Shown here piece after piece: positions 1 through 47,209 of a stretch of 47,209 bases of DNA; the stretch's first letter is position 1, and each line of letters opens with the position of its first letter. The stretch spans positions 1-47,209 of the forward strand of contig JAIESQ010000018.1 in the NCBI GenBank assembly GCA_019745975.1, in the 5' to 3' direction. The position numbers and the translations under genes were made by a program. The notes below the pieces were generated by a model. The model was not told the DNA's origin, searched no databases, and saw only the letters and a list, made by a program, of their open reading frames with translations. The DNA comes from Pirellulales bacterium. Lineage in GTDB: Bacteria > Planctomycetota > Planctomycetia > Pirellulales > JAEUIK01.

Positions 1-1
1 C

Positions 2-3000
2 GAGGCAAAGCCCCCGGCCGCTGCCGCCGCCCCCGCAGCCGCGCCCGCACAGCCCGCGGCGCAACCGCGCCAGCCGGCGGCACGCCGCCAGGTCATCGTT
101 CCGGCTGCGCCGAACGCGCGCGTGCCGATCGCACCGAACATCCAGATTCAGGTTCAAGGGGGCGCGCGAATCGATGGCGTGTTGCGAGCGCGGATGGCGG
201 CGCCTGGCCTGGCGGTTACAGGCAACGCCGGCTCGGAAGAGCCCGCCATGTTTGCCCGCGATCGCGACACCGAGCAGTTGCTCAAGAAGGCGCGGGAGCT
301 GCTCGACGAAGAGCGGTATGCCGAAGCGATCCGGGCCTTGGGAGCGATTGTCGAAGCGCCCGAGGACTTTTTCTTTCAGCCCGACGCCAATGGGCCGGTC
401 CATCGCAGCCTGAAGGCCGAGGCGCAAAAGCTGATCGGCGAATTGCCGCGCGCCGCGCGCGAGACCTACGAACTGCAATACGGCGCCCGGGCAGCGCAGC
501 AATTGGCCGAGGCGCTGGCCAATCGCGACTTTGCCCAATTGACTGAAGTTTCGCGACGGTACTTTCATACCGAGGCCGGTTACCGCGCGACGTACCTGCT
601 GGGGCAACACCATCGCGATCATGGCCGGCCGCTGGCCGCCGCGCTCTGCTTCGAGCGTTTGCAGACAGCGCCCGCGGTGGCCAGGCAGTGGGAACCACAA
701 TTGAGCCTGGCGCTGGCCAGTTGCTGGATGTGGAGCGGCGCGGTCGATCGCGCTCGCGAAGTGCTCGTCAAACTGAAACAACAGCAAGGCAACGCACAGC
801 TCATCGTGGCCGGCGACGAGGTCGCCTGGTTCGACAGTGCCGACGCGGCAACGACCTGGCTGACTGAGAAGCTGGGCGTCCCTCCGAAGCAACTGGCAAC
901 GCAGCGCGCCGATTGGGTGCAGTACCGCGGCGATGCCGAGCGCAACGCCGCGACTCAGGGGAGTGGTCCGCTGTTGGACCACGAGAGCGATTGCTGGTTT
1001 GTGCCGACCACCGAAGATCACGCGATCGAGCAGCAACTGACGCAGCTCCGCCAGAAGTATCGCGATGAATACGTGGCGGCGATCCCAGGGTTGCATCCCC
1101 TGGTGGTCGACAACGTCGTGCTGATGCGCACGGTCAATACGCTGTTGGCGATCGATTTCGAGACGGGCAAGCGCGTGTGGGACGTGCCGGTCGACGAGAG
1201 CCTGGACGAGCTGCTCGAATTCGGCAGCCCGAACCAGCCAGCCGCCGCGAATCAGCAGCAGATGATCATGGCGCTCGATCAGCGCTTGTGGGACGACCTG
1301 ACGTTTGGCACGCTGTCGAGCGACGGCCGCTACGTGTTCAGCGTGGAAGACTTGAGCCTGATGCTGCCGAACCAGCCGGCCCAGGCGCGGATGGTGGTGC
1401 TACCCAACGGCCGCAAGCAGCCCGCGCCGGTTTGGCCGCGCAACTTCAATCGGCTCACGGCGCATGATATTCGTACCGGCAAGCTGAAGTGGGAAGCGGG
1501 CGGCTCGCGCGGCGACTTCGAGCTCGACCTGGCGGGCGCGTTCTTCTTGGGTCCGCCGCTGCCGTTGGCCGGGGCCGCTTATGCGCTGGCCGAGATCAAT
1601 GGCGAAATCCGCCTGGCGGTGCTCGACACGCGCAGCGGGCGAGTGCAGTGGTCACAGCAGTTGGCGGTCGTCGAACTCGACGTGCTGCAGGATCCGACGC
1701 GCCGGCTAGCGGGCGTGGCGCCGAGCTATTCCGACGGAGTGCTTGTCTGCCCGACCGCCTCGGGGGCGATCGTCGCAGTCGACTTGACGACACGGTCGTT
1801 GCTGTGGGGTTATCGCTACGAAACCAATCCGGCGGCGCAAAACCAATGGTGGGGCCGGCGGATGGGCGCGATGATGATGTTCGCCGGCCGGCAACGCGAG
1901 GAGATCGATCACTGGCTCGATTCGAGCGTCACACTCTCCGACGGACGTGTGCTGGCCACGCCGGTGGAATCGAACGAACTGCACTGCCTGGGGCTCTTGG
2001 ACGGCGAAATGATTTGGAAGCAGCCGCGCGGCGACAACCTGTATGTGGCCGGCGTTCATCAGGGCAAGGTGATTCTTGTCGGCCGCTCGGGCGTGCAAGC
2101 GCTCAAGCTCGCCGACGGTCAGCCGGCTTGGAGCCAGGGCCCGGTACCGCTCCCCGCGGGCGGGCTGCCGAGCGGGCGCGGCTTCCTGAGCGGCGACCGC
2201 TACTACCTGCCGCTCTCCACGGCCGAAGTGGCGGCGATCGACCTGAACGAAGGGCGCATGGTCGCCCGCAGCAGGTCGCGCAAGGGCCGCGTGCCGGGCA
2301 ATCTTGTCAGTTATCGCGGCAAGGTGCTCTCCCAGGGCATCGATGTCATCGAGACGTATCACGAGCTCGATTCGCTCAAGCGACAAGTTGAAGAAATCCT
2401 CGCCCGCAATCCCGACGATCCGGCAGCACTCGCACAGCGCGGCACGGTGCTGTTGCACGATGGTCAGGTCGATCGCGCGGTGGCCGATTTGCGGCGCTCG
2501 TATTCGCTGTCGCGCCAGCCGCGCACGCGGGAGCACCTGGTCGATGGTCTGCTCGAAGCGCTAGCGGTCAATTTCTCGACGTATCGCGACGCATCCACCG
2601 AGCTCGAAGCACTGGTGCAGACGCCCGACGAGCGCAGCCGCTACTTGCGGTTGATGGCCTCTGGCTTGCGTGAGAGTGGCGACGCGACGGGGGCCGTGGC
2701 GATGTATTTGCGATTGGCCGACCGCGCGCTGGGACCGCCGTCGCTCGAGCGCGTTGAAGCCACGCGCAGCGTACGCCGCGATCGGTGGACGCAAACGGGG
2801 CTGGCGGCTCTGACTGCCGGCGCGCCGGTGGCCCAGCAAGCGGAACTGACCGCGGCCATCGCGCGCTTGGCCCAGGAGGCGGCGGCCAGCGAAGGGCCCG
2901 AAGGATTGCGCCATTTCATTCAGTATTTCGGCGACGACCCGGCGGCCGACGTCGCGCGCGATCAGCTCGCGCAGCGGCTCGTTGGCGGCGGCAATTTCCT

Positions 3001-4828
3001 CGAAGCGGAGTTTCTCTGGCGGCGGGTCGAACGCTCCGGCCAGGCCGAGCTGCAGCGCCGCGCCGTGGCGCGGCTGGCCATGCTGATGAAAACAAGCGGC
3101 CGCACGGCCGACGCGGCCCGCTACGCGCGCCGCCTGGCGGGTGAGTTCGCCGACGTGGCTTGCCTTGACGGCAAGACGGGGCGCGAGCTCGCCGCCGAAT
3201 TGCAGAAAGACGCCGCGATCGCGCGCGAGCTCGCCGCGGCGAGCCCCTGGCCACTGGGCCGCGTGGTGCTGGAACGTGAAGAGCGGCGCGCGAACGCCGC
3301 TCAGCGCTTTTTTCAGATTGAGTTCACCGCCCAGACCGAACCCGGCGCCGATGGCCTGACGGTCGCGCTGGCGCAAGACAATCAGTCACTCGTGGGCCGC
3401 GACGGCAACGGGCAGGACTTATGGCGCGCGTCGCTGGCCGACCCGACCGGCAAAGTCAATCAGGTCATCAACCGCGCCGTGATGCAAGCCCGCTGTTATG
3501 GGCATCTCGTCCTGGTGTCGTTGGGTCAACAGATCATGGCCATCGACACGCTCAGCGCGGCGGGGGCGGGTGGCGCCGCGCGCATCGTCTGGACGCAGGA
3601 CCTGAGCGAGACCCTGCCGGGCATGCCGATGAACTCGGGCGTGCACCAGCGACAACTCGATCTCCCCTGGGGACAGCGGCGCTGGATTATTTCCGATTCG
3701 TTCGGTCGCGCTGTCGGCCAGTTCGGACCGTTGAACGGCGAGTTGTTTTGTTTCCAGCGCAATCGCGAGCTGGTGGCCATCGATCCGGCGAGCGGCCAGA
3801 CGCTCTGGATTCGGCATAACGTCGAGCCGGGCTGCGAAGTATTCGGCGACGACAAACTGGTGTTCGTGATTGGGGGTGAAAGCCGCGAGGCCCTGGTGCT
3901 CGACGCGCTCGATGGGCGCGAGCTGGGCAAGCGGCTCGTGCCGCCGGCTAACGAACGCGTGGCCACCCTGGGCCGCAACCTGTTGACCTGGGAAATGCGC
4001 GATGGCCAGCAGTGGTTCCAGATGTTCGATCTGTGGGAACAGCGCGAAGTGTGGCGCCACAGCGTGGCGGGGGATGCCAAGTGTTACCAGCTCGGCCAGG
4101 AGGTGCTGGGGGCGGTCGAGCCCGCGGGACGGTTCGTGGCAATTTCGCTGTCCGACGGCCGCAAGCTGGTCGACACGGCCATCGAGCCAGAGCCGCAGTT
4201 GCAGGAGATCTATCTCTTGGCGTCGCGCGAGCGCTTGATGTTGTTCACGAATCGGCCCTGGGCAAACCATCAGGACGGCGTGACGATCCAGCCCGTCCCC
4301 GGCTTGCCGACAAATCCGCTGTTGAACGGTCTGGCCTACGGCTTCGATCTCAAGACCGGGGAAAAGCTCTGGCAAACCGCGATCGAGAAACAAAGCTTGA
4401 CGCTCGATCAGCCGCAAGAGTTGCCCGTGCTGGTGTTCGCGGCGCGGGTGTATGAGCGGCCGACTCCGCAAAACGCCAACAATCGCGAGCCGTACACCAC
4501 GCTGCTGTGTGTCGACAAGCGGACCGGCAAGGTGCTGCACCAGGAGCGAGTCAAGTCGCACCTGGGCATGTACGAGCTGGTGTCGGAGCCGGCCAATGCG
4601 ACCGTCGAGCTGAAGCTGCCGCAGCACTCAGTGCGGATGAAATTCACCGCCGAGCCCGAGCCGCCGCCGGGCGACGAGCCCGCGGACAAACCCGGCGACA
4701 AACCAACAGAGAAGCCTACGGACAAGCCGGCTGAAAAGTCCGACGCACCAGCCGAAGCAGCCGCCCCCCCCGCGGCGGAGGCAGCTCCGCCCGCGCCGCA
4801 GGACCTCAAGGAGGTCGAACAGCCATGA
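2..4828 (+). CDS. Secreted PQQ-like double beta-propeller/TPR protein, 5'-truncated
   Basis: The reading frame is open from the left window edge. A GTG at 122 is available, but codons 2-121 already read as an Ala/Pro/Gln-rich low-complexity stretch, so the true start and probable signal peptide lie outside the window. Numbering from the GTG, a TPR-like helical pair lies at about 45-90. A first set of PQQ-type propeller blades spans about 325-750, with repeated 'aiDxxTGkxxW' signatures such as AIDFETGKRVW and VLDTRSGRVQW. TPR and helical repeats follow at about 755-1060, a second propeller at about 1075-1495, and a Lys/Pro/Glu/Ala-rich tail from about 1505. The propeller signature is shared by PQQ dehydrogenases and BamB-like scaffolds. 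No dehydrogenase catalytic motif was noticed, so a periplasmic scaffold or binding role is inferred. The gene overlaps the next by 4 bp (ATGA). Confidence 0.85.
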   Translation, partial: EAKPPAAAAAPAAAPAQPAAQPRQPAARRQVIVPAAPNARVPIAPNIQIQVQGGARIDGVLRARMAAPGLAVTGNAGSEEPAMFARDRDTEQLLKKARELLDEERYAEAIRALGAIVEAPEDFFFQPDANGPVHRSLKAEAQKLIGELPRAARETYELQYGARAAQQLAEALANRDFAQLTEVSRRYFHTEAGYRATYLLGQHHRDHGRPLAAALCFERLQTAPAVARQWEPQLSLALASCWMWSGAVDRAREVLVKLKQQQGNAQLIVAGDEVAWFDSADAATTWLTEKLGVPPKQLATQRADWVQYRGDAERNAATQGSGPLLDHESDCWFVPTTEDHAIEQQLTQLRQKYRDEYVAAIPGLHPLVVDNVVLMRTVNTLLAIDFETGKRVWDVPVDESLDELLEFGSPNQPAAANQQQMIMALDQRLWDDLTFGTLSSDGRYVFSVEDLSLMLPNQPAQARMVVLPNGRKQPAPVWPRNFNRLTAHDIRTGKLKWEAGGSRGDFELDLAGAFFLGPPLPLAGAAYALAEINGEIRLAVLDTRSGRVQWSQQLAVVELDVLQDPTRRLAGVAPSYSDGVLVCPTASGAIVAVDLTTRSLLWGYRYETNPAAQNQWWGRRMGAMMMFAGRQREEIDHWLDSSVTLSDGRVLATPVESNELHCLGLLDGEMIWKQPRGDNLYVAGVHQGKVILVGRSGVQALKLADGQPAWSQGPVPLPAGGLPSGRGFLSGDRYYLPLSTAEVAAIDLNEGRMVARSRSRKGRVPGNLVSYRGKVLSQGIDVIETYHELDSLKRQVEEILARNPDDPAALAQRGTVLLHDGQVDRAVADLRRSYSLSRQPRTREHLVDGLLEALAVNFSTYRDASTELEALVQTPDERSRYLRLMASGLRESGDATGAVAMYLRLADRALGPPSLERVEATRSVRRDRWTQTGLAALTAGAPVAQQAELTAAIARLAQEAAASEGPEGLRHFIQYFGDDPAADVARDQLAQRLVGGGNFLEAEFLWRRVERSGQAELQRRAVARLAMLMKTSGRTADAARYARRLAGEFADVACLDGKTGRELAAELQKDAAIARELAAASPWPLGRVVLEREERRANAAQRFFQIEFTAQTEPGADGLTVALAQDNQSLVGRDGNGQDLWRASLADPTGKVNQVINRAVMQARCYGHLVLVSLGQQIMAIDTLSAAGAGGAARIVWTQDLSETLPGMPMNSGVHQRQLDLPWGQRRWIISDSFGRAVGQFGPLNGELFCFQRNRELVAIDPASGQTLWIRHNVEPGCEVFGDDKLVFVIGGESREALVLDALDGRELGKRLVPPANERVATLGRNLLTWEMRDGQQWFQMFDLWEQREVWRHSVAGDAKCYQLGQEVLGAVEPAGRFVAISLSDGRKLVDTAIEPEPQLQEIYLLASRERLMLFTNRPWANHQDGVTIQPVPGLPTNPLLNGLAYGFDLKTGEKLWQTAIEKQSLTLDQPQELPVLVFAARVYERPTPQNANNREPYTTLLCVDKRTGKVLHQERVKSHLGMYELVSEPANATVELKLPQHSVRMKFTAEPEPPPGDEPADKPGDKPTEKPTDKPAEKSDAPAEAAAPPAAEAAPPAPQDLKEVEQP

Positions 4829-5883
4829 CGCGGAGCACTCGGCGCAGCTTTCTGAGCAAGCTGATTGGCGGCGCAGCGCTAGCCGGCAGCGGGGCGTTGT
4901 CCACACCCAGCGCGCGCGCGGCGAGCGGCCCGGGGGCCGATCCGCGCGTCGATCGTGCCGTGTCGCGCGGTCTCGACTGGATCGCGCGCACACAGTCGCG
5001 GCTCGGTCATTGGGGCGCAAACAACGGTCAGTACCCCACGGCGATGACCGCCCTGGCCGGCGTGGCGCTGTTGGCCGAAGGTTCGACGGCGACGCAGGGT
5101 AAGTACGCCGAGAACATCCGCCGCGCGGTCGATTACCTGGTGAGCCGCAGCCGACCGAATGGCTTGATCGGCGACCCTACGCGCGACAACCGCTATACGT
5201 ACGGGCATGGGTTTGCGATGGTCTTTCTCTCGCAAGTGCTCGGCGAGGAGGAAGATCTCGATCGCCGGAACACGCTGGTCGACGTGTTGACGCGGGCAGT
5301 GCAGTTCTGCGGCGAGGCCCAGTCGTCGGCCGGCGGCTGGTACTACACCAGCGCCAAGGACGGCGGCGATCGCGACGAAGGTTCGACCACGATCACGCAG
5401 GTGCAAGCCTTGCGTAGTTGCCGCAACGCCGGCATTCCGGTTCCCAAGGAGATCATCGAAAAGGCGATCGCCTACATTCAGCGCTGCACCTTGCCCGACG
5501 GCGGCGTGCAATACAGCCTGCAAGGGGGGGGCGCGCGGCCGGCGATCTCGGCGGCGGCGATCTGCTGCCTGTTCAACGCCGGTGATTACGATAGTGAATA
5601 CGTCCCCAAGCTGTTGGACTATTGCAAAAAGAACCTCTCGAACATCAACAACCAAGGCTTTGGCCATTGGCATTACGCGCACTATTACTACTCGCAGGTG
5701 TTGTACCGCGAGGGGGGCGCCGAGTGGGACGACTACCGCCAGCGGGTGGCCGCCAAGCTGCTCAATGAGCAAAGCCCCGACGGCTCCTGGACGCAGGGCT
5801 ATGTCGGACCGATCTACACCACGGCCACGAACCTGGTGATTCTGCAACTCGAAAAAGGCTATCTCCCGATCTATCAGCGCTAG
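4825..5883 (+). CDS. Tat-exported prenyltransferase/squalene-oxidase repeat protein
   Basis: 352 aa. The N terminus carries a twin-arginine signal (TRRSFLSKL, hydrophobic stretch, then PSARA), so export as a folded protein is likely. The mature part is made of alpha/alpha-toroid repeats of the prenyltransferase/squalene-cyclase type, with segments such as WIARTQSRLGHWGANNGQYP and SSAGGWYYTSAKDGG. I do not see the DxDD acid motif of squalene-hopene cyclases, so catalysis of terpene cyclisation is not supported; a binding or structural role in the envelope is the safer reading. The start follows an AAGGAGG ribosome-binding site at 4808-4814 and overlaps the upstream stop by 4 bp, which argues for translational coupling with the propeller gene. 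It lies 27 bp upstream of the MoxR gene. Confidence 0.85.
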   Translation: MTRSTRRSFLSKLIGGAALAGSGALSTPSARAASGPGADPRVDRAVSRGLDWIARTQSRLGHWGANNGQYPTAMTALAGVALLAEGSTATQGKYAENIRRAVDYLVSRSRPNGLIGDPTRDNRYTYGHGFAMVFLSQVLGEEEDLDRRNTLVDVLTRAVQFCGEAQSSAGGWYYTSAKDGGDRDEGSTTITQVQALRSCRNAGIPVPKEIIEKAIAYIQRCTLPDGGVQYSLQGGGARPAISAAAICCLFNAGDYDSEYVPKLLDYCKKNLSNINNQGFGHWHYAHYYYSQVLYREGGAEWDDYRQRVAAKLLNEQSPDGSWTQGYVGPIYTTATNLVILQLEKGYLPIYQR

Positions 5884-5910
5884 CGCGCACTCTTTGAGGA
5901 ACAGGCACCC

Positions 5911-6963
<1,053 letters not shown>

Positions 6964-6990
6964 CGGAGATCGGCTTTTGTGTCAGCCGCC

Positions 6991-7147
6991 GTGTGCCACT
7001 GCTTGCTTGTCGCGCGGAGGTTGTCGAGCATCGAGACGCGACGAGACAAGCAAGCAGTGAGAGCGACCGAGCACCAGCGATACACTGCTTGCCGGAGGCC
7101 GGGCACATCGCGATAGGGATTCGAGCTCCCGGCAAGCAGTGGCACAC
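6991..7147. repeat. REPIN-like palindromic repeat between moxR and DUF58 genes
   Basis: Outer arms GTGTGCCACTGCTTGC (6991-7006) and GCAAGCAGTGGCACAC (7132-7147) are perfect inverted copies. Inside them are two further hairpins: ACTGCTTGCTTGTC pairs with GACAAGCAAGCAGT, and CACTGCTTGCCGG pairs with CCGGCAAGCAGTG. The whole can fold as a three-way junction. The core GTGCCACTGCT matches the repeats at 15430-15502 and 29394-29466, so this is a diverged member of the same dispersed family. No coding region is seen in this gap. Confidence 0.8.
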
Positions 7148-7211
7148 GACCGTGATGCAAATTTGGTTTGAACGACTCTGGTAGTTTCGGCGCGAGCTTC
7201 GACGACACCCG

Positions 7212-8129
7212 ATGGCAAGCATTTCGAGCGATAAACGATTTCTGCATCCGGCGGCGCTGGCGCGCATCAGCCGGCTCGAGTTGCGCGCCCGCCACGTCGT
7301 CGAGGGCTTCTTGTCGGGCATGCACCAAAGCCCTTATCACGGCCAGTCGGTCGAATTCGCCGTGCACCGCGAATACACGCCGGGGGACGATCTGCGGCAC
7401 GTCGACTGGAAGGTGTGGGCCAAGCAGGACCGCTTCTACGTCAAGCAATTCGAGGAAGAGACGAATTTGCGGCTGGCGCTGCTGGTCGACGTGTCGGCCA
7501 GCATGCAATACGGCTCGGGCCCGCTGACCAAATACGAATATGCCTGCACGCTGGCGGTCAGTCTCGCGCACCTGGCGCTGCGGCAGCAGGACGCGGTCGG
7601 CTGCCTGGCGTTCGACGAAGCGGTCCGCGTGAAGACGCCGCTGAGCGCCCGGCACAACCACTTGGAGACGATCATCCACGCGTTGGCCGCCAGCAACCCG
7701 GCTCAAAAGACGAGTCTGACCGAGATTCTCGAGCAGGCGGGGGATGCGTATCCGCGGCGCGGGATGATGGTGCTCATTTCCGATCTGTTGGCCGATCGGC
7801 AGGGGTTGATGAAGGGGTTACGCGATCTGCGGCAACGCGGTCACGACGTGCTTGTGCTGCACATTCTCGACGACGACGAATTGGACTTTCCCTTCACAGG
7901 CCCCACGCGGTTTGAAGGGCTGGAGACGCAGCAGACCTTAACGTGCAACCCGCGCGCCCTGCGCGATGGCTACCTGGCCGCGCTCGGCGAATTCTTGGGC
8001 GAAGTGCGCCGCGGCTGCGCGAGCAACATGATCGACTACGCGTTGGTGCGCACCAGTCAGCCGCTCGACGCGGCGCTGGCGGCGTTCTTGAGCAATCGCC
8101 TCGGCATGCACCACCGGAACCACCCATGA
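7212..8129 (+). CDS. DUF58 domain protein (MoxR-associated vWA-like)
   Basis: 305 aa, soluble, with no signal peptide. The DUF58 signature is clear: EFAVHREYTPGDDLRHVDWK at about 49-68, then the vWA-like MIDAS start LLVDVSASM (DxSxS) at about 92-100 and a second acidic site in VLISDLLADRQG. DUF58 proteins are cytoplasmic partners of MoxR ATPases. The ATG at 7212 begins directly after the repeat-filled gap. The stop overlaps the next gene's ATG by 4 bp, so this protein and the BatA-like membrane protein are translationally coupled. The shape of the protein and its context agree fully; its precise client is unknown. Confidence 0.93.
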   Translation: MASISSDKRFLHPAALARISRLELRARHVVEGFLSGMHQSPYHGQSVEFAVHREYTPGDDLRHVDWKVWAKQDRFYVKQFEEETNLRLALLVDVSASMQYGSGPLTKYEYACTLAVSLAHLALRQQDAVGCLAFDEAVRVKTPLSARHNHLETIIHALAASNPAQKTSLTEILEQAGDAYPRRGMMVLISDLLADRQGLMKGLRDLRQRGHDVLVLHILDDDELDFPFTGPTRFEGLETQQTLTCNPRALRDGYLAALGEFLGEVRRGCASNMIDYALVRTSQPLDAALAAFLSNRLGMHHRNHP

Positions 8130-10330
8130 CAGCGTTCGTACATCCCGCGCTGCTTTGGGGCTTGGGCCTGATTGCCGCGCCGATCTTGATTCACCTGATC
8201 AACCTTTGGCGGCACCGCCGCGTGCGCTGGGCGGCGATGGATTTTCTGCTGGAGAGCCGCAAGAAAAACCAGCGCTGGGTGCTGCTGCGGCAGTTGTTGT
8301 TGTTGGCCGCCCGCATCGCGGCCGTGGCGCTGGTGGTGCTCATGCTCGCGCAGCCCCTCGTCGCGCCGCGGATGGGGGCCTGGTTGGGTTCGGCGCGCAC
8401 GCATCACGTGGTGCTGTTGGACGACAGCTATTCGATGAGCGACCGCTGGGCCGAGACCAGCGGTTTCGCGCGAGCGCGCGAAGTGATCGCCAGGATCGCC
8501 GAGCAGGCGGCCGGGCGGGGGGGCAGCCAAACGCTGACGCTGCTGCGCTTCTCGCGCGCGGGCAAGCTCGCCGATGGGCGCGCCGCCGATTTACTCAGCG
8601 TGCCGCTCGACGCCGGCCTGGCGGGGCGATTGCGCGAACTGCTTGCGAGCATCGCTCCCTCGGAAACCGCCGCTGGTCCCGCAATGGCGCTGGAAACGGC
8701 CGGCCGCCTGTTGGCCGACGGTCCGCAAGAGAATCGCGTGCTGTACGTCGTATCCGACTTTCGCGCCAACGAGTGGCGCGAGCCGGGTGATGTGCGCGAC
8801 GCGCTGGCCGCCTGGCAAGGCGCGCAGGCGCAAATCCAGTTCGTGCAATGCGTCCCTTCGCTGCACGATAACTTGGGTATTGTCTCGCTGGCGCCACAGG
8901 CGGGCACACGGGCGGCTGGCGTGCCGTTCTTTATCGAAGTCGCGGTGCAGAATTTCGGCCGCCAGGTGGCGCGCGACATCGCCGTGCTGCTGCAAGAAGA
9001 CGGCCACGCGCGACCGTCGCTGGTAATCGATGAGATCGCGGCGGGCGCCGTCGAAGCGCGGCGCGTGCTGGTGAATTTTCCGACGGCGGGCGATCACGTC
9101 GTCACGGCATCGCTCGAGAACGACGTCGTCGCTGCCGACAACGTGCGGCACGCGCTCGTCACCCTGCCCTTGGGCGTGGGGGTGCTGGTTGTCGACGGCG
9201 ACGAATTGTCGCGCGACGGGCGGTTTCTGTCGCTGGCGCTCGCGCCTGGCGGCAACGTGCGCACCGGCGTCGAGCCGCGATTGGAGACTCCGCAGTTTCT
9301 GGCCGATTCGCCGCTCGATCCGTTCGCCGTGATCTATGTGATGAACGCTGCGCAGCTTGAGCCGCGTGCGGTCGCCGCGCTCGAAAAGTTCGCCAAGGCT
9401 GGCGGCGGCGTGGCGTTCTTCGTCGGCCCGCAAAGTGACGCCAAAGCGATCAACGAGCAGCTCTATCGCGACGGCCAGGGCTTGTTTCCCGCGCCGCTGG
9501 GGACGGAGACGCCGCTGTTCGTCGATCGGCTGGAAAGGACGCCCGACTTGCAGGTGACCGATCATCCGATCTTCCGCGTGTTTGCCGGCGAGCGCAACAG
9601 TTTCCTGCAGACCGTGGTGATCGACAGGTATTTCGGCCTGCGCGAGCGCGAAGACACGGTGCTGCCCGCCGAGACGAAGGTGCTGGCGAAACTGCGCAAC
9701 GGCGCGCCGCTGGCGCTGGAGCGAAAGTTCGGCGCGGGGCGCGTGGTAGCGTTTCTGACGACGGCCGGCCCGGCTTGGAACAATTGGGGCCGCAACCCCA
9801 GCTACGTGGTGGCGATGCTCGAATTGCAGTCGTATCTGGCTCCGGCTGCCGCTGCCGACGGCGAGCGACAGGTCGGCGCGCCGCTGGTGCTGCCGATCGA
9901 TCGCGCTCGCTATAGCGCCGACGTGAAGTTCACGGTTCCCGGAGTCGACGGCGACACGCTCGTGGCCGCCGCGGCCAATGCCGCTGGGGGAGGCCAATCC
10001 GCGACTTTGGTCGAGACGCCGCGGGCTGGCATCTACGAGGCTCAACTGCACACGACCGATGGCCAAAACCAGGTGCGGCGTTTTGCCCTGAACGTCGTGC
10101 CGGCCGAAGGCAATCTAGCGCTGGTCGACGGTCGCCAACTCAAGGCCGCGCTGCCCGATGTGCCATTCGAGTTTCATCGGGCCGACGACCGCGTGTGGAG
10201 CGCGCCGAACCTGGCGGGCTTCAATCTCAGTTCCAGCCTGTTGTGGCTGTTGGTCGTGCTCCTCGTCGGCGAACAATTGCTGGCCTACGCGGCGAGCTAT
10301 CACCCAGCGTCGTCAGGAGGTGCCCGATGA
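8126..10330 (+). CDS. BatA-like membrane protein with vWA domain
   Basis: 734 aa from the ATG at 8126, chosen because it overlaps the upstream stop by 4 bp and gives the classic BatA N terminus (HPALLWGLGLIAAPILIHL, then WAAMDFLLES). A second TM segment lies at about 55-80. A vWA-like domain follows with MIDAS start LLDDSYSMSD and later acidic site VVSDFRAN. After it comes a long extracytoplasmic part with a CARDB-like beta domain (about 255-340) and a glutamine-amidotransferase-like fold (about 350-530). A C-terminal TM segment (LLWLLVVLLVGEQLLAYAA) ends the protein. Presumably it is anchored in the cytoplasmic membrane with the bulk in the periplasm, coupled to MoxR/DUF58. The downstream gene overlaps by 4 bp after an AGGAGG site at 10315-10320. 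Confidence 0.88.
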   Translation: MTAFVHPALLWGLGLIAAPILIHLINLWRHRRVRWAAMDFLLESRKKNQRWVLLRQLLLLAARIAAVALVVLMLAQPLVAPRMGAWLGSARTHHVVLLDDSYSMSDRWAETSGFARAREVIARIAEQAAGRGGSQTLTLLRFSRAGKLADGRAADLLSVPLDAGLAGRLRELLASIAPSETAAGPAMALETAGRLLADGPQENRVLYVVSDFRANEWREPGDVRDALAAWQGAQAQIQFVQCVPSLHDNLGIVSLAPQAGTRAAGVPFFIEVAVQNFGRQVARDIAVLLQEDGHARPSLVIDEIAAGAVEARRVLVNFPTAGDHVVTASLENDVVAADNVRHALVTLPLGVGVLVVDGDELSRDGRFLSLALAPGGNVRTGVEPRLETPQFLADSPLDPFAVIYVMNAAQLEPRAVAALEKFAKAGGGVAFFVGPQSDAKAINEQLYRDGQGLFPAPLGTETPLFVDRLERTPDLQVTDHPIFRVFAGERNSFLQTVVIDRYFGLREREDTVLPAETKVLAKLRNGAPLALERKFGAGRVVAFLTTAGPAWNNWGRNPSYVVAMLELQSYLAPAAAADGERQVGAPLVLPIDRARYSADVKFTVPGVDGDTLVAAAANAAGGGQSATLVETPRAGIYEAQLHTTDGQNQVRRFALNVVPAEGNLALVDGRQLKAALPDVPFEFHRADDRVWSAPNLAGFNLSSSLLWLLVVLLVGEQLLAYAASYHPASSGGAR

Positions 10331-12936
10331 AGCGACTCGGCATGACGGCGCTGGCCGCGATCGCCACGCTGGTGATCGGCGGTCTGATGCTCGTGGGGAG
10401 TGTGGAGGCCCAAGACTCGTCGCCCGCGGTGGATCAACCGAGCAAGGCGGCGACCGCGACTGCGACTTCATCTTTGAGTGCGGCGACGCCGACCGACACG
10501 ACCGATCGGACGTTTTTCGAGTTTGGCCGCATTCAATCGCGCGCCGATTGGGTGGCGCCGGTGCTGGTGGCGATTGCGCTAGTGGCGTTCGTCGTCTGGC
10601 TGTATCGCCGCGACGCCGTCGAGCAGGGACTGCCGCTACGCATCTTGCTGACGACGCTGCGCGCGGCAGTCATCGTAGCGCTGGTGGTGATTTGGCTGCA
10701 GCCGCAATGGCGCACCGAGCGCGATGTCACGACGCCGTCGCGCGTGCTGTTGTTGTGCGACACCAGCTTAAGCATGGGGTTAGCCGACGAGCAGTTTCCT
10801 TCATCCCCCGCCGGTCCGCCGCGAGCAGACCAGGTGATCCGCGCCTTGAAAGAAGGCGAACTTCTCGCGCGGTTGCGGGCGACGCACGATGTCGTCGTGG
10901 CCGGCTTCGATCAGCAACTCGCGGCCGTGGCGACGCTCCCTAAGCTGACGGAAGTAGCCGCCAACGATGCCGAAACCGCGACGTCGGCCAGCGCCGCTGG
11001 GGCTGATGCCCAAGGAGCTCTGCCTGGTACGATCGATTGGGCCACGGCCCTGGCCCCGCGCGGCGCCGAGACGCGCCTCGGCCAATCGCTGCGCGATCTG
11101 TTATACGACGAGCGCGCCAACCCGCTGGCCGGCGTAGCGGTGCTCACCGATGGCGGGCAGAATGCTGGCGTGGGGATCGGGCCTGCCATGGCGCTGGCCC
11201 ACGAGCTCGGCATTGCGTTGCATGCGGTGGGTCTCGGCTCCGACCGGCAGCCCACGAACGTCCGTGTCAGCGATCTGGTCGCGCCGGCACGAGCTTTCCC
11301 CGGCGACAGCTACACGGTCACCGGTTACGTGCAAGCGCAAGGCCTGGGTGGACGAACGATTCAGGTTGAGCTCTACTCGCGTCCGCTGGCCGAGGGAGCG
11401 GCGGCCAACCCCAGCGATCCTGGCGCGCTGGCCGCGGCGCAGCAGGTCACCCTGGGCGCCGACGGCGAAGTCGTGTCGGTCAAGTTCGAGCTCACGCCGG
11501 CCGAACCGGGTCGCGAAACGCTGCGACTGCGGATCGCCGCGCCCCCCGACGACAGCAACCCCAACGACAACGAGCAGCAAGTCGATTTGGAGATCGTTTC
11601 GCACAAGACGCGCGTGCTGCTGCTGGCTAGCGGCCCCACCCGCGAATACTGCTTCCTGCACACGCAACTTCATCGCGACCAGAATATGGTCGTCGACATT
11701 CTGTTGCAGACGGCGCAACCAGGCATCTCGCAAGAGGCCAACAAGATTCTGGACGAGTTCCCAGCCACGCGCGAAGAGCTCGACGCCTACGACTGCATCG
11801 TGGCCTTCGATCCCGATTGGCAGCAGCTCGATCGCCAGCAGGTCGAGCTGCTCGAGAAATGGGTCGGCGAACAGGCCGGCGGCTTGATCGTCGTCCCCGG
11901 CCCGGTTTTCGGACAGTCGTGGCCCGAGGGGCCCGCGCTGGCCAAGCTGCGTGATTTGTATCCGGTCGAGTTCGCGCATCGCTTCGCCGCGCTCGAAGCC
12001 ACGCGCTACCAATCGGCCGAACCGTGGGCGCTCGATTTCACGCGCGAGGGGCTGGAAGCCGACTTTTTGTGGCTCGGCGACTCGGCGACGAGCAGCAGCG
12101 CTGCCTGGAGCAGTTTTCCTGGGGTGTATGGTTATTTGTCGGTGCACGGGCCGAAGCCGGGCGCTACCGTGTATGCTCGCTTTTCCGATCCGCGCACGTC
12201 AGTGGGCGGAGAGCTGCCGCCGTTTTTGGTTGGGCAGTTCTACGGCTCAGGGCGGGTGTTCTATCTCGGCAGCGGCGAGCTATGGCGGTTGCGGAGTATC
12301 GACGCTGCGTATTTCGAGCAGGTGTACACGAAGTTAATTCGCCACGTCTCGCAGGGGCGGCTGTTGCGCGGCTCCAGCCGCGGCGTGTTGCTGGTCGAAC
12401 GCGATCGCTACCTCGTCGGTCAGACTGTGGCGGTCCGCGCGCAACTCACCAACGCGCAGCTCGAGCCACTCGTGGCCGACAGCGTGACGCTCGATGTTGG
12501 CCTGGCCGACCAGTCGAATCTGCAGGTCAAGCTGCTGCCCGATCCAACGCGCGCCGGAGCGTTCGCCGGTGAGTTCGTGGTGCGCACCGAGGGTCCCTGC
12601 CGGCTGGAGTTGCTCGTGCCCGACAGCCTCGATGAGCGGCTGACCAAGCGCATTCAGGTTCGCGTGCCCGATCTCGAGCGCGAAAGCCCGCAGCGGAACG
12701 ACACGCTGTTGGGCGAGCTCGCGCGCGAAACAGGGGGCATTTACTATGTCGGCCTGCCGGCAGCGCTGGGGAGCGGAGCGCAGCCAGCGCTGTGGGACGC
12801 GCTCCCGAATCGCAGCCGCACGCTGACGGTGTCGGACATCCCCCGGCCGTTGTGGGATAACGTGTATACGCTGGCATTTTTGTGTGGTTGTTTGAGCCTT
12901 GAATGGCTCGTGCGGCGATTGCGGAAACTCGCTTAG
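10327..12936 (+). CDS. Membrane vWA/glutamine-amidotransferase-like protein
   Basis: 869 aa from the ATG at 10327 (AGGAGG at 10315-10320, spacing 6). It has an N-terminal signal or anchor (about 7-28), two TM segments (about 76-95 and 103-121), then a vWA domain with MIDAS start LLLCDTSLSMG and later acidic site VAVLTDGGQNAG. A beta domain follows (about 310-420), and then a class-I glutamine-amidotransferase-like fold around the segment ending GLIVVPGPVFGQSW. A C-terminal TM segment (VYTLAFLCGCLSLEWLV) ends it. No Cys-His-Glu amidotransferase triad is evident, as is usual for these vWA-linked versions. It is paralogous in plan to the preceding gene. Both MIDAS sites look intact, so metal-dependent binding is plausible. 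Confidence 0.87.
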   Translation: MKRLGMTALAAIATLVIGGLMLVGSVEAQDSSPAVDQPSKAATATATSSLSAATPTDTTDRTFFEFGRIQSRADWVAPVLVAIALVAFVVWLYRRDAVEQGLPLRILLTTLRAAVIVALVVIWLQPQWRTERDVTTPSRVLLLCDTSLSMGLADEQFPSSPAGPPRADQVIRALKEGELLARLRATHDVVVAGFDQQLAAVATLPKLTEVAANDAETATSASAAGADAQGALPGTIDWATALAPRGAETRLGQSLRDLLYDERANPLAGVAVLTDGGQNAGVGIGPAMALAHELGIALHAVGLGSDRQPTNVRVSDLVAPARAFPGDSYTVTGYVQAQGLGGRTIQVELYSRPLAEGAAANPSDPGALAAAQQVTLGADGEVVSVKFELTPAEPGRETLRLRIAAPPDDSNPNDNEQQVDLEIVSHKTRVLLLASGPTREYCFLHTQLHRDQNMVVDILLQTAQPGISQEANKILDEFPATREELDAYDCIVAFDPDWQQLDRQQVELLEKWVGEQAGGLIVVPGPVFGQSWPEGPALAKLRDLYPVEFAHRFAALEATRYQSAEPWALDFTREGLEADFLWLGDSATSSSAAWSSFPGVYGYLSVHGPKPGATVYARFSDPRTSVGGELPPFLVGQFYGSGRVFYLGSGELWRLRSIDAAYFEQVYTKLIRHVSQGRLLRGSSRGVLLVERDRYLVGQTVAVRAQLTNAQLEPLVADSVTLDVGLADQSNLQVKLLPDPTRAGAFAGEFVVRTEGPCRLELLVPDSLDERLTKRIQVRVPDLERESPQRNDTLLGELARETGGIYYVGLPAALGSGAQPALWDALPNRSRTLTVSDIPRPLWDNVYTLAFLCGCLSLEWLVRRLRKLA

Positions 12937-12973
12937 AGCGCCCGTCGTTGGTCTTTGCGGTACAATGACTTAG

Positions 12974-15331
12974 ATGGCCAGTGCAGCGAATAGGAACCTG
13001 CCGGGCAGCTTGCCTGCCGAGGTCACGGCCTTGCTGGTCGCCTTGCGGCGACGAGTGCGGCGCTATTTGTGGACCGCGGGCCTGGCGGCGCTCTTGGCGG
13101 CCGCTGCGGCGGCGTTCTGGGTCAGCCTGGCGCTCGATTGGTTCTTCGAGATGCCGGCCGCACTGCGCTTGCTGGCGGTACTGGCGGCGGCCGGCGCGAT
13201 CGGCTGGGTGGCCTTCGAGTTCTTGTGGCGGCGGGCCCTTGTTTCGCTGTCGGACCGCAGCCTAGCGTTGGTCCTGGAGCGGCAGTTTCCCGGTTTCGGC
13301 GATCGCTTGCTGACGATCGTCGATCCGGCGGTGCGGCCCGATGCAGAGGCTGCCCCGTATGCCGTGGAACTGTTAAGGGCCACGGCCGCCGATACGGCGC
13401 TGGCGGCCCGGCACGTCGATCTGGATCGGGTGTTCAATCCTTGGCCGCTGGTGCGCAGCGTACTGGTCGGCACAGCGCTAGCGGTTTCCGTCGCGGCGCT
13501 AGTGGTCGTGCACCCAGCGATCGCGCACATCTGGATGCGTCGAGCACTATTACTTCAGTCGGACTTGTATCCGCGGCGCACGCGGTTGGCGATCGACGGA
13601 TTCGCAGATGGCCGAGCCAAAGTCGCGCGCGGCAGTTCGTTCAATATCGTCGTCATGGCCGCCACGTCGCATGAAGTGCCAACAACCGTACAGGTGACTT
13701 ACCGCGCGGCCGATGGCTCGCGCCGCCGCCGCTACATGACGCAGGAAGGTCGAGCCGAACGGGGGCGCGACCCGTTCCAGCGCTTTACCTACACGTTCGA
13801 ACAGGTCGACGAGTCGCTGCGCTTCGATGTGATCGGCGGTGACGACCGCATCCGCAACCTGCGCCTCGACGTAGTCGAAGTGCCAACGATCGACGTCGCG
13901 CAAACGGTGCTCGATTGCGAGTTTCCGCCGTACACCGGCCGCGTGTCGCGGGCCCTGCCGGTGACCGGTGTCGTGCAGTTGCCGCGCGGCACGCGGGTGC
14001 GCGTGCGGGCGACGGCCACCAAACCGCTGGTCGAAGCGCGGGTCGCGGGCATCGGCGAGGCCGAAACTGCTCCGATCGCTGGCGGCGACTCGGCGCACAA
14101 GCCGGCAGCGGAGGGCACGAGCAAAGCACCACCCGAGTCCGCGACGTCGGCCCCGTGCGTCATCGCGCCTACGGCGGATGACCCGCGGCGATTGGTGTTC
14201 GACGCCGGCACGCTCGATGCGAACCAGACCGTCATCGTGACTTTGCACGACACCGATGGCATCGAAAGCCGCGAACCGTGGCGGCTCGTGCTCGCCGTGG
14301 TGCCTGACGAAGTTCCGCTGGTTAACGTGCGGTTGCGCGGTATTGGCCCGGCGATCACGCCACAACCGCGGCTTCCGCTGGTTGGCGATGTTCACGACGA
14401 CTACGCGCTGGAGCGCGTCTGGTGGGCCTATGGGATCACAGCCGACAAGCTTGCCGAGCGAGACACTGCTCGGCCGGCGCCTGGCCAAGGTGATCTGACA
14501 GTCGACGACGCCTTGGACGCCAAAGAGCTGGCGCTCGAGCCGGGGCAAACCTTGCTGGTCGAGGTTCGCGCACGCGACAACTGCGCCCTGGCCGGCGGGC
14601 CCAACATCGGCGTTTCCGATCGCTTCAGCCTGGAAGTCGTCACGCCCGACCGCCTGCGGGCGATGCTCGAAGCCCGTGAACTGAACCTGCGGCGACGCTA
14701 CGAACAACTGATCGAAGAGGTGACCGGCACGCGCGACGGACTGGCGCGGCTGGAGCTCGTAACCGAACCGGCGACCAGTCCCACGGCTGAGCGCAAATCG
14801 CCCGCGGAAGGTGCGGCGCCGGCTGCCGACGATGCAGCGCCGGCCACGCGACCCGCTTCGGGCGAAGAGCAACTTTCGGCGAACAAGCTCCGCGTCGAAC
14901 GCGCCATGCAGAACAGTCGCAAGAACGCGGACGAAACCGCGGGCGTGGCCGCTTCGTTCGAAGATCTCCACGACGAATTGGTCAACAATCGCATCGATAC
15001 GCCGGAACTGAAGTCGCGTTTGAAGGAAGGGATTGCCGATCCGCTGCGCGTCGTGGCGACCGTGCAGTTCCCGCTGCTTGATGAGCGGTTGACCGCGCTC
15101 ATCGCGGCGCTGGGCGATCCGGCCAGTGGCCCGCCGGCGTTGCTTGCGGCGCAGCAGCAGCTCGACGTGATCCTGGTCGAGATGCAGCAGGTGCTGGCCA
15201 AGATGATGGAGATCGAAACGTTCAACGAGGTGGTCGATCAATTGCGGGCGATCATCGAGGCACAGCAGAAGCTCAATGAACGGACCAAGGATGCCCGACG
15301 TCGCAAAGTACGCGACTTGCTCGAGGATTAG
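12974..15331 (+). CDS. Large membrane protein with coiled-coil C terminus (DUF4175-like plan)
   Basis: 785 aa. The first 175 residues hold three TM segments (about 32-58, 65-85, 158-180). A long predicted periplasmic region with Ig-like beta stretches follows, then an Ala/Pro-rich linker at about 600-635, then charged helices with coiled-coil character to the end (ending RRRKVRDLLED). N-terminal TM hairpins, beta region and terminal coiled coil resemble the DUF4175/TIGR02302 family of alphaproteobacteria. In that family a Q/G-rich coiled-coil region is part of the same chain, while here it seems to be a separate protein (next gene). The family assignment is from architecture only. It is separated by 37 bp from the upstream gene; a TACAAT hexamer at about 12961 is present without a convincing -35 box. 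Confidence 0.75.
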   Translation: MASAANRNLPGSLPAEVTALLVALRRRVRRYLWTAGLAALLAAAAAAFWVSLALDWFFEMPAALRLLAVLAAAGAIGWVAFEFLWRRALVSLSDRSLALVLERQFPGFGDRLLTIVDPAVRPDAEAAPYAVELLRATAADTALAARHVDLDRVFNPWPLVRSVLVGTALAVSVAALVVVHPAIAHIWMRRALLLQSDLYPRRTRLAIDGFADGRAKVARGSSFNIVVMAATSHEVPTTVQVTYRAADGSRRRRYMTQEGRAERGRDPFQRFTYTFEQVDESLRFDVIGGDDRIRNLRLDVVEVPTIDVAQTVLDCEFPPYTGRVSRALPVTGVVQLPRGTRVRVRATATKPLVEARVAGIGEAETAPIAGGDSAHKPAAEGTSKAPPESATSAPCVIAPTADDPRRLVFDAGTLDANQTVIVTLHDTDGIESREPWRLVLAVVPDEVPLVNVRLRGIGPAITPQPRLPLVGDVHDDYALERVWWAYGITADKLAERDTARPAPGQGDLTVDDALDAKELALEPGQTLLVEVRARDNCALAGGPNIGVSDRFSLEVVTPDRLRAMLEARELNLRRRYEQLIEEVTGTRDGLARLELVTEPATSPTAERKSPAEGAAPAADDAAPATRPASGEEQLSANKLRVERAMQNSRKNADETAGVAASFEDLHDELVNNRIDTPELKSRLKEGIADPLRVVATVQFPLLDERLTALIAALGDPASGPPALLAAQQQLDVILVEMQQVLAKMMEIETFNEVVDQLRAIIEAQQKLNERTKDARRRKVRDLLED

Positions 15332-15358
15332 CCGATCGATTGTCAGGATGCCATCGTC

Positions 15359-17376
<2,018 letters not shown>

Positions 17377-17380
<4 letters not shown>

Positions 17381-18543
17381 CGCTGAACCACTCGCACAAG
17401 CGATGCGGTCGCTGGATCGCCCTGGGCGCTGGGCTTGCAGTCGCCCTGTTGGCATGGGCCCCATCGCCTGCCGGCGCCGACGATGGTTTGATCGACCCGT
17501 TGGCCAAGCAACCGACGTTGGCCGCGCCAGCGCCTACGGTGGTTCGTGAGCTGGCCCTGCAGTGGCTGGAGTTGCAAGGCCCTAGCGACGAAGTTCGCAG
17601 CGCGGCGCTGGCTTTGTGGGCCGACGTGGCCGAAGCCGCCCGGAATGCCCCGGCGGCTGAAGACCATCTCGGCGCTGCCGAAGACCGACGGCCGCCGTCG
17701 CTGGCCGCCAGCATGCTACTGGAGCGTTTGGCGGCCACGTTCGCGCTGGTCGACGAGCGGGCCGCGGCGCTGGTTGATCTTTGCTCGAAGCCGCGGCCAC
17801 TTGCGCCGTTGAACGAGCAGACTTGGCTGTTCGATCCAGAGACACCTTCGCTGGTGAGCAACAACTTGCGCTTGCTCTACGGCCGTTGGTTGGCGCAAGA
17901 AAGCCTGTACGACGAAGCTCGCGGGCAACTAGCTGAACTCGGCCCGCATCTGGTGGTCGATCCGGCGACGCTGTTGTTCTACCAGGGAGTCGTCTTTCAT
18001 CGGCTACTCGAGAAAGAGCCTGGCCTGCGGGCACTGGAGCGGCTCGATCACGACGTGCTCAATCCGCCTGAGCGTTATCGGGCGTTGGCCGGGATTCTCG
18101 TGCAGGACCTGCGCGAGCTGAAAGACGATTCGCTCGATCACATCGCGCGGCGGATGGGAGATATTCGCCGCCGGCTCGGATTGGGTCGCCCTGGGCCTAA
18201 GACGCGCGAAGTCGAAGATGGCGTGATCGCGTCGCTGGACAAAATGATCGAAGAGCTCGAGGAGCAAGCGCGTCAGCAACAGCAGCAGCAACAACAATCG
18301 CAAGGTGGAGGCGGCGCGGCGCCGAGCAGCCCTGCTCCCGACAGCGGCATCTTCGGCGGCAGCGGGCGGGGAGAGACCAACCGCCGCGATTTGGGAAATA
18401 CCGACGGTTGGGGTGAGTTGCCTCCCAAGGAACGGCAAGAGGCGATGCAACAGATCGGCAAGGACTTTCCGGCCCATTACCGCGACGTCGTCGAGCAGTT
18501 TTTCCGCAAGCTCGCTGGCGAGAGCGCCGGCGAAGGAGAATAG
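17377..18543 (+). CDS. Secreted helical protein with poly-Gln tract
   Basis: 388 aa. It begins with a signal peptide (WIALGAGLAVALLAWAPSPAGA, about 13-34). The mature region is alpha-helical, with TPR-like character in EQTWLFDPETPSLVSNNLRL through the following 100 residues. The C-terminal third holds a coiled-coil segment running into a run of eight Gln and a Gly-rich stretch, then a short conserved-looking end (GWGELPPKERQEAMQQIGKD) that resembles the C-terminal helix of several planctomycete secreted proteins. It overlaps the upstream coiled-coil gene by 4 bp and lies 3 bp before the next gene. It is not recognised as an enzyme; a scaffold in the same envelope complex is inferred. Confidence 0.78.
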
Positions 18544-18546
18544 CGT

Positions 18547-19782
18547 GTGACGAGTCTCGTGCTGATTTGCGCGGCGGTGCTCGCCGCCAATCTGGAAGTC
18601 GAGCTGCAGACCGTCGCCGGCGAGTCGCAGCGCGGCGAGCTGGTGGCCATTTCGACCGATGAAATCACCTTGGCCACGACCGATGGCCAGCGCCGCTGGC
18701 CGCTCGTCGACGTGTTGGATATCGCCAGCGCCAAAGCGCCAGCCCCACAGGGCCCCCCGGGAGTGCTGGTGGCGCTGCGTGACGGCTCGCGCGTGCGCGC
18801 AACGAACTATACGACGTCAAGCGATGTGGCCCAGATCGAGTTGGTCGACGGCGCGAAGCTGTCGCTGCCGATCGCCGCGGTGCACTGGGTGCGTTGGGAG
18901 CCGGCGCGAGCCGGCGAGGGCGTGGCGGCCGGCGAGGGCGGCGCCGCCGGGCCAAGTGACAACGACTGGCAGCAATTCGTCGAACGAGCGACCGAGGCCG
19001 ATTTGCTAGTCGTGCGCAAGAAGGACGAAGTCGACTCGGTCGATGGCCAGATCGGCGACGTCGGAGCCGAAACGGTGGCGCTGGCGTTCGACGACGAGCG
19101 ACTCGACGTCAATCGCAAGAAGATCGTCGGCCTAATCTATTATCGAGCCCAAGATGCCGCGCCCGCCGCGCCGCTGGCCAAGTTGCAAACGGCCGACGGC
19201 TCGGTCTGGGCCGCCAAGAACTTGACGCTCGCGGAGGCCGGCTTCGCGCTCGAAACCACGGCGGGCGCAAAGGTTGACGTGCCGGTTGCAGCGCTGGTCC
19301 GCATCGACTTTTCGCAGGGGAAGGTTTTGTATCTCAGCGACCTGGAGTGGGACGCGGCGCAATCGCAGCGCACCCCGTATTTTGGTCCGCCGATGCCGTT
19401 GGATGCGGCCGTCGACCCCTATGCCCCGCAGCGCGATCGCGCCTTCGAGGGAGGCGAGCTGACGCTGGGTCGTAAGACCTTTCGCAAGGGGCTCGCGCTG
19501 CACAGCCGCACCCGGCTGGTGTTTCGGTTGCCCGAGGACTACCGCCGGCTGACAGCGGTCGTGGGGATCGACGATCGGTTGAGCGATCAAGGAAACGTGA
19601 AATTAGAAATCGTGGGGGACGAGAAAACGCTATTGTCGGCTGTCGTCAAAGGTGGCGACCCACCGCTGCCGCTGGAACTGGATGTCAGCGGAGTGCGGCG
19701 TCTGACGATCACGGTCGACTTTGGCGATGCTCAGGACGTGGCCGATCATCTCGACCTGTGCGATTTGAGGATTATCAAATGA
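18547..19782 (+). CDS. NPCBM/NEW2 domain protein
   Basis: 411 aa from a GTG at 18547 (AAGGAG at 18533-18538, spacing 8). A short hydrophobic N terminus (LVLICAAVLAANLEVEL) suggests export. Two SH3-like or PilZ-like beta repeats (about 15-100 and about 145-260) share the pattern 'gelvais.deitla...rrWplvdV.di'. The C-terminal part (about 275-411) is a good match to the NPCBM/NEW2 domain, a carbohydrate-binding-like fold (KTFRKGLALHSRTRLVFRLP, VVGIDDRLSDQGNVKLEIVGD). Such domains bind sugars at the cell surface in planctomycetes and elsewhere. The stop codon overlaps the HtrA start by 4 bp. Confidence 0.87.
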   Translation: MTSLVLICAAVLAANLEVELQTVAGESQRGELVAISTDEITLATTDGQRRWPLVDVLDIASAKAPAPQGPPGVLVALRDGSRVRATNYTTSSDVAQIELVDGAKLSLPIAAVHWVRWEPARAGEGVAAGEGGAAGPSDNDWQQFVERATEADLLVVRKKDEVDSVDGQIGDVGAETVALAFDDERLDVNRKKIVGLIYYRAQDAAPAAPLAKLQTADGSVWAAKNLTLAEAGFALETTAGAKVDVPVAALVRIDFSQGKVLYLSDLEWDAAQSQRTPYFGPPMPLDAAVDPYAPQRDRAFEGGELTLGRKTFRKGLALHSRTRLVFRLPEDYRRLTAVVGIDDRLSDQGNVKLEIVGDEKTLLSAVVKGGDPPLPLELDVSGVRRLTITVDFGDAQDVADHLDLCDLRIIK

Positions 19783-21791
19783 CCGTCCGCCCTGCGAGGC
19801 AATCTTCGTTCACTTGCGTATCGCGCCGTGGTTTGCCACTGGCCGCGCTCGCCGTGGCGTGGCTCGCATCGCCCGCCATGGCGCAGGAACAACCGCTCGA
19901 TCGGGCGGTTCCGGCGACGGTTGCCGAAGCGGAGCGCGCGCGGATCGAGGTGATGCAGAAGGCCAGCCCGGCCGTGATCGCGATCCTCAACGCCGACGGC
20001 GGCGGGGGTGGTTCGGGCGTGATCATTTCGGCCGACGGCTATGCGCTGACGAACTTCCACGTCTCGAGCGGGGCCGGCCTGTCGATGAAATGCGGTCTGC
20101 CCGACGGCACGCTCTCCGATGCCGTGATCGTTGGCATCGATCCGACGGGAGACGTGGCCTTGATCAAACTCCTCTCGCGCGCCGAATATCCGGCGGCCGT
20201 GATGGGCGATAGCGACAGCGTGCAGGTCGGCGATTGGGCGTTTGCGATGGGCAATCCGTTCTTGCTGGCGACCGACTTCACCCCCACGACGACCTACGGC
20301 ATCATCTCGGGCATCCATCGGTATCAGTATCCCTCGGGCACGATCCTCGAATACGCCGACTGCCTGCAGACCGACGCGTCGATCAACCCTGGCAACTCGG
20401 GAGGCCCGCTGTTTAACGCGCGCGGCGAGTTGATTGGCATCAACGGCCGCGGCTCGTTCGAGAAACGCGGACGGGTGAACGTGGGCGTGGCCTACGCGAT
20501 CTCGATCAATCAGATCAAGAACTTTCTGGGGCATCTGAAGAGCGGCCGGGTCGTCGACCACGCCACGCTCGGGGCGCGCTTGTCGACGAATCTCGATGGC
20601 CGCGTGATCGTCGTCGACGTGCTGGAAGATTCCGACGCGTACCGGCGCGGATTGCGCTATGGCGACGAAGTGGTGAGCTTCGCCGGCCGACCGATCGCCT
20701 CGGTCAATGCCTTCAAGAACGTGCTGGGGATTTTCCCTCAAGGTTGGCGTGTGCCGCTGGTGTATCGCCGCGGCGACGCCACCGAGCGGATTCTGGTCCG
20801 ACTTGAAGGAGTGCATCGCACCGGCGAGCTTTGGGAAAAGGTCGCTTCGACGCTCGCCGATCCCGAAGCCAAGCCAGCCGCTGAACCGGGCGAGCACCAG
20901 CACGAAGAGGACAAGCCGGCGGAGGAAACGCCCCCGGACGAGGCCGCTCCCGCGGATCGCCCGGCGAACGAAGCACCCGACGACGCCAAGCCCGAAGAGA
21001 ACCAGCCACAGGGTGAAAAGCCCGCCGATGCGCAGCCTGATGAGAATAAGCCTGAAGGCGCCGATCCGGCGGACAAGAATCCACCGGGCGAAAAGCCGAG
21101 TCGGGCTCGTCCGCTGCCTGGCCGTCCGCGGTTGCAGCGCATGGGGCGGCCGAAGCCGCCGATGGCCGCGATCGCGCGGCAGCACTACGAAGGGCGCGTT
21201 GGTTACGCCAACTACTGGTTCAATCGGCAGCATCAAGAGCGATTGCGCAAAGCGCTAGTGGCCAGCGGTGACTTCACTCCGCTGCGGGGACTTTGGACAC
21301 TCAAAGGTGATCTGGCGCCGCATGGCGATGCCGAGTTCAAGCTCGATGACAAGCAAACGCAAGCCGTCTTGCCCGGCGGCCCGCTGCGGCTGTTGGCGAC
21401 CGACGACTTCACGAGCTTGCTGGACCCGGTCGACAGCGGTGGATTACTCGTGGCATTGCACCTGTGGCGGCAGATGCTCGTCTCGGGCTTCGAGAGCTTC
21501 GACGAGGTGCACTACCTCGGCACGGCGCCGCTCGATGGCCACAAGGGCTTGTTCGACGTGCTGGTCGCCACGCACCGCGGCGTCGAGTGCCACTTTTACT
21601 TCGACAGCGAGGACGGGCGGCTGGCAGCACTCGAGATGTACGCGGACGATGCCGCCGACCCCTGCGAATTGTACTTCGGCGAGCTTGTCGAGGTCGCTGG
21701 CCGACTTTGTCCCAGCCGGATCGAAGCGCGGTATGCGGGCGAAGTGTACGGCGTGTTCAAGTTCTCGCACATAGAGTTATTGGGTCCGTAA
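19779..21791 (+). CDS. HtrA/DegP-like serine protease with PDZ domain, intact triad
   Basis: 670 aa from ATG 19779, preferred over the GTG at 19758 because it overlaps the upstream stop by 4 bp and leaves a normal signal peptide (GLPLAALAVAWLASPAMAQ). The trypsin-like domain spans about 55-250 with the full triad: His94 (ALTNFHV), Asp125 (DPTGDVALIKL) and Ser207 (NPGNSGGPL). A PDZ domain lies at about 260-345. A long Glu/Pro/Asp/Lys-rich linker follows (about 365-445), then a separate folded C-terminal domain (about 470-670) that I do not recognise. It probably acts in the periplasm in protein quality control or processing. The next two genes encode related proteins that have lost the triad. 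Confidence 0.92.
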   Translation: MTVRPARQSSFTCVSRRGLPLAALAVAWLASPAMAQEQPLDRAVPATVAEAERARIEVMQKASPAVIAILNADGGGGGSGVIISADGYALTNFHVSSGAGLSMKCGLPDGTLSDAVIVGIDPTGDVALIKLLSRAEYPAAVMGDSDSVQVGDWAFAMGNPFLLATDFTPTTTYGIISGIHRYQYPSGTILEYADCLQTDASINPGNSGGPLFNARGELIGINGRGSFEKRGRVNVGVAYAISINQIKNFLGHLKSGRVVDHATLGARLSTNLDGRVIVVDVLEDSDAYRRGLRYGDEVVSFAGRPIASVNAFKNVLGIFPQGWRVPLVYRRGDATERILVRLEGVHRTGELWEKVASTLADPEAKPAAEPGEHQHEEDKPAEETPPDEAAPADRPANEAPDDAKPEENQPQGEKPADAQPDENKPEGADPADKNPPGEKPSRARPLPGRPRLQRMGRPKPPMAAIARQHYEGRVGYANYWFNRQHQERLRKALVASGDFTPLRGLWTLKGDLAPHGDAEFKLDDKQTQAVLPGGPLRLLATDDFTSLLDPVDSGGLLVALHLWRQMLVSGFESFDEVHYLGTAPLDGHKGLFDVLVATHRGVECHFYFDSEDGRLAALEMYADDAADPCELYFGELVEVAGRLCPSRIEARYAGEVYGVFKFSHIELLGP

Positions 21792-21811
21792 GCAATCGAC
21801 AGAGTGTTCTG

Positions 21812-22906
21812 ATGATGGATTACCCTTTGTTCGTGCCGAGAGCACGCTGCCTGTCGCGGGCGCGGTGCCGTGTTGGCGTGGTCGTCGCTTGCGCCGTCGC
21901 GCTCGTCGCGACTAGCGGCGGCGCTATCCGCGTTGCTGCGGCAGATTGGCATGCGACGATCGCCGGAGCGCAGCAAAAATCGGTCAAGATCCACGGAGCC
22001 GGCGGGTTCCGCGGCCTCGAAGCGTATCAAAGCGGCATCTTGATTTCGGCCGAGGGTCACGTGCTCACGCTCTGGAGCTACGTGCTCGACACCGAAGACG
22101 TCAGCGTGACGCTCGACGACGGCCGCAAGTTCACCGCCAAACTGCTGGGGGCCGATCCCAAGCTGGAGATCGCGCTATTGAAAATCGACGCGGCCGACTT
22201 GTCCCACTTCGAATTGACGGAGGCCGCCGCGGCCAGCATCGGGCAACGCGTGTTGGCCCTGAGCAACGTGTTCGGGATCGCCACCGGCGAGGAGGCCGTC
22301 AGCGTGCAACATGGCCACGTCGCGGCCGCCACATCGCTGGCGGCGCATCGCGGGGTCTTCGAGAGCACCTATCGCGGCCCCGTCTACATTCTCGATGCCA
22401 TGACGAACAATCCCGGCTCGGCGGGCGGCGCGCTCGTGGCACTCGATGGCCGCTTGATAGGCTTGCTGGGCAAGGAACTGCGCGATAGCGCGCACAATGT
22501 CTGGCTCAACTACGCCATGCCAGTCTCGGCCATCGAGGAGACCGTTCGCCAAATGCTGGCCGGGCGATTCAAGCCTTCGACAGCGGACGAACCGGCGACA
22601 GCCGTGGCCAATAGCTGGAGTCTGGAAGCTTTGGGCGTTGTGCTGGTGCCCGACCTGGTACCGCGCACACCACCGTTCATCGATACGTTGCGCCGCGGCA
22701 GCCCGGCAGAACAAGCGGGGCTGCTCCCCGACGATCTGGTGCTTTACATCAACAACCGGCTCGTCCCGTCGGCGCAAGCGCTGCGCGCCGAGTTATCGCA
22801 AATCGACCAAGGGGACGAGCTCCGGTTGACCGTGATGCGCCACTCCGAGCTGATTGAAGTTACGCTGCGAGTTGGCGCCGCGCCGAGCCAGGGAGGTCAA
22901 CCTTGA
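21812..22906 (+). CDS. HtrA-fold pseudoprotease with PDZ domain (triad lost)
   Basis: 364 aa from the tandem ATGs at 21812/21815, with a signal-like hydrophobic segment at about 21-44. The trypsin-like fold aligns well with the preceding HtrA. However, the His position is Ser89 (VLTLWSYV instead of ALTNFHV), the Asp position is Glu119 (DPKLEIALLKI), and the nucleophile Ser is Ala204 (NNPGSAGGAL). A PDZ domain (about 272-355) with GSPAEQAGLLPDDLVLYIN is well preserved. The fold and PDZ are intact and there are no frameshifts, so this is a conserved non-catalytic protein rather than a decaying gene. It presumably binds peptides or regulates the active HtrA. No good ribosome-binding site is visible 5' of the start. 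Confidence 0.88.
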   Translation: MMDYPLFVPRARCLSRARCRVGVVVACAVALVATSGGAIRVAAADWHATIAGAQQKSVKIHGAGGFRGLEAYQSGILISAEGHVLTLWSYVLDTEDVSVTLDDGRKFTAKLLGADPKLEIALLKIDAADLSHFELTEAAAASIGQRVLALSNVFGIATGEEAVSVQHGHVAAATSLAAHRGVFESTYRGPVYILDAMTNNPGSAGGALVALDGRLIGLLGKELRDSAHNVWLNYAMPVSAIEETVRQMLAGRFKPSTADEPATAVANSWSLEALGVVLVPDLVPRTPPFIDTLRRGSPAEQAGLLPDDLVLYINNRLVPSAQALRAELSQIDQGDELRLTVMRHSELIEVTLRVGAAPSQGGQP

Positions 22907-24897
22907 GGGGAGTGACTACTCACAAACGACGTCGTGCGTTAGCGCGGCTGGCGACTTTGCTCACGCTGCTGGCTGGGAGTTCCGGCTGGGTGCTGGCAGA
23001 CGACAGTCTCGAAGAGCTCGAGCAAGCGGCGCTGGCCGCGGCGGTCGATCGCGTCGCCCCCAGCGTGGTGCGCATCGACACCGTGGGTGGGCGCGAGCGC
23101 GTCGGCGAAACGGCGGTTGGCCCTGGCCCCACGACGGGTCTGATCGTCAGCGAAGACGGTTTCATTGTGTCGAGCGCGTTTGGCTTCGCACAACAGCCGG
23201 CTTCGATTTTGGTAACGTTGCCCGATGGCGCGCGTGCTCGCGCGCGGCTGATCGCCGCCGATCGCAGTCGGCAGTTGGTGTTGCTGAAAGTCGACGGTGC
23301 GAAGAGGCTTCCCGTATCGGCGCCGGCTCCACTGGCCGACGTGCGAGTGGGCGCCTGGGCGATCGCCGTGGGGCGCACCTACGAAGCAGCGCGGCCGAAT
23401 GTCTCGATCGGCATCGTTAGCGCGCTGGGCCGTATCTGGGGTAAGGCCGTGCAGACCGACGCCAAGATCTCGCCCGTGAACTACGGTGGTCCGTTGGTCG
23501 ACGTGGCCGGCCGGGTGATCGGCATTCTGGTGCCGATGTCGCCGAGCGAGTCGGGCGAAGCGGCGGGGGTCGATTGGTACGACTCGGGGATTGGCTTCGC
23601 CGTGCCGCTCGAGCACGTGCTTAGCGTGTTGCCGCGGCTGCGAGCGGGCGAAACGCTCGAGCCCGGTGTATTAGGCGTGAATCTCGTCGAAGGGAGCATG
23701 TTCAGCCAGCCCGCGGAATTGGCCGCGGTGCGGCCGAACTCACCTGCCTACAAGGCCGGGCTGCAAGCGGGCGACCGCATCGTCGAGATTGACGGCACAT
23801 CGATCGAGCGGCAAACGCAGTTCAAGCGTCAGCTTTTGCCGCGTTATGCCGGCGACAAGGTGCGGCTCACGATCGCGCGCGGCGAGGAGCGCTTCGATCG
23901 CGAGATCGAGCTGATCGCCAAGCTCGAGCCCTATGCGCATCCGTTTCTGGGAGTGCTGCCGCGTCGCGATCCAGCGGCCGGTGATGCCGTCGCCGCCGGA
24001 GTGCGCGTGAGGTATGTCTTTGCGGAAAGCGCGGCGGCCAAGGCCGGAATCAAAGCGGGAGACGTTTTGGTAGGGCTCGCCGGAAAAGATGTGACCGACC
24101 TGGCGTCGGTGCGGTTGTTGTTGCAGCAGGTTGAGATCGGCCAGCAAGTCGAGGTTGCCGTTCGTCGCGGTGAAGAAACCTTGGAGTTGAAAGTCGAGCC
24201 TGTGGCGGTTTCGGATGCGGTGCCCGACGATCTGCCCCCCGCGCGCGAGCCGCGCCCGGCCTTTGTCGGCGAGCGACCGGCCACCGGCAAGTTTGCGCTG
24301 GAACTGCCCGAGCACGCCAACAAGGCGTCGGTCTTCGTTCCCGGCAACTACGATCCCGCGGTCGCCTACGGACTGCTCGTGTGGCTGCCGGCCTCGGCCG
24401 AAGACGCCGCGGCCGAAGCCCAGTTCGAGCGCTGGCAAGCGCAAGCCGAAGCGCTCGATCTGATTGTTCTCGTGCCACGCCCCGGGCAGCCGGCCGGTTG
24501 GGCGCAAAGCGATCTGGAGTTCATCGGCCACGCCATGGAGCGGCTCGTGGCCGATTATCGCATCGATCGAGCGCGCATCGCCGTCGGTGGAGCCGGCACC
24601 GGCGGCAGCGTGGCCTTCGTCGTCGCGTCCGCGCAGCGCCCGCTAGTGCGGGGCGTGATCGCCCTGGAAGCGCCGCCGGCCGGGCGCATGCCGGAGAACG
24701 AGCCCATCCATCCGCTGGCCATCTATTCGGCCAACAGCAAGGGGGCGACCAACGCGCGCGCGATCGAGGCGGGCGCCGAGCGCCTACGGGCGGCGCGGTT
24801 TCCGGTCACGCGGCGTGAGCTCGCCAAGCCAGAGGGCCTGAGCGACGACGAGCACGCACATCTGGAGCGCTGGCTCGATAGCCTCGACCGCTTCTAG
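22903..24897 (+). CDS. Pseudoprotease, two PDZ domains and hydrolase-like domain, all catalytic residues missing
   Basis: 664 aa from a TTG at 22903 (GGGAGG at 22891-22896, overlap TTGA with the upstream stop); a GTG at 22912 is the alternative. A signal peptide runs to about 32 (LLAGSSGWVLA). The trypsin-like domain (about 45-230) has Phe93 for His, Gln124 for Asp and Tyr194 for Ser (ISPVNYGGPL). Two PDZ domains follow at about 235-325 and 330-430. The last 190 residues resemble an alpha/beta hydrolase of the esterase/PHB-depolymerase type, but the nucleophile motif GxSxGG reads GAGTGG (Ser replaced by Gly). The protein keeps folds but not enzymes, which suggests a binding or sensing hub. 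It is the last gene of the + strand train. Confidence 0.85.
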   Translation: MRGVTTHKRRRALARLATLLTLLAGSSGWVLADDSLEELEQAALAAAVDRVAPSVVRIDTVGGRERVGETAVGPGPTTGLIVSEDGFIVSSAFGFAQQPASILVTLPDGARARARLIAADRSRQLVLLKVDGAKRLPVSAPAPLADVRVGAWAIAVGRTYEAARPNVSIGIVSALGRIWGKAVQTDAKISPVNYGGPLVDVAGRVIGILVPMSPSESGEAAGVDWYDSGIGFAVPLEHVLSVLPRLRAGETLEPGVLGVNLVEGSMFSQPAELAAVRPNSPAYKAGLQAGDRIVEIDGTSIERQTQFKRQLLPRYAGDKVRLTIARGEERFDREIELIAKLEPYAHPFLGVLPRRDPAAGDAVAAGVRVRYVFAESAAAKAGIKAGDVLVGLAGKDVTDLASVRLLLQQVEIGQQVEVAVRRGEETLELKVEPVAVSDAVPDDLPPAREPRPAFVGERPATGKFALELPEHANKASVFVPGNYDPAVAYGLLVWLPASAEDAAAEAQFERWQAQAEALDLIVLVPRPGQPAGWAQSDLEFIGHAMERLVADYRIDRARIAVGGAGTGGSVAFVVASAQRPLVRGVIALEAPPAGRMPENEPIHPLAIYSANSKGATNARAIEAGAERLRAARFPVTRRELAKPEGLSDDEHAHLERWLDSLDRF

Positions 24898-24930
24898 CGC
24901 GCGCCGCATCGAGGTCAATCGATTCGAGAA

Positions 24931-24995
24931 TTGTAGCCGGCCTCTGCGAGGCCGGTCCGGGGTCGCAGACCCCGGCCACAGAAGGCTCCAACGGG
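24931..24995. repeat. Dispersed palindromic repeat, 'GGCCTC' family
   Basis: The repeat TTGTAGCCGGCCTC... holds two hairpins, GGCCTCTGCGAGGCC and CCGGGGTCGCAGACCCCGG, followed by CACAGAAGGCTCCAACGGG. A related element, with the hairpins GGCCTCACCGAGGCC and CGGGGTCAGTGACCCCG and a similar CCAACGGG tail, lies inside the vWA gene at 45577-45685. It sits between the convergent ends of the + strand train and sufS and could act as a bidirectional terminator, though it has no T-tract. Confidence 0.75.
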
Positions 24996-24998
24996 TCG

Positions 24999-26309
24999 CT
25001 ACGCGCCACTCGGCTTCGCGCGGTCGCGGCGGCTGAACACACGCTGGCAATCTTCGAGCGCTGCGGCCAGCTTCTCGACTTCCGCCGGCGTGTTGTAGAA
25101 GTAGAAGCTGGCCCGGCACGACGCCGTCACGCCGAGCTTCTTGTGCAGCGGCATCGCGCAGTGGTGCCCTGCCCGCACGGCCACGCCGGCGCGATCGAGC
25201 AACTGCGCGATATCGTGCGCGTGAATGCGCTCGTGCACGAAGCTGACGATGCCAGCTTTGTGCGCGGGTTCTGGGCCAAGGAAGCGAATGCCGCCGATAT
25301 TGGCCAGCCGCTTGTGGGCCAACTCGGCGAGTTGGCGCTCGTACTGGCCGATGCGGTCGAGACCAACCTGGTTCAGATAATCGATCGCCGCTCCCAAACC
25401 AATCGCTGGCACGATCGGCGGCGTGCCCGCCTCGAACTTGGCGGGCAACTCGGCCGGCTCAAAGCCATCGGTGCGCACGCGGCTGATCATGCTACCTCCG
25501 CCCATGAAAGGGGGCATCGCATCCAAGAGTTCGCGCCGCCCATAAAGCACGCCGACGCCCGAGGGGCCGAGCATCTTGTGGCCACTGAAGGCCAGAAAGT
25601 CGCAGCCTAGCGCCTGCAGGTTGGTCACCTCGTGCGGCACGCTTTGCGCGGCGTCGACCAGCACTAGCGCTCCAGTGGCGTGGGCACGGCGAACAAGTTC
25701 GGCCACTGGGTTGATCGTTCCCAGCACGTTCGAAATGGCCGTCACGGCGACCAGCCGCGTGCGCGAGCCAAGCAAACGGTCGAACTCGTCGAGATCGAGC
25801 AAGCCGGCGGCTGTGATTGGCGCCCAACGGATCGTGCAGCCGCTGCGCTCGGCCAGTTGCTGCCAGGGAACGATGTTCGAGTGGTGCTCCATTTCGGTGA
25901 GCAGAATCTCGTCGCCGGCGCGCAGGTTGGCGTCGCCCCAACTGCGGGCGACCAGGTTAATGCTCTCGGTCGTACCGCGGGTGAAGATGATCTCCTCGCG
26001 GTGGGCAGCGCCGATAAAGGCCTGCACGCGGTCGCGGGCCTGCTCAAACAGATCGGTGCTGTGATCGCTCAGCCAATGGATGCCGCGATGCACGTTGGCG
26101 TACGAGTGCTCGTAAACGTCGACGATACACTGGATGACCTGCCGTGGGTGCTGCGTGCTGGCGGCGTTGTCGAGATAGACCAAGGGCGCCCCGCTCGGCG
26201 AGCTGGTCGCGAGGATCGGAAAATCGGCCCGCCAGCGCGAAGCATCGAAGTCCGCCCCGATTGGCGTCGGGACACCATCGCTCAGCGAGCTGACGTTTTG
26301 GGCGGACAT
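24999..26309 (-). CDS. sufS: Cysteine desulfurase SufS
   Basis: 436 aa from the ATG at 26309; the longer upstream frame has no family similarity. This is a PLP-dependent class-V aminotransferase that removes sulfur from cysteine for Fe-S cluster assembly. PLP lysine Lys245 lies in FSGHKMLGP, the active-site loop Cys398 in TASCRASFYFYNT, and the segments LVYLDNAASTQHP and AGHHCAMPL are typical of SufS. The start overlaps the 3' end of sufU by 28 bp, so the pair is co-transcribed and probably coupled. No sufB, sufC or sufD is present in the window. Confidence 0.95.
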   Translation of the reverse strand: MSAQNVSSLSDGVPTPIGADFDASRWRADFPILATSSPSGAPLVYLDNAASTQHPRQVIQCIVDVYEHSYANVHRGIHWLSDHSTDLFEQARDRVQAFIGAAHREEIIFTRGTTESINLVARSWGDANLRAGDEILLTEMEHHSNIVPWQQLAERSGCTIRWAPITAAGLLDLDEFDRLLGSRTRLVAVTAISNVLGTINPVAELVRRAHATGALVLVDAAQSVPHEVTNLQALGCDFLAFSGHKMLGPSGVGVLYGRRELLDAMPPFMGGGSMISRVRTDGFEPAELPAKFEAGTPPIVPAIGLGAAIDYLNQVGLDRIGQYERQLAELAHKRLANIGGIRFLGPEPAHKAGIVSFVHERIHAHDIAQLLDRAGVAVRAGHHCAMPLHKKLGVTASCRASFYFYNTPAEVEKLAAALEDCQRVFSRRDRAKPSGA

Positions 26310-26722
26310 GGCGCGGCGGCTTGATCCTGAGATGCTTTGGCGGCGGACGCCGGCGCGGCCAGCGCTCCTTGCAACACCCGCCAACATAGCAGACAGCACT
26401 TTTGTCGATTGGGAGTGAGCTTGGCGCCGAACAGGTCGAGCATTTGCTGGGCCGACATGGCGCGGGCTTCTTCGAGCGTGCGGCCGTCGAGGTGCTCGGT
26501 CAGCATCGAAGCGGCCGCCTGGCTGATGCAGCAGCCGTCGCCGTTGAACCAGGCCTCGCGAATGTGACCCTGCGCGTCGACATCCAGCTCCATGCGCACG
26601 ACGTCGCCGCACAGCGGGTTGTCGGCCTCGTGGGCGTGCGTTGCCCGGCCGCAACTACCGCGATGGTAGGGGCTTTCGTAGTGGTCGAGGATGCGTTCCT
26701 GATAGAGCTCGTCGTCGGCCAT
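26282..26722 (-). CDS. sufU: SufU-type Fe-S assembly / sulfur-acceptor protein
   Basis: 146 aa from the ATG at 26722. SufU accepts sulfur from SufS and relays it to cluster scaffolds. The three ligand Cys sites are present: NPLCGD, NGDGCCISQAAAS and RQKCCLLCWRVL. The N terminus DDELYQERILDHYESPYHRG is characteristic of the family. The C terminus (about 120-146) is Ala/Pro/Lys-rich and includes the stretch overlapping the sufS start. The promoter must lie in 26723-26925, shared with a divergent gene. Confidence 0.93.
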   Translation of the reverse strand: MADDELYQERILDHYESPYHRGSCGRATHAHEADNPLCGDVVRMELDVDAQGHIREAWFNGDGCCISQAAASMLTEHLDGRTLEEARAMSAQQMLDLFGAKLTPNRQKCCLLCWRVLQGALAAPASAAKASQDQAAAPCPPKTSAR

Positions 26723-26925
26723 CGGTCGTCGCGGAAGCGTCTTAAAGGGACGGAAATCGAGGCGCAAAGGGCACGGTAGTTTTGTCAGATAACGCTGACT
26801 TAAACATAGTTTATGGCACCAGTGGCCGGCGAACAAGGTTGCCTTGCCTGCCAGCTCAGGGAACCCGGGAAGGACCGACGGCGTCGAACCACTATAACCA
26901 AAAACGGCGCGGAGATTGCCCAACC

Positions 26926-28467
26926 TTGTGCCGCATCTACCTCGTGACCGCGACTGTCTTTGCCACAAGTGCGACTGGCCTGGCCAGCTCGCCCGGCGAC
27001 GCTGCCACGGCGGAAGTGCGCAAGCACGAGATCGTGCAGGCCGTGTGGCAGTTAGCCGTCGACGCCGCTGAATTCCGGGATTTTCGGCGCGTCGCCGGCG
27101 CGCTGGAATTCGTCGCGCTTTGGGAGAACACGCACCAGCAAGAGATCGCCAAGCGAAACCTGCCGTTTGTGCATCTCCTGTTGATGCAACCACGCGACGT
27201 GGAAACGCGCATCCGGTTCGCGCAGGAATTCTGGGGTTTCATCCCGCCGGCGATGGGGACTGGCTCGTTATCAGCGCGTCAGTTCTTGATCGAGTCACTG
27301 CCACTGACGAAGTCATCGAAACAACAACATGTGGTAAGCTCGCATATTCTAATGTATGCGTTGGCAGCCGGAGATTTGCAGGTCGCCCCCCAGGATATGG
27401 ATCGAATCATCGACGCCGCAGGAAGCGACTCTTGGGAGGCCGCCAACGCTCGTCGAGAACTGGCACGAGCATTCATTACCGTGCGCGAGTTCGACCGGGC
27501 CCGCGAGCTTCTGGAAGCGACGATCGACTCGCAGGCTCCGCGGGATGAAATCGGCCTGGCACGAGTGCAATTGGCCGGGGTTTTCGAGAGTCTGTCGGAC
27601 AATCAGCGGATGGTTGCGCAGCTCGAAGCTGTGGTGAAAATGGATGATACCCAGCTACCGCGGCTCGGCTACGCGAAGTCGGCCGCCAGCGAACTGCTTG
27701 GCAAATACTACTTGCGCACCGGTGACGCCGAGAGGGCACTGCAGCGTTTTAGCGAGTGGGTGCCGTGCCATGACTGCGGCACCTGCATACAGCAAGCGCA
27801 ATTTCGCAAGGACATGTACATCAGCGAGTGTCTGGTCGCTCTGGGACGTGACGACGAGGCACTGCGCGACCACCTGATGCCGCGACTGGGCGATTCCGCG
27901 ATCGCGGCTACAGACTATCGGATCGCGCCGTTGGTTGTGAAATGCTCTGAGGATCGCGGTGCCCTGCGGGACTTAATTCATCAAATGAATCGGATCTCCG
28001 ACGGCCCGAATTCGCCGGCCGGGGCTGTTCGACAGCTAGCATTGATTCGGCTTTGGAAGCAGCAGGGCAATCTCACGGAATTGATTGCCCAATTACGTTC
28101 TGACGGGCGCACCACCCCCGACCGACGCGAACCGGAACGACAATGGCAGGCTTTCGCGGCAGCCAAGGCCCTCGCCGAATTGGGTGGTATTGAGTTTCAC
28201 GAGCTAAGAGAGCGCTTCGAACGGCTGCGCGTGATCAGGCATAACCGCAATCCCGACCACTTTGCGGAAGTCAGCGGCCGGCTGTTTTGGACCCTATACG
28301 CGATTGGTTTGTCGCGCGCGCCTGATGCTCGCACCTATCTCCAGCAACTCGTCGATAAATCGCGCACCGAGCGGTTTGACCTTGGCCTGGGCATTTCCGT
28401 CGATTTCGTTGAATCGCTGCTATTGCTCGAGACGCCGAACACCTCGACTTTACAGAACCACGATTGA
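26926..28467 (+). CDS. Secreted helical-repeat (TPR-like) hypothetical protein
   Basis: The frame is open from 26782 (TTG) to 28467. I prefer a start at TTG 26926 (GGAG at 26911-26914), because it gives a signal-peptide-like start (RIYLVTATVFATSATGLASS) and leaves promoter space for divergent sufU. That gives 513 aa; from 26782 it would be 561. The body is an alpha-solenoid with TPR-like periodicity (for example EFDRARELLEATIDSQAPRD and LGKYYLRTGDAERALQRFSE). It contains a CxxCxxC motif (PCHDCGTCIQQ) that could bind metal or form disulfides. It is a lone gene; function not recognised. Base composition is slightly lower in GC than its neighbours. Confidence 0.7.
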   Translation: MCRIYLVTATVFATSATGLASSPGDAATAEVRKHEIVQAVWQLAVDAAEFRDFRRVAGALEFVALWENTHQQEIAKRNLPFVHLLLMQPRDVETRIRFAQEFWGFIPPAMGTGSLSARQFLIESLPLTKSSKQQHVVSSHILMYALAAGDLQVAPQDMDRIIDAAGSDSWEAANARRELARAFITVREFDRARELLEATIDSQAPRDEIGLARVQLAGVFESLSDNQRMVAQLEAVVKMDDTQLPRLGYAKSAASELLGKYYLRTGDAERALQRFSEWVPCHDCGTCIQQAQFRKDMYISECLVALGRDDEALRDHLMPRLGDSAIAATDYRIAPLVVKCSEDRGALRDLIHQMNRISDGPNSPAGAVRQLALIRLWKQQGNLTELIAQLRSDGRTTPDRREPERQWQAFAAAKALAELGGIEFHELRERFERLRVIRHNRNPDHFAEVSGRLFWTLYAIGLSRAPDARTYLQQLVDKSRTERFDLGLGISVDFVESLLLLETPNTSTLQNHD

Positions 28468-28518
28468 GATCCGTGCCGAAAACTCCACCAAAGCCACAAC
28501 CGGCCGAAGGATCGCCTC

Positions 28519-28833
28519 TCAGGTCAACTTCACCGCGGTGCCGTAGGCCAGCACTTCGGTGACGTTCAACGAGAACTCGGTGGCGTCGTAGCGCATGCCG
28601 ATGATGGCGTCGGCCCCCATCCGCGCCGCATTGTTGACCATCAGATCGAAGGCATGTCGGCGGGCCTCTTCGCAGACATCGGTGTACGACTGGATCTGTC
28701 CGCCGATGATCTGCTTGAGCCCACCCAAGAACTTCTGCGGAATGCTCGGCGCGCGGACGACGATCCCCCGCACGACGCCCAGGTACTCGCCGATCGGGCG
28801 GCCGCTGACCTCGTTGCCCGTGGTGACGATCAT
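28519..28833 (-). CDS. YbjQ/UPF0145 family protein
   Basis: 104 aa, complete and of family length. It starts MIVTTGNEVSGRPIGEYLGV and contains GGLKQIIGGQIQSYTDVCEE and NAARMGADAIIGMRYD, the hallmark segments of the YbjQ (UPF0145) family. Members form pentameric beta-barrel-like cytoplasmic proteins and are sometimes called heavy-metal-binding; the biochemical role is not settled. It lies 22 bp downstream of the flavin reductase start-to-stop unit on the same strand, so it is probably in the same transcript. Confidence 0.92.
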   Translation of the reverse strand: MIVTTGNEVSGRPIGEYLGVVRGIVVRAPSIPQKFLGGLKQIIGGQIQSYTDVCEEARRHAFDLMVNNAARMGADAIIGMRYDATEFSLNVTEVLAYGTAVKLT

Positions 28834-28855
28834 GGATGGCTCCTCGAAAAATCGC

Positions 28856-29335
28856 TCAGCCGAGCTTCTGGAACTGCCCGTAGTTTCCGGCGAAGTACAA
28901 CAGCGGCTCCCCTTCGTGGAACTCGCCGGCCACGATTTCGCCGACGAAGATATCGTGGTCGCCGCCGGGCAGGATCGCGCTCACGCGGCAATCGAGCCAG
29001 GCCAGAGAGTCACTGAGGATCGGCGCGCCGGTTTCGGCTGTCTTCAGCGATAGACCGCTAAAGTCTTTGGGGCCCGGCTTGGCAAACCGCGCGGAGACTT
29101 CTTGTTGTGTGCTGCGCAAGATGTTGACGGCATAGGTGCGCGAGGTCTTCAGCTTTTCGTAGCTGTGGGCGCGGTGGTCGATGGCCACCAGCACCAGCGG
29201 CGGATTGAGCGACAGCGAGGCGAAGGCGTTGGCCGTCAGCCCGCACAGCTCGTCGCCGGCCTTGGTGGTGATGACGGTGATGCCGGTGGCGAAGCGCCCC
29301 AGAATGTGGCGCTGGGTGGTCGTGTCGAAGGGCAT
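28856..29335 (-). CDS. Flavin reductase-like (FMN-binding split barrel) protein
   Basis: 159 aa from the ATG at 29335 (MPFDTTTQRHILGRFATGIT). The upstream frame extension runs through the dispersed repeat and is not part of the gene. FATGITVITTKAGDELCGLTANAFASLSLNPPLVLVAI is typical of the flavin reductase-like/HpaC family. These proteins bind FMN and reduce flavin with NAD(P)H, or supply it to a partner monooxygenase. No monooxygenase is nearby. Confidence 0.92.
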   Translation of the reverse strand: MPFDTTTQRHILGRFATGITVITTKAGDELCGLTANAFASLSLNPPLVLVAIDHRAHSYEKLKTSRTYAVNILRSTQQEVSARFAKPGPKDFSGLSLKTAETGAPILSDSLAWLDCRVSAILPGGDHDIFVGEIVAGEFHEGEPLLYFAGNYGQFQKLG

Positions 29336-29367
29336 GGGGAGTAGTGCTAGTGGTAAGCGGTTAGTGG

Positions 29368-29503
29368 CTAGAAGCGGTTTCAAAACCTGGTTTGGGTGCC
29401 ACTGCTGGCTTGCCCAGCAGTGCAAAGTTTGACACGGCACTGCTAGACGAGCTAGCAGTGGCACCCGACGTCGGTTCATCGCCGGTTTTGAAACCGCTTC
29501 TAG
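29368..29503. repeat. Nested palindromic element with REPIN core
   Basis: The outer arms are perfect 20-bp inverted repeats: CTAGAAGCGGTTTCAAAACC at 29368-29387 and GGTTTTGAAACCGCTTCTAG at 29484-29503. Inside is a 73-bp core (29394-29466) with two hairpins and GGGTGCCACTGCT / AGCAGTGGCACCC ends. The core is an inverted, near-identical copy of 15430-15502. The element sits between the flavin reductase and RNase HI genes and carries no coding region. Confidence 0.88.
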
Positions 29504-29513
29504 TAACCAAACA

Positions 29514-30023
29514 CTACAAGTACTGTTGGTAGGCCGCCACGGCCAACTCGTCGCAACGCTCGTTCTCCGGGTGGCCGTTGTGCCCGAGGATGGCAGTGTA
29601 CTTCAGCTTGTGCTGGGCGATCAGATGATCGAGTTCGCGCCACAGATCTTCGTTTTTCACGGGGGCCCAGCGTTGCCCCTCGCGGCGGCGCCAACCGTTG
29701 GTCTTCCACTTGGCCATCCACTCGGTGAGCCCCTTGCCGACGTAGACGCTGTCGGTCACCAGCTCGACATTCGCCGGGCGGGTGAGTGCTTCGAGTCCGC
29801 GCACCACCGCCGTGAGCTCCATGCGATTATTGGTGGAGACGGGCTCGCCGCCGGATTGGACGATTTCTTTGCCGCTGGCAGGGTGCCGCAGAATGAAGGC
29901 CCAGCCGCCGGGGCCAGGGTTGCCGCTGCACGCGCCATCGGTGAACAGAATCACCTCGGAGCGGGCGATGGTGTCGCCGCCGCTCGCCTTGCTGCCGACG
30001 GGGCTTGAACGTTTCGCCGCCAT
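29514..30023 (-). CDS. rnhA: Ribonuclease HI
   Basis: 169 aa from ATG at 30023. It cleaves the RNA strand of RNA-DNA hybrids. Catalytic residues are all present: Asp29 (FTDGACSGNPGPGGW), Glu69 (NNRMELTAV), Asp91 (VTDSVYVGKG), Asp158, and His148 in GHNGHPENERCDELA. The first 22 residues (Ser/Lys-rich) are extra relative to the core domain. The gene is intact and of normal length. Confidence 0.97.
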   Translation of the reverse strand: MAAKRSSPVGSKASGGDTIARSEVILFTDGACSGNPGPGGWAFILRHPASGKEIVQSGGEPVSTNNRMELTAVVRGLEALTRPANVELVTDSVYVGKGLTEWMAKWKTNGWRRREGQRWAPVKNEDLWRELDHLIAQHKLKYTAILGHNGHPENERCDELAVAAYQQYL

Positions 30024-30130
30024 ACTCGCCGCGCGGAGTGCATACGATCAAAGTGTTCTATCGGCCCCAGCATAGCGGCCGCTCGCGCCGCGGCAATGGG
30101 CGGTTCGACAAGGCGTCGCCCCGTCGCGCC

Positions 30131-30312
30131 TAGCCCGCATTTCTCACCAGCCATCTGCTACGCGGAGCCCAAGTGCTTGGATGGCGGTGTCGCCGGGTGC
30201 GTCTCGATCCTCAACGTATGAGCCAATACGCTTCCGGTCGATCCACACTCTGCTTCTTGCCATCCAAGCACTTAACTCCGCTCGCGACGAAGTTGGTGAG
30301 AAATGCGGGCTA
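30131..30312. mobile_element. 182-bp MITE with 18-bp terminal inverted repeats
   Basis: The ends TAGCCCGCATTTCTCACC (30131-30148) and GGTGAGAAATGCGGGCTA (30295-30312) are perfect inverted repeats. An inner pair, AAGTGCTTGGATGGC (30171-30185) and GCCATCCAAGCACTT (30259-30273), is nested inside. There is no open transposase gene, so it is non-autonomous. The TA at each tip may be a target duplication as in IS630/Tc1-like elements (inference). The right tip runs into the SDR gene and supplies its stop codon (TAG). Confidence 0.82.
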
Positions 30313-31092
30313 ATCCGAGGTGCCGACGACATTCTGATCGAAGTCGATGATCGAACCGGTCATCATGCCCGATCGATCGGAAAGCAAGAAAGTCACGGCG
30401 CGGGCGACTTCCGCCGGCTTGAGCAGGCGGCCGAACGGCATCCGCGCTTCGGCCCGCGCGAGCCAGTCGTCGGGGGCCTTGTGGAACCGTTTCTGCGTGG
30501 CGTCTTCGTTGGGCGTGTCCATCCAGCCGATGTTGAGCCCGTTGACGCGGATGCGATGCTGACGCACGGAATTGGCCACGTTTTTTGTGAGCGTAACCAG
30601 CGCCCCCTTCGAAGTCGCGTAGGGGCACAAATACGGCTGCCCGCCGTGGCTCGACATGGTGATAATGTTGACGACCGAGCCGGCGATCTTCTGCTCGATC
30701 ATCAAGCGCAGCACGTCTTGCATCAGGAAGAACGGCGCGCGGACGTTCAGCGCGAAGATACGTTCGAACAGCTCGGGCGAGGTATCGAGGATACCGCCGC
30801 GCTCGCTCGTGGCGGCGCTATTGACCAGGTAGTCGACGCGGCCGAAGACGCGCTGGGCCGTGGCGGCCACGCGGCGGCAGTCGTCGACGTTGACCAGGTC
30901 GGCAGCGACGAACTCCGTCCGACAACCTTGACAGGTAAATTCGCTGGCCAGACGGCGGCCGTTCTGTTCGTTGCGGCCGCAGATCACCAAACCGCCGATG
31001 AGGTTTTCGGCAAGCAACTCGCGGGCGATTGCTTCGCCGAGACCTTGCGTGCTGCCGGTGACGATAGCGACCTTCGCTGACGCGCTCGACAT
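30310..31092 (-). CDS. Short-chain dehydrogenase/reductase (SDR)
   Basis: 260 aa from the ATG at 31092 (the frame extends further upstream, but the family starts at MSSASAKVAIVTGSTQGLG). The nucleotide-binding motif TGSTQGLG lies at 12-19, NSAAT at 91-95, Ser147/148 precedes the active site, and Tyr158 and Lys162 form YATSK. It is an NAD(P)-dependent oxidoreductase of the classical type; substrate unknown. The last codon before the stop is Asp in VGTSD. The TAG stop is made by the end of a MITE, so the C terminus may be shortened or changed relative to relatives. It follows the DJ-1/PfpI gene by 49 bp. Confidence 0.93.
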   Translation of the reverse strand: MSSASAKVAIVTGSTQGLGEAIARELLAENLIGGLVICGRNEQNGRRLASEFTCQGCRTEFVAADLVNVDDCRRVAATAQRVFGRVDYLVNSAATSERGGILDTSPELFERIFALNVRAPFFLMQDVLRLMIEQKIAGSVVNIITMSSHGGQPYLCPYATSKGALVTLTKNVANSVRQHRIRVNGLNIGWMDTPNEDATQKRFHKAPDDWLARAEARMPFGRLLKPAEVARAVTFLLSDRSGMMTGSIIDFDQNVVGTSD

Positions 31093-31141
31093 GATTCGTA
31101 GGTCCTGCTGATCGTGCGCGATTCGGAGAGTTTGCGGCTGC

Positions 31142-31741
31142 TTATCCCTGCCAGTCGTATTCCATGTACCGAGCGGTATCGCGGGCGGCCTCTTGTCCAA
31201 TCAGTCGCCCGACGACGTGCAGCGCCATGTCGATGCCCGCCGAGATGCCAGCCGAGGTGATGATCCGCCCGTTATCGACAAACCGACGCTCGGGACGAAC
31301 CGTGGTGCGGGGGGCCACCTCGCGCAGCAGTTCGACGGCGCCGGCGTGCGTGGTCGCTTCGAGCCCGTCGAGCAAGCCCGCCTTGGCCAAGATGAGCGCT
31401 CCGGTGCAGACGGAAAGCAAGAGCTCGACATTGGTCGCCTGCTGGCGTACCCAATCGATGACGCGATCGTTGTACATTTCGCGGCGCGTGCCCCAGCCCC
31501 CCGGCACGAGCAAGAGGTCGGCCGGCGGACAATCGCCCAGCGCGTAGCGCGGATTGACGCTGAGGCCGTTGCGGGCCGAAATCGGGCGCACCGATTCTGC
31601 GACCGTGAAGACCTCGAAAGGTGGCGGCGCCGCTCCGTATCGGCCGCAGACACCGAACACCTCGAAGGGCCCGCAAAAGTCGAGGACTTCGACGTCGTCG
31701 AAGATGAGGATGGCGACGCGGCGGGTGGTGTGATTCGTCAT
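31142..31741 (-). CDS. DJ-1/PfpI (ThiJ) family protein, isonitrile-hydratase-like
   Basis: 199 aa from the ATG at 31741 (MTNHTTRRVAILIFDDVEVL). The nucleophile elbow Cys112 lies in LSVCTGALILAKAGLLDG, and the segments FCGPFEVFG and TSAGISAGIDMALH are typical of the DJ-1/PfpI group that includes isonitrile hydratases and the N-terminal domains of some AraC regulators. No DNA-binding domain is attached here. It lies 49 bp upstream of the SDR gene on the same strand, probably one transcript. Confidence 0.93.
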   Translation of the reverse strand: MTNHTTRRVAILIFDDVEVLDFCGPFEVFGVCGRYGAAPPPFEVFTVAESVRPISARNGLSVNPRYALGDCPPADLLLVPGGWGTRREMYNDRVIDWVRQQATNVELLLSVCTGALILAKAGLLDGLEATTHAGAVELLREVAPRTTVRPERRFVDNGRIITSAGISAGIDMALHVVGRLIGQEAARDTARYMEYDWQG

Positions 31742-31823
31742 CGGGTGGTGACGCAAGTTTTCCGTACGCCGGTCGCCGTCAAAACGGCGCATGTAAGTAG
31801 CGCAGGGCCACTGAGCAAATTCG

Positions 31824-32240
31824 CTATCTGGGAACGTAAATCCGCGGCACCTCGCAAAATTCCTGATTCGTCAGTCCAAATAACAGTTCGGCAAGCTCGA
31901 TGGCCGCTTGCTGAGCGTATTCGGCGTCGCGATCAAAGCGGCGTTTGTTCGCGAGCGTCAACACCGGCAGCCGCCCGGCCTGCCAAGAGTCTCGCAACAC
32001 TGCTTCCAAAGAGTCGTTTCCGTCATGATTCCGATTATCGGTCAAGAGCACCCAACCAAGCTTCTGACAATCATTCCAGAGTGTTCGGTCGTCGACGTCT
32101 CGTGAGAAATGAACGTCTTGAAAAGTCGCCAGTACGACGCCCAGTTCGTTCAACAAGCTCGATAATCCCAACTCCGCGTGGATTCTTCGAATGTACGCCA
32201 GTTGGCCTTCGAGATTCGCATCCGCTAACAATCCCCGCAC
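31824..32240 (-). CDS. DUF5615-type PIN-like protein (putative toxin)
   Basis: 138 aa from a GTG at 32240, directly behind the stop of the DUF433 gene. The N terminus GLLADANLEGQ and the later TDNRNHDGNDSLEAV supply the acidic residues expected for the PIN-like DUF5615 nuclease group. The family frequently pairs with DUF433 antitoxin-like proteins. Nuclease activity is inferred from this pairing. The sequence is longer than many relatives, and the last 35 residues are not recognised. Confidence 0.72.
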   Translation of the reverse strand: MRGLLADANLEGQLAYIRRIHAELGLSSLLNELGVVLATFQDVHFSRDVDDRTLWNDCQKLGWVLLTDNRNHDGNDSLEAVLRDSWQAGRLPVLTLANKRRFDRDAEYAQQAAIELAELLFGLTNQEFCEVPRIYVPR

Positions 32241-32241
32241 A

Positions 32242-32697
32242 TTAGCGCCCTTCGTCGCGCAGATTCGACGGCTGCGCGGCCAACCACTCCTCGAAGCTTG
32301 GCAGCGTCATCGGTACTTCGGGCGAATCGACCGTGGATGTACGATCCTGCGCTTGCCCGAGCGCATGGTGCTCGGCTTGCCATTTTCGGAATTGTTCGAA
32401 CCGGGCACGCGTGCGTTTGGCAGCTTCGATCACCTCGGGCGGGTTACCAATCGCGATCCGCGCTTCGATCCGCAGGTGCTCGGCCAGTACTTCGTCGGCA
32501 TGATTCAGAACGTACGCTCGCGCGGCAGCCACTTGCTCGTTCGACAGGCCATGGACGCGAGCGATGAACGCTTCGCTTGCCGTCGCATCGAGGAAGTAAG
32601 GCAACAGATTGTAAACGGTGACACGCGTGCCGACGATTTCCGGCCCGCGCCCCCGGTCATGGACGATTTCGGCTGACATTTGCAACCAGGTCTCCAC
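32242..32697 (-). CDS. DUF433 domain protein (putative antitoxin)
   Basis: 151 aa from the ATG at 32697; an ATG at 32679 is an alternative. The DUF433 core is at about 8-75, with IVGTRVTVYNLLPYFLDAT and a helix-turn-helix-like HGLSNEQVAAARAYVLNHAD. DUF433 proteins are usually DNA-binding partners of PIN-like toxins. The C-terminal half (about 80-151) is an added Arg/Glu-rich helical tail of unknown role. Its stop lies 2 bp upstream of the toxin's GTG, a tight coupling expected of toxin-antitoxin pairs. The 186 bp upstream (32698-32883) hold no gene that I can support. Confidence 0.75.
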   Translation of the reverse strand: METWLQMSAEIVHDRGRGPEIVGTRVTVYNLLPYFLDATASEAFIARVHGLSNEQVAAARAYVLNHADEVLAEHLRIEARIAIGNPPEVIEAAKRTRARFEQFRKWQAEHHALGQAQDRTSTVDSPEVPMTLPSFEEWLAAQPSNLRDEGR

Positions 32698-32883
32698 GCT
32701 CGCGAATCGCTAGCGATTATCATACGTGCTGGGAACAGTTCACGGTAGAACCATAGTCCGCAGAAGTTGGCGTGTATCGACTTCTTGCGCCAGGTCTCTC
32801 CGCCCGCTGTGCCCGTGCTCTTCCGCCAGCGCTGGGTGCGTGAATTGCCGTCGCAGCGATGTTCGCTATCGCTGCTGCGCCGC

Positions 32884-34653
32884 TCACGCCCCTGGCGTGG
32901 CAGCGCGTTGCTCGTTCCCCCAATCGCTGGTCGGCGCGGGGAACGCATCACCAACCGGCGCGTCCAGCCGCCCGTCGCGCGCGAGCACCCACGGTAGTCG
33001 CACGGTAAACGTGCTCCCTTTGCCGAGCTCGCTGGCGAGCGTGATTTCGCCGCCGAGCAGTTTGCACAGCTCGTTGACGATCGACAGACCCAGGCCTGTG
33101 CCCGAGTATTCGCGGGCCAAGGCGTCGCCGCTGGGGAGCACCGACTCACCCTGGCGGAATTTCTCGAAGATATTGGCCTGATCCTCCTCGGCGATGCCAA
33201 CCCCCGTGTCAGTCACGACGAGCTCGAGCTGGCCCGCGTCGTTCCGCCGCGCGGAGACCACGATCCGGCCTCCTTCGGGTGTGAACTTGATGGCGTTGGA
33301 AAGCAGGTTGTTGAGGATCTGGTGGAGCTTGCCCTGGTCCTGGTAGAGCTCGGCCATGTGTGGCTCGACAGTCATTTCGAGATCGATGTTCTTCTTTTCG
33401 GTGAGGGGGCGGGCCAGATCGCACTGCGCCGCCACGATCTGTTCGATGCGGAACGCCGAGAGCCGCACCTCCATCTTGCCGCTCTCGATCTTCGCCAGGT
33501 CAAGAATGTCGTTGATCATGTCCAAGAGCATCTTGCCCGACTTCTGGATGTTGAGCACGTAACGGCGCTGCTTGTCGTCGAGCGAACGGATCGAGCCGAG
33601 CACGTCGCTGAAGCCGATGATGCTGTTGAGCGGCGTGCGCAGTTCGTGGCTCATCGTGGCCAGAAAGTCGCTCTTCATGCGGTTCATGGCGAACAGCCGC
33701 AGATTGACCTGTGCCAGCTCGTCGACCTTGTGGTCGAGATTATGGTTGGCAACCCGCAGCGCTTCTTGCGCGTCGGTTTGATGCGCGAGCATGCGATTGA
33801 AGGCCACGCCGAGCTCCTCGAACTCGTCCCCTGTGTGAATGTCGGCACGTTGATTGACCTCGCCCCGGCTGATCGAATCGCTGACGTCGCGCAGGTGCTT
33901 GAGAGGCTTGACGATCACATAGCGCACGATGACGTAGGCTGCCAGCATCGCCAGAAAGACCGTAATGATGGCCGTTGAAAGCAATAGCGCGCGATTCCAG
34001 GCCAGATCGGCCTGCGTGGGCCCGTCGGGGATCGAGACCTGCACCACCGCCAGCAAGTCGTTCTCGGCAAGTTGCGGATTGAGGTCGACGCCGCGATGGC
34101 AGTTGACGCACAGCGATGTCGTCGCGCGAATCGCTTGATAGTATTGATACTGGCGCCGGTCCTTGGGGCGGCGCTCGGCGTATTCGACCGATTCTTCGCC
34201 GCCGGCGATGCCAGCCTGCTCTTCTGCTTCCGTATCGGCGCCGTTGGCGGGGTTGCTACTCGGGATTGACTCGGTGGGGGGCGGCGCGCTCGTCAGCCGT
34301 GTGAGCAATGCTCGCTCGAATTCGTCGGCCGGGGCTTCGTCCGGCGACTTATGATTCGGGCGGATGATGCGGTACTGGTAGTCCTTGTCCCAAATGTTGG
34401 AGTTCGTGTGCTCCATCAGGTCGCGGAAATCTTCCGACGGCTCGAGCTTCTCCAGGTGCAACAGCCCAATGGCCGTGGCCACCAGCAAGCGGCCTTCGGT
34501 GCGATTCTGTTTGTAGAGCAGCTTCTCGGTGTTGGTGCCGTACCACCAGAAGCTGCCGGTGATCAACAGCAACAGGCAGGCGCCAAACAAGAATCGGCAC
34601 TTCCGCTCGAGGCTGGTTTCGCCGAGAACTCGTTTAAGCGAGCGGTACGACAT
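32884..34653 (-). CDS. Membrane histidine kinase with haem-binding (CxxCH) periplasmic sensor
   Basis: 589 aa. TM1 is at about 21-38 and TM2 at about 222-244, enclosing a periplasmic sensor of about 180 residues. The sensor contains CVNCH at 182-186, a c-type haem attachment motif, in a region resembling DUF3365/Tll0287-like sensors. A HAMP domain follows (about 245-300), then a HisKA domain with phosphoacceptor His336 (SHELRTPLNS), and a HATPase domain with N box (NNLLSNAIKFTP), G1 (DTGVGIAEED) and G2 (GTGLGLSI). It is a full sensor kinase. No response regulator is in the window. A redox, NO or CO signal is the natural inference from the haem motif. Confidence 0.9.
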   Translation of the reverse strand: MSYRSLKRVLGETSLERKCRFLFGACLLLLITGSFWWYGTNTEKLLYKQNRTEGRLLVATAIGLLHLEKLEPSEDFRDLMEHTNSNIWDKDYQYRIIRPNHKSPDEAPADEFERALLTRLTSAPPPTESIPSSNPANGADTEAEEQAGIAGGEESVEYAERRPKDRRQYQYYQAIRATTSLCVNCHRGVDLNPQLAENDLLAVVQVSIPDGPTQADLAWNRALLLSTAIITVFLAMLAAYVIVRYVIVKPLKHLRDVSDSISRGEVNQRADIHTGDEFEELGVAFNRMLAHQTDAQEALRVANHNLDHKVDELAQVNLRLFAMNRMKSDFLATMSHELRTPLNSIIGFSDVLGSIRSLDDKQRRYVLNIQKSGKMLLDMINDILDLAKIESGKMEVRLSAFRIEQIVAAQCDLARPLTEKKNIDLEMTVEPHMAELYQDQGKLHQILNNLLSNAIKFTPEGGRIVVSARRNDAGQLELVVTDTGVGIAEEDQANIFEKFRQGESVLPSGDALAREYSGTGLGLSIVNELCKLLGGEITLASELGKGSTFTVRLPWVLARDGRLDAPVGDAFPAPTSDWGNEQRAATPGA

Positions 34654-34928
34654 GCGCGACTGCTGGAATCGAAGGAGAGCGGCTCGAACGCGGTTAGCTA
34701 CGCGATCCGTCCGATAGGATTGTCATGGGTATTCTACGTCCCGCGTGAACGCTCGACCAAGGCCATCCCCGTCGCGGCTGGGGGACAATATCGGACCAGC
34801 GACGGTTTTCACCCGCTTCACTCCCCTGCCTTAGGGCGACGTAGTTGCACGCCGATTGTCGGCCCACGACAATGTCGCGGGCGTTCCTCAGGCGTGCCCC
34901 TGACTTCCTTCGGGCCGAATTGTCGCCG
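34654..34928. other. Intergenic region between divergent kinase and comM genes
   Basis: 275 bp with no gene that I can support. It must hold the promoters for the kinase (reading left) and comM (reading right). I see no clear operator, repeat or terminator. Confidence 0.5.
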
Positions 34929-36467
34929 ATGCTGGCCAAGCTGCGCACCTATTCGTTGTTGGGGATCGACGCCCTGCCTGTCGAAGTCGAGGTCGATGTT
35001 TCGCCTGGCGCCTTGCCCAAGACGTTTCTCGTTGGTCTGCCCGAAGCGGCTGTCAAGGAGAGCATTCCGCGGCTCGAGCGGGCGCTGGTGAACTCGGGTT
35101 TTCAGCGTCCCGAGAATCGCGTGGTGATCAATCTTGCCCCAGCTGAGTTACCGAAGCAGGCTGCCTCGTTCGATTTGCCGATCGCGCTGGGAATGATGGT
35201 CGGCAGCGGGCAGTTCGCCTCGCAGCGGTTGGGCGAATACGCGGTGGTCGGCGAACTGGCGCTCGATGGCGCCACGCGACCGACCAAGGGCGCGTTGTCG
35301 ATGGCCATCGCCGCCGCGGCCGATCGGTCGCTACGTGGGCTGCTGGTGCCAGCGGCCAGCGCCAACGAGGCGGCGGTTGTCGAAGACGTCGATGTGATTC
35401 CGGTTTCCAGTCTCGCGCAAGCTGTTGCCTTCCTGGCTGGCACGCTCGACATCGAGCCGACTCCGCCGCGCGTGGCTGAACTGTTCGATCAACACGGCAA
35501 GTACGACGTCGATTTCGCCGACGTTCGCGGGCAGGAGATGGCCAAGCGCGCCGTGACGATCGCCGCCGCCGGCGGGCACAACCTGTTGATGCTCGGGCCG
35601 CCCGGCTCCGGCAAGACCATGTTGGCCAAGCGGATGCCGACAATTCTGCCCCCCTTGTCGGCGACCGAATCGATTGAAACCTCACGCATTTACAGCGCGC
35701 TGGGGCTGTTACCTGCCGGCGAGCCGCTCTTGGCGACGCGGCCCTACCGCAGCCCGCACCACACAATCAGCGATGCCGGCTTGTGCGGCGGCGGCTCGAC
35801 ACCAGCTCCGGGCGAGATCAGCCTGTCGCACAACGGCGTGTTGTTTCTCGACGAGCTCCCTGAATTCAATCGGCACACGCTCGAAGTGCTCCGGCAGCCG
35901 CTTGAGGATGGCCAAATCACGATCAGCCGGGCCTTGTCGAGCACGACCTTCCCGGCGAACTTCATGCTCCTGGCGGCGCTCAACCCGTGTCCTTGCGGGT
36001 ACCGAAACGACCCGCGCCGCGATTGCCACTGCACGCTGCCACAGATCGAGCGGTATATGGCCAAGATCAGCGGGCCGCTCTTGGATCGCATCGACTTGCA
36101 CCTGGAAGTGCCTGCGGTCCCTTATCGCGAGCTGAAGAGTGGACAGGCCGGCACTTCGAGCGATGAGATGCGCCGCGCCGTGGTCGCCGCACGGGAGGTG
36201 CAAACCAAACGACTCAGTCGCACCGCCACGCGCTACAACGCGCGGATGACCACGCGACAAATTCGCCAATTCTGCGAGCTCGATGCGGCGGGCGAAGAGC
36301 TGCTGCGCGCGGCGATGAGCGAGCTGGGGCTTTCGGCCCGCGCGCACGACAAGGTGCTGCGGGTGGCGCGGACGATCGCCGACTTGGACGCCAGCCCGAC
36401 GCTGCAGGCGCCACACGTGAGCGAGGCGATCAACTACCGGCTCTTGGATCGGCAGTTCTGGAAGTGA
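34929..36467 (+). CDS. comM: YifB/ComM Mg-chelatase-like AAA+ ATPase
   Basis: 512 aa from the ATG at 34929 (MLAKLRTYSLLGIDALPVEV), the usual family start and length; the frame extends 84 bp further upstream without similarity. The N-terminal Lon-like fold spans about 1-165. Walker A is GPPGSGKT at 223-230, and Walker B follows in LFLDELPEFNR. The family Cys-rich segment lies in ALNPCPCGYRNDPRRDCHC. ComM is a helicase that aids branch migration in natural transformation. A degenerate copy of its last 147 bp lies at 38570-38715. Confidence 0.95.
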   Translation: MLAKLRTYSLLGIDALPVEVEVDVSPGALPKTFLVGLPEAAVKESIPRLERALVNSGFQRPENRVVINLAPAELPKQAASFDLPIALGMMVGSGQFASQRLGEYAVVGELALDGATRPTKGALSMAIAAAADRSLRGLLVPAASANEAAVVEDVDVIPVSSLAQAVAFLAGTLDIEPTPPRVAELFDQHGKYDVDFADVRGQEMAKRAVTIAAAGGHNLLMLGPPGSGKTMLAKRMPTILPPLSATESIETSRIYSALGLLPAGEPLLATRPYRSPHHTISDAGLCGGGSTPAPGEISLSHNGVLFLDELPEFNRHTLEVLRQPLEDGQITISRALSSTTFPANFMLLAALNPCPCGYRNDPRRDCHCTLPQIERYMAKISGPLLDRIDLHLEVPAVPYRELKSGQAGTSSDEMRRAVVAAREVQTKRLSRTATRYNARMTTRQIRQFCELDAAGEELLRAAMSELGLSARAHDKVLRVARTIADLDASPTLQAPHVSEAINYRLLDRQFWK

Positions 36468-36561
36468 CGTGGTGACTGCCGGTACGGTCCGCCACGCCGT
36501 TCGACAAGCGATCGACGGCGGCGCGTAGATCACTGTCGGCGAATCGATAGCGAACGAAAGT

Positions 36562-38448
36562 CTAGCGAGAGCGGTCGCTGGGAATCGTGGAGCTCGCGCG
36601 CCACGGTTTGTGGCTCTCGTAGCTTTGTAATTCGGCGATGAATACTCCACGACGATCGGGTGGAGCGGCCTCGATCGCACGCTCTTGCCAGGTTCGCGCG
36701 GCGGAAAAGTCGCCGAGCTCAGCGTGAGCGGCCGCCAGGGCGCTCAGACAATGCGGCTCGCGAAACTCGGTCCAGCGGCAGGCTTCCATCGCCAATGCTT
36801 CCGCTAGTGTGCCGTTCCGCACGTCATCGACCGGTGAGGTTGCCAGTAGCCATGCCAGCCGGTTCAACACGATCCAATTGTGCGGAGTAAGCGTGTATGC
36901 CAGGCGATAGCAATTCAGCGCCTCGCGCTGCGCGTCGTCTGTTCCTTTCTGCGTGAGCGCAAAGCCGAGGTTGGTGGGTGCCAGCCAAGTGCCCGGATTC
37001 TTGGCGAGTGTGTCGCGCCACAGTGCCTCGTTGTCGGCATCCGCGTACACCGTAACCGTTCACAGGGCGCGCATACTCGACGGGGCACCTGAACAGTCAA
37101 TAGCAAAACGACCGAGCGCCATGCAGCTAGCATCGCGACGGCACTGTACAGATTCCGGTGCGAAGACCCTTTCAACACAATATTCTTCCTACTGCGGTTC
37201 AGGAGACGCCAGAAAACTCCGTATTTTCCAGGGTCTCCAGGATGTGAACGGTTACGCGTACACCAGAGCTCGGTTGTAGGCCAGCGCCGCCCCAGCGCCG
37301 ACCAAGAGAATCCCGCCAACCGTTGCCAACCGTCGCCCCGCCAGGCGGCGCGCCCCTAAGGCTGCCCCGCCCGTTACCAGGCCCAGCAGCGCCGGCAGCG
37401 CCAGATACTGGTAGTGATCCGCAACGAGCGAATAGCGCATGAAGTAGATATTCACAAACCCCAGGGCGGGCAGCAGCGCCAGCACATAGCAACTCAGCCC
37501 GGCCAGGCAGTCTCTGCCCCAAGACGCGCGGTTGCGCCAGGCAATCGCGAACACAGCTACAACTGCGGCTAACGGAACCCATGCAATCAGGCCAGTCGGC
37601 GGCAGTTTCCAGCGCGGATAAACAAACGACAGGTGAATCGGCAAGACCGCCTTGCCGGCCTAGAACCAGACCGCGCGCGCCGCGATGGCCAAACGCGACC
37701 AAAACGAATCGGTGCGCACGATATCGCCGCTGATTGCATTGTGAGATTGGAACCAGGTCCCGATCCCACCCAGCACCAGAGAAATTGCCAACAAAGTGAG
37801 CAAGGCTAAAAGGTCGCGGCGCGTTAAGCGCCCCTGGCGCCACCACACGATGACCAGCAAGGCAACGGGAAGGGTCACGACCGTGCTCTTGGAGAGTAGT
37901 GCCAGCACAAACGCGGCGAGCGCGGCTACGAGGTACCTCCATGGGCCCGTTGCCTGCCAGCGCAGAAAGAGCATCAGGGTTGCGAGCGCAAACAGCATCG
38001 AGAGCAATGTCTTGATCTGTATGATCCACGCGACAGCTTCAACGGTGACCGGATGCACGGCGAACAGCAACGCACACAACCAGGGCGAGGGAACGTCAAG
38101 CATCATCAGCAGCCGCCACACCAGAAGTGCGTTGACCGCGTGCAACCCTATGTTCACCGCGCGATAGCCGGTTGGTGTTGGGCCAAACACACGCCACTCA
38201 AGCCAGAGCACACTGTAACTCACCGGCCAATAGTCTGGCTGAGTGGTACTACACCAAAAATCGCGCAGTCCGTGAGGCGAATGAATGAGTCGATTCTCGA
38301 CAATCGCCGAGTTGTCATCCCGGACAAACCCACCGTCGACCGCGCGATGATGGACCGTGACAACCAGCAATGCGATGACGATCGCCTGAGATCCCGCTAT
38401 TTGCCATCGCGGCGACGCGACCGGCATCTGCACACCGCAAATTCGCAA
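36562..38448 (-). pseudogene. TMTC-like TPR membrane protein, broken by amber codon and MITE
   Basis: The ancestral gene reads from about 38448 (TTG; ATG at 38427) to 36562. The N-terminal 262 codons encode several TM segments and the GGFVRDDNSAIVENRLIHSP and LHAVNALLVWRLL regions typical of TMTC-like, DUF1736-type glycosyltransferase/TPR membrane proteins. An in-frame TAG at 37660-37662 sits where relatives usually have Tyr (VWF-stop-AGK). Translation in the same frame resumes with LPIHLSFVYPRW and runs to the MITE at 37052-37255. Beyond it the frame continues as DADNEALWRDTLAKNP, with TPR motifs to the end. Removing the MITE plus one target copy (213 bp) restores the joined frame (RALVYADADNEALW), so only the amber codon is then left. 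Confidence 0.87.
37052..37255. mobile_element. 204-bp MITE with 9-bp target duplication, IS66-like ends
   Basis: The termini GTAACCGTTCACA (37052-37064) and TGTGAACGGTTAC (37243-37255) are 13-bp inverted repeats. They are flanked by the direct repeat GCGTACACC at 37043-37051 and 37256-37264. The GTAA tip and the 8-9-bp target duplication are like IS66-family elements (inference). It holds no transposase gene, so it is non-autonomous. The inserted length including one target copy is 213 bp, a multiple of three. Confidence 0.88.
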
Positions 38449-38569
38449 CGAGGCACCTCAGTTCCGTGTCGGAGCGATATCGAAGCCATGCCCCGCACGG
38501 ATCATGCTGGGGCGATCACGGTGCACGAAGGTTCGTAATTGTAATCGCGATCAATCCCAGCGTGGGGGC

Positions 38570-38715
38570 GAGTTGAGCTATCCGCCCGCGCGCACGACAA
38601 GATACTGCGGGTAGCGCGAACGATTGCCGACTTGGACGCCAGCCTGGCGCTCCAGGTCTTGCACGTGAGCGCGGCGATCAACTACCAGCTATTGGACCGA
38701 TGGTTCTGGAAGTAA
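38570..38715 (+). pseudogene. Degenerate copy of the comM 3' end
   Basis: This segment aligns with 36321-36467 at about 80-85% identity by eye, with one 1-bp deletion near its start. Its last 45 codons are still open and read LSARAHDKILRVART through INYQLLDRWFWK and a TAA stop, so the substitutions are largely coding-compatible. It lacks the ATPase part of comM. The rest of the gene-free stretch 38449-38846 (38449-38569 and 38716-38846) holds no gene or repeat that I can support. The intact comM end and this remnant flank the TMTC-like pseudogene as direct repeats. Confidence 0.85.
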
Positions 38716-38846
38716 GGGGACTGGGGCAATTCTTGCCATACCGCCAGCATGGGGTTGGCTGATCGCTGCGTCGTGACGATAATTGGTGAGAGATCGACAA
38801 AGCGTGTATCTGCCGCGCGATAGCGAATGCGGTACGGAGTTTGGCG

Positions 38847-39461
38847 ATGGCGACGACGGTCGACGACATCACTGGCGCGTCCTTGACGCGGTGGTTGACC
38901 GCCGCTGACTTGGCGTTTTTTCCAAGCAACTTGCCATCGGGGCAGGTCGACTACGAACTTTTGGATGGCAGGCTCGTGATGATGGTCCCACCCGGTGATA
39001 TTCATGCCGGCATCCAGGCAGAATTCGCATCACAATTGGTTTTCCAAGCGAAGCGGCGTGGACTAGGAGCTGTTCGAAGCGAAGTTGGGATCGTACTTCG
39101 GCGCAACCCCGACTGCGTTGTCGGGGCGGATGTTGCCTACTTGGCAGCAGCATCCTTGCCACCCCGCCGGTCTCCGGAAGGATATCTCGAGACCATTCCT
39201 GACATGGTTGTAGAGATCCGCAGTAAGAATGACACTCTGGCCTATGTCGAGCACAAAATCGCCGACTACTTGAAGGCCGGCGTGCGGCTGGCGATCGTGG
39301 TCGATCCCGAATCCAAGTCCGCCACGCTGTATCGCCCGAATCAACCCGTCGTCGCGCTGGCTGAGACCGACGAGTTGACCTGCGAAGACATCATTCCTGA
39401 CTTTCGACTGCCGCTGGCCAGTTTGTTCGCCGACTTGCCGCCGGCGGCGCCTGCCGGATAG
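38847..39461 (+). CDS. Uma2 family (DUF820) putative endonuclease
   Basis: 204 aa from the ATG at 38847; a TTG at 38841 adds two residues. The Uma2 family has a PD-(D/E)XK nuclease-like fold and is common in cyanobacteria and planctomycetes, with no settled function. Visible family segments are DYELLDGRLVMMVPPGDIHAG, PDCVVGADVAYL and PDMVVEIRSKND, followed by KIADYLKAGVRLAIVVDPES. The putative active-site acids lie in these segments. It is complete. No regulator or partner is seen next to it. Confidence 0.9.
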   Translation: MATTVDDITGASLTRWLTAADLAFFPSNLPSGQVDYELLDGRLVMMVPPGDIHAGIQAEFASQLVFQAKRRGLGAVRSEVGIVLRRNPDCVVGADVAYLAAASLPPRRSPEGYLETIPDMVVEIRSKNDTLAYVEHKIADYLKAGVRLAIVVDPESKSATLYRPNQPVVALAETDELTCEDIIPDFRLPLASLFADLPPAAPAG

Positions 39462-39463
39462 CG

Positions 39464-40786
39464 TCAACCCACCTCGCCCGATGCCTGGCATGCTTCCGCG
39501 AACAGCGCCAGCGCCGCGTCCACTTCCGCCTCGCTCACGCACAGTGCCGGACAGAAGCGCACTGCCGCGCGCCCGCAAGGAACCAGCAGCAGCCCACGCT
39601 CGAAGGCCGCGCGGATGATCCGGTTGCGGCGAGCAGGGTCCAAAGGTTGCCCGCCGGTCGGAGCGGACTCGTCGAGCACGTCGACCGCCTGCATCAGCCC
39701 GAGTCCGCGCACTTCGCCCAATGAAAGCGGGCTGTCGGCCGCGAGCCGATCGAGTCCGCTGCGCAATTGCGCGCCGCGTTGAGTCGCGTTGGCCAGATAC
39801 TCGCGCTCGACGAGATCAAGGGTTGCCAGCGCCGCGCGGCAACAAATGGGGTTGCCTCCAAAGGTGGACGCATGGCTCCCCGGCCCCCAGCTCATCAGGT
39901 CTGCCCGTGCTACCAGCGCTCCCAGCGGCAAGCCGCTGGCGATTCCCTTGGCCAGGCAGAGCAAATCGGGTGCGATCCCAAAGTGCTCGCAGGCGAACAT
40001 CTTGCCAGTGCGGCCGATGCCGGTTTGCACTTCGTCAAACACCAGCAAGATTCCGTGCCGATCGCATGTCTCGCGGAGCATGGCGAGGAAGCGCGGCTCG
40101 GCGATCCGATAACCCCCTTCGCCTTGGATTACTTCGACGACAATCGCGGCCAGTGTGTCGGCCGGGCAGACGCGGGCGAACAGTTCGTCGAGCTCTTCGC
40201 GCGAGCAATTGAACGCCAATCGATAGATGCCCGGCACGAGCGGATCGAAGCCTTGCTGATGAACGGCCTTCGAGCCGCCGAGCGACATGGCGCCATAGGT
40301 GCGGCCGTGAAACGCCCCGTAGAACGACAGCACCCGACCGCGACCGGTGTGAAACCGTGCGAGCTTGAGCGCGGCTTCGATCGATTCGGTGCCGCTGTTG
40401 GTGAAGAAGACGCGCTTGGGCGCTTCACCGGGCGCAAGCTTCGCGAGTCGCTCGGCAAGTTCGATCTCGGGGGTATAGTAGAAATCGGTCCCCGACATGT
40501 GAATCAGTCGGGCGGCCTGGTCCTGGATCGCTTCGACGACTTCGGGGTGGCAATGCCCCGTCGACGTCACCGCCAGCCCCGCGGTGAAGTCCAAGAATAC
40601 ATTGCCGTCGACATCTTCCAAAGCGCAACCCTGGGCGCGCGCGGCAACCAGCGGATAGTCGCGCGTGTACGACGGGCTCAGGACCTGGTCATCGCGGGCG
40701 ATCCAGGCCGCGGCGCGCGGTCCGGGCAGCCGCGTCACCAGTCGCGGAGCTTGCTGTAGCGAGTTGTCGGTCGCGCGGTAGATCAT
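39464..40786 (-). CDS. Class-III PLP aminotransferase (GABA-transaminase-like)
   Basis: 440 aa from ATG at 40786 (MIYRATDNSLQQAP). The PLP lysine is Lys280 (LLCLAKGIASGLPLGALVA), and the cofactor-binding segments VFFTNSGTESIEAALKLAR and GILLVFDEVQTGIGRTG are present. It transfers an amino group from an omega-amino acid (for example GABA, ornithine or lysine) to an oxo acid. The substrate is not fixed by sequence. It lies 94 bp downstream of an aldehyde dehydrogenase on the same strand, a layout typical of GABA or lysine degradation, where the transaminase product aldehyde is oxidised next. A palindromic repeat lies in the gap. Confidence 0.93.
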   Translation of the reverse strand: MIYRATDNSLQQAPRLVTRLPGPRAAAWIARDDQVLSPSYTRDYPLVAARAQGCALEDVDGNVFLDFTAGLAVTSTGHCHPEVVEAIQDQAARLIHMSGTDFYYTPEIELAERLAKLAPGEAPKRVFFTNSGTESIEAALKLARFHTGRGRVLSFYGAFHGRTYGAMSLGGSKAVHQQGFDPLVPGIYRLAFNCSREELDELFARVCPADTLAAIVVEVIQGEGGYRIAEPRFLAMLRETCDRHGILLVFDEVQTGIGRTGKMFACEHFGIAPDLLCLAKGIASGLPLGALVARADLMSWGPGSHASTFGGNPICCRAALATLDLVEREYLANATQRGAQLRSGLDRLAADSPLSLGEVRGLGLMQAVDVLDESAPTGGQPLDPARRNRIIRAAFERGLLLVPCGRAAVRFCPALCVSEAEVDAALALFAEACQASGEVG

Positions 40787-40804
40787 GCCGGTTGTTCGCT
40801 GTTT

Positions 40805-40878
40805 GTAGGGTGCGTGAAACGCACCAGAATCTGTCACGTCGTGCGCGTTCAATTGCTGGTGTGCTGCGCACACCCTAC
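40805..40878. repeat. Dispersed palindromic repeat, 'GTAGGGTGCG' family
   Basis: Ends GTAGGGTG and CACCCTAC are inverted copies. Inside are the hairpin GTGCGTGAAACGCAC and a related arm GGTGTGCTGCGCACACC. It lies just 3' of the aldehyde dehydrogenase stop and 5' of the aminotransferase. It could terminate or stabilise transcripts, but no T-tract is seen. Confidence 0.75.
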
Positions 40879-40880
40879 CG

Positions 40881-42392
40881 TCACTCGGCCTTCATTCCTT
40901 GCGCCATGCGGATCGTGCGATCGTGATTCACGGTGAACGCCGTGCGATGCGTCACCGCGTCGACCAGCGCTGCGGCCGACGGCTGCCCGTTGCCGCTCCG
41001 CTTGACTCCGCCAAAGGGCAAATGCACCTCGGCGCCAATACATGGCAAGTTGACGTAGCCCATGCCGTAGTCGCATTCGTCGCGATACAGCCGCCAGCGG
41101 CGGTAATCTTCGGTAATTACTGCCATCGACAGCCCGTAGGGCGTGTCGTTGTAAATGGCGATTGCCTCGTCGTCGTTGTCGAACGGAATAATCGCCAGGT
41201 GCGGGCCGAACACTTCCTCGCGAATCGTCCGCACGCCGGGGCGATGCTCCTGCAGGTACACGCAGGGGGACATGAAGTAGCCATCGGCCAGCGTGTCGCC
41301 CAAACGCTTGCCTTCGAGCAACACTTGCGCCCCTTCGCGGCGGGCCAATTCGTTGTACGCGGTCACTTTCTCGACCGCCGCCGCGTTGATCAGCGGACCG
41401 GCGAACGACTGCCGGTCAAACGGATCGCCGAAGCGAACCTGCTCGGCACGCGGCACGAACCGCTCAACGAATGCGCCCAGCTTGCTGCGGTGCACCAGCA
41501 CGCGGCCGGCCGACACGCAGCGCTGTCCGGCGGTCTTGAACGCGCTCAGCAGCGCGGCGCTGGCGGCCAGTTCGAGGTCGGCATCTTCGCAAACAATCAC
41601 CGCGCTTTTCGAGCCCATCTCGCAGGCGCACGTTTTGTGGTCGCTCTCGGCCGCCCAGCGGCGGATCTTCGCGCCCACTTCATAGCTGCCGGTGAAGGCC
41701 ACCACGTCGACATCGGGGTGCCGGGCCAGCGGTTCGCCGACCCCCAGTCCGTCGCCGTGGATTAGATTAATGGTGCCGGCTGGAAAGCCTGCTTCGGCGA
41801 ACAGAGCGACGAGCCGTTGACCGATCTCGGGTGTTTCTTCCGACGGCTTGAAGACCGTCGTATTGCCTTCGAGCAGACTGGGGGCGAGCATCCACAGTGG
41901 GACCGCGAACGGAAAGTTCCAGGGGGTGATCACGGCCACCACGCCGCGCGGTTTGCGCCGCTCGTACAAATCCTTGGCCTCGATCTCCGAGGCGATCACC
42001 TGGCCATATGGCTGCCGCGCCGTGCCGAAGACATACTGCACCATGTGCAGCCCTTCGATCACTTCGGCGCGGGCTTCGTCCAAGAGCTTACCGCTTTCGC
42101 GGGCCAGCACGGTGGCCAGCTCATCGACGTCGCGCTTGATCAGTTGCGCGAGATTGTCGAACAGGTCGCCGCGCTTGACGCGGCTGGTGCGTCGCCAATT
42201 TGGGAATGCTTCGCGCGCGGCCGCGACCGCCGCGTCGACATCGGCCGACGTGCCAGCCGGGTAGACGCCCAATAGTTCGCGGGTGCGCGCGGGGTTATGG
42301 CTTTCGAACGAAGCGCCGTCCGCCGCCCGCCAATCGCCGGCGATGAAGTGCCGCCCCGGATCGAAAACGGTGTTGTGAGCGACGGTAGCCAT
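40881..42392 (-). CDS. NAD(P)-dependent aldehyde dehydrogenase
   Basis: 503 aa from the ATG at 42392. It is a member of the aldehyde dehydrogenase superfamily, which oxidises aldehydes to acids. Catalytic Cys292 lies in TAGQRCVSAGRVL, the general base Glu258 in CACEMGSKSAV, and Asn159 in ITPWNFPFAVP. The C-terminal segment GYVNLPCIGAEVHLPFGGVKR is typical. It lies upstream of a class-III aminotransferase on the same strand, which suggests use in amino-acid catabolism (for example succinate semialdehyde or aminoadipate semialdehyde); substrate not determined. The 223 bp up to the next gene hold nothing that I can support. Confidence 0.94.
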   Translation of the reverse strand: MATVAHNTVFDPGRHFIAGDWRAADGASFESHNPARTRELLGVYPAGTSADVDAAVAAAREAFPNWRRTSRVKRGDLFDNLAQLIKRDVDELATVLARESGKLLDEARAEVIEGLHMVQYVFGTARQPYGQVIASEIEAKDLYERRKPRGVVAVITPWNFPFAVPLWMLAPSLLEGNTTVFKPSEETPEIGQRLVALFAEAGFPAGTINLIHGDGLGVGEPLARHPDVDVVAFTGSYEVGAKIRRWAAESDHKTCACEMGSKSAVIVCEDADLELAASAALLSAFKTAGQRCVSAGRVLVHRSKLGAFVERFVPRAEQVRFGDPFDRQSFAGPLINAAAVEKVTAYNELARREGAQVLLEGKRLGDTLADGYFMSPCVYLQEHRPGVRTIREEVFGPHLAIIPFDNDDEAIAIYNDTPYGLSMAVITEDYRRWRLYRDECDYGMGYVNLPCIGAEVHLPFGGVKRSGNGQPSAAALVDAVTHRTAFTVNHDRTIRMAQGMKAE

Positions 42393-42615
42393 GGGAGCTT
42401 TCGCCAGTCGTGAAGGGTGGTGCCGTTCGCCGCGAGGTTCGCCTCGCGCTCGCTTGGATGACGCGGACACAAGCGTTCAACCGCGCACCAAGAGAACCAT
42501 ACGCCGCGACTCGATGCCGGCAAGCCGCAAAGTGGCCGGCCGCAGTCCCTTTCGCCGCCGCCACTTACGAATCGTGCCGATCGCGCAAAGCGTGACCGGC
42601 CGCGAGGGGTGCAAC

Positions 42616-43152
42616 TCAGCGCCCGAAGGGGTTGTCGCCAATGCCCGTGGCCGTCACTGCCGTCGGTGGCATTCCTTGGAACAACACCTTGACCGAGGGG
42701 CGCAAGAGCACGATCAGCGTGAAGATGCCCAGAATGGTCCCGAGCGGCTGAAAGAGCATGATGACGCACGAGACCACCACGCAGAACATCCAGCGCCGAT
42801 GGGCCGTGAGCCAGCGCCCTGTCAGGTAGAGCGCGACCGACATGCACCAGGCAAACAGCATGAACGCAACACCCAGGACGGCGAACATCCCTCCCATGAA
42901 CGTCGATTCCGCCCCCTCGGGTTCGTCCAAGAGCGCGGGATTGACCATCGCGGTCACACCGAGCCCCAGGTAGAAAACTCCGCAACAGCCCGCCAAGACC
43001 AGTAAGAGCGAAAGGACGTAGTGCCCAATCGACAGCCAGCGCAAGTGCTCCAGGTCGGTCGGATTGGGGCCCAGCGGCGGCGGAGCGGCGCGCCTTTGGC
43101 CGGGTGGCAACGGGCTCGGCTGGGGAGGCTCGTAGGGCGAAGGTCCAGACAT
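42616..43152 (-). CDS. Small multi-pass membrane protein with Pro-rich N terminus
   Basis: 178 aa from the ATG at 43152. The first 35 residues are Pro-rich (SPYEPPQPSPLPPGQRRAAPP). They are followed by four hydrophobic segments at about 45-75, 85-110, 115-130 and 130-160, ending GMPPTAVTATGIGDNPFGR. The plan (Pro-rich head, LRWLSIGHYV, four TM helices) is common in planctomycete membrane proteins of unknown function. I do not recognise a family. It lies 96 bp downstream of the vWA gene and could share its transcript. Confidence 0.75.
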   Translation of the reverse strand: MSGPSPYEPPQPSPLPPGQRRAAPPPLGPNPTDLEHLRWLSIGHYVLSLLLVLAGCCGVFYLGLGVTAMVNPALLDEPEGAESTFMGGMFAVLGVAFMLFAWCMSVALYLTGRWLTAHRRWMFCVVVSCVIMLFQPLGTILGIFTLIVLLRPSVKVLFQGMPPTAVTATGIGDNPFGR

Positions 43153-43247
43153 GCCGCCCAGAATAGCCGCCTGCCAACAGCGCACACAAGCACAAACAAC
43201 TACGCGACGCGTTCACCCGGCGCGCGGCCGAGCCAGGAGTGGAACTC

Positions 43248-45881
43248 CTACTGCTGCGGCTTGACGAGTGTCATCGCCTGTTTGACCAGCTCGACGAACT
43301 CGGCGCGGTAGCCGTGCTCATCGCTTTGGCGGCTGCTGTCGGCCATTTCGAGCACCGCGGCCAGCGTGCCGGAGCCGGCATGCGGCGACTGACGCAGGAG
43401 CATGCCGAAGAGCGCCACGCTGGCGGCAAACCGCGTGTCTTCGCTCGCCTGGCCGATCGGCTTGTCACTGTCGGCCACGCCGAATTCCAACAGCTTGCTC
43501 GTCGTGCCTTCGGGCTCTTTGTAACGCAACTTGAGCGTGAGCAACTCGGGCGTGCCGCGGGCGGCATCGGTCAGCTCGGCGGGACGCTGGTACTTCAAGG
43601 GGTCGACCGGGGTGGTCTCGACTGGTGCGGTTTCTTCGGCTGGCTTGTCGGCAGCAGGTTGATCGGCAGTCGCATCGGCCGGCTTATCTTCCGCCGGCTT
43701 ATCACCGGCTTGCTGCGGCGCTGGCTCTTGCGGCGCTGCCGGCGGCGCCACCGGAACAATCTCGTAGAAGGCCGTGACGGCGTGGCCGGCGCCGATCTCG
43801 CCGGCGTCCTTGGTGTCGTCGTTAAAATCTTCGGCCGCCAGCATTCGATTCTCATAGCCCAGCAAGCGATACGCTGCCACACGAGCCGGGTTGAATTCGA
43901 TCTGCAGCTTCACGTCCTTGGCGATCGTGATCAGCGTGCCGCTAAGCTGGTCGACCAGCAGCTTGCGGGCTTCGTTCTCGGTGTCGATGTAGCCGTAGTT
44001 GCCGTTGCCTTTGTCGGCCAGGCGTTCGAGCGTGCTGTCTTTCAGGTTGCCCATGCCGAAGCCAAGCACGGTGAGAAACACCCCGGTCTTGGCCTTGTCT
44101 TCGATCAGCCGCGTGAGGTCGCCGTCGTTTGTCACACCGACGTTGAAATCGCCATCGGTCGCCAGAATGACGCGGTTGACGCCCTCCTTGATCTGGTTGG
44201 CCGCGGCGATCTGATAGGCCAGCTCGATACCGCTGGCGCCGTTGGTCGAGCCGCCGGGCGTGAGATTGTCGATCGCCGCCAAAATCGTCTCGCGGTTATT
44301 GGCCGTGGCCGAAGGCAGCACCAGGCCCGAGGCACCGGCGTAGACGACGATCGCCACGCGGTCGTTTTCGCCGAGCTTTTCGACGAGCAGGTGCATCGCC
44401 CGTTTCACCAGTGGCAGCTTGTTCGGCTCGTCCATGGAGCCGGAGACGTCGAGCAGGAAGACCAGGTTCGACGGTGGCCGGGCGTCGACCTTGACCTCGC
44501 GCCCCTTGAGCGCGATCCGCACCAGGCGATGACCAGGATTCCACGGGCAGGCAGTCACTTCGGTGTGGACCGCGAACGGCTTTTCATCCGTGGGAGGTGC
44601 ATATTGATAGGAAAAATAGTTGACCAGCTCTTCGATCCGCACTGAGTCGGCCGGCGGCAGCGAGCCTTGCCGCAGGAAGCGCCGCAAGTTGCTGTACGCG
44701 GCCGTGTCGACATCGATCGAAAAGGTGGACAACGGAGAGTCGAGCGGCCGCAGAAAGCGATTGTCGTAGATGCGGGCGTAGGCTTCGGAGTTGTGGGCAC
44801 GATCTTCGGCGACCTGCTGCTGCAGCTCTTGCAGCTTTTTGAGCGCCTCCGGCTTCATCTCCGGACGCAGCGCGAGTGCGTCGTTCACGGCGAGACGGTC
44901 CTCGCGGGCGTCGGCCAGTTCACCTTCTTGCAGATCGCCGAGCTCGGCGACGTCACCGGGGACCGGATTATCACGATAGAGTGGGACGCCGAAGCTGTAC
45001 GAGTCGACGCCATTTCCGGCGACGAGCGCTGGTACGGCGCCGTGAAGGTTGACGCCGGACGTGCCGTCGCCGTTGGTATCGGCTGGCGCAACGAATCCGT
45101 AGTGCCAGTGTTGGGCGCCTTTTTGCTGTCCGCTGCCGGCATCGAACATGCCGCGCTCGAAATCGAGCGCACCGGATTGCGGTGATGTCGTGGTCGCGAC
45201 ACCCTGATCCTTCGTTTTAGTCTCGTAGACCGGCTTGGAAATTGTGTACATGACGCTTCGATCGGCCGGCTGATTGGCAACTTCCTCATCCGCCGGAATC
45301 ACGAGGCTCAAGTTATTTCGATACGACTCGAACTTGTCCGAACCCTCAAGTCCCTCTGATGTCGTTGGCTCAATCGTGCTCGTGATGAGATCGACCAATG
45401 AGTTGAAGTCCGCCATGACCCCGCCTTGACCACCTGGTCGTTGGGCCAGGCGTCGCGAACGCAGCGCCTCGTTCACCGGCACCGTGATCGCCACGAGCAC
45501 GATGGCCGCCAGGGCCAGCACCACGTAGCGCCGCCGCCGCCGGCCGACGGGGTCGACGTTTTCGCTGGTCGGATTTGCTGTAGCTGGCCTCACCGAGGCC
45601 GGATGTTTCGATTCGCAGGCAGAATCTCCGGGGTCAGTGACCCCGCCTACAGTGGTGACCCCGGCTACAGAATGTGCCAACGGGGAATCGGCAAAACCAC
45701 TACCCAGCGCGGCGGTTAGCAGCGCGCTGGCGTTGCGCAATTCGGCCACGGCCGTGCGCAGTTCGGCGCTATTGGCCGAAGTATCATCGACCAGCGCCGC
45801 GTCGATTTCGCTGCGCTCGGCTTCGTCGAGCTCACCGAGCACGTAGGCCGTCAAGCGGGGATCGCTGCTGTCGATGGTCAT
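43248..45881 (-). CDS. YfbK-like vWA membrane protein with anti-sigma-like N terminus
   Basis: 877 aa from ATG at 45881. Residues 1-55 (SDPRLTAYVLGELDEAERSE) resemble the N terminus of anti-sigma factors, though without a zinc-binding Cys/His set. A repeat-derived stretch spans about 66-103, a single TM segment about 118-136, and the rest is periplasmic. Its YfbK-type N-terminal part (DSPLSTFSIDVDTAAYSNLR) leads into a vWA domain with an intact MIDAS (LLDVSGSMD, GGSTNG, ATDGDFN) and a DUF3520-like C terminus that includes an Ala/Pro/Lys/Asp-rich linker. It follows an ECF sigma gene by 24 bp, and a role as its membrane regulator is inferred. Confidence 0.9.
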   Translation of the reverse strand: MTIDSSDPRLTAYVLGELDEAERSEIDAALVDDTSANSAELRTAVAELRNASALLTAALGSGFADSPLAHSVAGVTTVGGVTDPGDSACESKHPASVRPATANPTSENVDPVGRRRRRYVVLALAAIVLVAITVPVNEALRSRRLAQRPGGQGGVMADFNSLVDLITSTIEPTTSEGLEGSDKFESYRNNLSLVIPADEEVANQPADRSVMYTISKPVYETKTKDQGVATTTSPQSGALDFERGMFDAGSGQQKGAQHWHYGFVAPADTNGDGTSGVNLHGAVPALVAGNGVDSYSFGVPLYRDNPVPGDVAELGDLQEGELADAREDRLAVNDALALRPEMKPEALKKLQELQQQVAEDRAHNSEAYARIYDNRFLRPLDSPLSTFSIDVDTAAYSNLRRFLRQGSLPPADSVRIEELVNYFSYQYAPPTDEKPFAVHTEVTACPWNPGHRLVRIALKGREVKVDARPPSNLVFLLDVSGSMDEPNKLPLVKRAMHLLVEKLGENDRVAIVVYAGASGLVLPSATANNRETILAAIDNLTPGGSTNGASGIELAYQIAAANQIKEGVNRVILATDGDFNVGVTNDGDLTRLIEDKAKTGVFLTVLGFGMGNLKDSTLERLADKGNGNYGYIDTENEARKLLVDQLSGTLITIAKDVKLQIEFNPARVAAYRLLGYENRMLAAEDFNDDTKDAGEIGAGHAVTAFYEIVPVAPPAAPQEPAPQQAGDKPAEDKPADATADQPAADKPAEETAPVETTPVDPLKYQRPAELTDAARGTPELLTLKLRYKEPEGTTSKLLEFGVADSDKPIGQASEDTRFAASVALFGMLLRQSPHAGSGTLAAVLEMADSSRQSDEHGYRAEFVELVKQAMTLVKPQQ
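45577..45685. repeat. Dispersed repeat ('GGCCTC' family) inside the vWA gene
   Basis: Contains hairpins GGCCTCACCGAGGCC and CGGGGTCAGTGACCCCG, then GGTGACCCCGGCTACAG and GTGCCAACGGGG. The arrangement matches the intergenic repeat at 24931-24995. It encodes residues about 66-103 of the vWA protein on the - strand, in frame, just before the TM segment. Confidence 0.75.
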
Positions 45882-45905
45882 GACTGGTTGCTCCTCAGTT
45901 CACTC

Positions 45906-46499
45906 TCAGCTTGTTGGCTGGTTGTCACGGCTGGCTTGTCCAGCAGTGCCCTGACTTGAGTTCAGCCGCTGGCGAACGGCGCTTAGTGCCGAATGCAGAA
46001 TCACGCCGACATGATTGGGAGTGATCCCCAGCACGCCGGCGATTTCTCGATAACTCAAACCGTGTTCGAACTTGAGCCGCACTGCTTCCTGCTCGCGCTC
46101 GCCGAGTTCCGCCAGCATCTCGTGAACGCGGGCGACCTCGTCACGTCGCTCGACCGCGAGCGCCGGATCGGGTTCTTGACATATGCAAGCGGCAGCGGCT
46201 TCGACCGTGAGTGTTTCCATGCGCTGTTCCTTGCGTCGCACGTCGATCGCCCGGCGGCGAGCGACCGTGTAAAGCCACTCCACCAGATGCCCGTCGAGCT
46301 CGGTGCGGTCGACGAGGGCCAACTTCAAAAACGTGTCTTGCACGACATCGCGGCCTAGCTCGGCATCGCCCGTGATGCGGACGGAGTAGCGCACCAGCGC
46401 CTGCTCGTGGCGCGCGAGAGTTTCGCGCAGCCAGACGATTTGGCTCGCCTGGTCTTGGTCCGCGACCGGCAGTGGGCTGGCACGTTCGAGATCGGCCAT
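45906..46499 (-). CDS. ECF-type RNA polymerase sigma factor
   Basis: 197 aa from the ATG at 46499. Region 2 is at about 30-95, with AELGRDVVQDTFLKLALVDR and WLYTVARRRAIDVRRKEQRM. Region 4 is at about 125-175, with LGEREQEAVRLKFEHGLSYR and a helix-turn-helix, EIAGVLGITPNHVGVILHSA. Only regions 2 and 4 are present, as for ECF sigma factors. The last about 15 residues (SQGTAGQASRDNQ) are encoded by a palindromic-repeat half. The vWA protein follows 24 bp downstream, with an anti-sigma-like N terminus. Confidence 0.93.
   Translation of the reverse strand: MADLERASPLPVADQDQASQIVWLRETLARHEQALVRYSVRITGDAELGRDVVQDTFLKLALVDRTELDGHLVEWLYTVARRRAIDVRRKEQRMETLTVEAAAACICQEPDPALAVERRDEVARVHEMLAELGEREQEAVRLKFEHGLSYREIAGVLGITPNHVGVILHSALSAVRQRLNSSQGTAGQASRDNQPTS
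45929..45950. repeat. Half REP-like repeat in the sigma-factor 3' end
   Basis: GGCTGGCTTGTCCAGCAG followed by TGCC resembles one hairpin of the family seen at 29394-29466 (CACTGCTGGCTTGCCCAGCAG). It lies inside the coding region and encodes part of the sigma factor's last residues. The second half of the repeat is not clear. Confidence 0.45.
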
Positions 46500-46947
46500 C
46501 GCGCTCGTCGGTTAGTTGTTTGCGAGCCCGCGTTACACGGTCGAAGAGGGGCCAGGCACCGAACACCGGCAGCTCACCCAGCCCCAGATGCATGCGTTTC
46601 CGGCGCCAGTCCCCTTTTCGCCATGCCCTGCCCACCTTTATGACGCACGAGCCGGCGGTTTATTACCGATTCATGGCGAGAAATCCGCGAAAGCCAGTGC
46701 AGATCGTCCACAGAAGTCGCAGAAGTACACAGAAACTCACGCGGAGACGCGGAGGCCGCGGAGAGGTCGATCCAGGAGTTCTACTAAAAAAACGAGGTGG
46801 ATCGCATTGATGGGCGGCGACATGGCGCAAGTTCGACTTGGGGTGCCGACTCCGCGGCTCCGCGTGTGCCAGGCAAAGCTTGGTTGTTCTTGTCAGTTGA
46901 AAGGTACTGATCATGGCACTTGCTCGTTCACCATGAAGTCGAGCGGC
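46500..46947. other. Gene-free region with repeats upstream of the sigma factor
   Basis: I can support no gene here; the frames that run through are short and without family features. At 46546-46619 two imperfect inverted arms (AGGGGCCAGGCACCG and CGGCGCCAGTCCCCTTTT) resemble a dispersed repeat. At about 46720-46780 there is a purine-rich run of GCGGAG-like units (ACGCGGAGACGCGGAGGCCG). At about 46846-46876 there is a short palindromic GC-rich stretch around CTCCGCGGCTCCGCGTGTGCC. The promoter of the sigma gene must lie near 46500-46560, but no hexamers stand out. Confidence 0.5.
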
Positions 46948-47209
46948 GTGCGGCAGGGCGACCGGCCGTGCGAAGCCCGCCAGCGACGACGATGTCAGCC
47001 GTAATGCGCAAGCGTGAACCCGATTCGGCCTCGTTACAAGCGTGAGAGTGGCCAGCCGCCCGGATTCGGTGAAGCCTGACGCCGACCGCCAAGCAACGAG
47101 CACGCGCAGCGGTCGGGCTCTCCGGGGTGATAGGGGACAGCGGGCATCGACAGAACAATCAGGAACCTGGGAGACCTGCGACGGCCGCCCGCGACGCTCC
47201 GTCGCGCGC
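46948..47209 (+). ncRNA. 5' part of a group II intron (putative), cut by window edge
   Basis: From a GTGCG at 46948-46952 onward the sequence resembles domain I of bacterial group II introns as I know them. It has the segment GGTGAAGCCTGACG, then GGGCTCTCCGGGGTGATA, then a stretch of the form AACAATCAGGAACCTGGGAG (47154-47173). The 5' boundary GTGCG fits the consensus GUGYG. The reverse-transcriptase/maturase gene would lie beyond 47209. Recognition is by eye; no structure was folded. Confidence 0.5.

Follow-up and report, generated by a model that had tools for sequence, protein, structure and literature searches.

An intact HtrA-type protease and two conserved HtrA-fold pseudoproteases encoded together in Planctomycetota

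Why would a gene for an intact HtrA-type serine protease be followed by two genes encoding the same fold without its catalytic residues? The question is raised by three successive plus-strand genes, here called A, B, and C, in the window, which is the whole 47,209-nucleotide stretch of DNA analysed. A (19779..21791) encodes 670 aa comprising a protease domain, a PDZ domain (residues 264-340; 20568..20798), and a C-terminal domain of its own. B (21812..22906) encodes 364 aa with a dead protease domain and one PDZ domain (residues 294-353; 22691..22870). C (22903..24897), whose listed start is a TTG at 22903 in a 4-base overlap with the B stop, encodes 664 aa with a dead protease domain, a pair of PDZ domains (residues 257-336 and about 365-432; 23671..24198) placed by Pfam, NCBIfam (365-432), and the structure model, and a putative dead esterase-like domain. 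The earlier note had read a complete triad in A and substitutions at the same places in B and C, and the translation bears this out. The catalytic codons of A are H94 (20058-20060), D125 (20151-20153), and S207 (20397-20399), spanning 20058..20399, in the motifs ALTNF-H94-V, PTG-D125-VAL, and PGN-S207-GG. The corresponding places in B are S89 (22076-22078), E119 (22166-22168), and A204 (22421-22423), spanning 22076..22423, in LTLW-S89-YVL, PKL-E119-IAL, and PGS-A204-GG, and those in C are F93 (23179-23181), Q124 (23272-23274), and Y194 (23482-23484), spanning 23179..23484, in VSSA-F93-GF, RSR-Q124-LVL, and PVN-Y194-GG. A joint alignment with Escherichia coli DegP, DegQ, and DegS puts all of these residues in the H, D, and S columns, with the flanking motifs conserved.

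The fold itself is retained in all three proteins. Each covers the Pfam Trypsin_2 family (PF13365) almost end to end and above the cut-off (A, 1.6e-29; B, 1.2e-19; C, 4.4e-19), and PDZ_2 is matched once in A (7.9e-7), once in B (2.1e-8), and in two stretches in C (5.5e-26). The intact His-Asp-Ser triad within Trypsin_2, followed by a PDZ domain, identifies A as an HtrA-type active protease; B and C keep the protease fold and the PDZ domains and lack an intact triad. The structure models of B (pLDDT 84.0) and C (pLDDT 91.3; built from 55 full-length named rows of the 74 available, plus the window) both find DegQ (4ynn) as the best fold match, with a Z of 25.6 over 279 aligned residues (rmsd 13.2) for B and a Z of 27.5 over 365 (rmsd 7.8) for C, and Pfam, the models, and fold comparison all recover the protease fold with PDZ in both proteins. 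On the TIGR02037 model of the Do subfamily, A, B, and C score 214, 125, and 194 bits, all below the cut-off of 416.2, and A is an HtrA-type protease outside that curated subfamily. The C-terminal region of C (24265..24894) is alpha/beta-hydrolase-like and matches the PHA depolymerase model NF050058 at 1.7e-8, below the 150-bit cut-off, with G565 (24595-24597) at the nucleophile place. The Ser of the GxSxG motif is found there in 0 of 56 rows in one count and in 3 of 114 C rows bearing the domain in a wider one; the nucleophile of this putative esterase-like domain is almost always lost. The 50 matches listed by the Foldseek search of C are all HtrA-type chains, as are those in the VIA-align table, and the esterase-like assignment therefore rests on the below-cut-off NCBIfam match together with the secondary structure of the model.

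The catalytic positions were followed through 160 further Planctomycetota loci (100 from the order, 40 from the class, and 20 from the phylum), with open frames read from stop to stop, so that some rows extend beyond the true N-terminus. An intact triad is seen in every ungapped row of A and in none of B or C. For A, the reading is HDS in 97 of the 101 order rows (the window being one of these, and the remaining four gapped), 37 of 38 class rows (one gapped), and 19 of 19 phylum rows, where the class locus L283, with A split over two frames, is counted as two A rows and was not mended. None of the 158 B rows and none of the 152 C rows holds an intact triad. The His column of B never contains His, its Ser column contains Ser in one row, and Asp persists at the Asp place in 43/158 rows; in C, the Ser column is Tyr in 151/152 rows and the His place is His in 2/152. 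A named set of loci, which overlaps the order set in organisms and was kept out of these counts, gives HDS in 70 of its 76 A rows; the remaining six are truncated at contig ends or by N. The same dead-triad substitutions occurring across the phylum cannot be put down to local decay, and the conserved loss of catalysis in B and C indicates that it was selected. The earlier note had made that proposal and had named recurrence in orthologues as a check on it; the loss does recur.

The association of the three genes is conserved too. A, B, and C stand in the same order on one strand at 98/100 order, 33/40 class, and 19/20 phylum loci, and in the named set all three are in order at 74/80 loci; this recurrence shows that the trio is more than a chance arrangement. 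C is missing at two of the 100 order loci, L071 and L138, the latter of which ends 253 bases past B. A and B are fused at 4 of the 160 loci (1/100 order, which is among the 98 ordered loci, 0/40 class, and 3/20 phylum), and no fusion was found among the 80 loci of the overlapping named set. Among 198 class genomes, all three proteins are present in 146, none in 49, and a partial set in three; taken singly, A is detected in 147 (E<=1e-60), B in 149 (E<=1e-50), and C in 147 (E<=1e-70), with cut-offs chosen once the separation of true from background scores had been seen, and with genomes not printed as rows assigned by elimination over the 198. Three genomes (G250, G160, and G163) keep the full set although the genes are widely separated or sit on separate contigs, so co-translation is not needed. 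The near-perfect co-occurrence, the retention of scattered genes, and the A-B fusions support the view in the earlier note of one protease with two dedicated non-catalytic partners.

Phylogenetic analysis placed A, B, and C each in a clade of its own (100/99 or better) and all three jointly in one clade (99/94), apart from eight other HtrAs of the same genome and from E. coli DegP, DegQ, and DegS. The Trypsin_2 loci L010, L011, and L014-L016 of this genome are omitted from the tree because they lack the filter motif, and L017/L018 are partial. A and B are sisters (96/85) with C outside, and a single catalytic loss common to B and C was set aside on this topology; two separate losses are simpler, although the branches are long and the tree is not proof. 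The two proteins also differ at the activation-cluster positions by which the HtrA relay was assessed, namely the Arg of loop L3 (DegS Arg178) and DegS Gln191, residues with a role in the cis and trans activation of HtrA proteases as treated in a review (PMC11642142). The pair is kept in all ungapped rows of A (R181, 20319-20321, 154/154; Q197, 20367-20369, 155/155) and in every row of C (R177, 23431-23433, 152/152; Q184, 23452-23454, 152/152). B has mostly lost it, with Arg in 23/158 rows and Val, Ile, or Leu at the Gln place in 154/158. The two pseudoproteases are thus of different kinds.

We consider it somewhat more probable than the reverse that A, B, and C form one obligate HtrA module, predicted to be extracytoplasmic from N-terminal hydrophobic helices, in which two pseudoproteases regulate or scaffold A. 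A would be its sole protease, and B and C, duplicates from one and the same HtrA branch that lost catalysis separately, would serve A as dedicated subunits with a regulatory or scaffolding function. They would most likely do so in mixed HtrA oligomers with A, in which the PDZ domains of B and C bring or sense clients. In DegS, the Arg/Gln pair passes the PDZ signal on to the neighbouring subunit's active site, so C, which keeps the pair, could signal activation to A while cutting nothing itself, its Tyr locking its own dead site, and B, without the pair, would be a tether, a receiver, or a brake. Physical assembly and the direction of regulation are the conjectural parts of this proposal. Counted against it are the 49/198 class genomes that live without the module, the dispersal of the genes in some genomes, and the residual catalytic residues (the Asp of B, the His in two C rows, and a His in the fused B domain of L322). 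B and C could also work together yet apart from A. A more specific form of the module is a signalling heterotrimer with one job per chain, where A cuts, C only senses, and B sets the resting state; C, with an intact relay and a Tyr-plugged site, would pass a signal from a ligand of its PDZ or esterase-like fold across the subunit border to A, and B would be the relay-blind subunit. We regard this form as tentative and rather unlikely. If true, it would be a bacterial protease in which live and dead protomers divide the work, an arrangement of long standing in Planctomycetota and linked to a MoxR/vWA chaperone operon.

Among the alternatives to a regulatory module, one that is possible, if on the unlikely side, is that B and C are repurposed binding proteins for a metal, ligand, or client, or chaperones/holdases, which share a pathway with A and neither assemble with it nor regulate it. 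The dead protease domain of MamO is described as binding metal (PMC4794232), C carries an extra dead esterase-like domain and two PDZ domains, and the three genomes with scattered genes keep them apart; set against this are the A-B fusions and the inter-subunit relay residues of C, which make sense mainly in an HtrA oligomer. A further point against it is that no His reaches at least 95% conservation in B or C; a less conserved counterpart of the metal-binding surface His pair of MamO is conceivable. An improbable alternative is that one or both of the pseudoproteases act as inhibitors or decoys, poisoning the oligomers of A or withholding clients until a signal removes these dead subunits. 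A mixed trimer containing B, which mostly lacks the Arg/Gln pair, would be expected to break the relay, and the oxyanion place of C is Gly in 0/152 rows (Ala in 54, Val in 34, Asn in 31, and others in the rest), with Tyr two residues on. However, a pure poison would not need the relay residues that C keeps without exception. It is very improbable that B or C has stayed catalytic by using shifted or alternative residues. A one-residue gap slides near Ser89 in the HMMER pairwise alignment of B, so DegP His105 may correspond structurally to Tyr90, but both residues are non-His. Apart from the one B row with Ser in the Ser column, a His at or adjoining the His place occurs in L322, one of three fused B domains (L317, S/G/Q; L322, D or H/G/Q; L328, T/L/Y) that lie outside the 158 B rows and were read separately; it is accompanied by Gly and Gln at the other two places, and none of the three triads is intact. 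Column conservation offers no candidate for a shifted catalytic His, Asp, or Ser in either protein: in B, the 95% level is reached by none of the His, Ser, or Cys residues, in C it is reached by Ser173 and Ser190 only and by no His, and C has Tyr at the Ser place and no oxyanion Gly. Neither of the two findings that the earlier note had named as adverse, a shifted residue in the catalytic place and orthologues with intact triads in the B or C slots, was thus encountered, fused domains included. Decaying copies or assembly errors are refuted, even though most named source genomes are MAGs, by the conservation of the same substitutions phylum-wide, including in the isolate Blastopirellula marina DSM 3645 (L183).

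DegP, DegQ, and DegS share with the trio the protease fold, the PDZ order, and, in A and C, the activation-cluster residues, and differ from B and C in having the triad. Deg5 and Deg8 of Arabidopsis work jointly as hetero-oligomers. Crystal structures of these thylakoid-lumen HtrA paralogues, one a trimer and the other a hexamer, are described as showing a malformed triad for each in Ser-to-Ala mutants (PMC3640471). Unlike the trio, they both have the triad residues and there is no dead partner. The nearest precedent is MamE and MamO of magnetotactic bacteria, where an active HtrA-family protease and inactive paralogue(s) likewise share one gene region. It is reported that MamO is required, non-catalytically, for MamE-dependent proteolysis and that, in MamO proteins, position 193 is not Gly and loop L1 carries a bulky Trp (PMC4794232); C similarly has a non-Gly residue at the oxyanion place and Tyr at the Ser place. 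However, the planctomycete genes comprise two pseudo-paralogues per protease, form their own clades, and occur in several Planctomycetota classes, and C adds to its fold two PDZ domains and the dead esterase-like domain. Membership of these families was rejected, since A scores 118.9 bits on the MamE model NF040960 and B and C score 41.2 and 27 bits on the MamO model NF040961, below the NCBIfam cut-off of 800 in each case. Among the papers listed from the open-licence literature, a scope outside which most subscription journals lie, none describes an HtrA trio of planctomycetes; a stress paper on R. baltica mentions one cold-induced htrA, RB12752.

The pairing of live and dead HtrAs in magnetosome islands led its authors to propose selective pressure for pairing (PMC4794232), and the present trio extends such pairing much more widely. 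Its two dead partners are distinct, A-B fusions occur naturally, and some genomes have the genes dispersed, which together allow the function of a dead protease subunit to be tested cleanly, by comparison and by experiment. C, with allosteric wiring and no catalysis, would open inter-subunit signalling in HtrA trimers to direct tests. Across these budding bacteria, a large group, the joint inheritance of a live protease with two dead look-alikes points to an ancient machine in which the live copy is aided or controlled by the dead ones.

A-B-C stand at the end of a long conserved MoxR-DUF58-BatA run on the same strand, which ties a run of this type to proteolysis predicted to be extracytoplasmic; the module may have a role in envelope protein quality control together with the MoxR/vWA system. 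The run (5911..18543) begins with genes for a MoxR AAA protein (5911-6963), a DUF58 protein (7212-8129), and a BatA-type protein (7943-10330), assigned by Pfam, and continues with 10195-12936, 12974-15331, 15359-17380, and 17377-18543. An NPCBM-domain protein (18547..19782; PF08305, 3.3e-29) lies directly upstream of A, and this neighbour is found in 88/100 order loci and 19/20 upstream stretches. Within 20 kb, MoxR was detected in 13, DUF58 in 15, and BatA in 15 of 20 genomes, so that the neighbours from MoxR to NPCBM occur in 13 to 19 of 20 genomes, depending on the gene. Bat (aerotolerance) clusters of Bacteroides and Leptospira likewise combine MoxR with BatA-type vWA genes (PMC3557215), and the window holds MoxR, DUF58, and BatA-type vWA in the order of such a cluster; the planctomycete run differs from the clusters as described in that paper in adding NPCBM and A-B-C, no HtrA trio being part of that description. 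Mostly inactive trypsin-like domains are also reported in the effector place of MoxR-vWA ternary conflict systems, of which the VMAP type occurs in planctomycetes as well (PMC7159879). In those systems, however, the inactive trypsin forms an effector that varies and is fused to vWA, whereas here the HtrA-PDZ proteins are a fixed conserved set. The MoxR protein of the window gave a weak bpMoxR match (3.6e-10).

Three consecutive HtrA-type genes are encoded on one strand behind an NPCBM-domain gene, within a window that is a single contig (C153) of the 204 making up the 6.98-Mb genome. The gene of the protease A (19779–21791, 670 aa) is followed after 20 bases by that of B (21812–22906, 364 aa), and the gene of C (22903–24897, 664 aa), with a listed TTG start, overlaps B by 4 bases; all three products contain Trypsin_2 and PDZ domains. 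Alignment with DegP, DegQ, and DegS of E. coli places H/D/S of A, S/E/A of B, and F/Q/Y of C in the triad columns, flanked by conserved residues. The observation of two HtrA-fold pseudoproteases behind an intact HtrA, made in an earlier note, is confirmed and widened here, and the triad residues it gave are exact on translation. The mean pLDDT of the predicted structures is 84.0 for B and 91.3 for C, and the best match of both among the solved chains compared is DegQ 4ynn (B: Z 25.6, 279 residues, rmsd 13.2; C: Z 27.5, 365 residues, rmsd 7.8). The rmsd of the B model suggests that its protease and PDZ domains are placed differently relative to each other than in DegQ. The MamO protease domain 5hma is also among the fold matches of B (Z 22.7, 186 aligned, rmsd 2.5). 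The best named matches of B come from Pirellulales and other Planctomycetota records, including Blastopirellula marina DSM 3645 (locus L183), which points to Pirellulales as the likeliest order. The end of A (21027–21779) forms a conserved C-terminal domain of its own behind a low-complexity Pro/Glu/Lys linker; it had no match in a Pfam search, and some of its residues are conserved across orthologues.

B was detected in 133 of the 146 genomes of the order at E ≤ 1e-25, and loci were fetched from the order (100, up to about 14 kb each), the class draw (40), and the phylum draw (20). In the order set plus the window, A carries HDS in 97 of 101 rows, the remaining four being gapped, and the His column of B is Ser in 101/101. 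The Ser column of B is occupied by Ala (81), Pro (12), Thr (4), Gln (2), Val (1), and Gly (1), and that of C by Tyr in 98 of 99 rows and Val in one; the His column of C is mostly Phe (71) or Tyr (14), with His in two of the 99. The substitutions recur in the class set (A, HDS in 37/38 rows, one gapped; B, intact triad in 0/40; C, Tyr at the Ser place in 33/33) and in the phylum set (19/19, 0/17, and 20/20, respectively). Across the three sets, the His place is never His in the 158 B rows, Ser stands at the Ser place in a single row (TDS), and Asp is retained in 43, while C has Tyr at the Ser place in 151 of 152 rows. An intact triad in a B or C slot, which the earlier note had named as evidence against its reading, occurs in none of the 158 B and 152 C rows, nor in three further B domains fused to A, one of which (L322) has a His at or adjoining the His place. 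There is good support for selection acting to keep a live protease alongside two different dead partners.

In DegS, residues described as taking part in the activation cluster, which transmits the PDZ signal both inside a subunit and from one subunit to another, include Arg178 (loop L3) of one subunit, Gln191, and Thr167, with Tyr162, Leu164, and Pro161 coming from the neighbor; Arg187 and Gln200 are among the residues used in DegP (PMC11642142). The equivalents of the Arg and Gln are invariant in the ungapped rows of A (R181, 154/154; Q197, 155/155) and, despite the triad loss, in C (R177 and Q184, each 152/152). In B, the Arg place is occupied by Pro, Lys, Arg, Ser, and others (Arg in 23/158) and the Gln place by Val, Ile, or Leu in 154/158, while the loop LD aromatic is kept (Phe in 119 and Tyr in 38 of 158). 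The oxyanion Gly is present in all 158 B rows and absent from all 152 C rows (Ala 54, Val 34, Asn 31, others 33). As C keeps Arg and Gln without the oxyanion Gly and B has mostly lost Arg and Gln, two kinds of dead subunit are indicated: judged from these residues, C looks like a locked subunit with its signaling wires kept, and B like one with both lost.

The three genes appear to behave as one module. Searches of the same 198 class genomes with alignments of each protein detected A in 147, B in 149, and C in 147, with the complete trio in 146, no member in 49, and a partial set in three: A and B in G291, whose contig stops 437 bases beyond B, where C would come; B and C in G295, with B found only in part; and a divergent B alone in G158. 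In G250, G160, and G163, all three genes are present though far apart or on separate contigs. Family f21 accounts for 45 of the 49 genomes without the trio, and the module seems to have been lost there as a whole; class-draw f21 genomes (e.g., G146, G151, G155) have no clear A, B, or C. Outside the class, a clear B (E ≤ 2e-49) occurs in 25 of the 246 phylum-draw genomes, each of which also has a clear C (E ≤ 2e-72); a clear C without a clear B is seen in one further genome, G476. Gene fusions usually mean that both parts work together, in one compartment. A and B share a single open frame in four of 160 loci, L120 from the order and L317, L322, and L328 from elsewhere in the phylum, and in none of the 80 named loci. 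In genus g65 of family f6, to which L120 (genome G114) belongs, the open frames listed for B in G102, G130, and G145 are 929 to 966 aa long and may represent this A–B fusion as well; G126 of this genus is without such a frame.

A tree of 100 protease domains, built without the triad columns, recovered each of A, B, and C as a single clade (support 100/99 or better), A and B as sisters (96/85), and the three together as one clade (99/94) apart from eight other HtrAs of the genome and E. coli DegP, DegQ, and DegS. This topology favors an origin by duplication inside a single branch, with catalysis lost separately in B and in C, although the branches are long. The genome has 18 Trypsin_2 matches in all, several not of HtrA type. 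A second candidate pair lies at 90617–93283 of contig C195 (loci L008, L018), consisting of an intact-looking HtrA with PDZ-like repeats and, about 1.9 kb further on, a degenerate Trypsin_2 protein (309-aa open frame) in which GEGTP replaces GNSGG.

The last 200 or so residues of C give a match of 1.7e-8, short of the cut-off, to an NCBIfam PHA-depolymerase model, with strands alternating with helices in the predicted structure. The nucleophile place has Ser in 0/56 aligned sequences and, in the broader sets, in 3 of the 114 rows having the domain. C thus appears, by its residues, to be dead twice, in the protease and C-terminal domains. The latter is usual within the class and rare outside it (C rows: order 83/99, class 30/33, phylum 1/20).

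The co-occurrence, the A–B fusions, and the conserved relay residues, all indirect evidence, are best explained by a putative regulation of A by B and C, which would act inside mixed oligomers. The nearest known case is MamE with MamO: MamO is reported to bind metal and to have no catalysis of its own, yet promotes MamE-dependent proteolysis, and inactive copies have evolved repeatedly among magnetotactic bacteria (PMC4794232). Membership of A, B, and C in the MamE/MamO families was ruled out by NCBIfam comparison. In MoxR-vWA conflict systems, mostly inactive trypsin domains are described as variable effectors (PMC7159879), whereas the trio is a fixed set and of a different kind. PDZ proteins are abundant in planctomycetes according to a microbial survey whose main text does not contain "inactive" or "catalytic triad" (PMC6411480). 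No published description of this trio was found among the papers listed from the open-licence literature.

Upstream on the same strand lie genes for a MoxR ATPase, a DUF58 protein, a BatA-type protein, four unnamed proteins (10195–18543; none reaching the Pfam cut-off or matching NCBIfam), and the NPCBM protein. Among same-strand genes within 20 kb upstream of B in 20 genomes, NPCBM was found in 19, DUF58 and BatA in 15 each, MoxR in 13, and the unnamed genes in 18, 18, 17, and 16. The trio therefore makes up the distal portion of a MoxR/vWA gene run that is conserved, and a role in envelope protein care may reasonably be proposed for it. In Leptospira, moxR and bat genes share one cluster, and bat deletions are reported to give no oxidative-stress phenotype (PMC3557215). 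Facing the HtrA genes on the minus strand (24999–27193) are a class-V aminotransferase gene of the cysteine desulfurase type and a SufU-type Fe-S scaffold gene.
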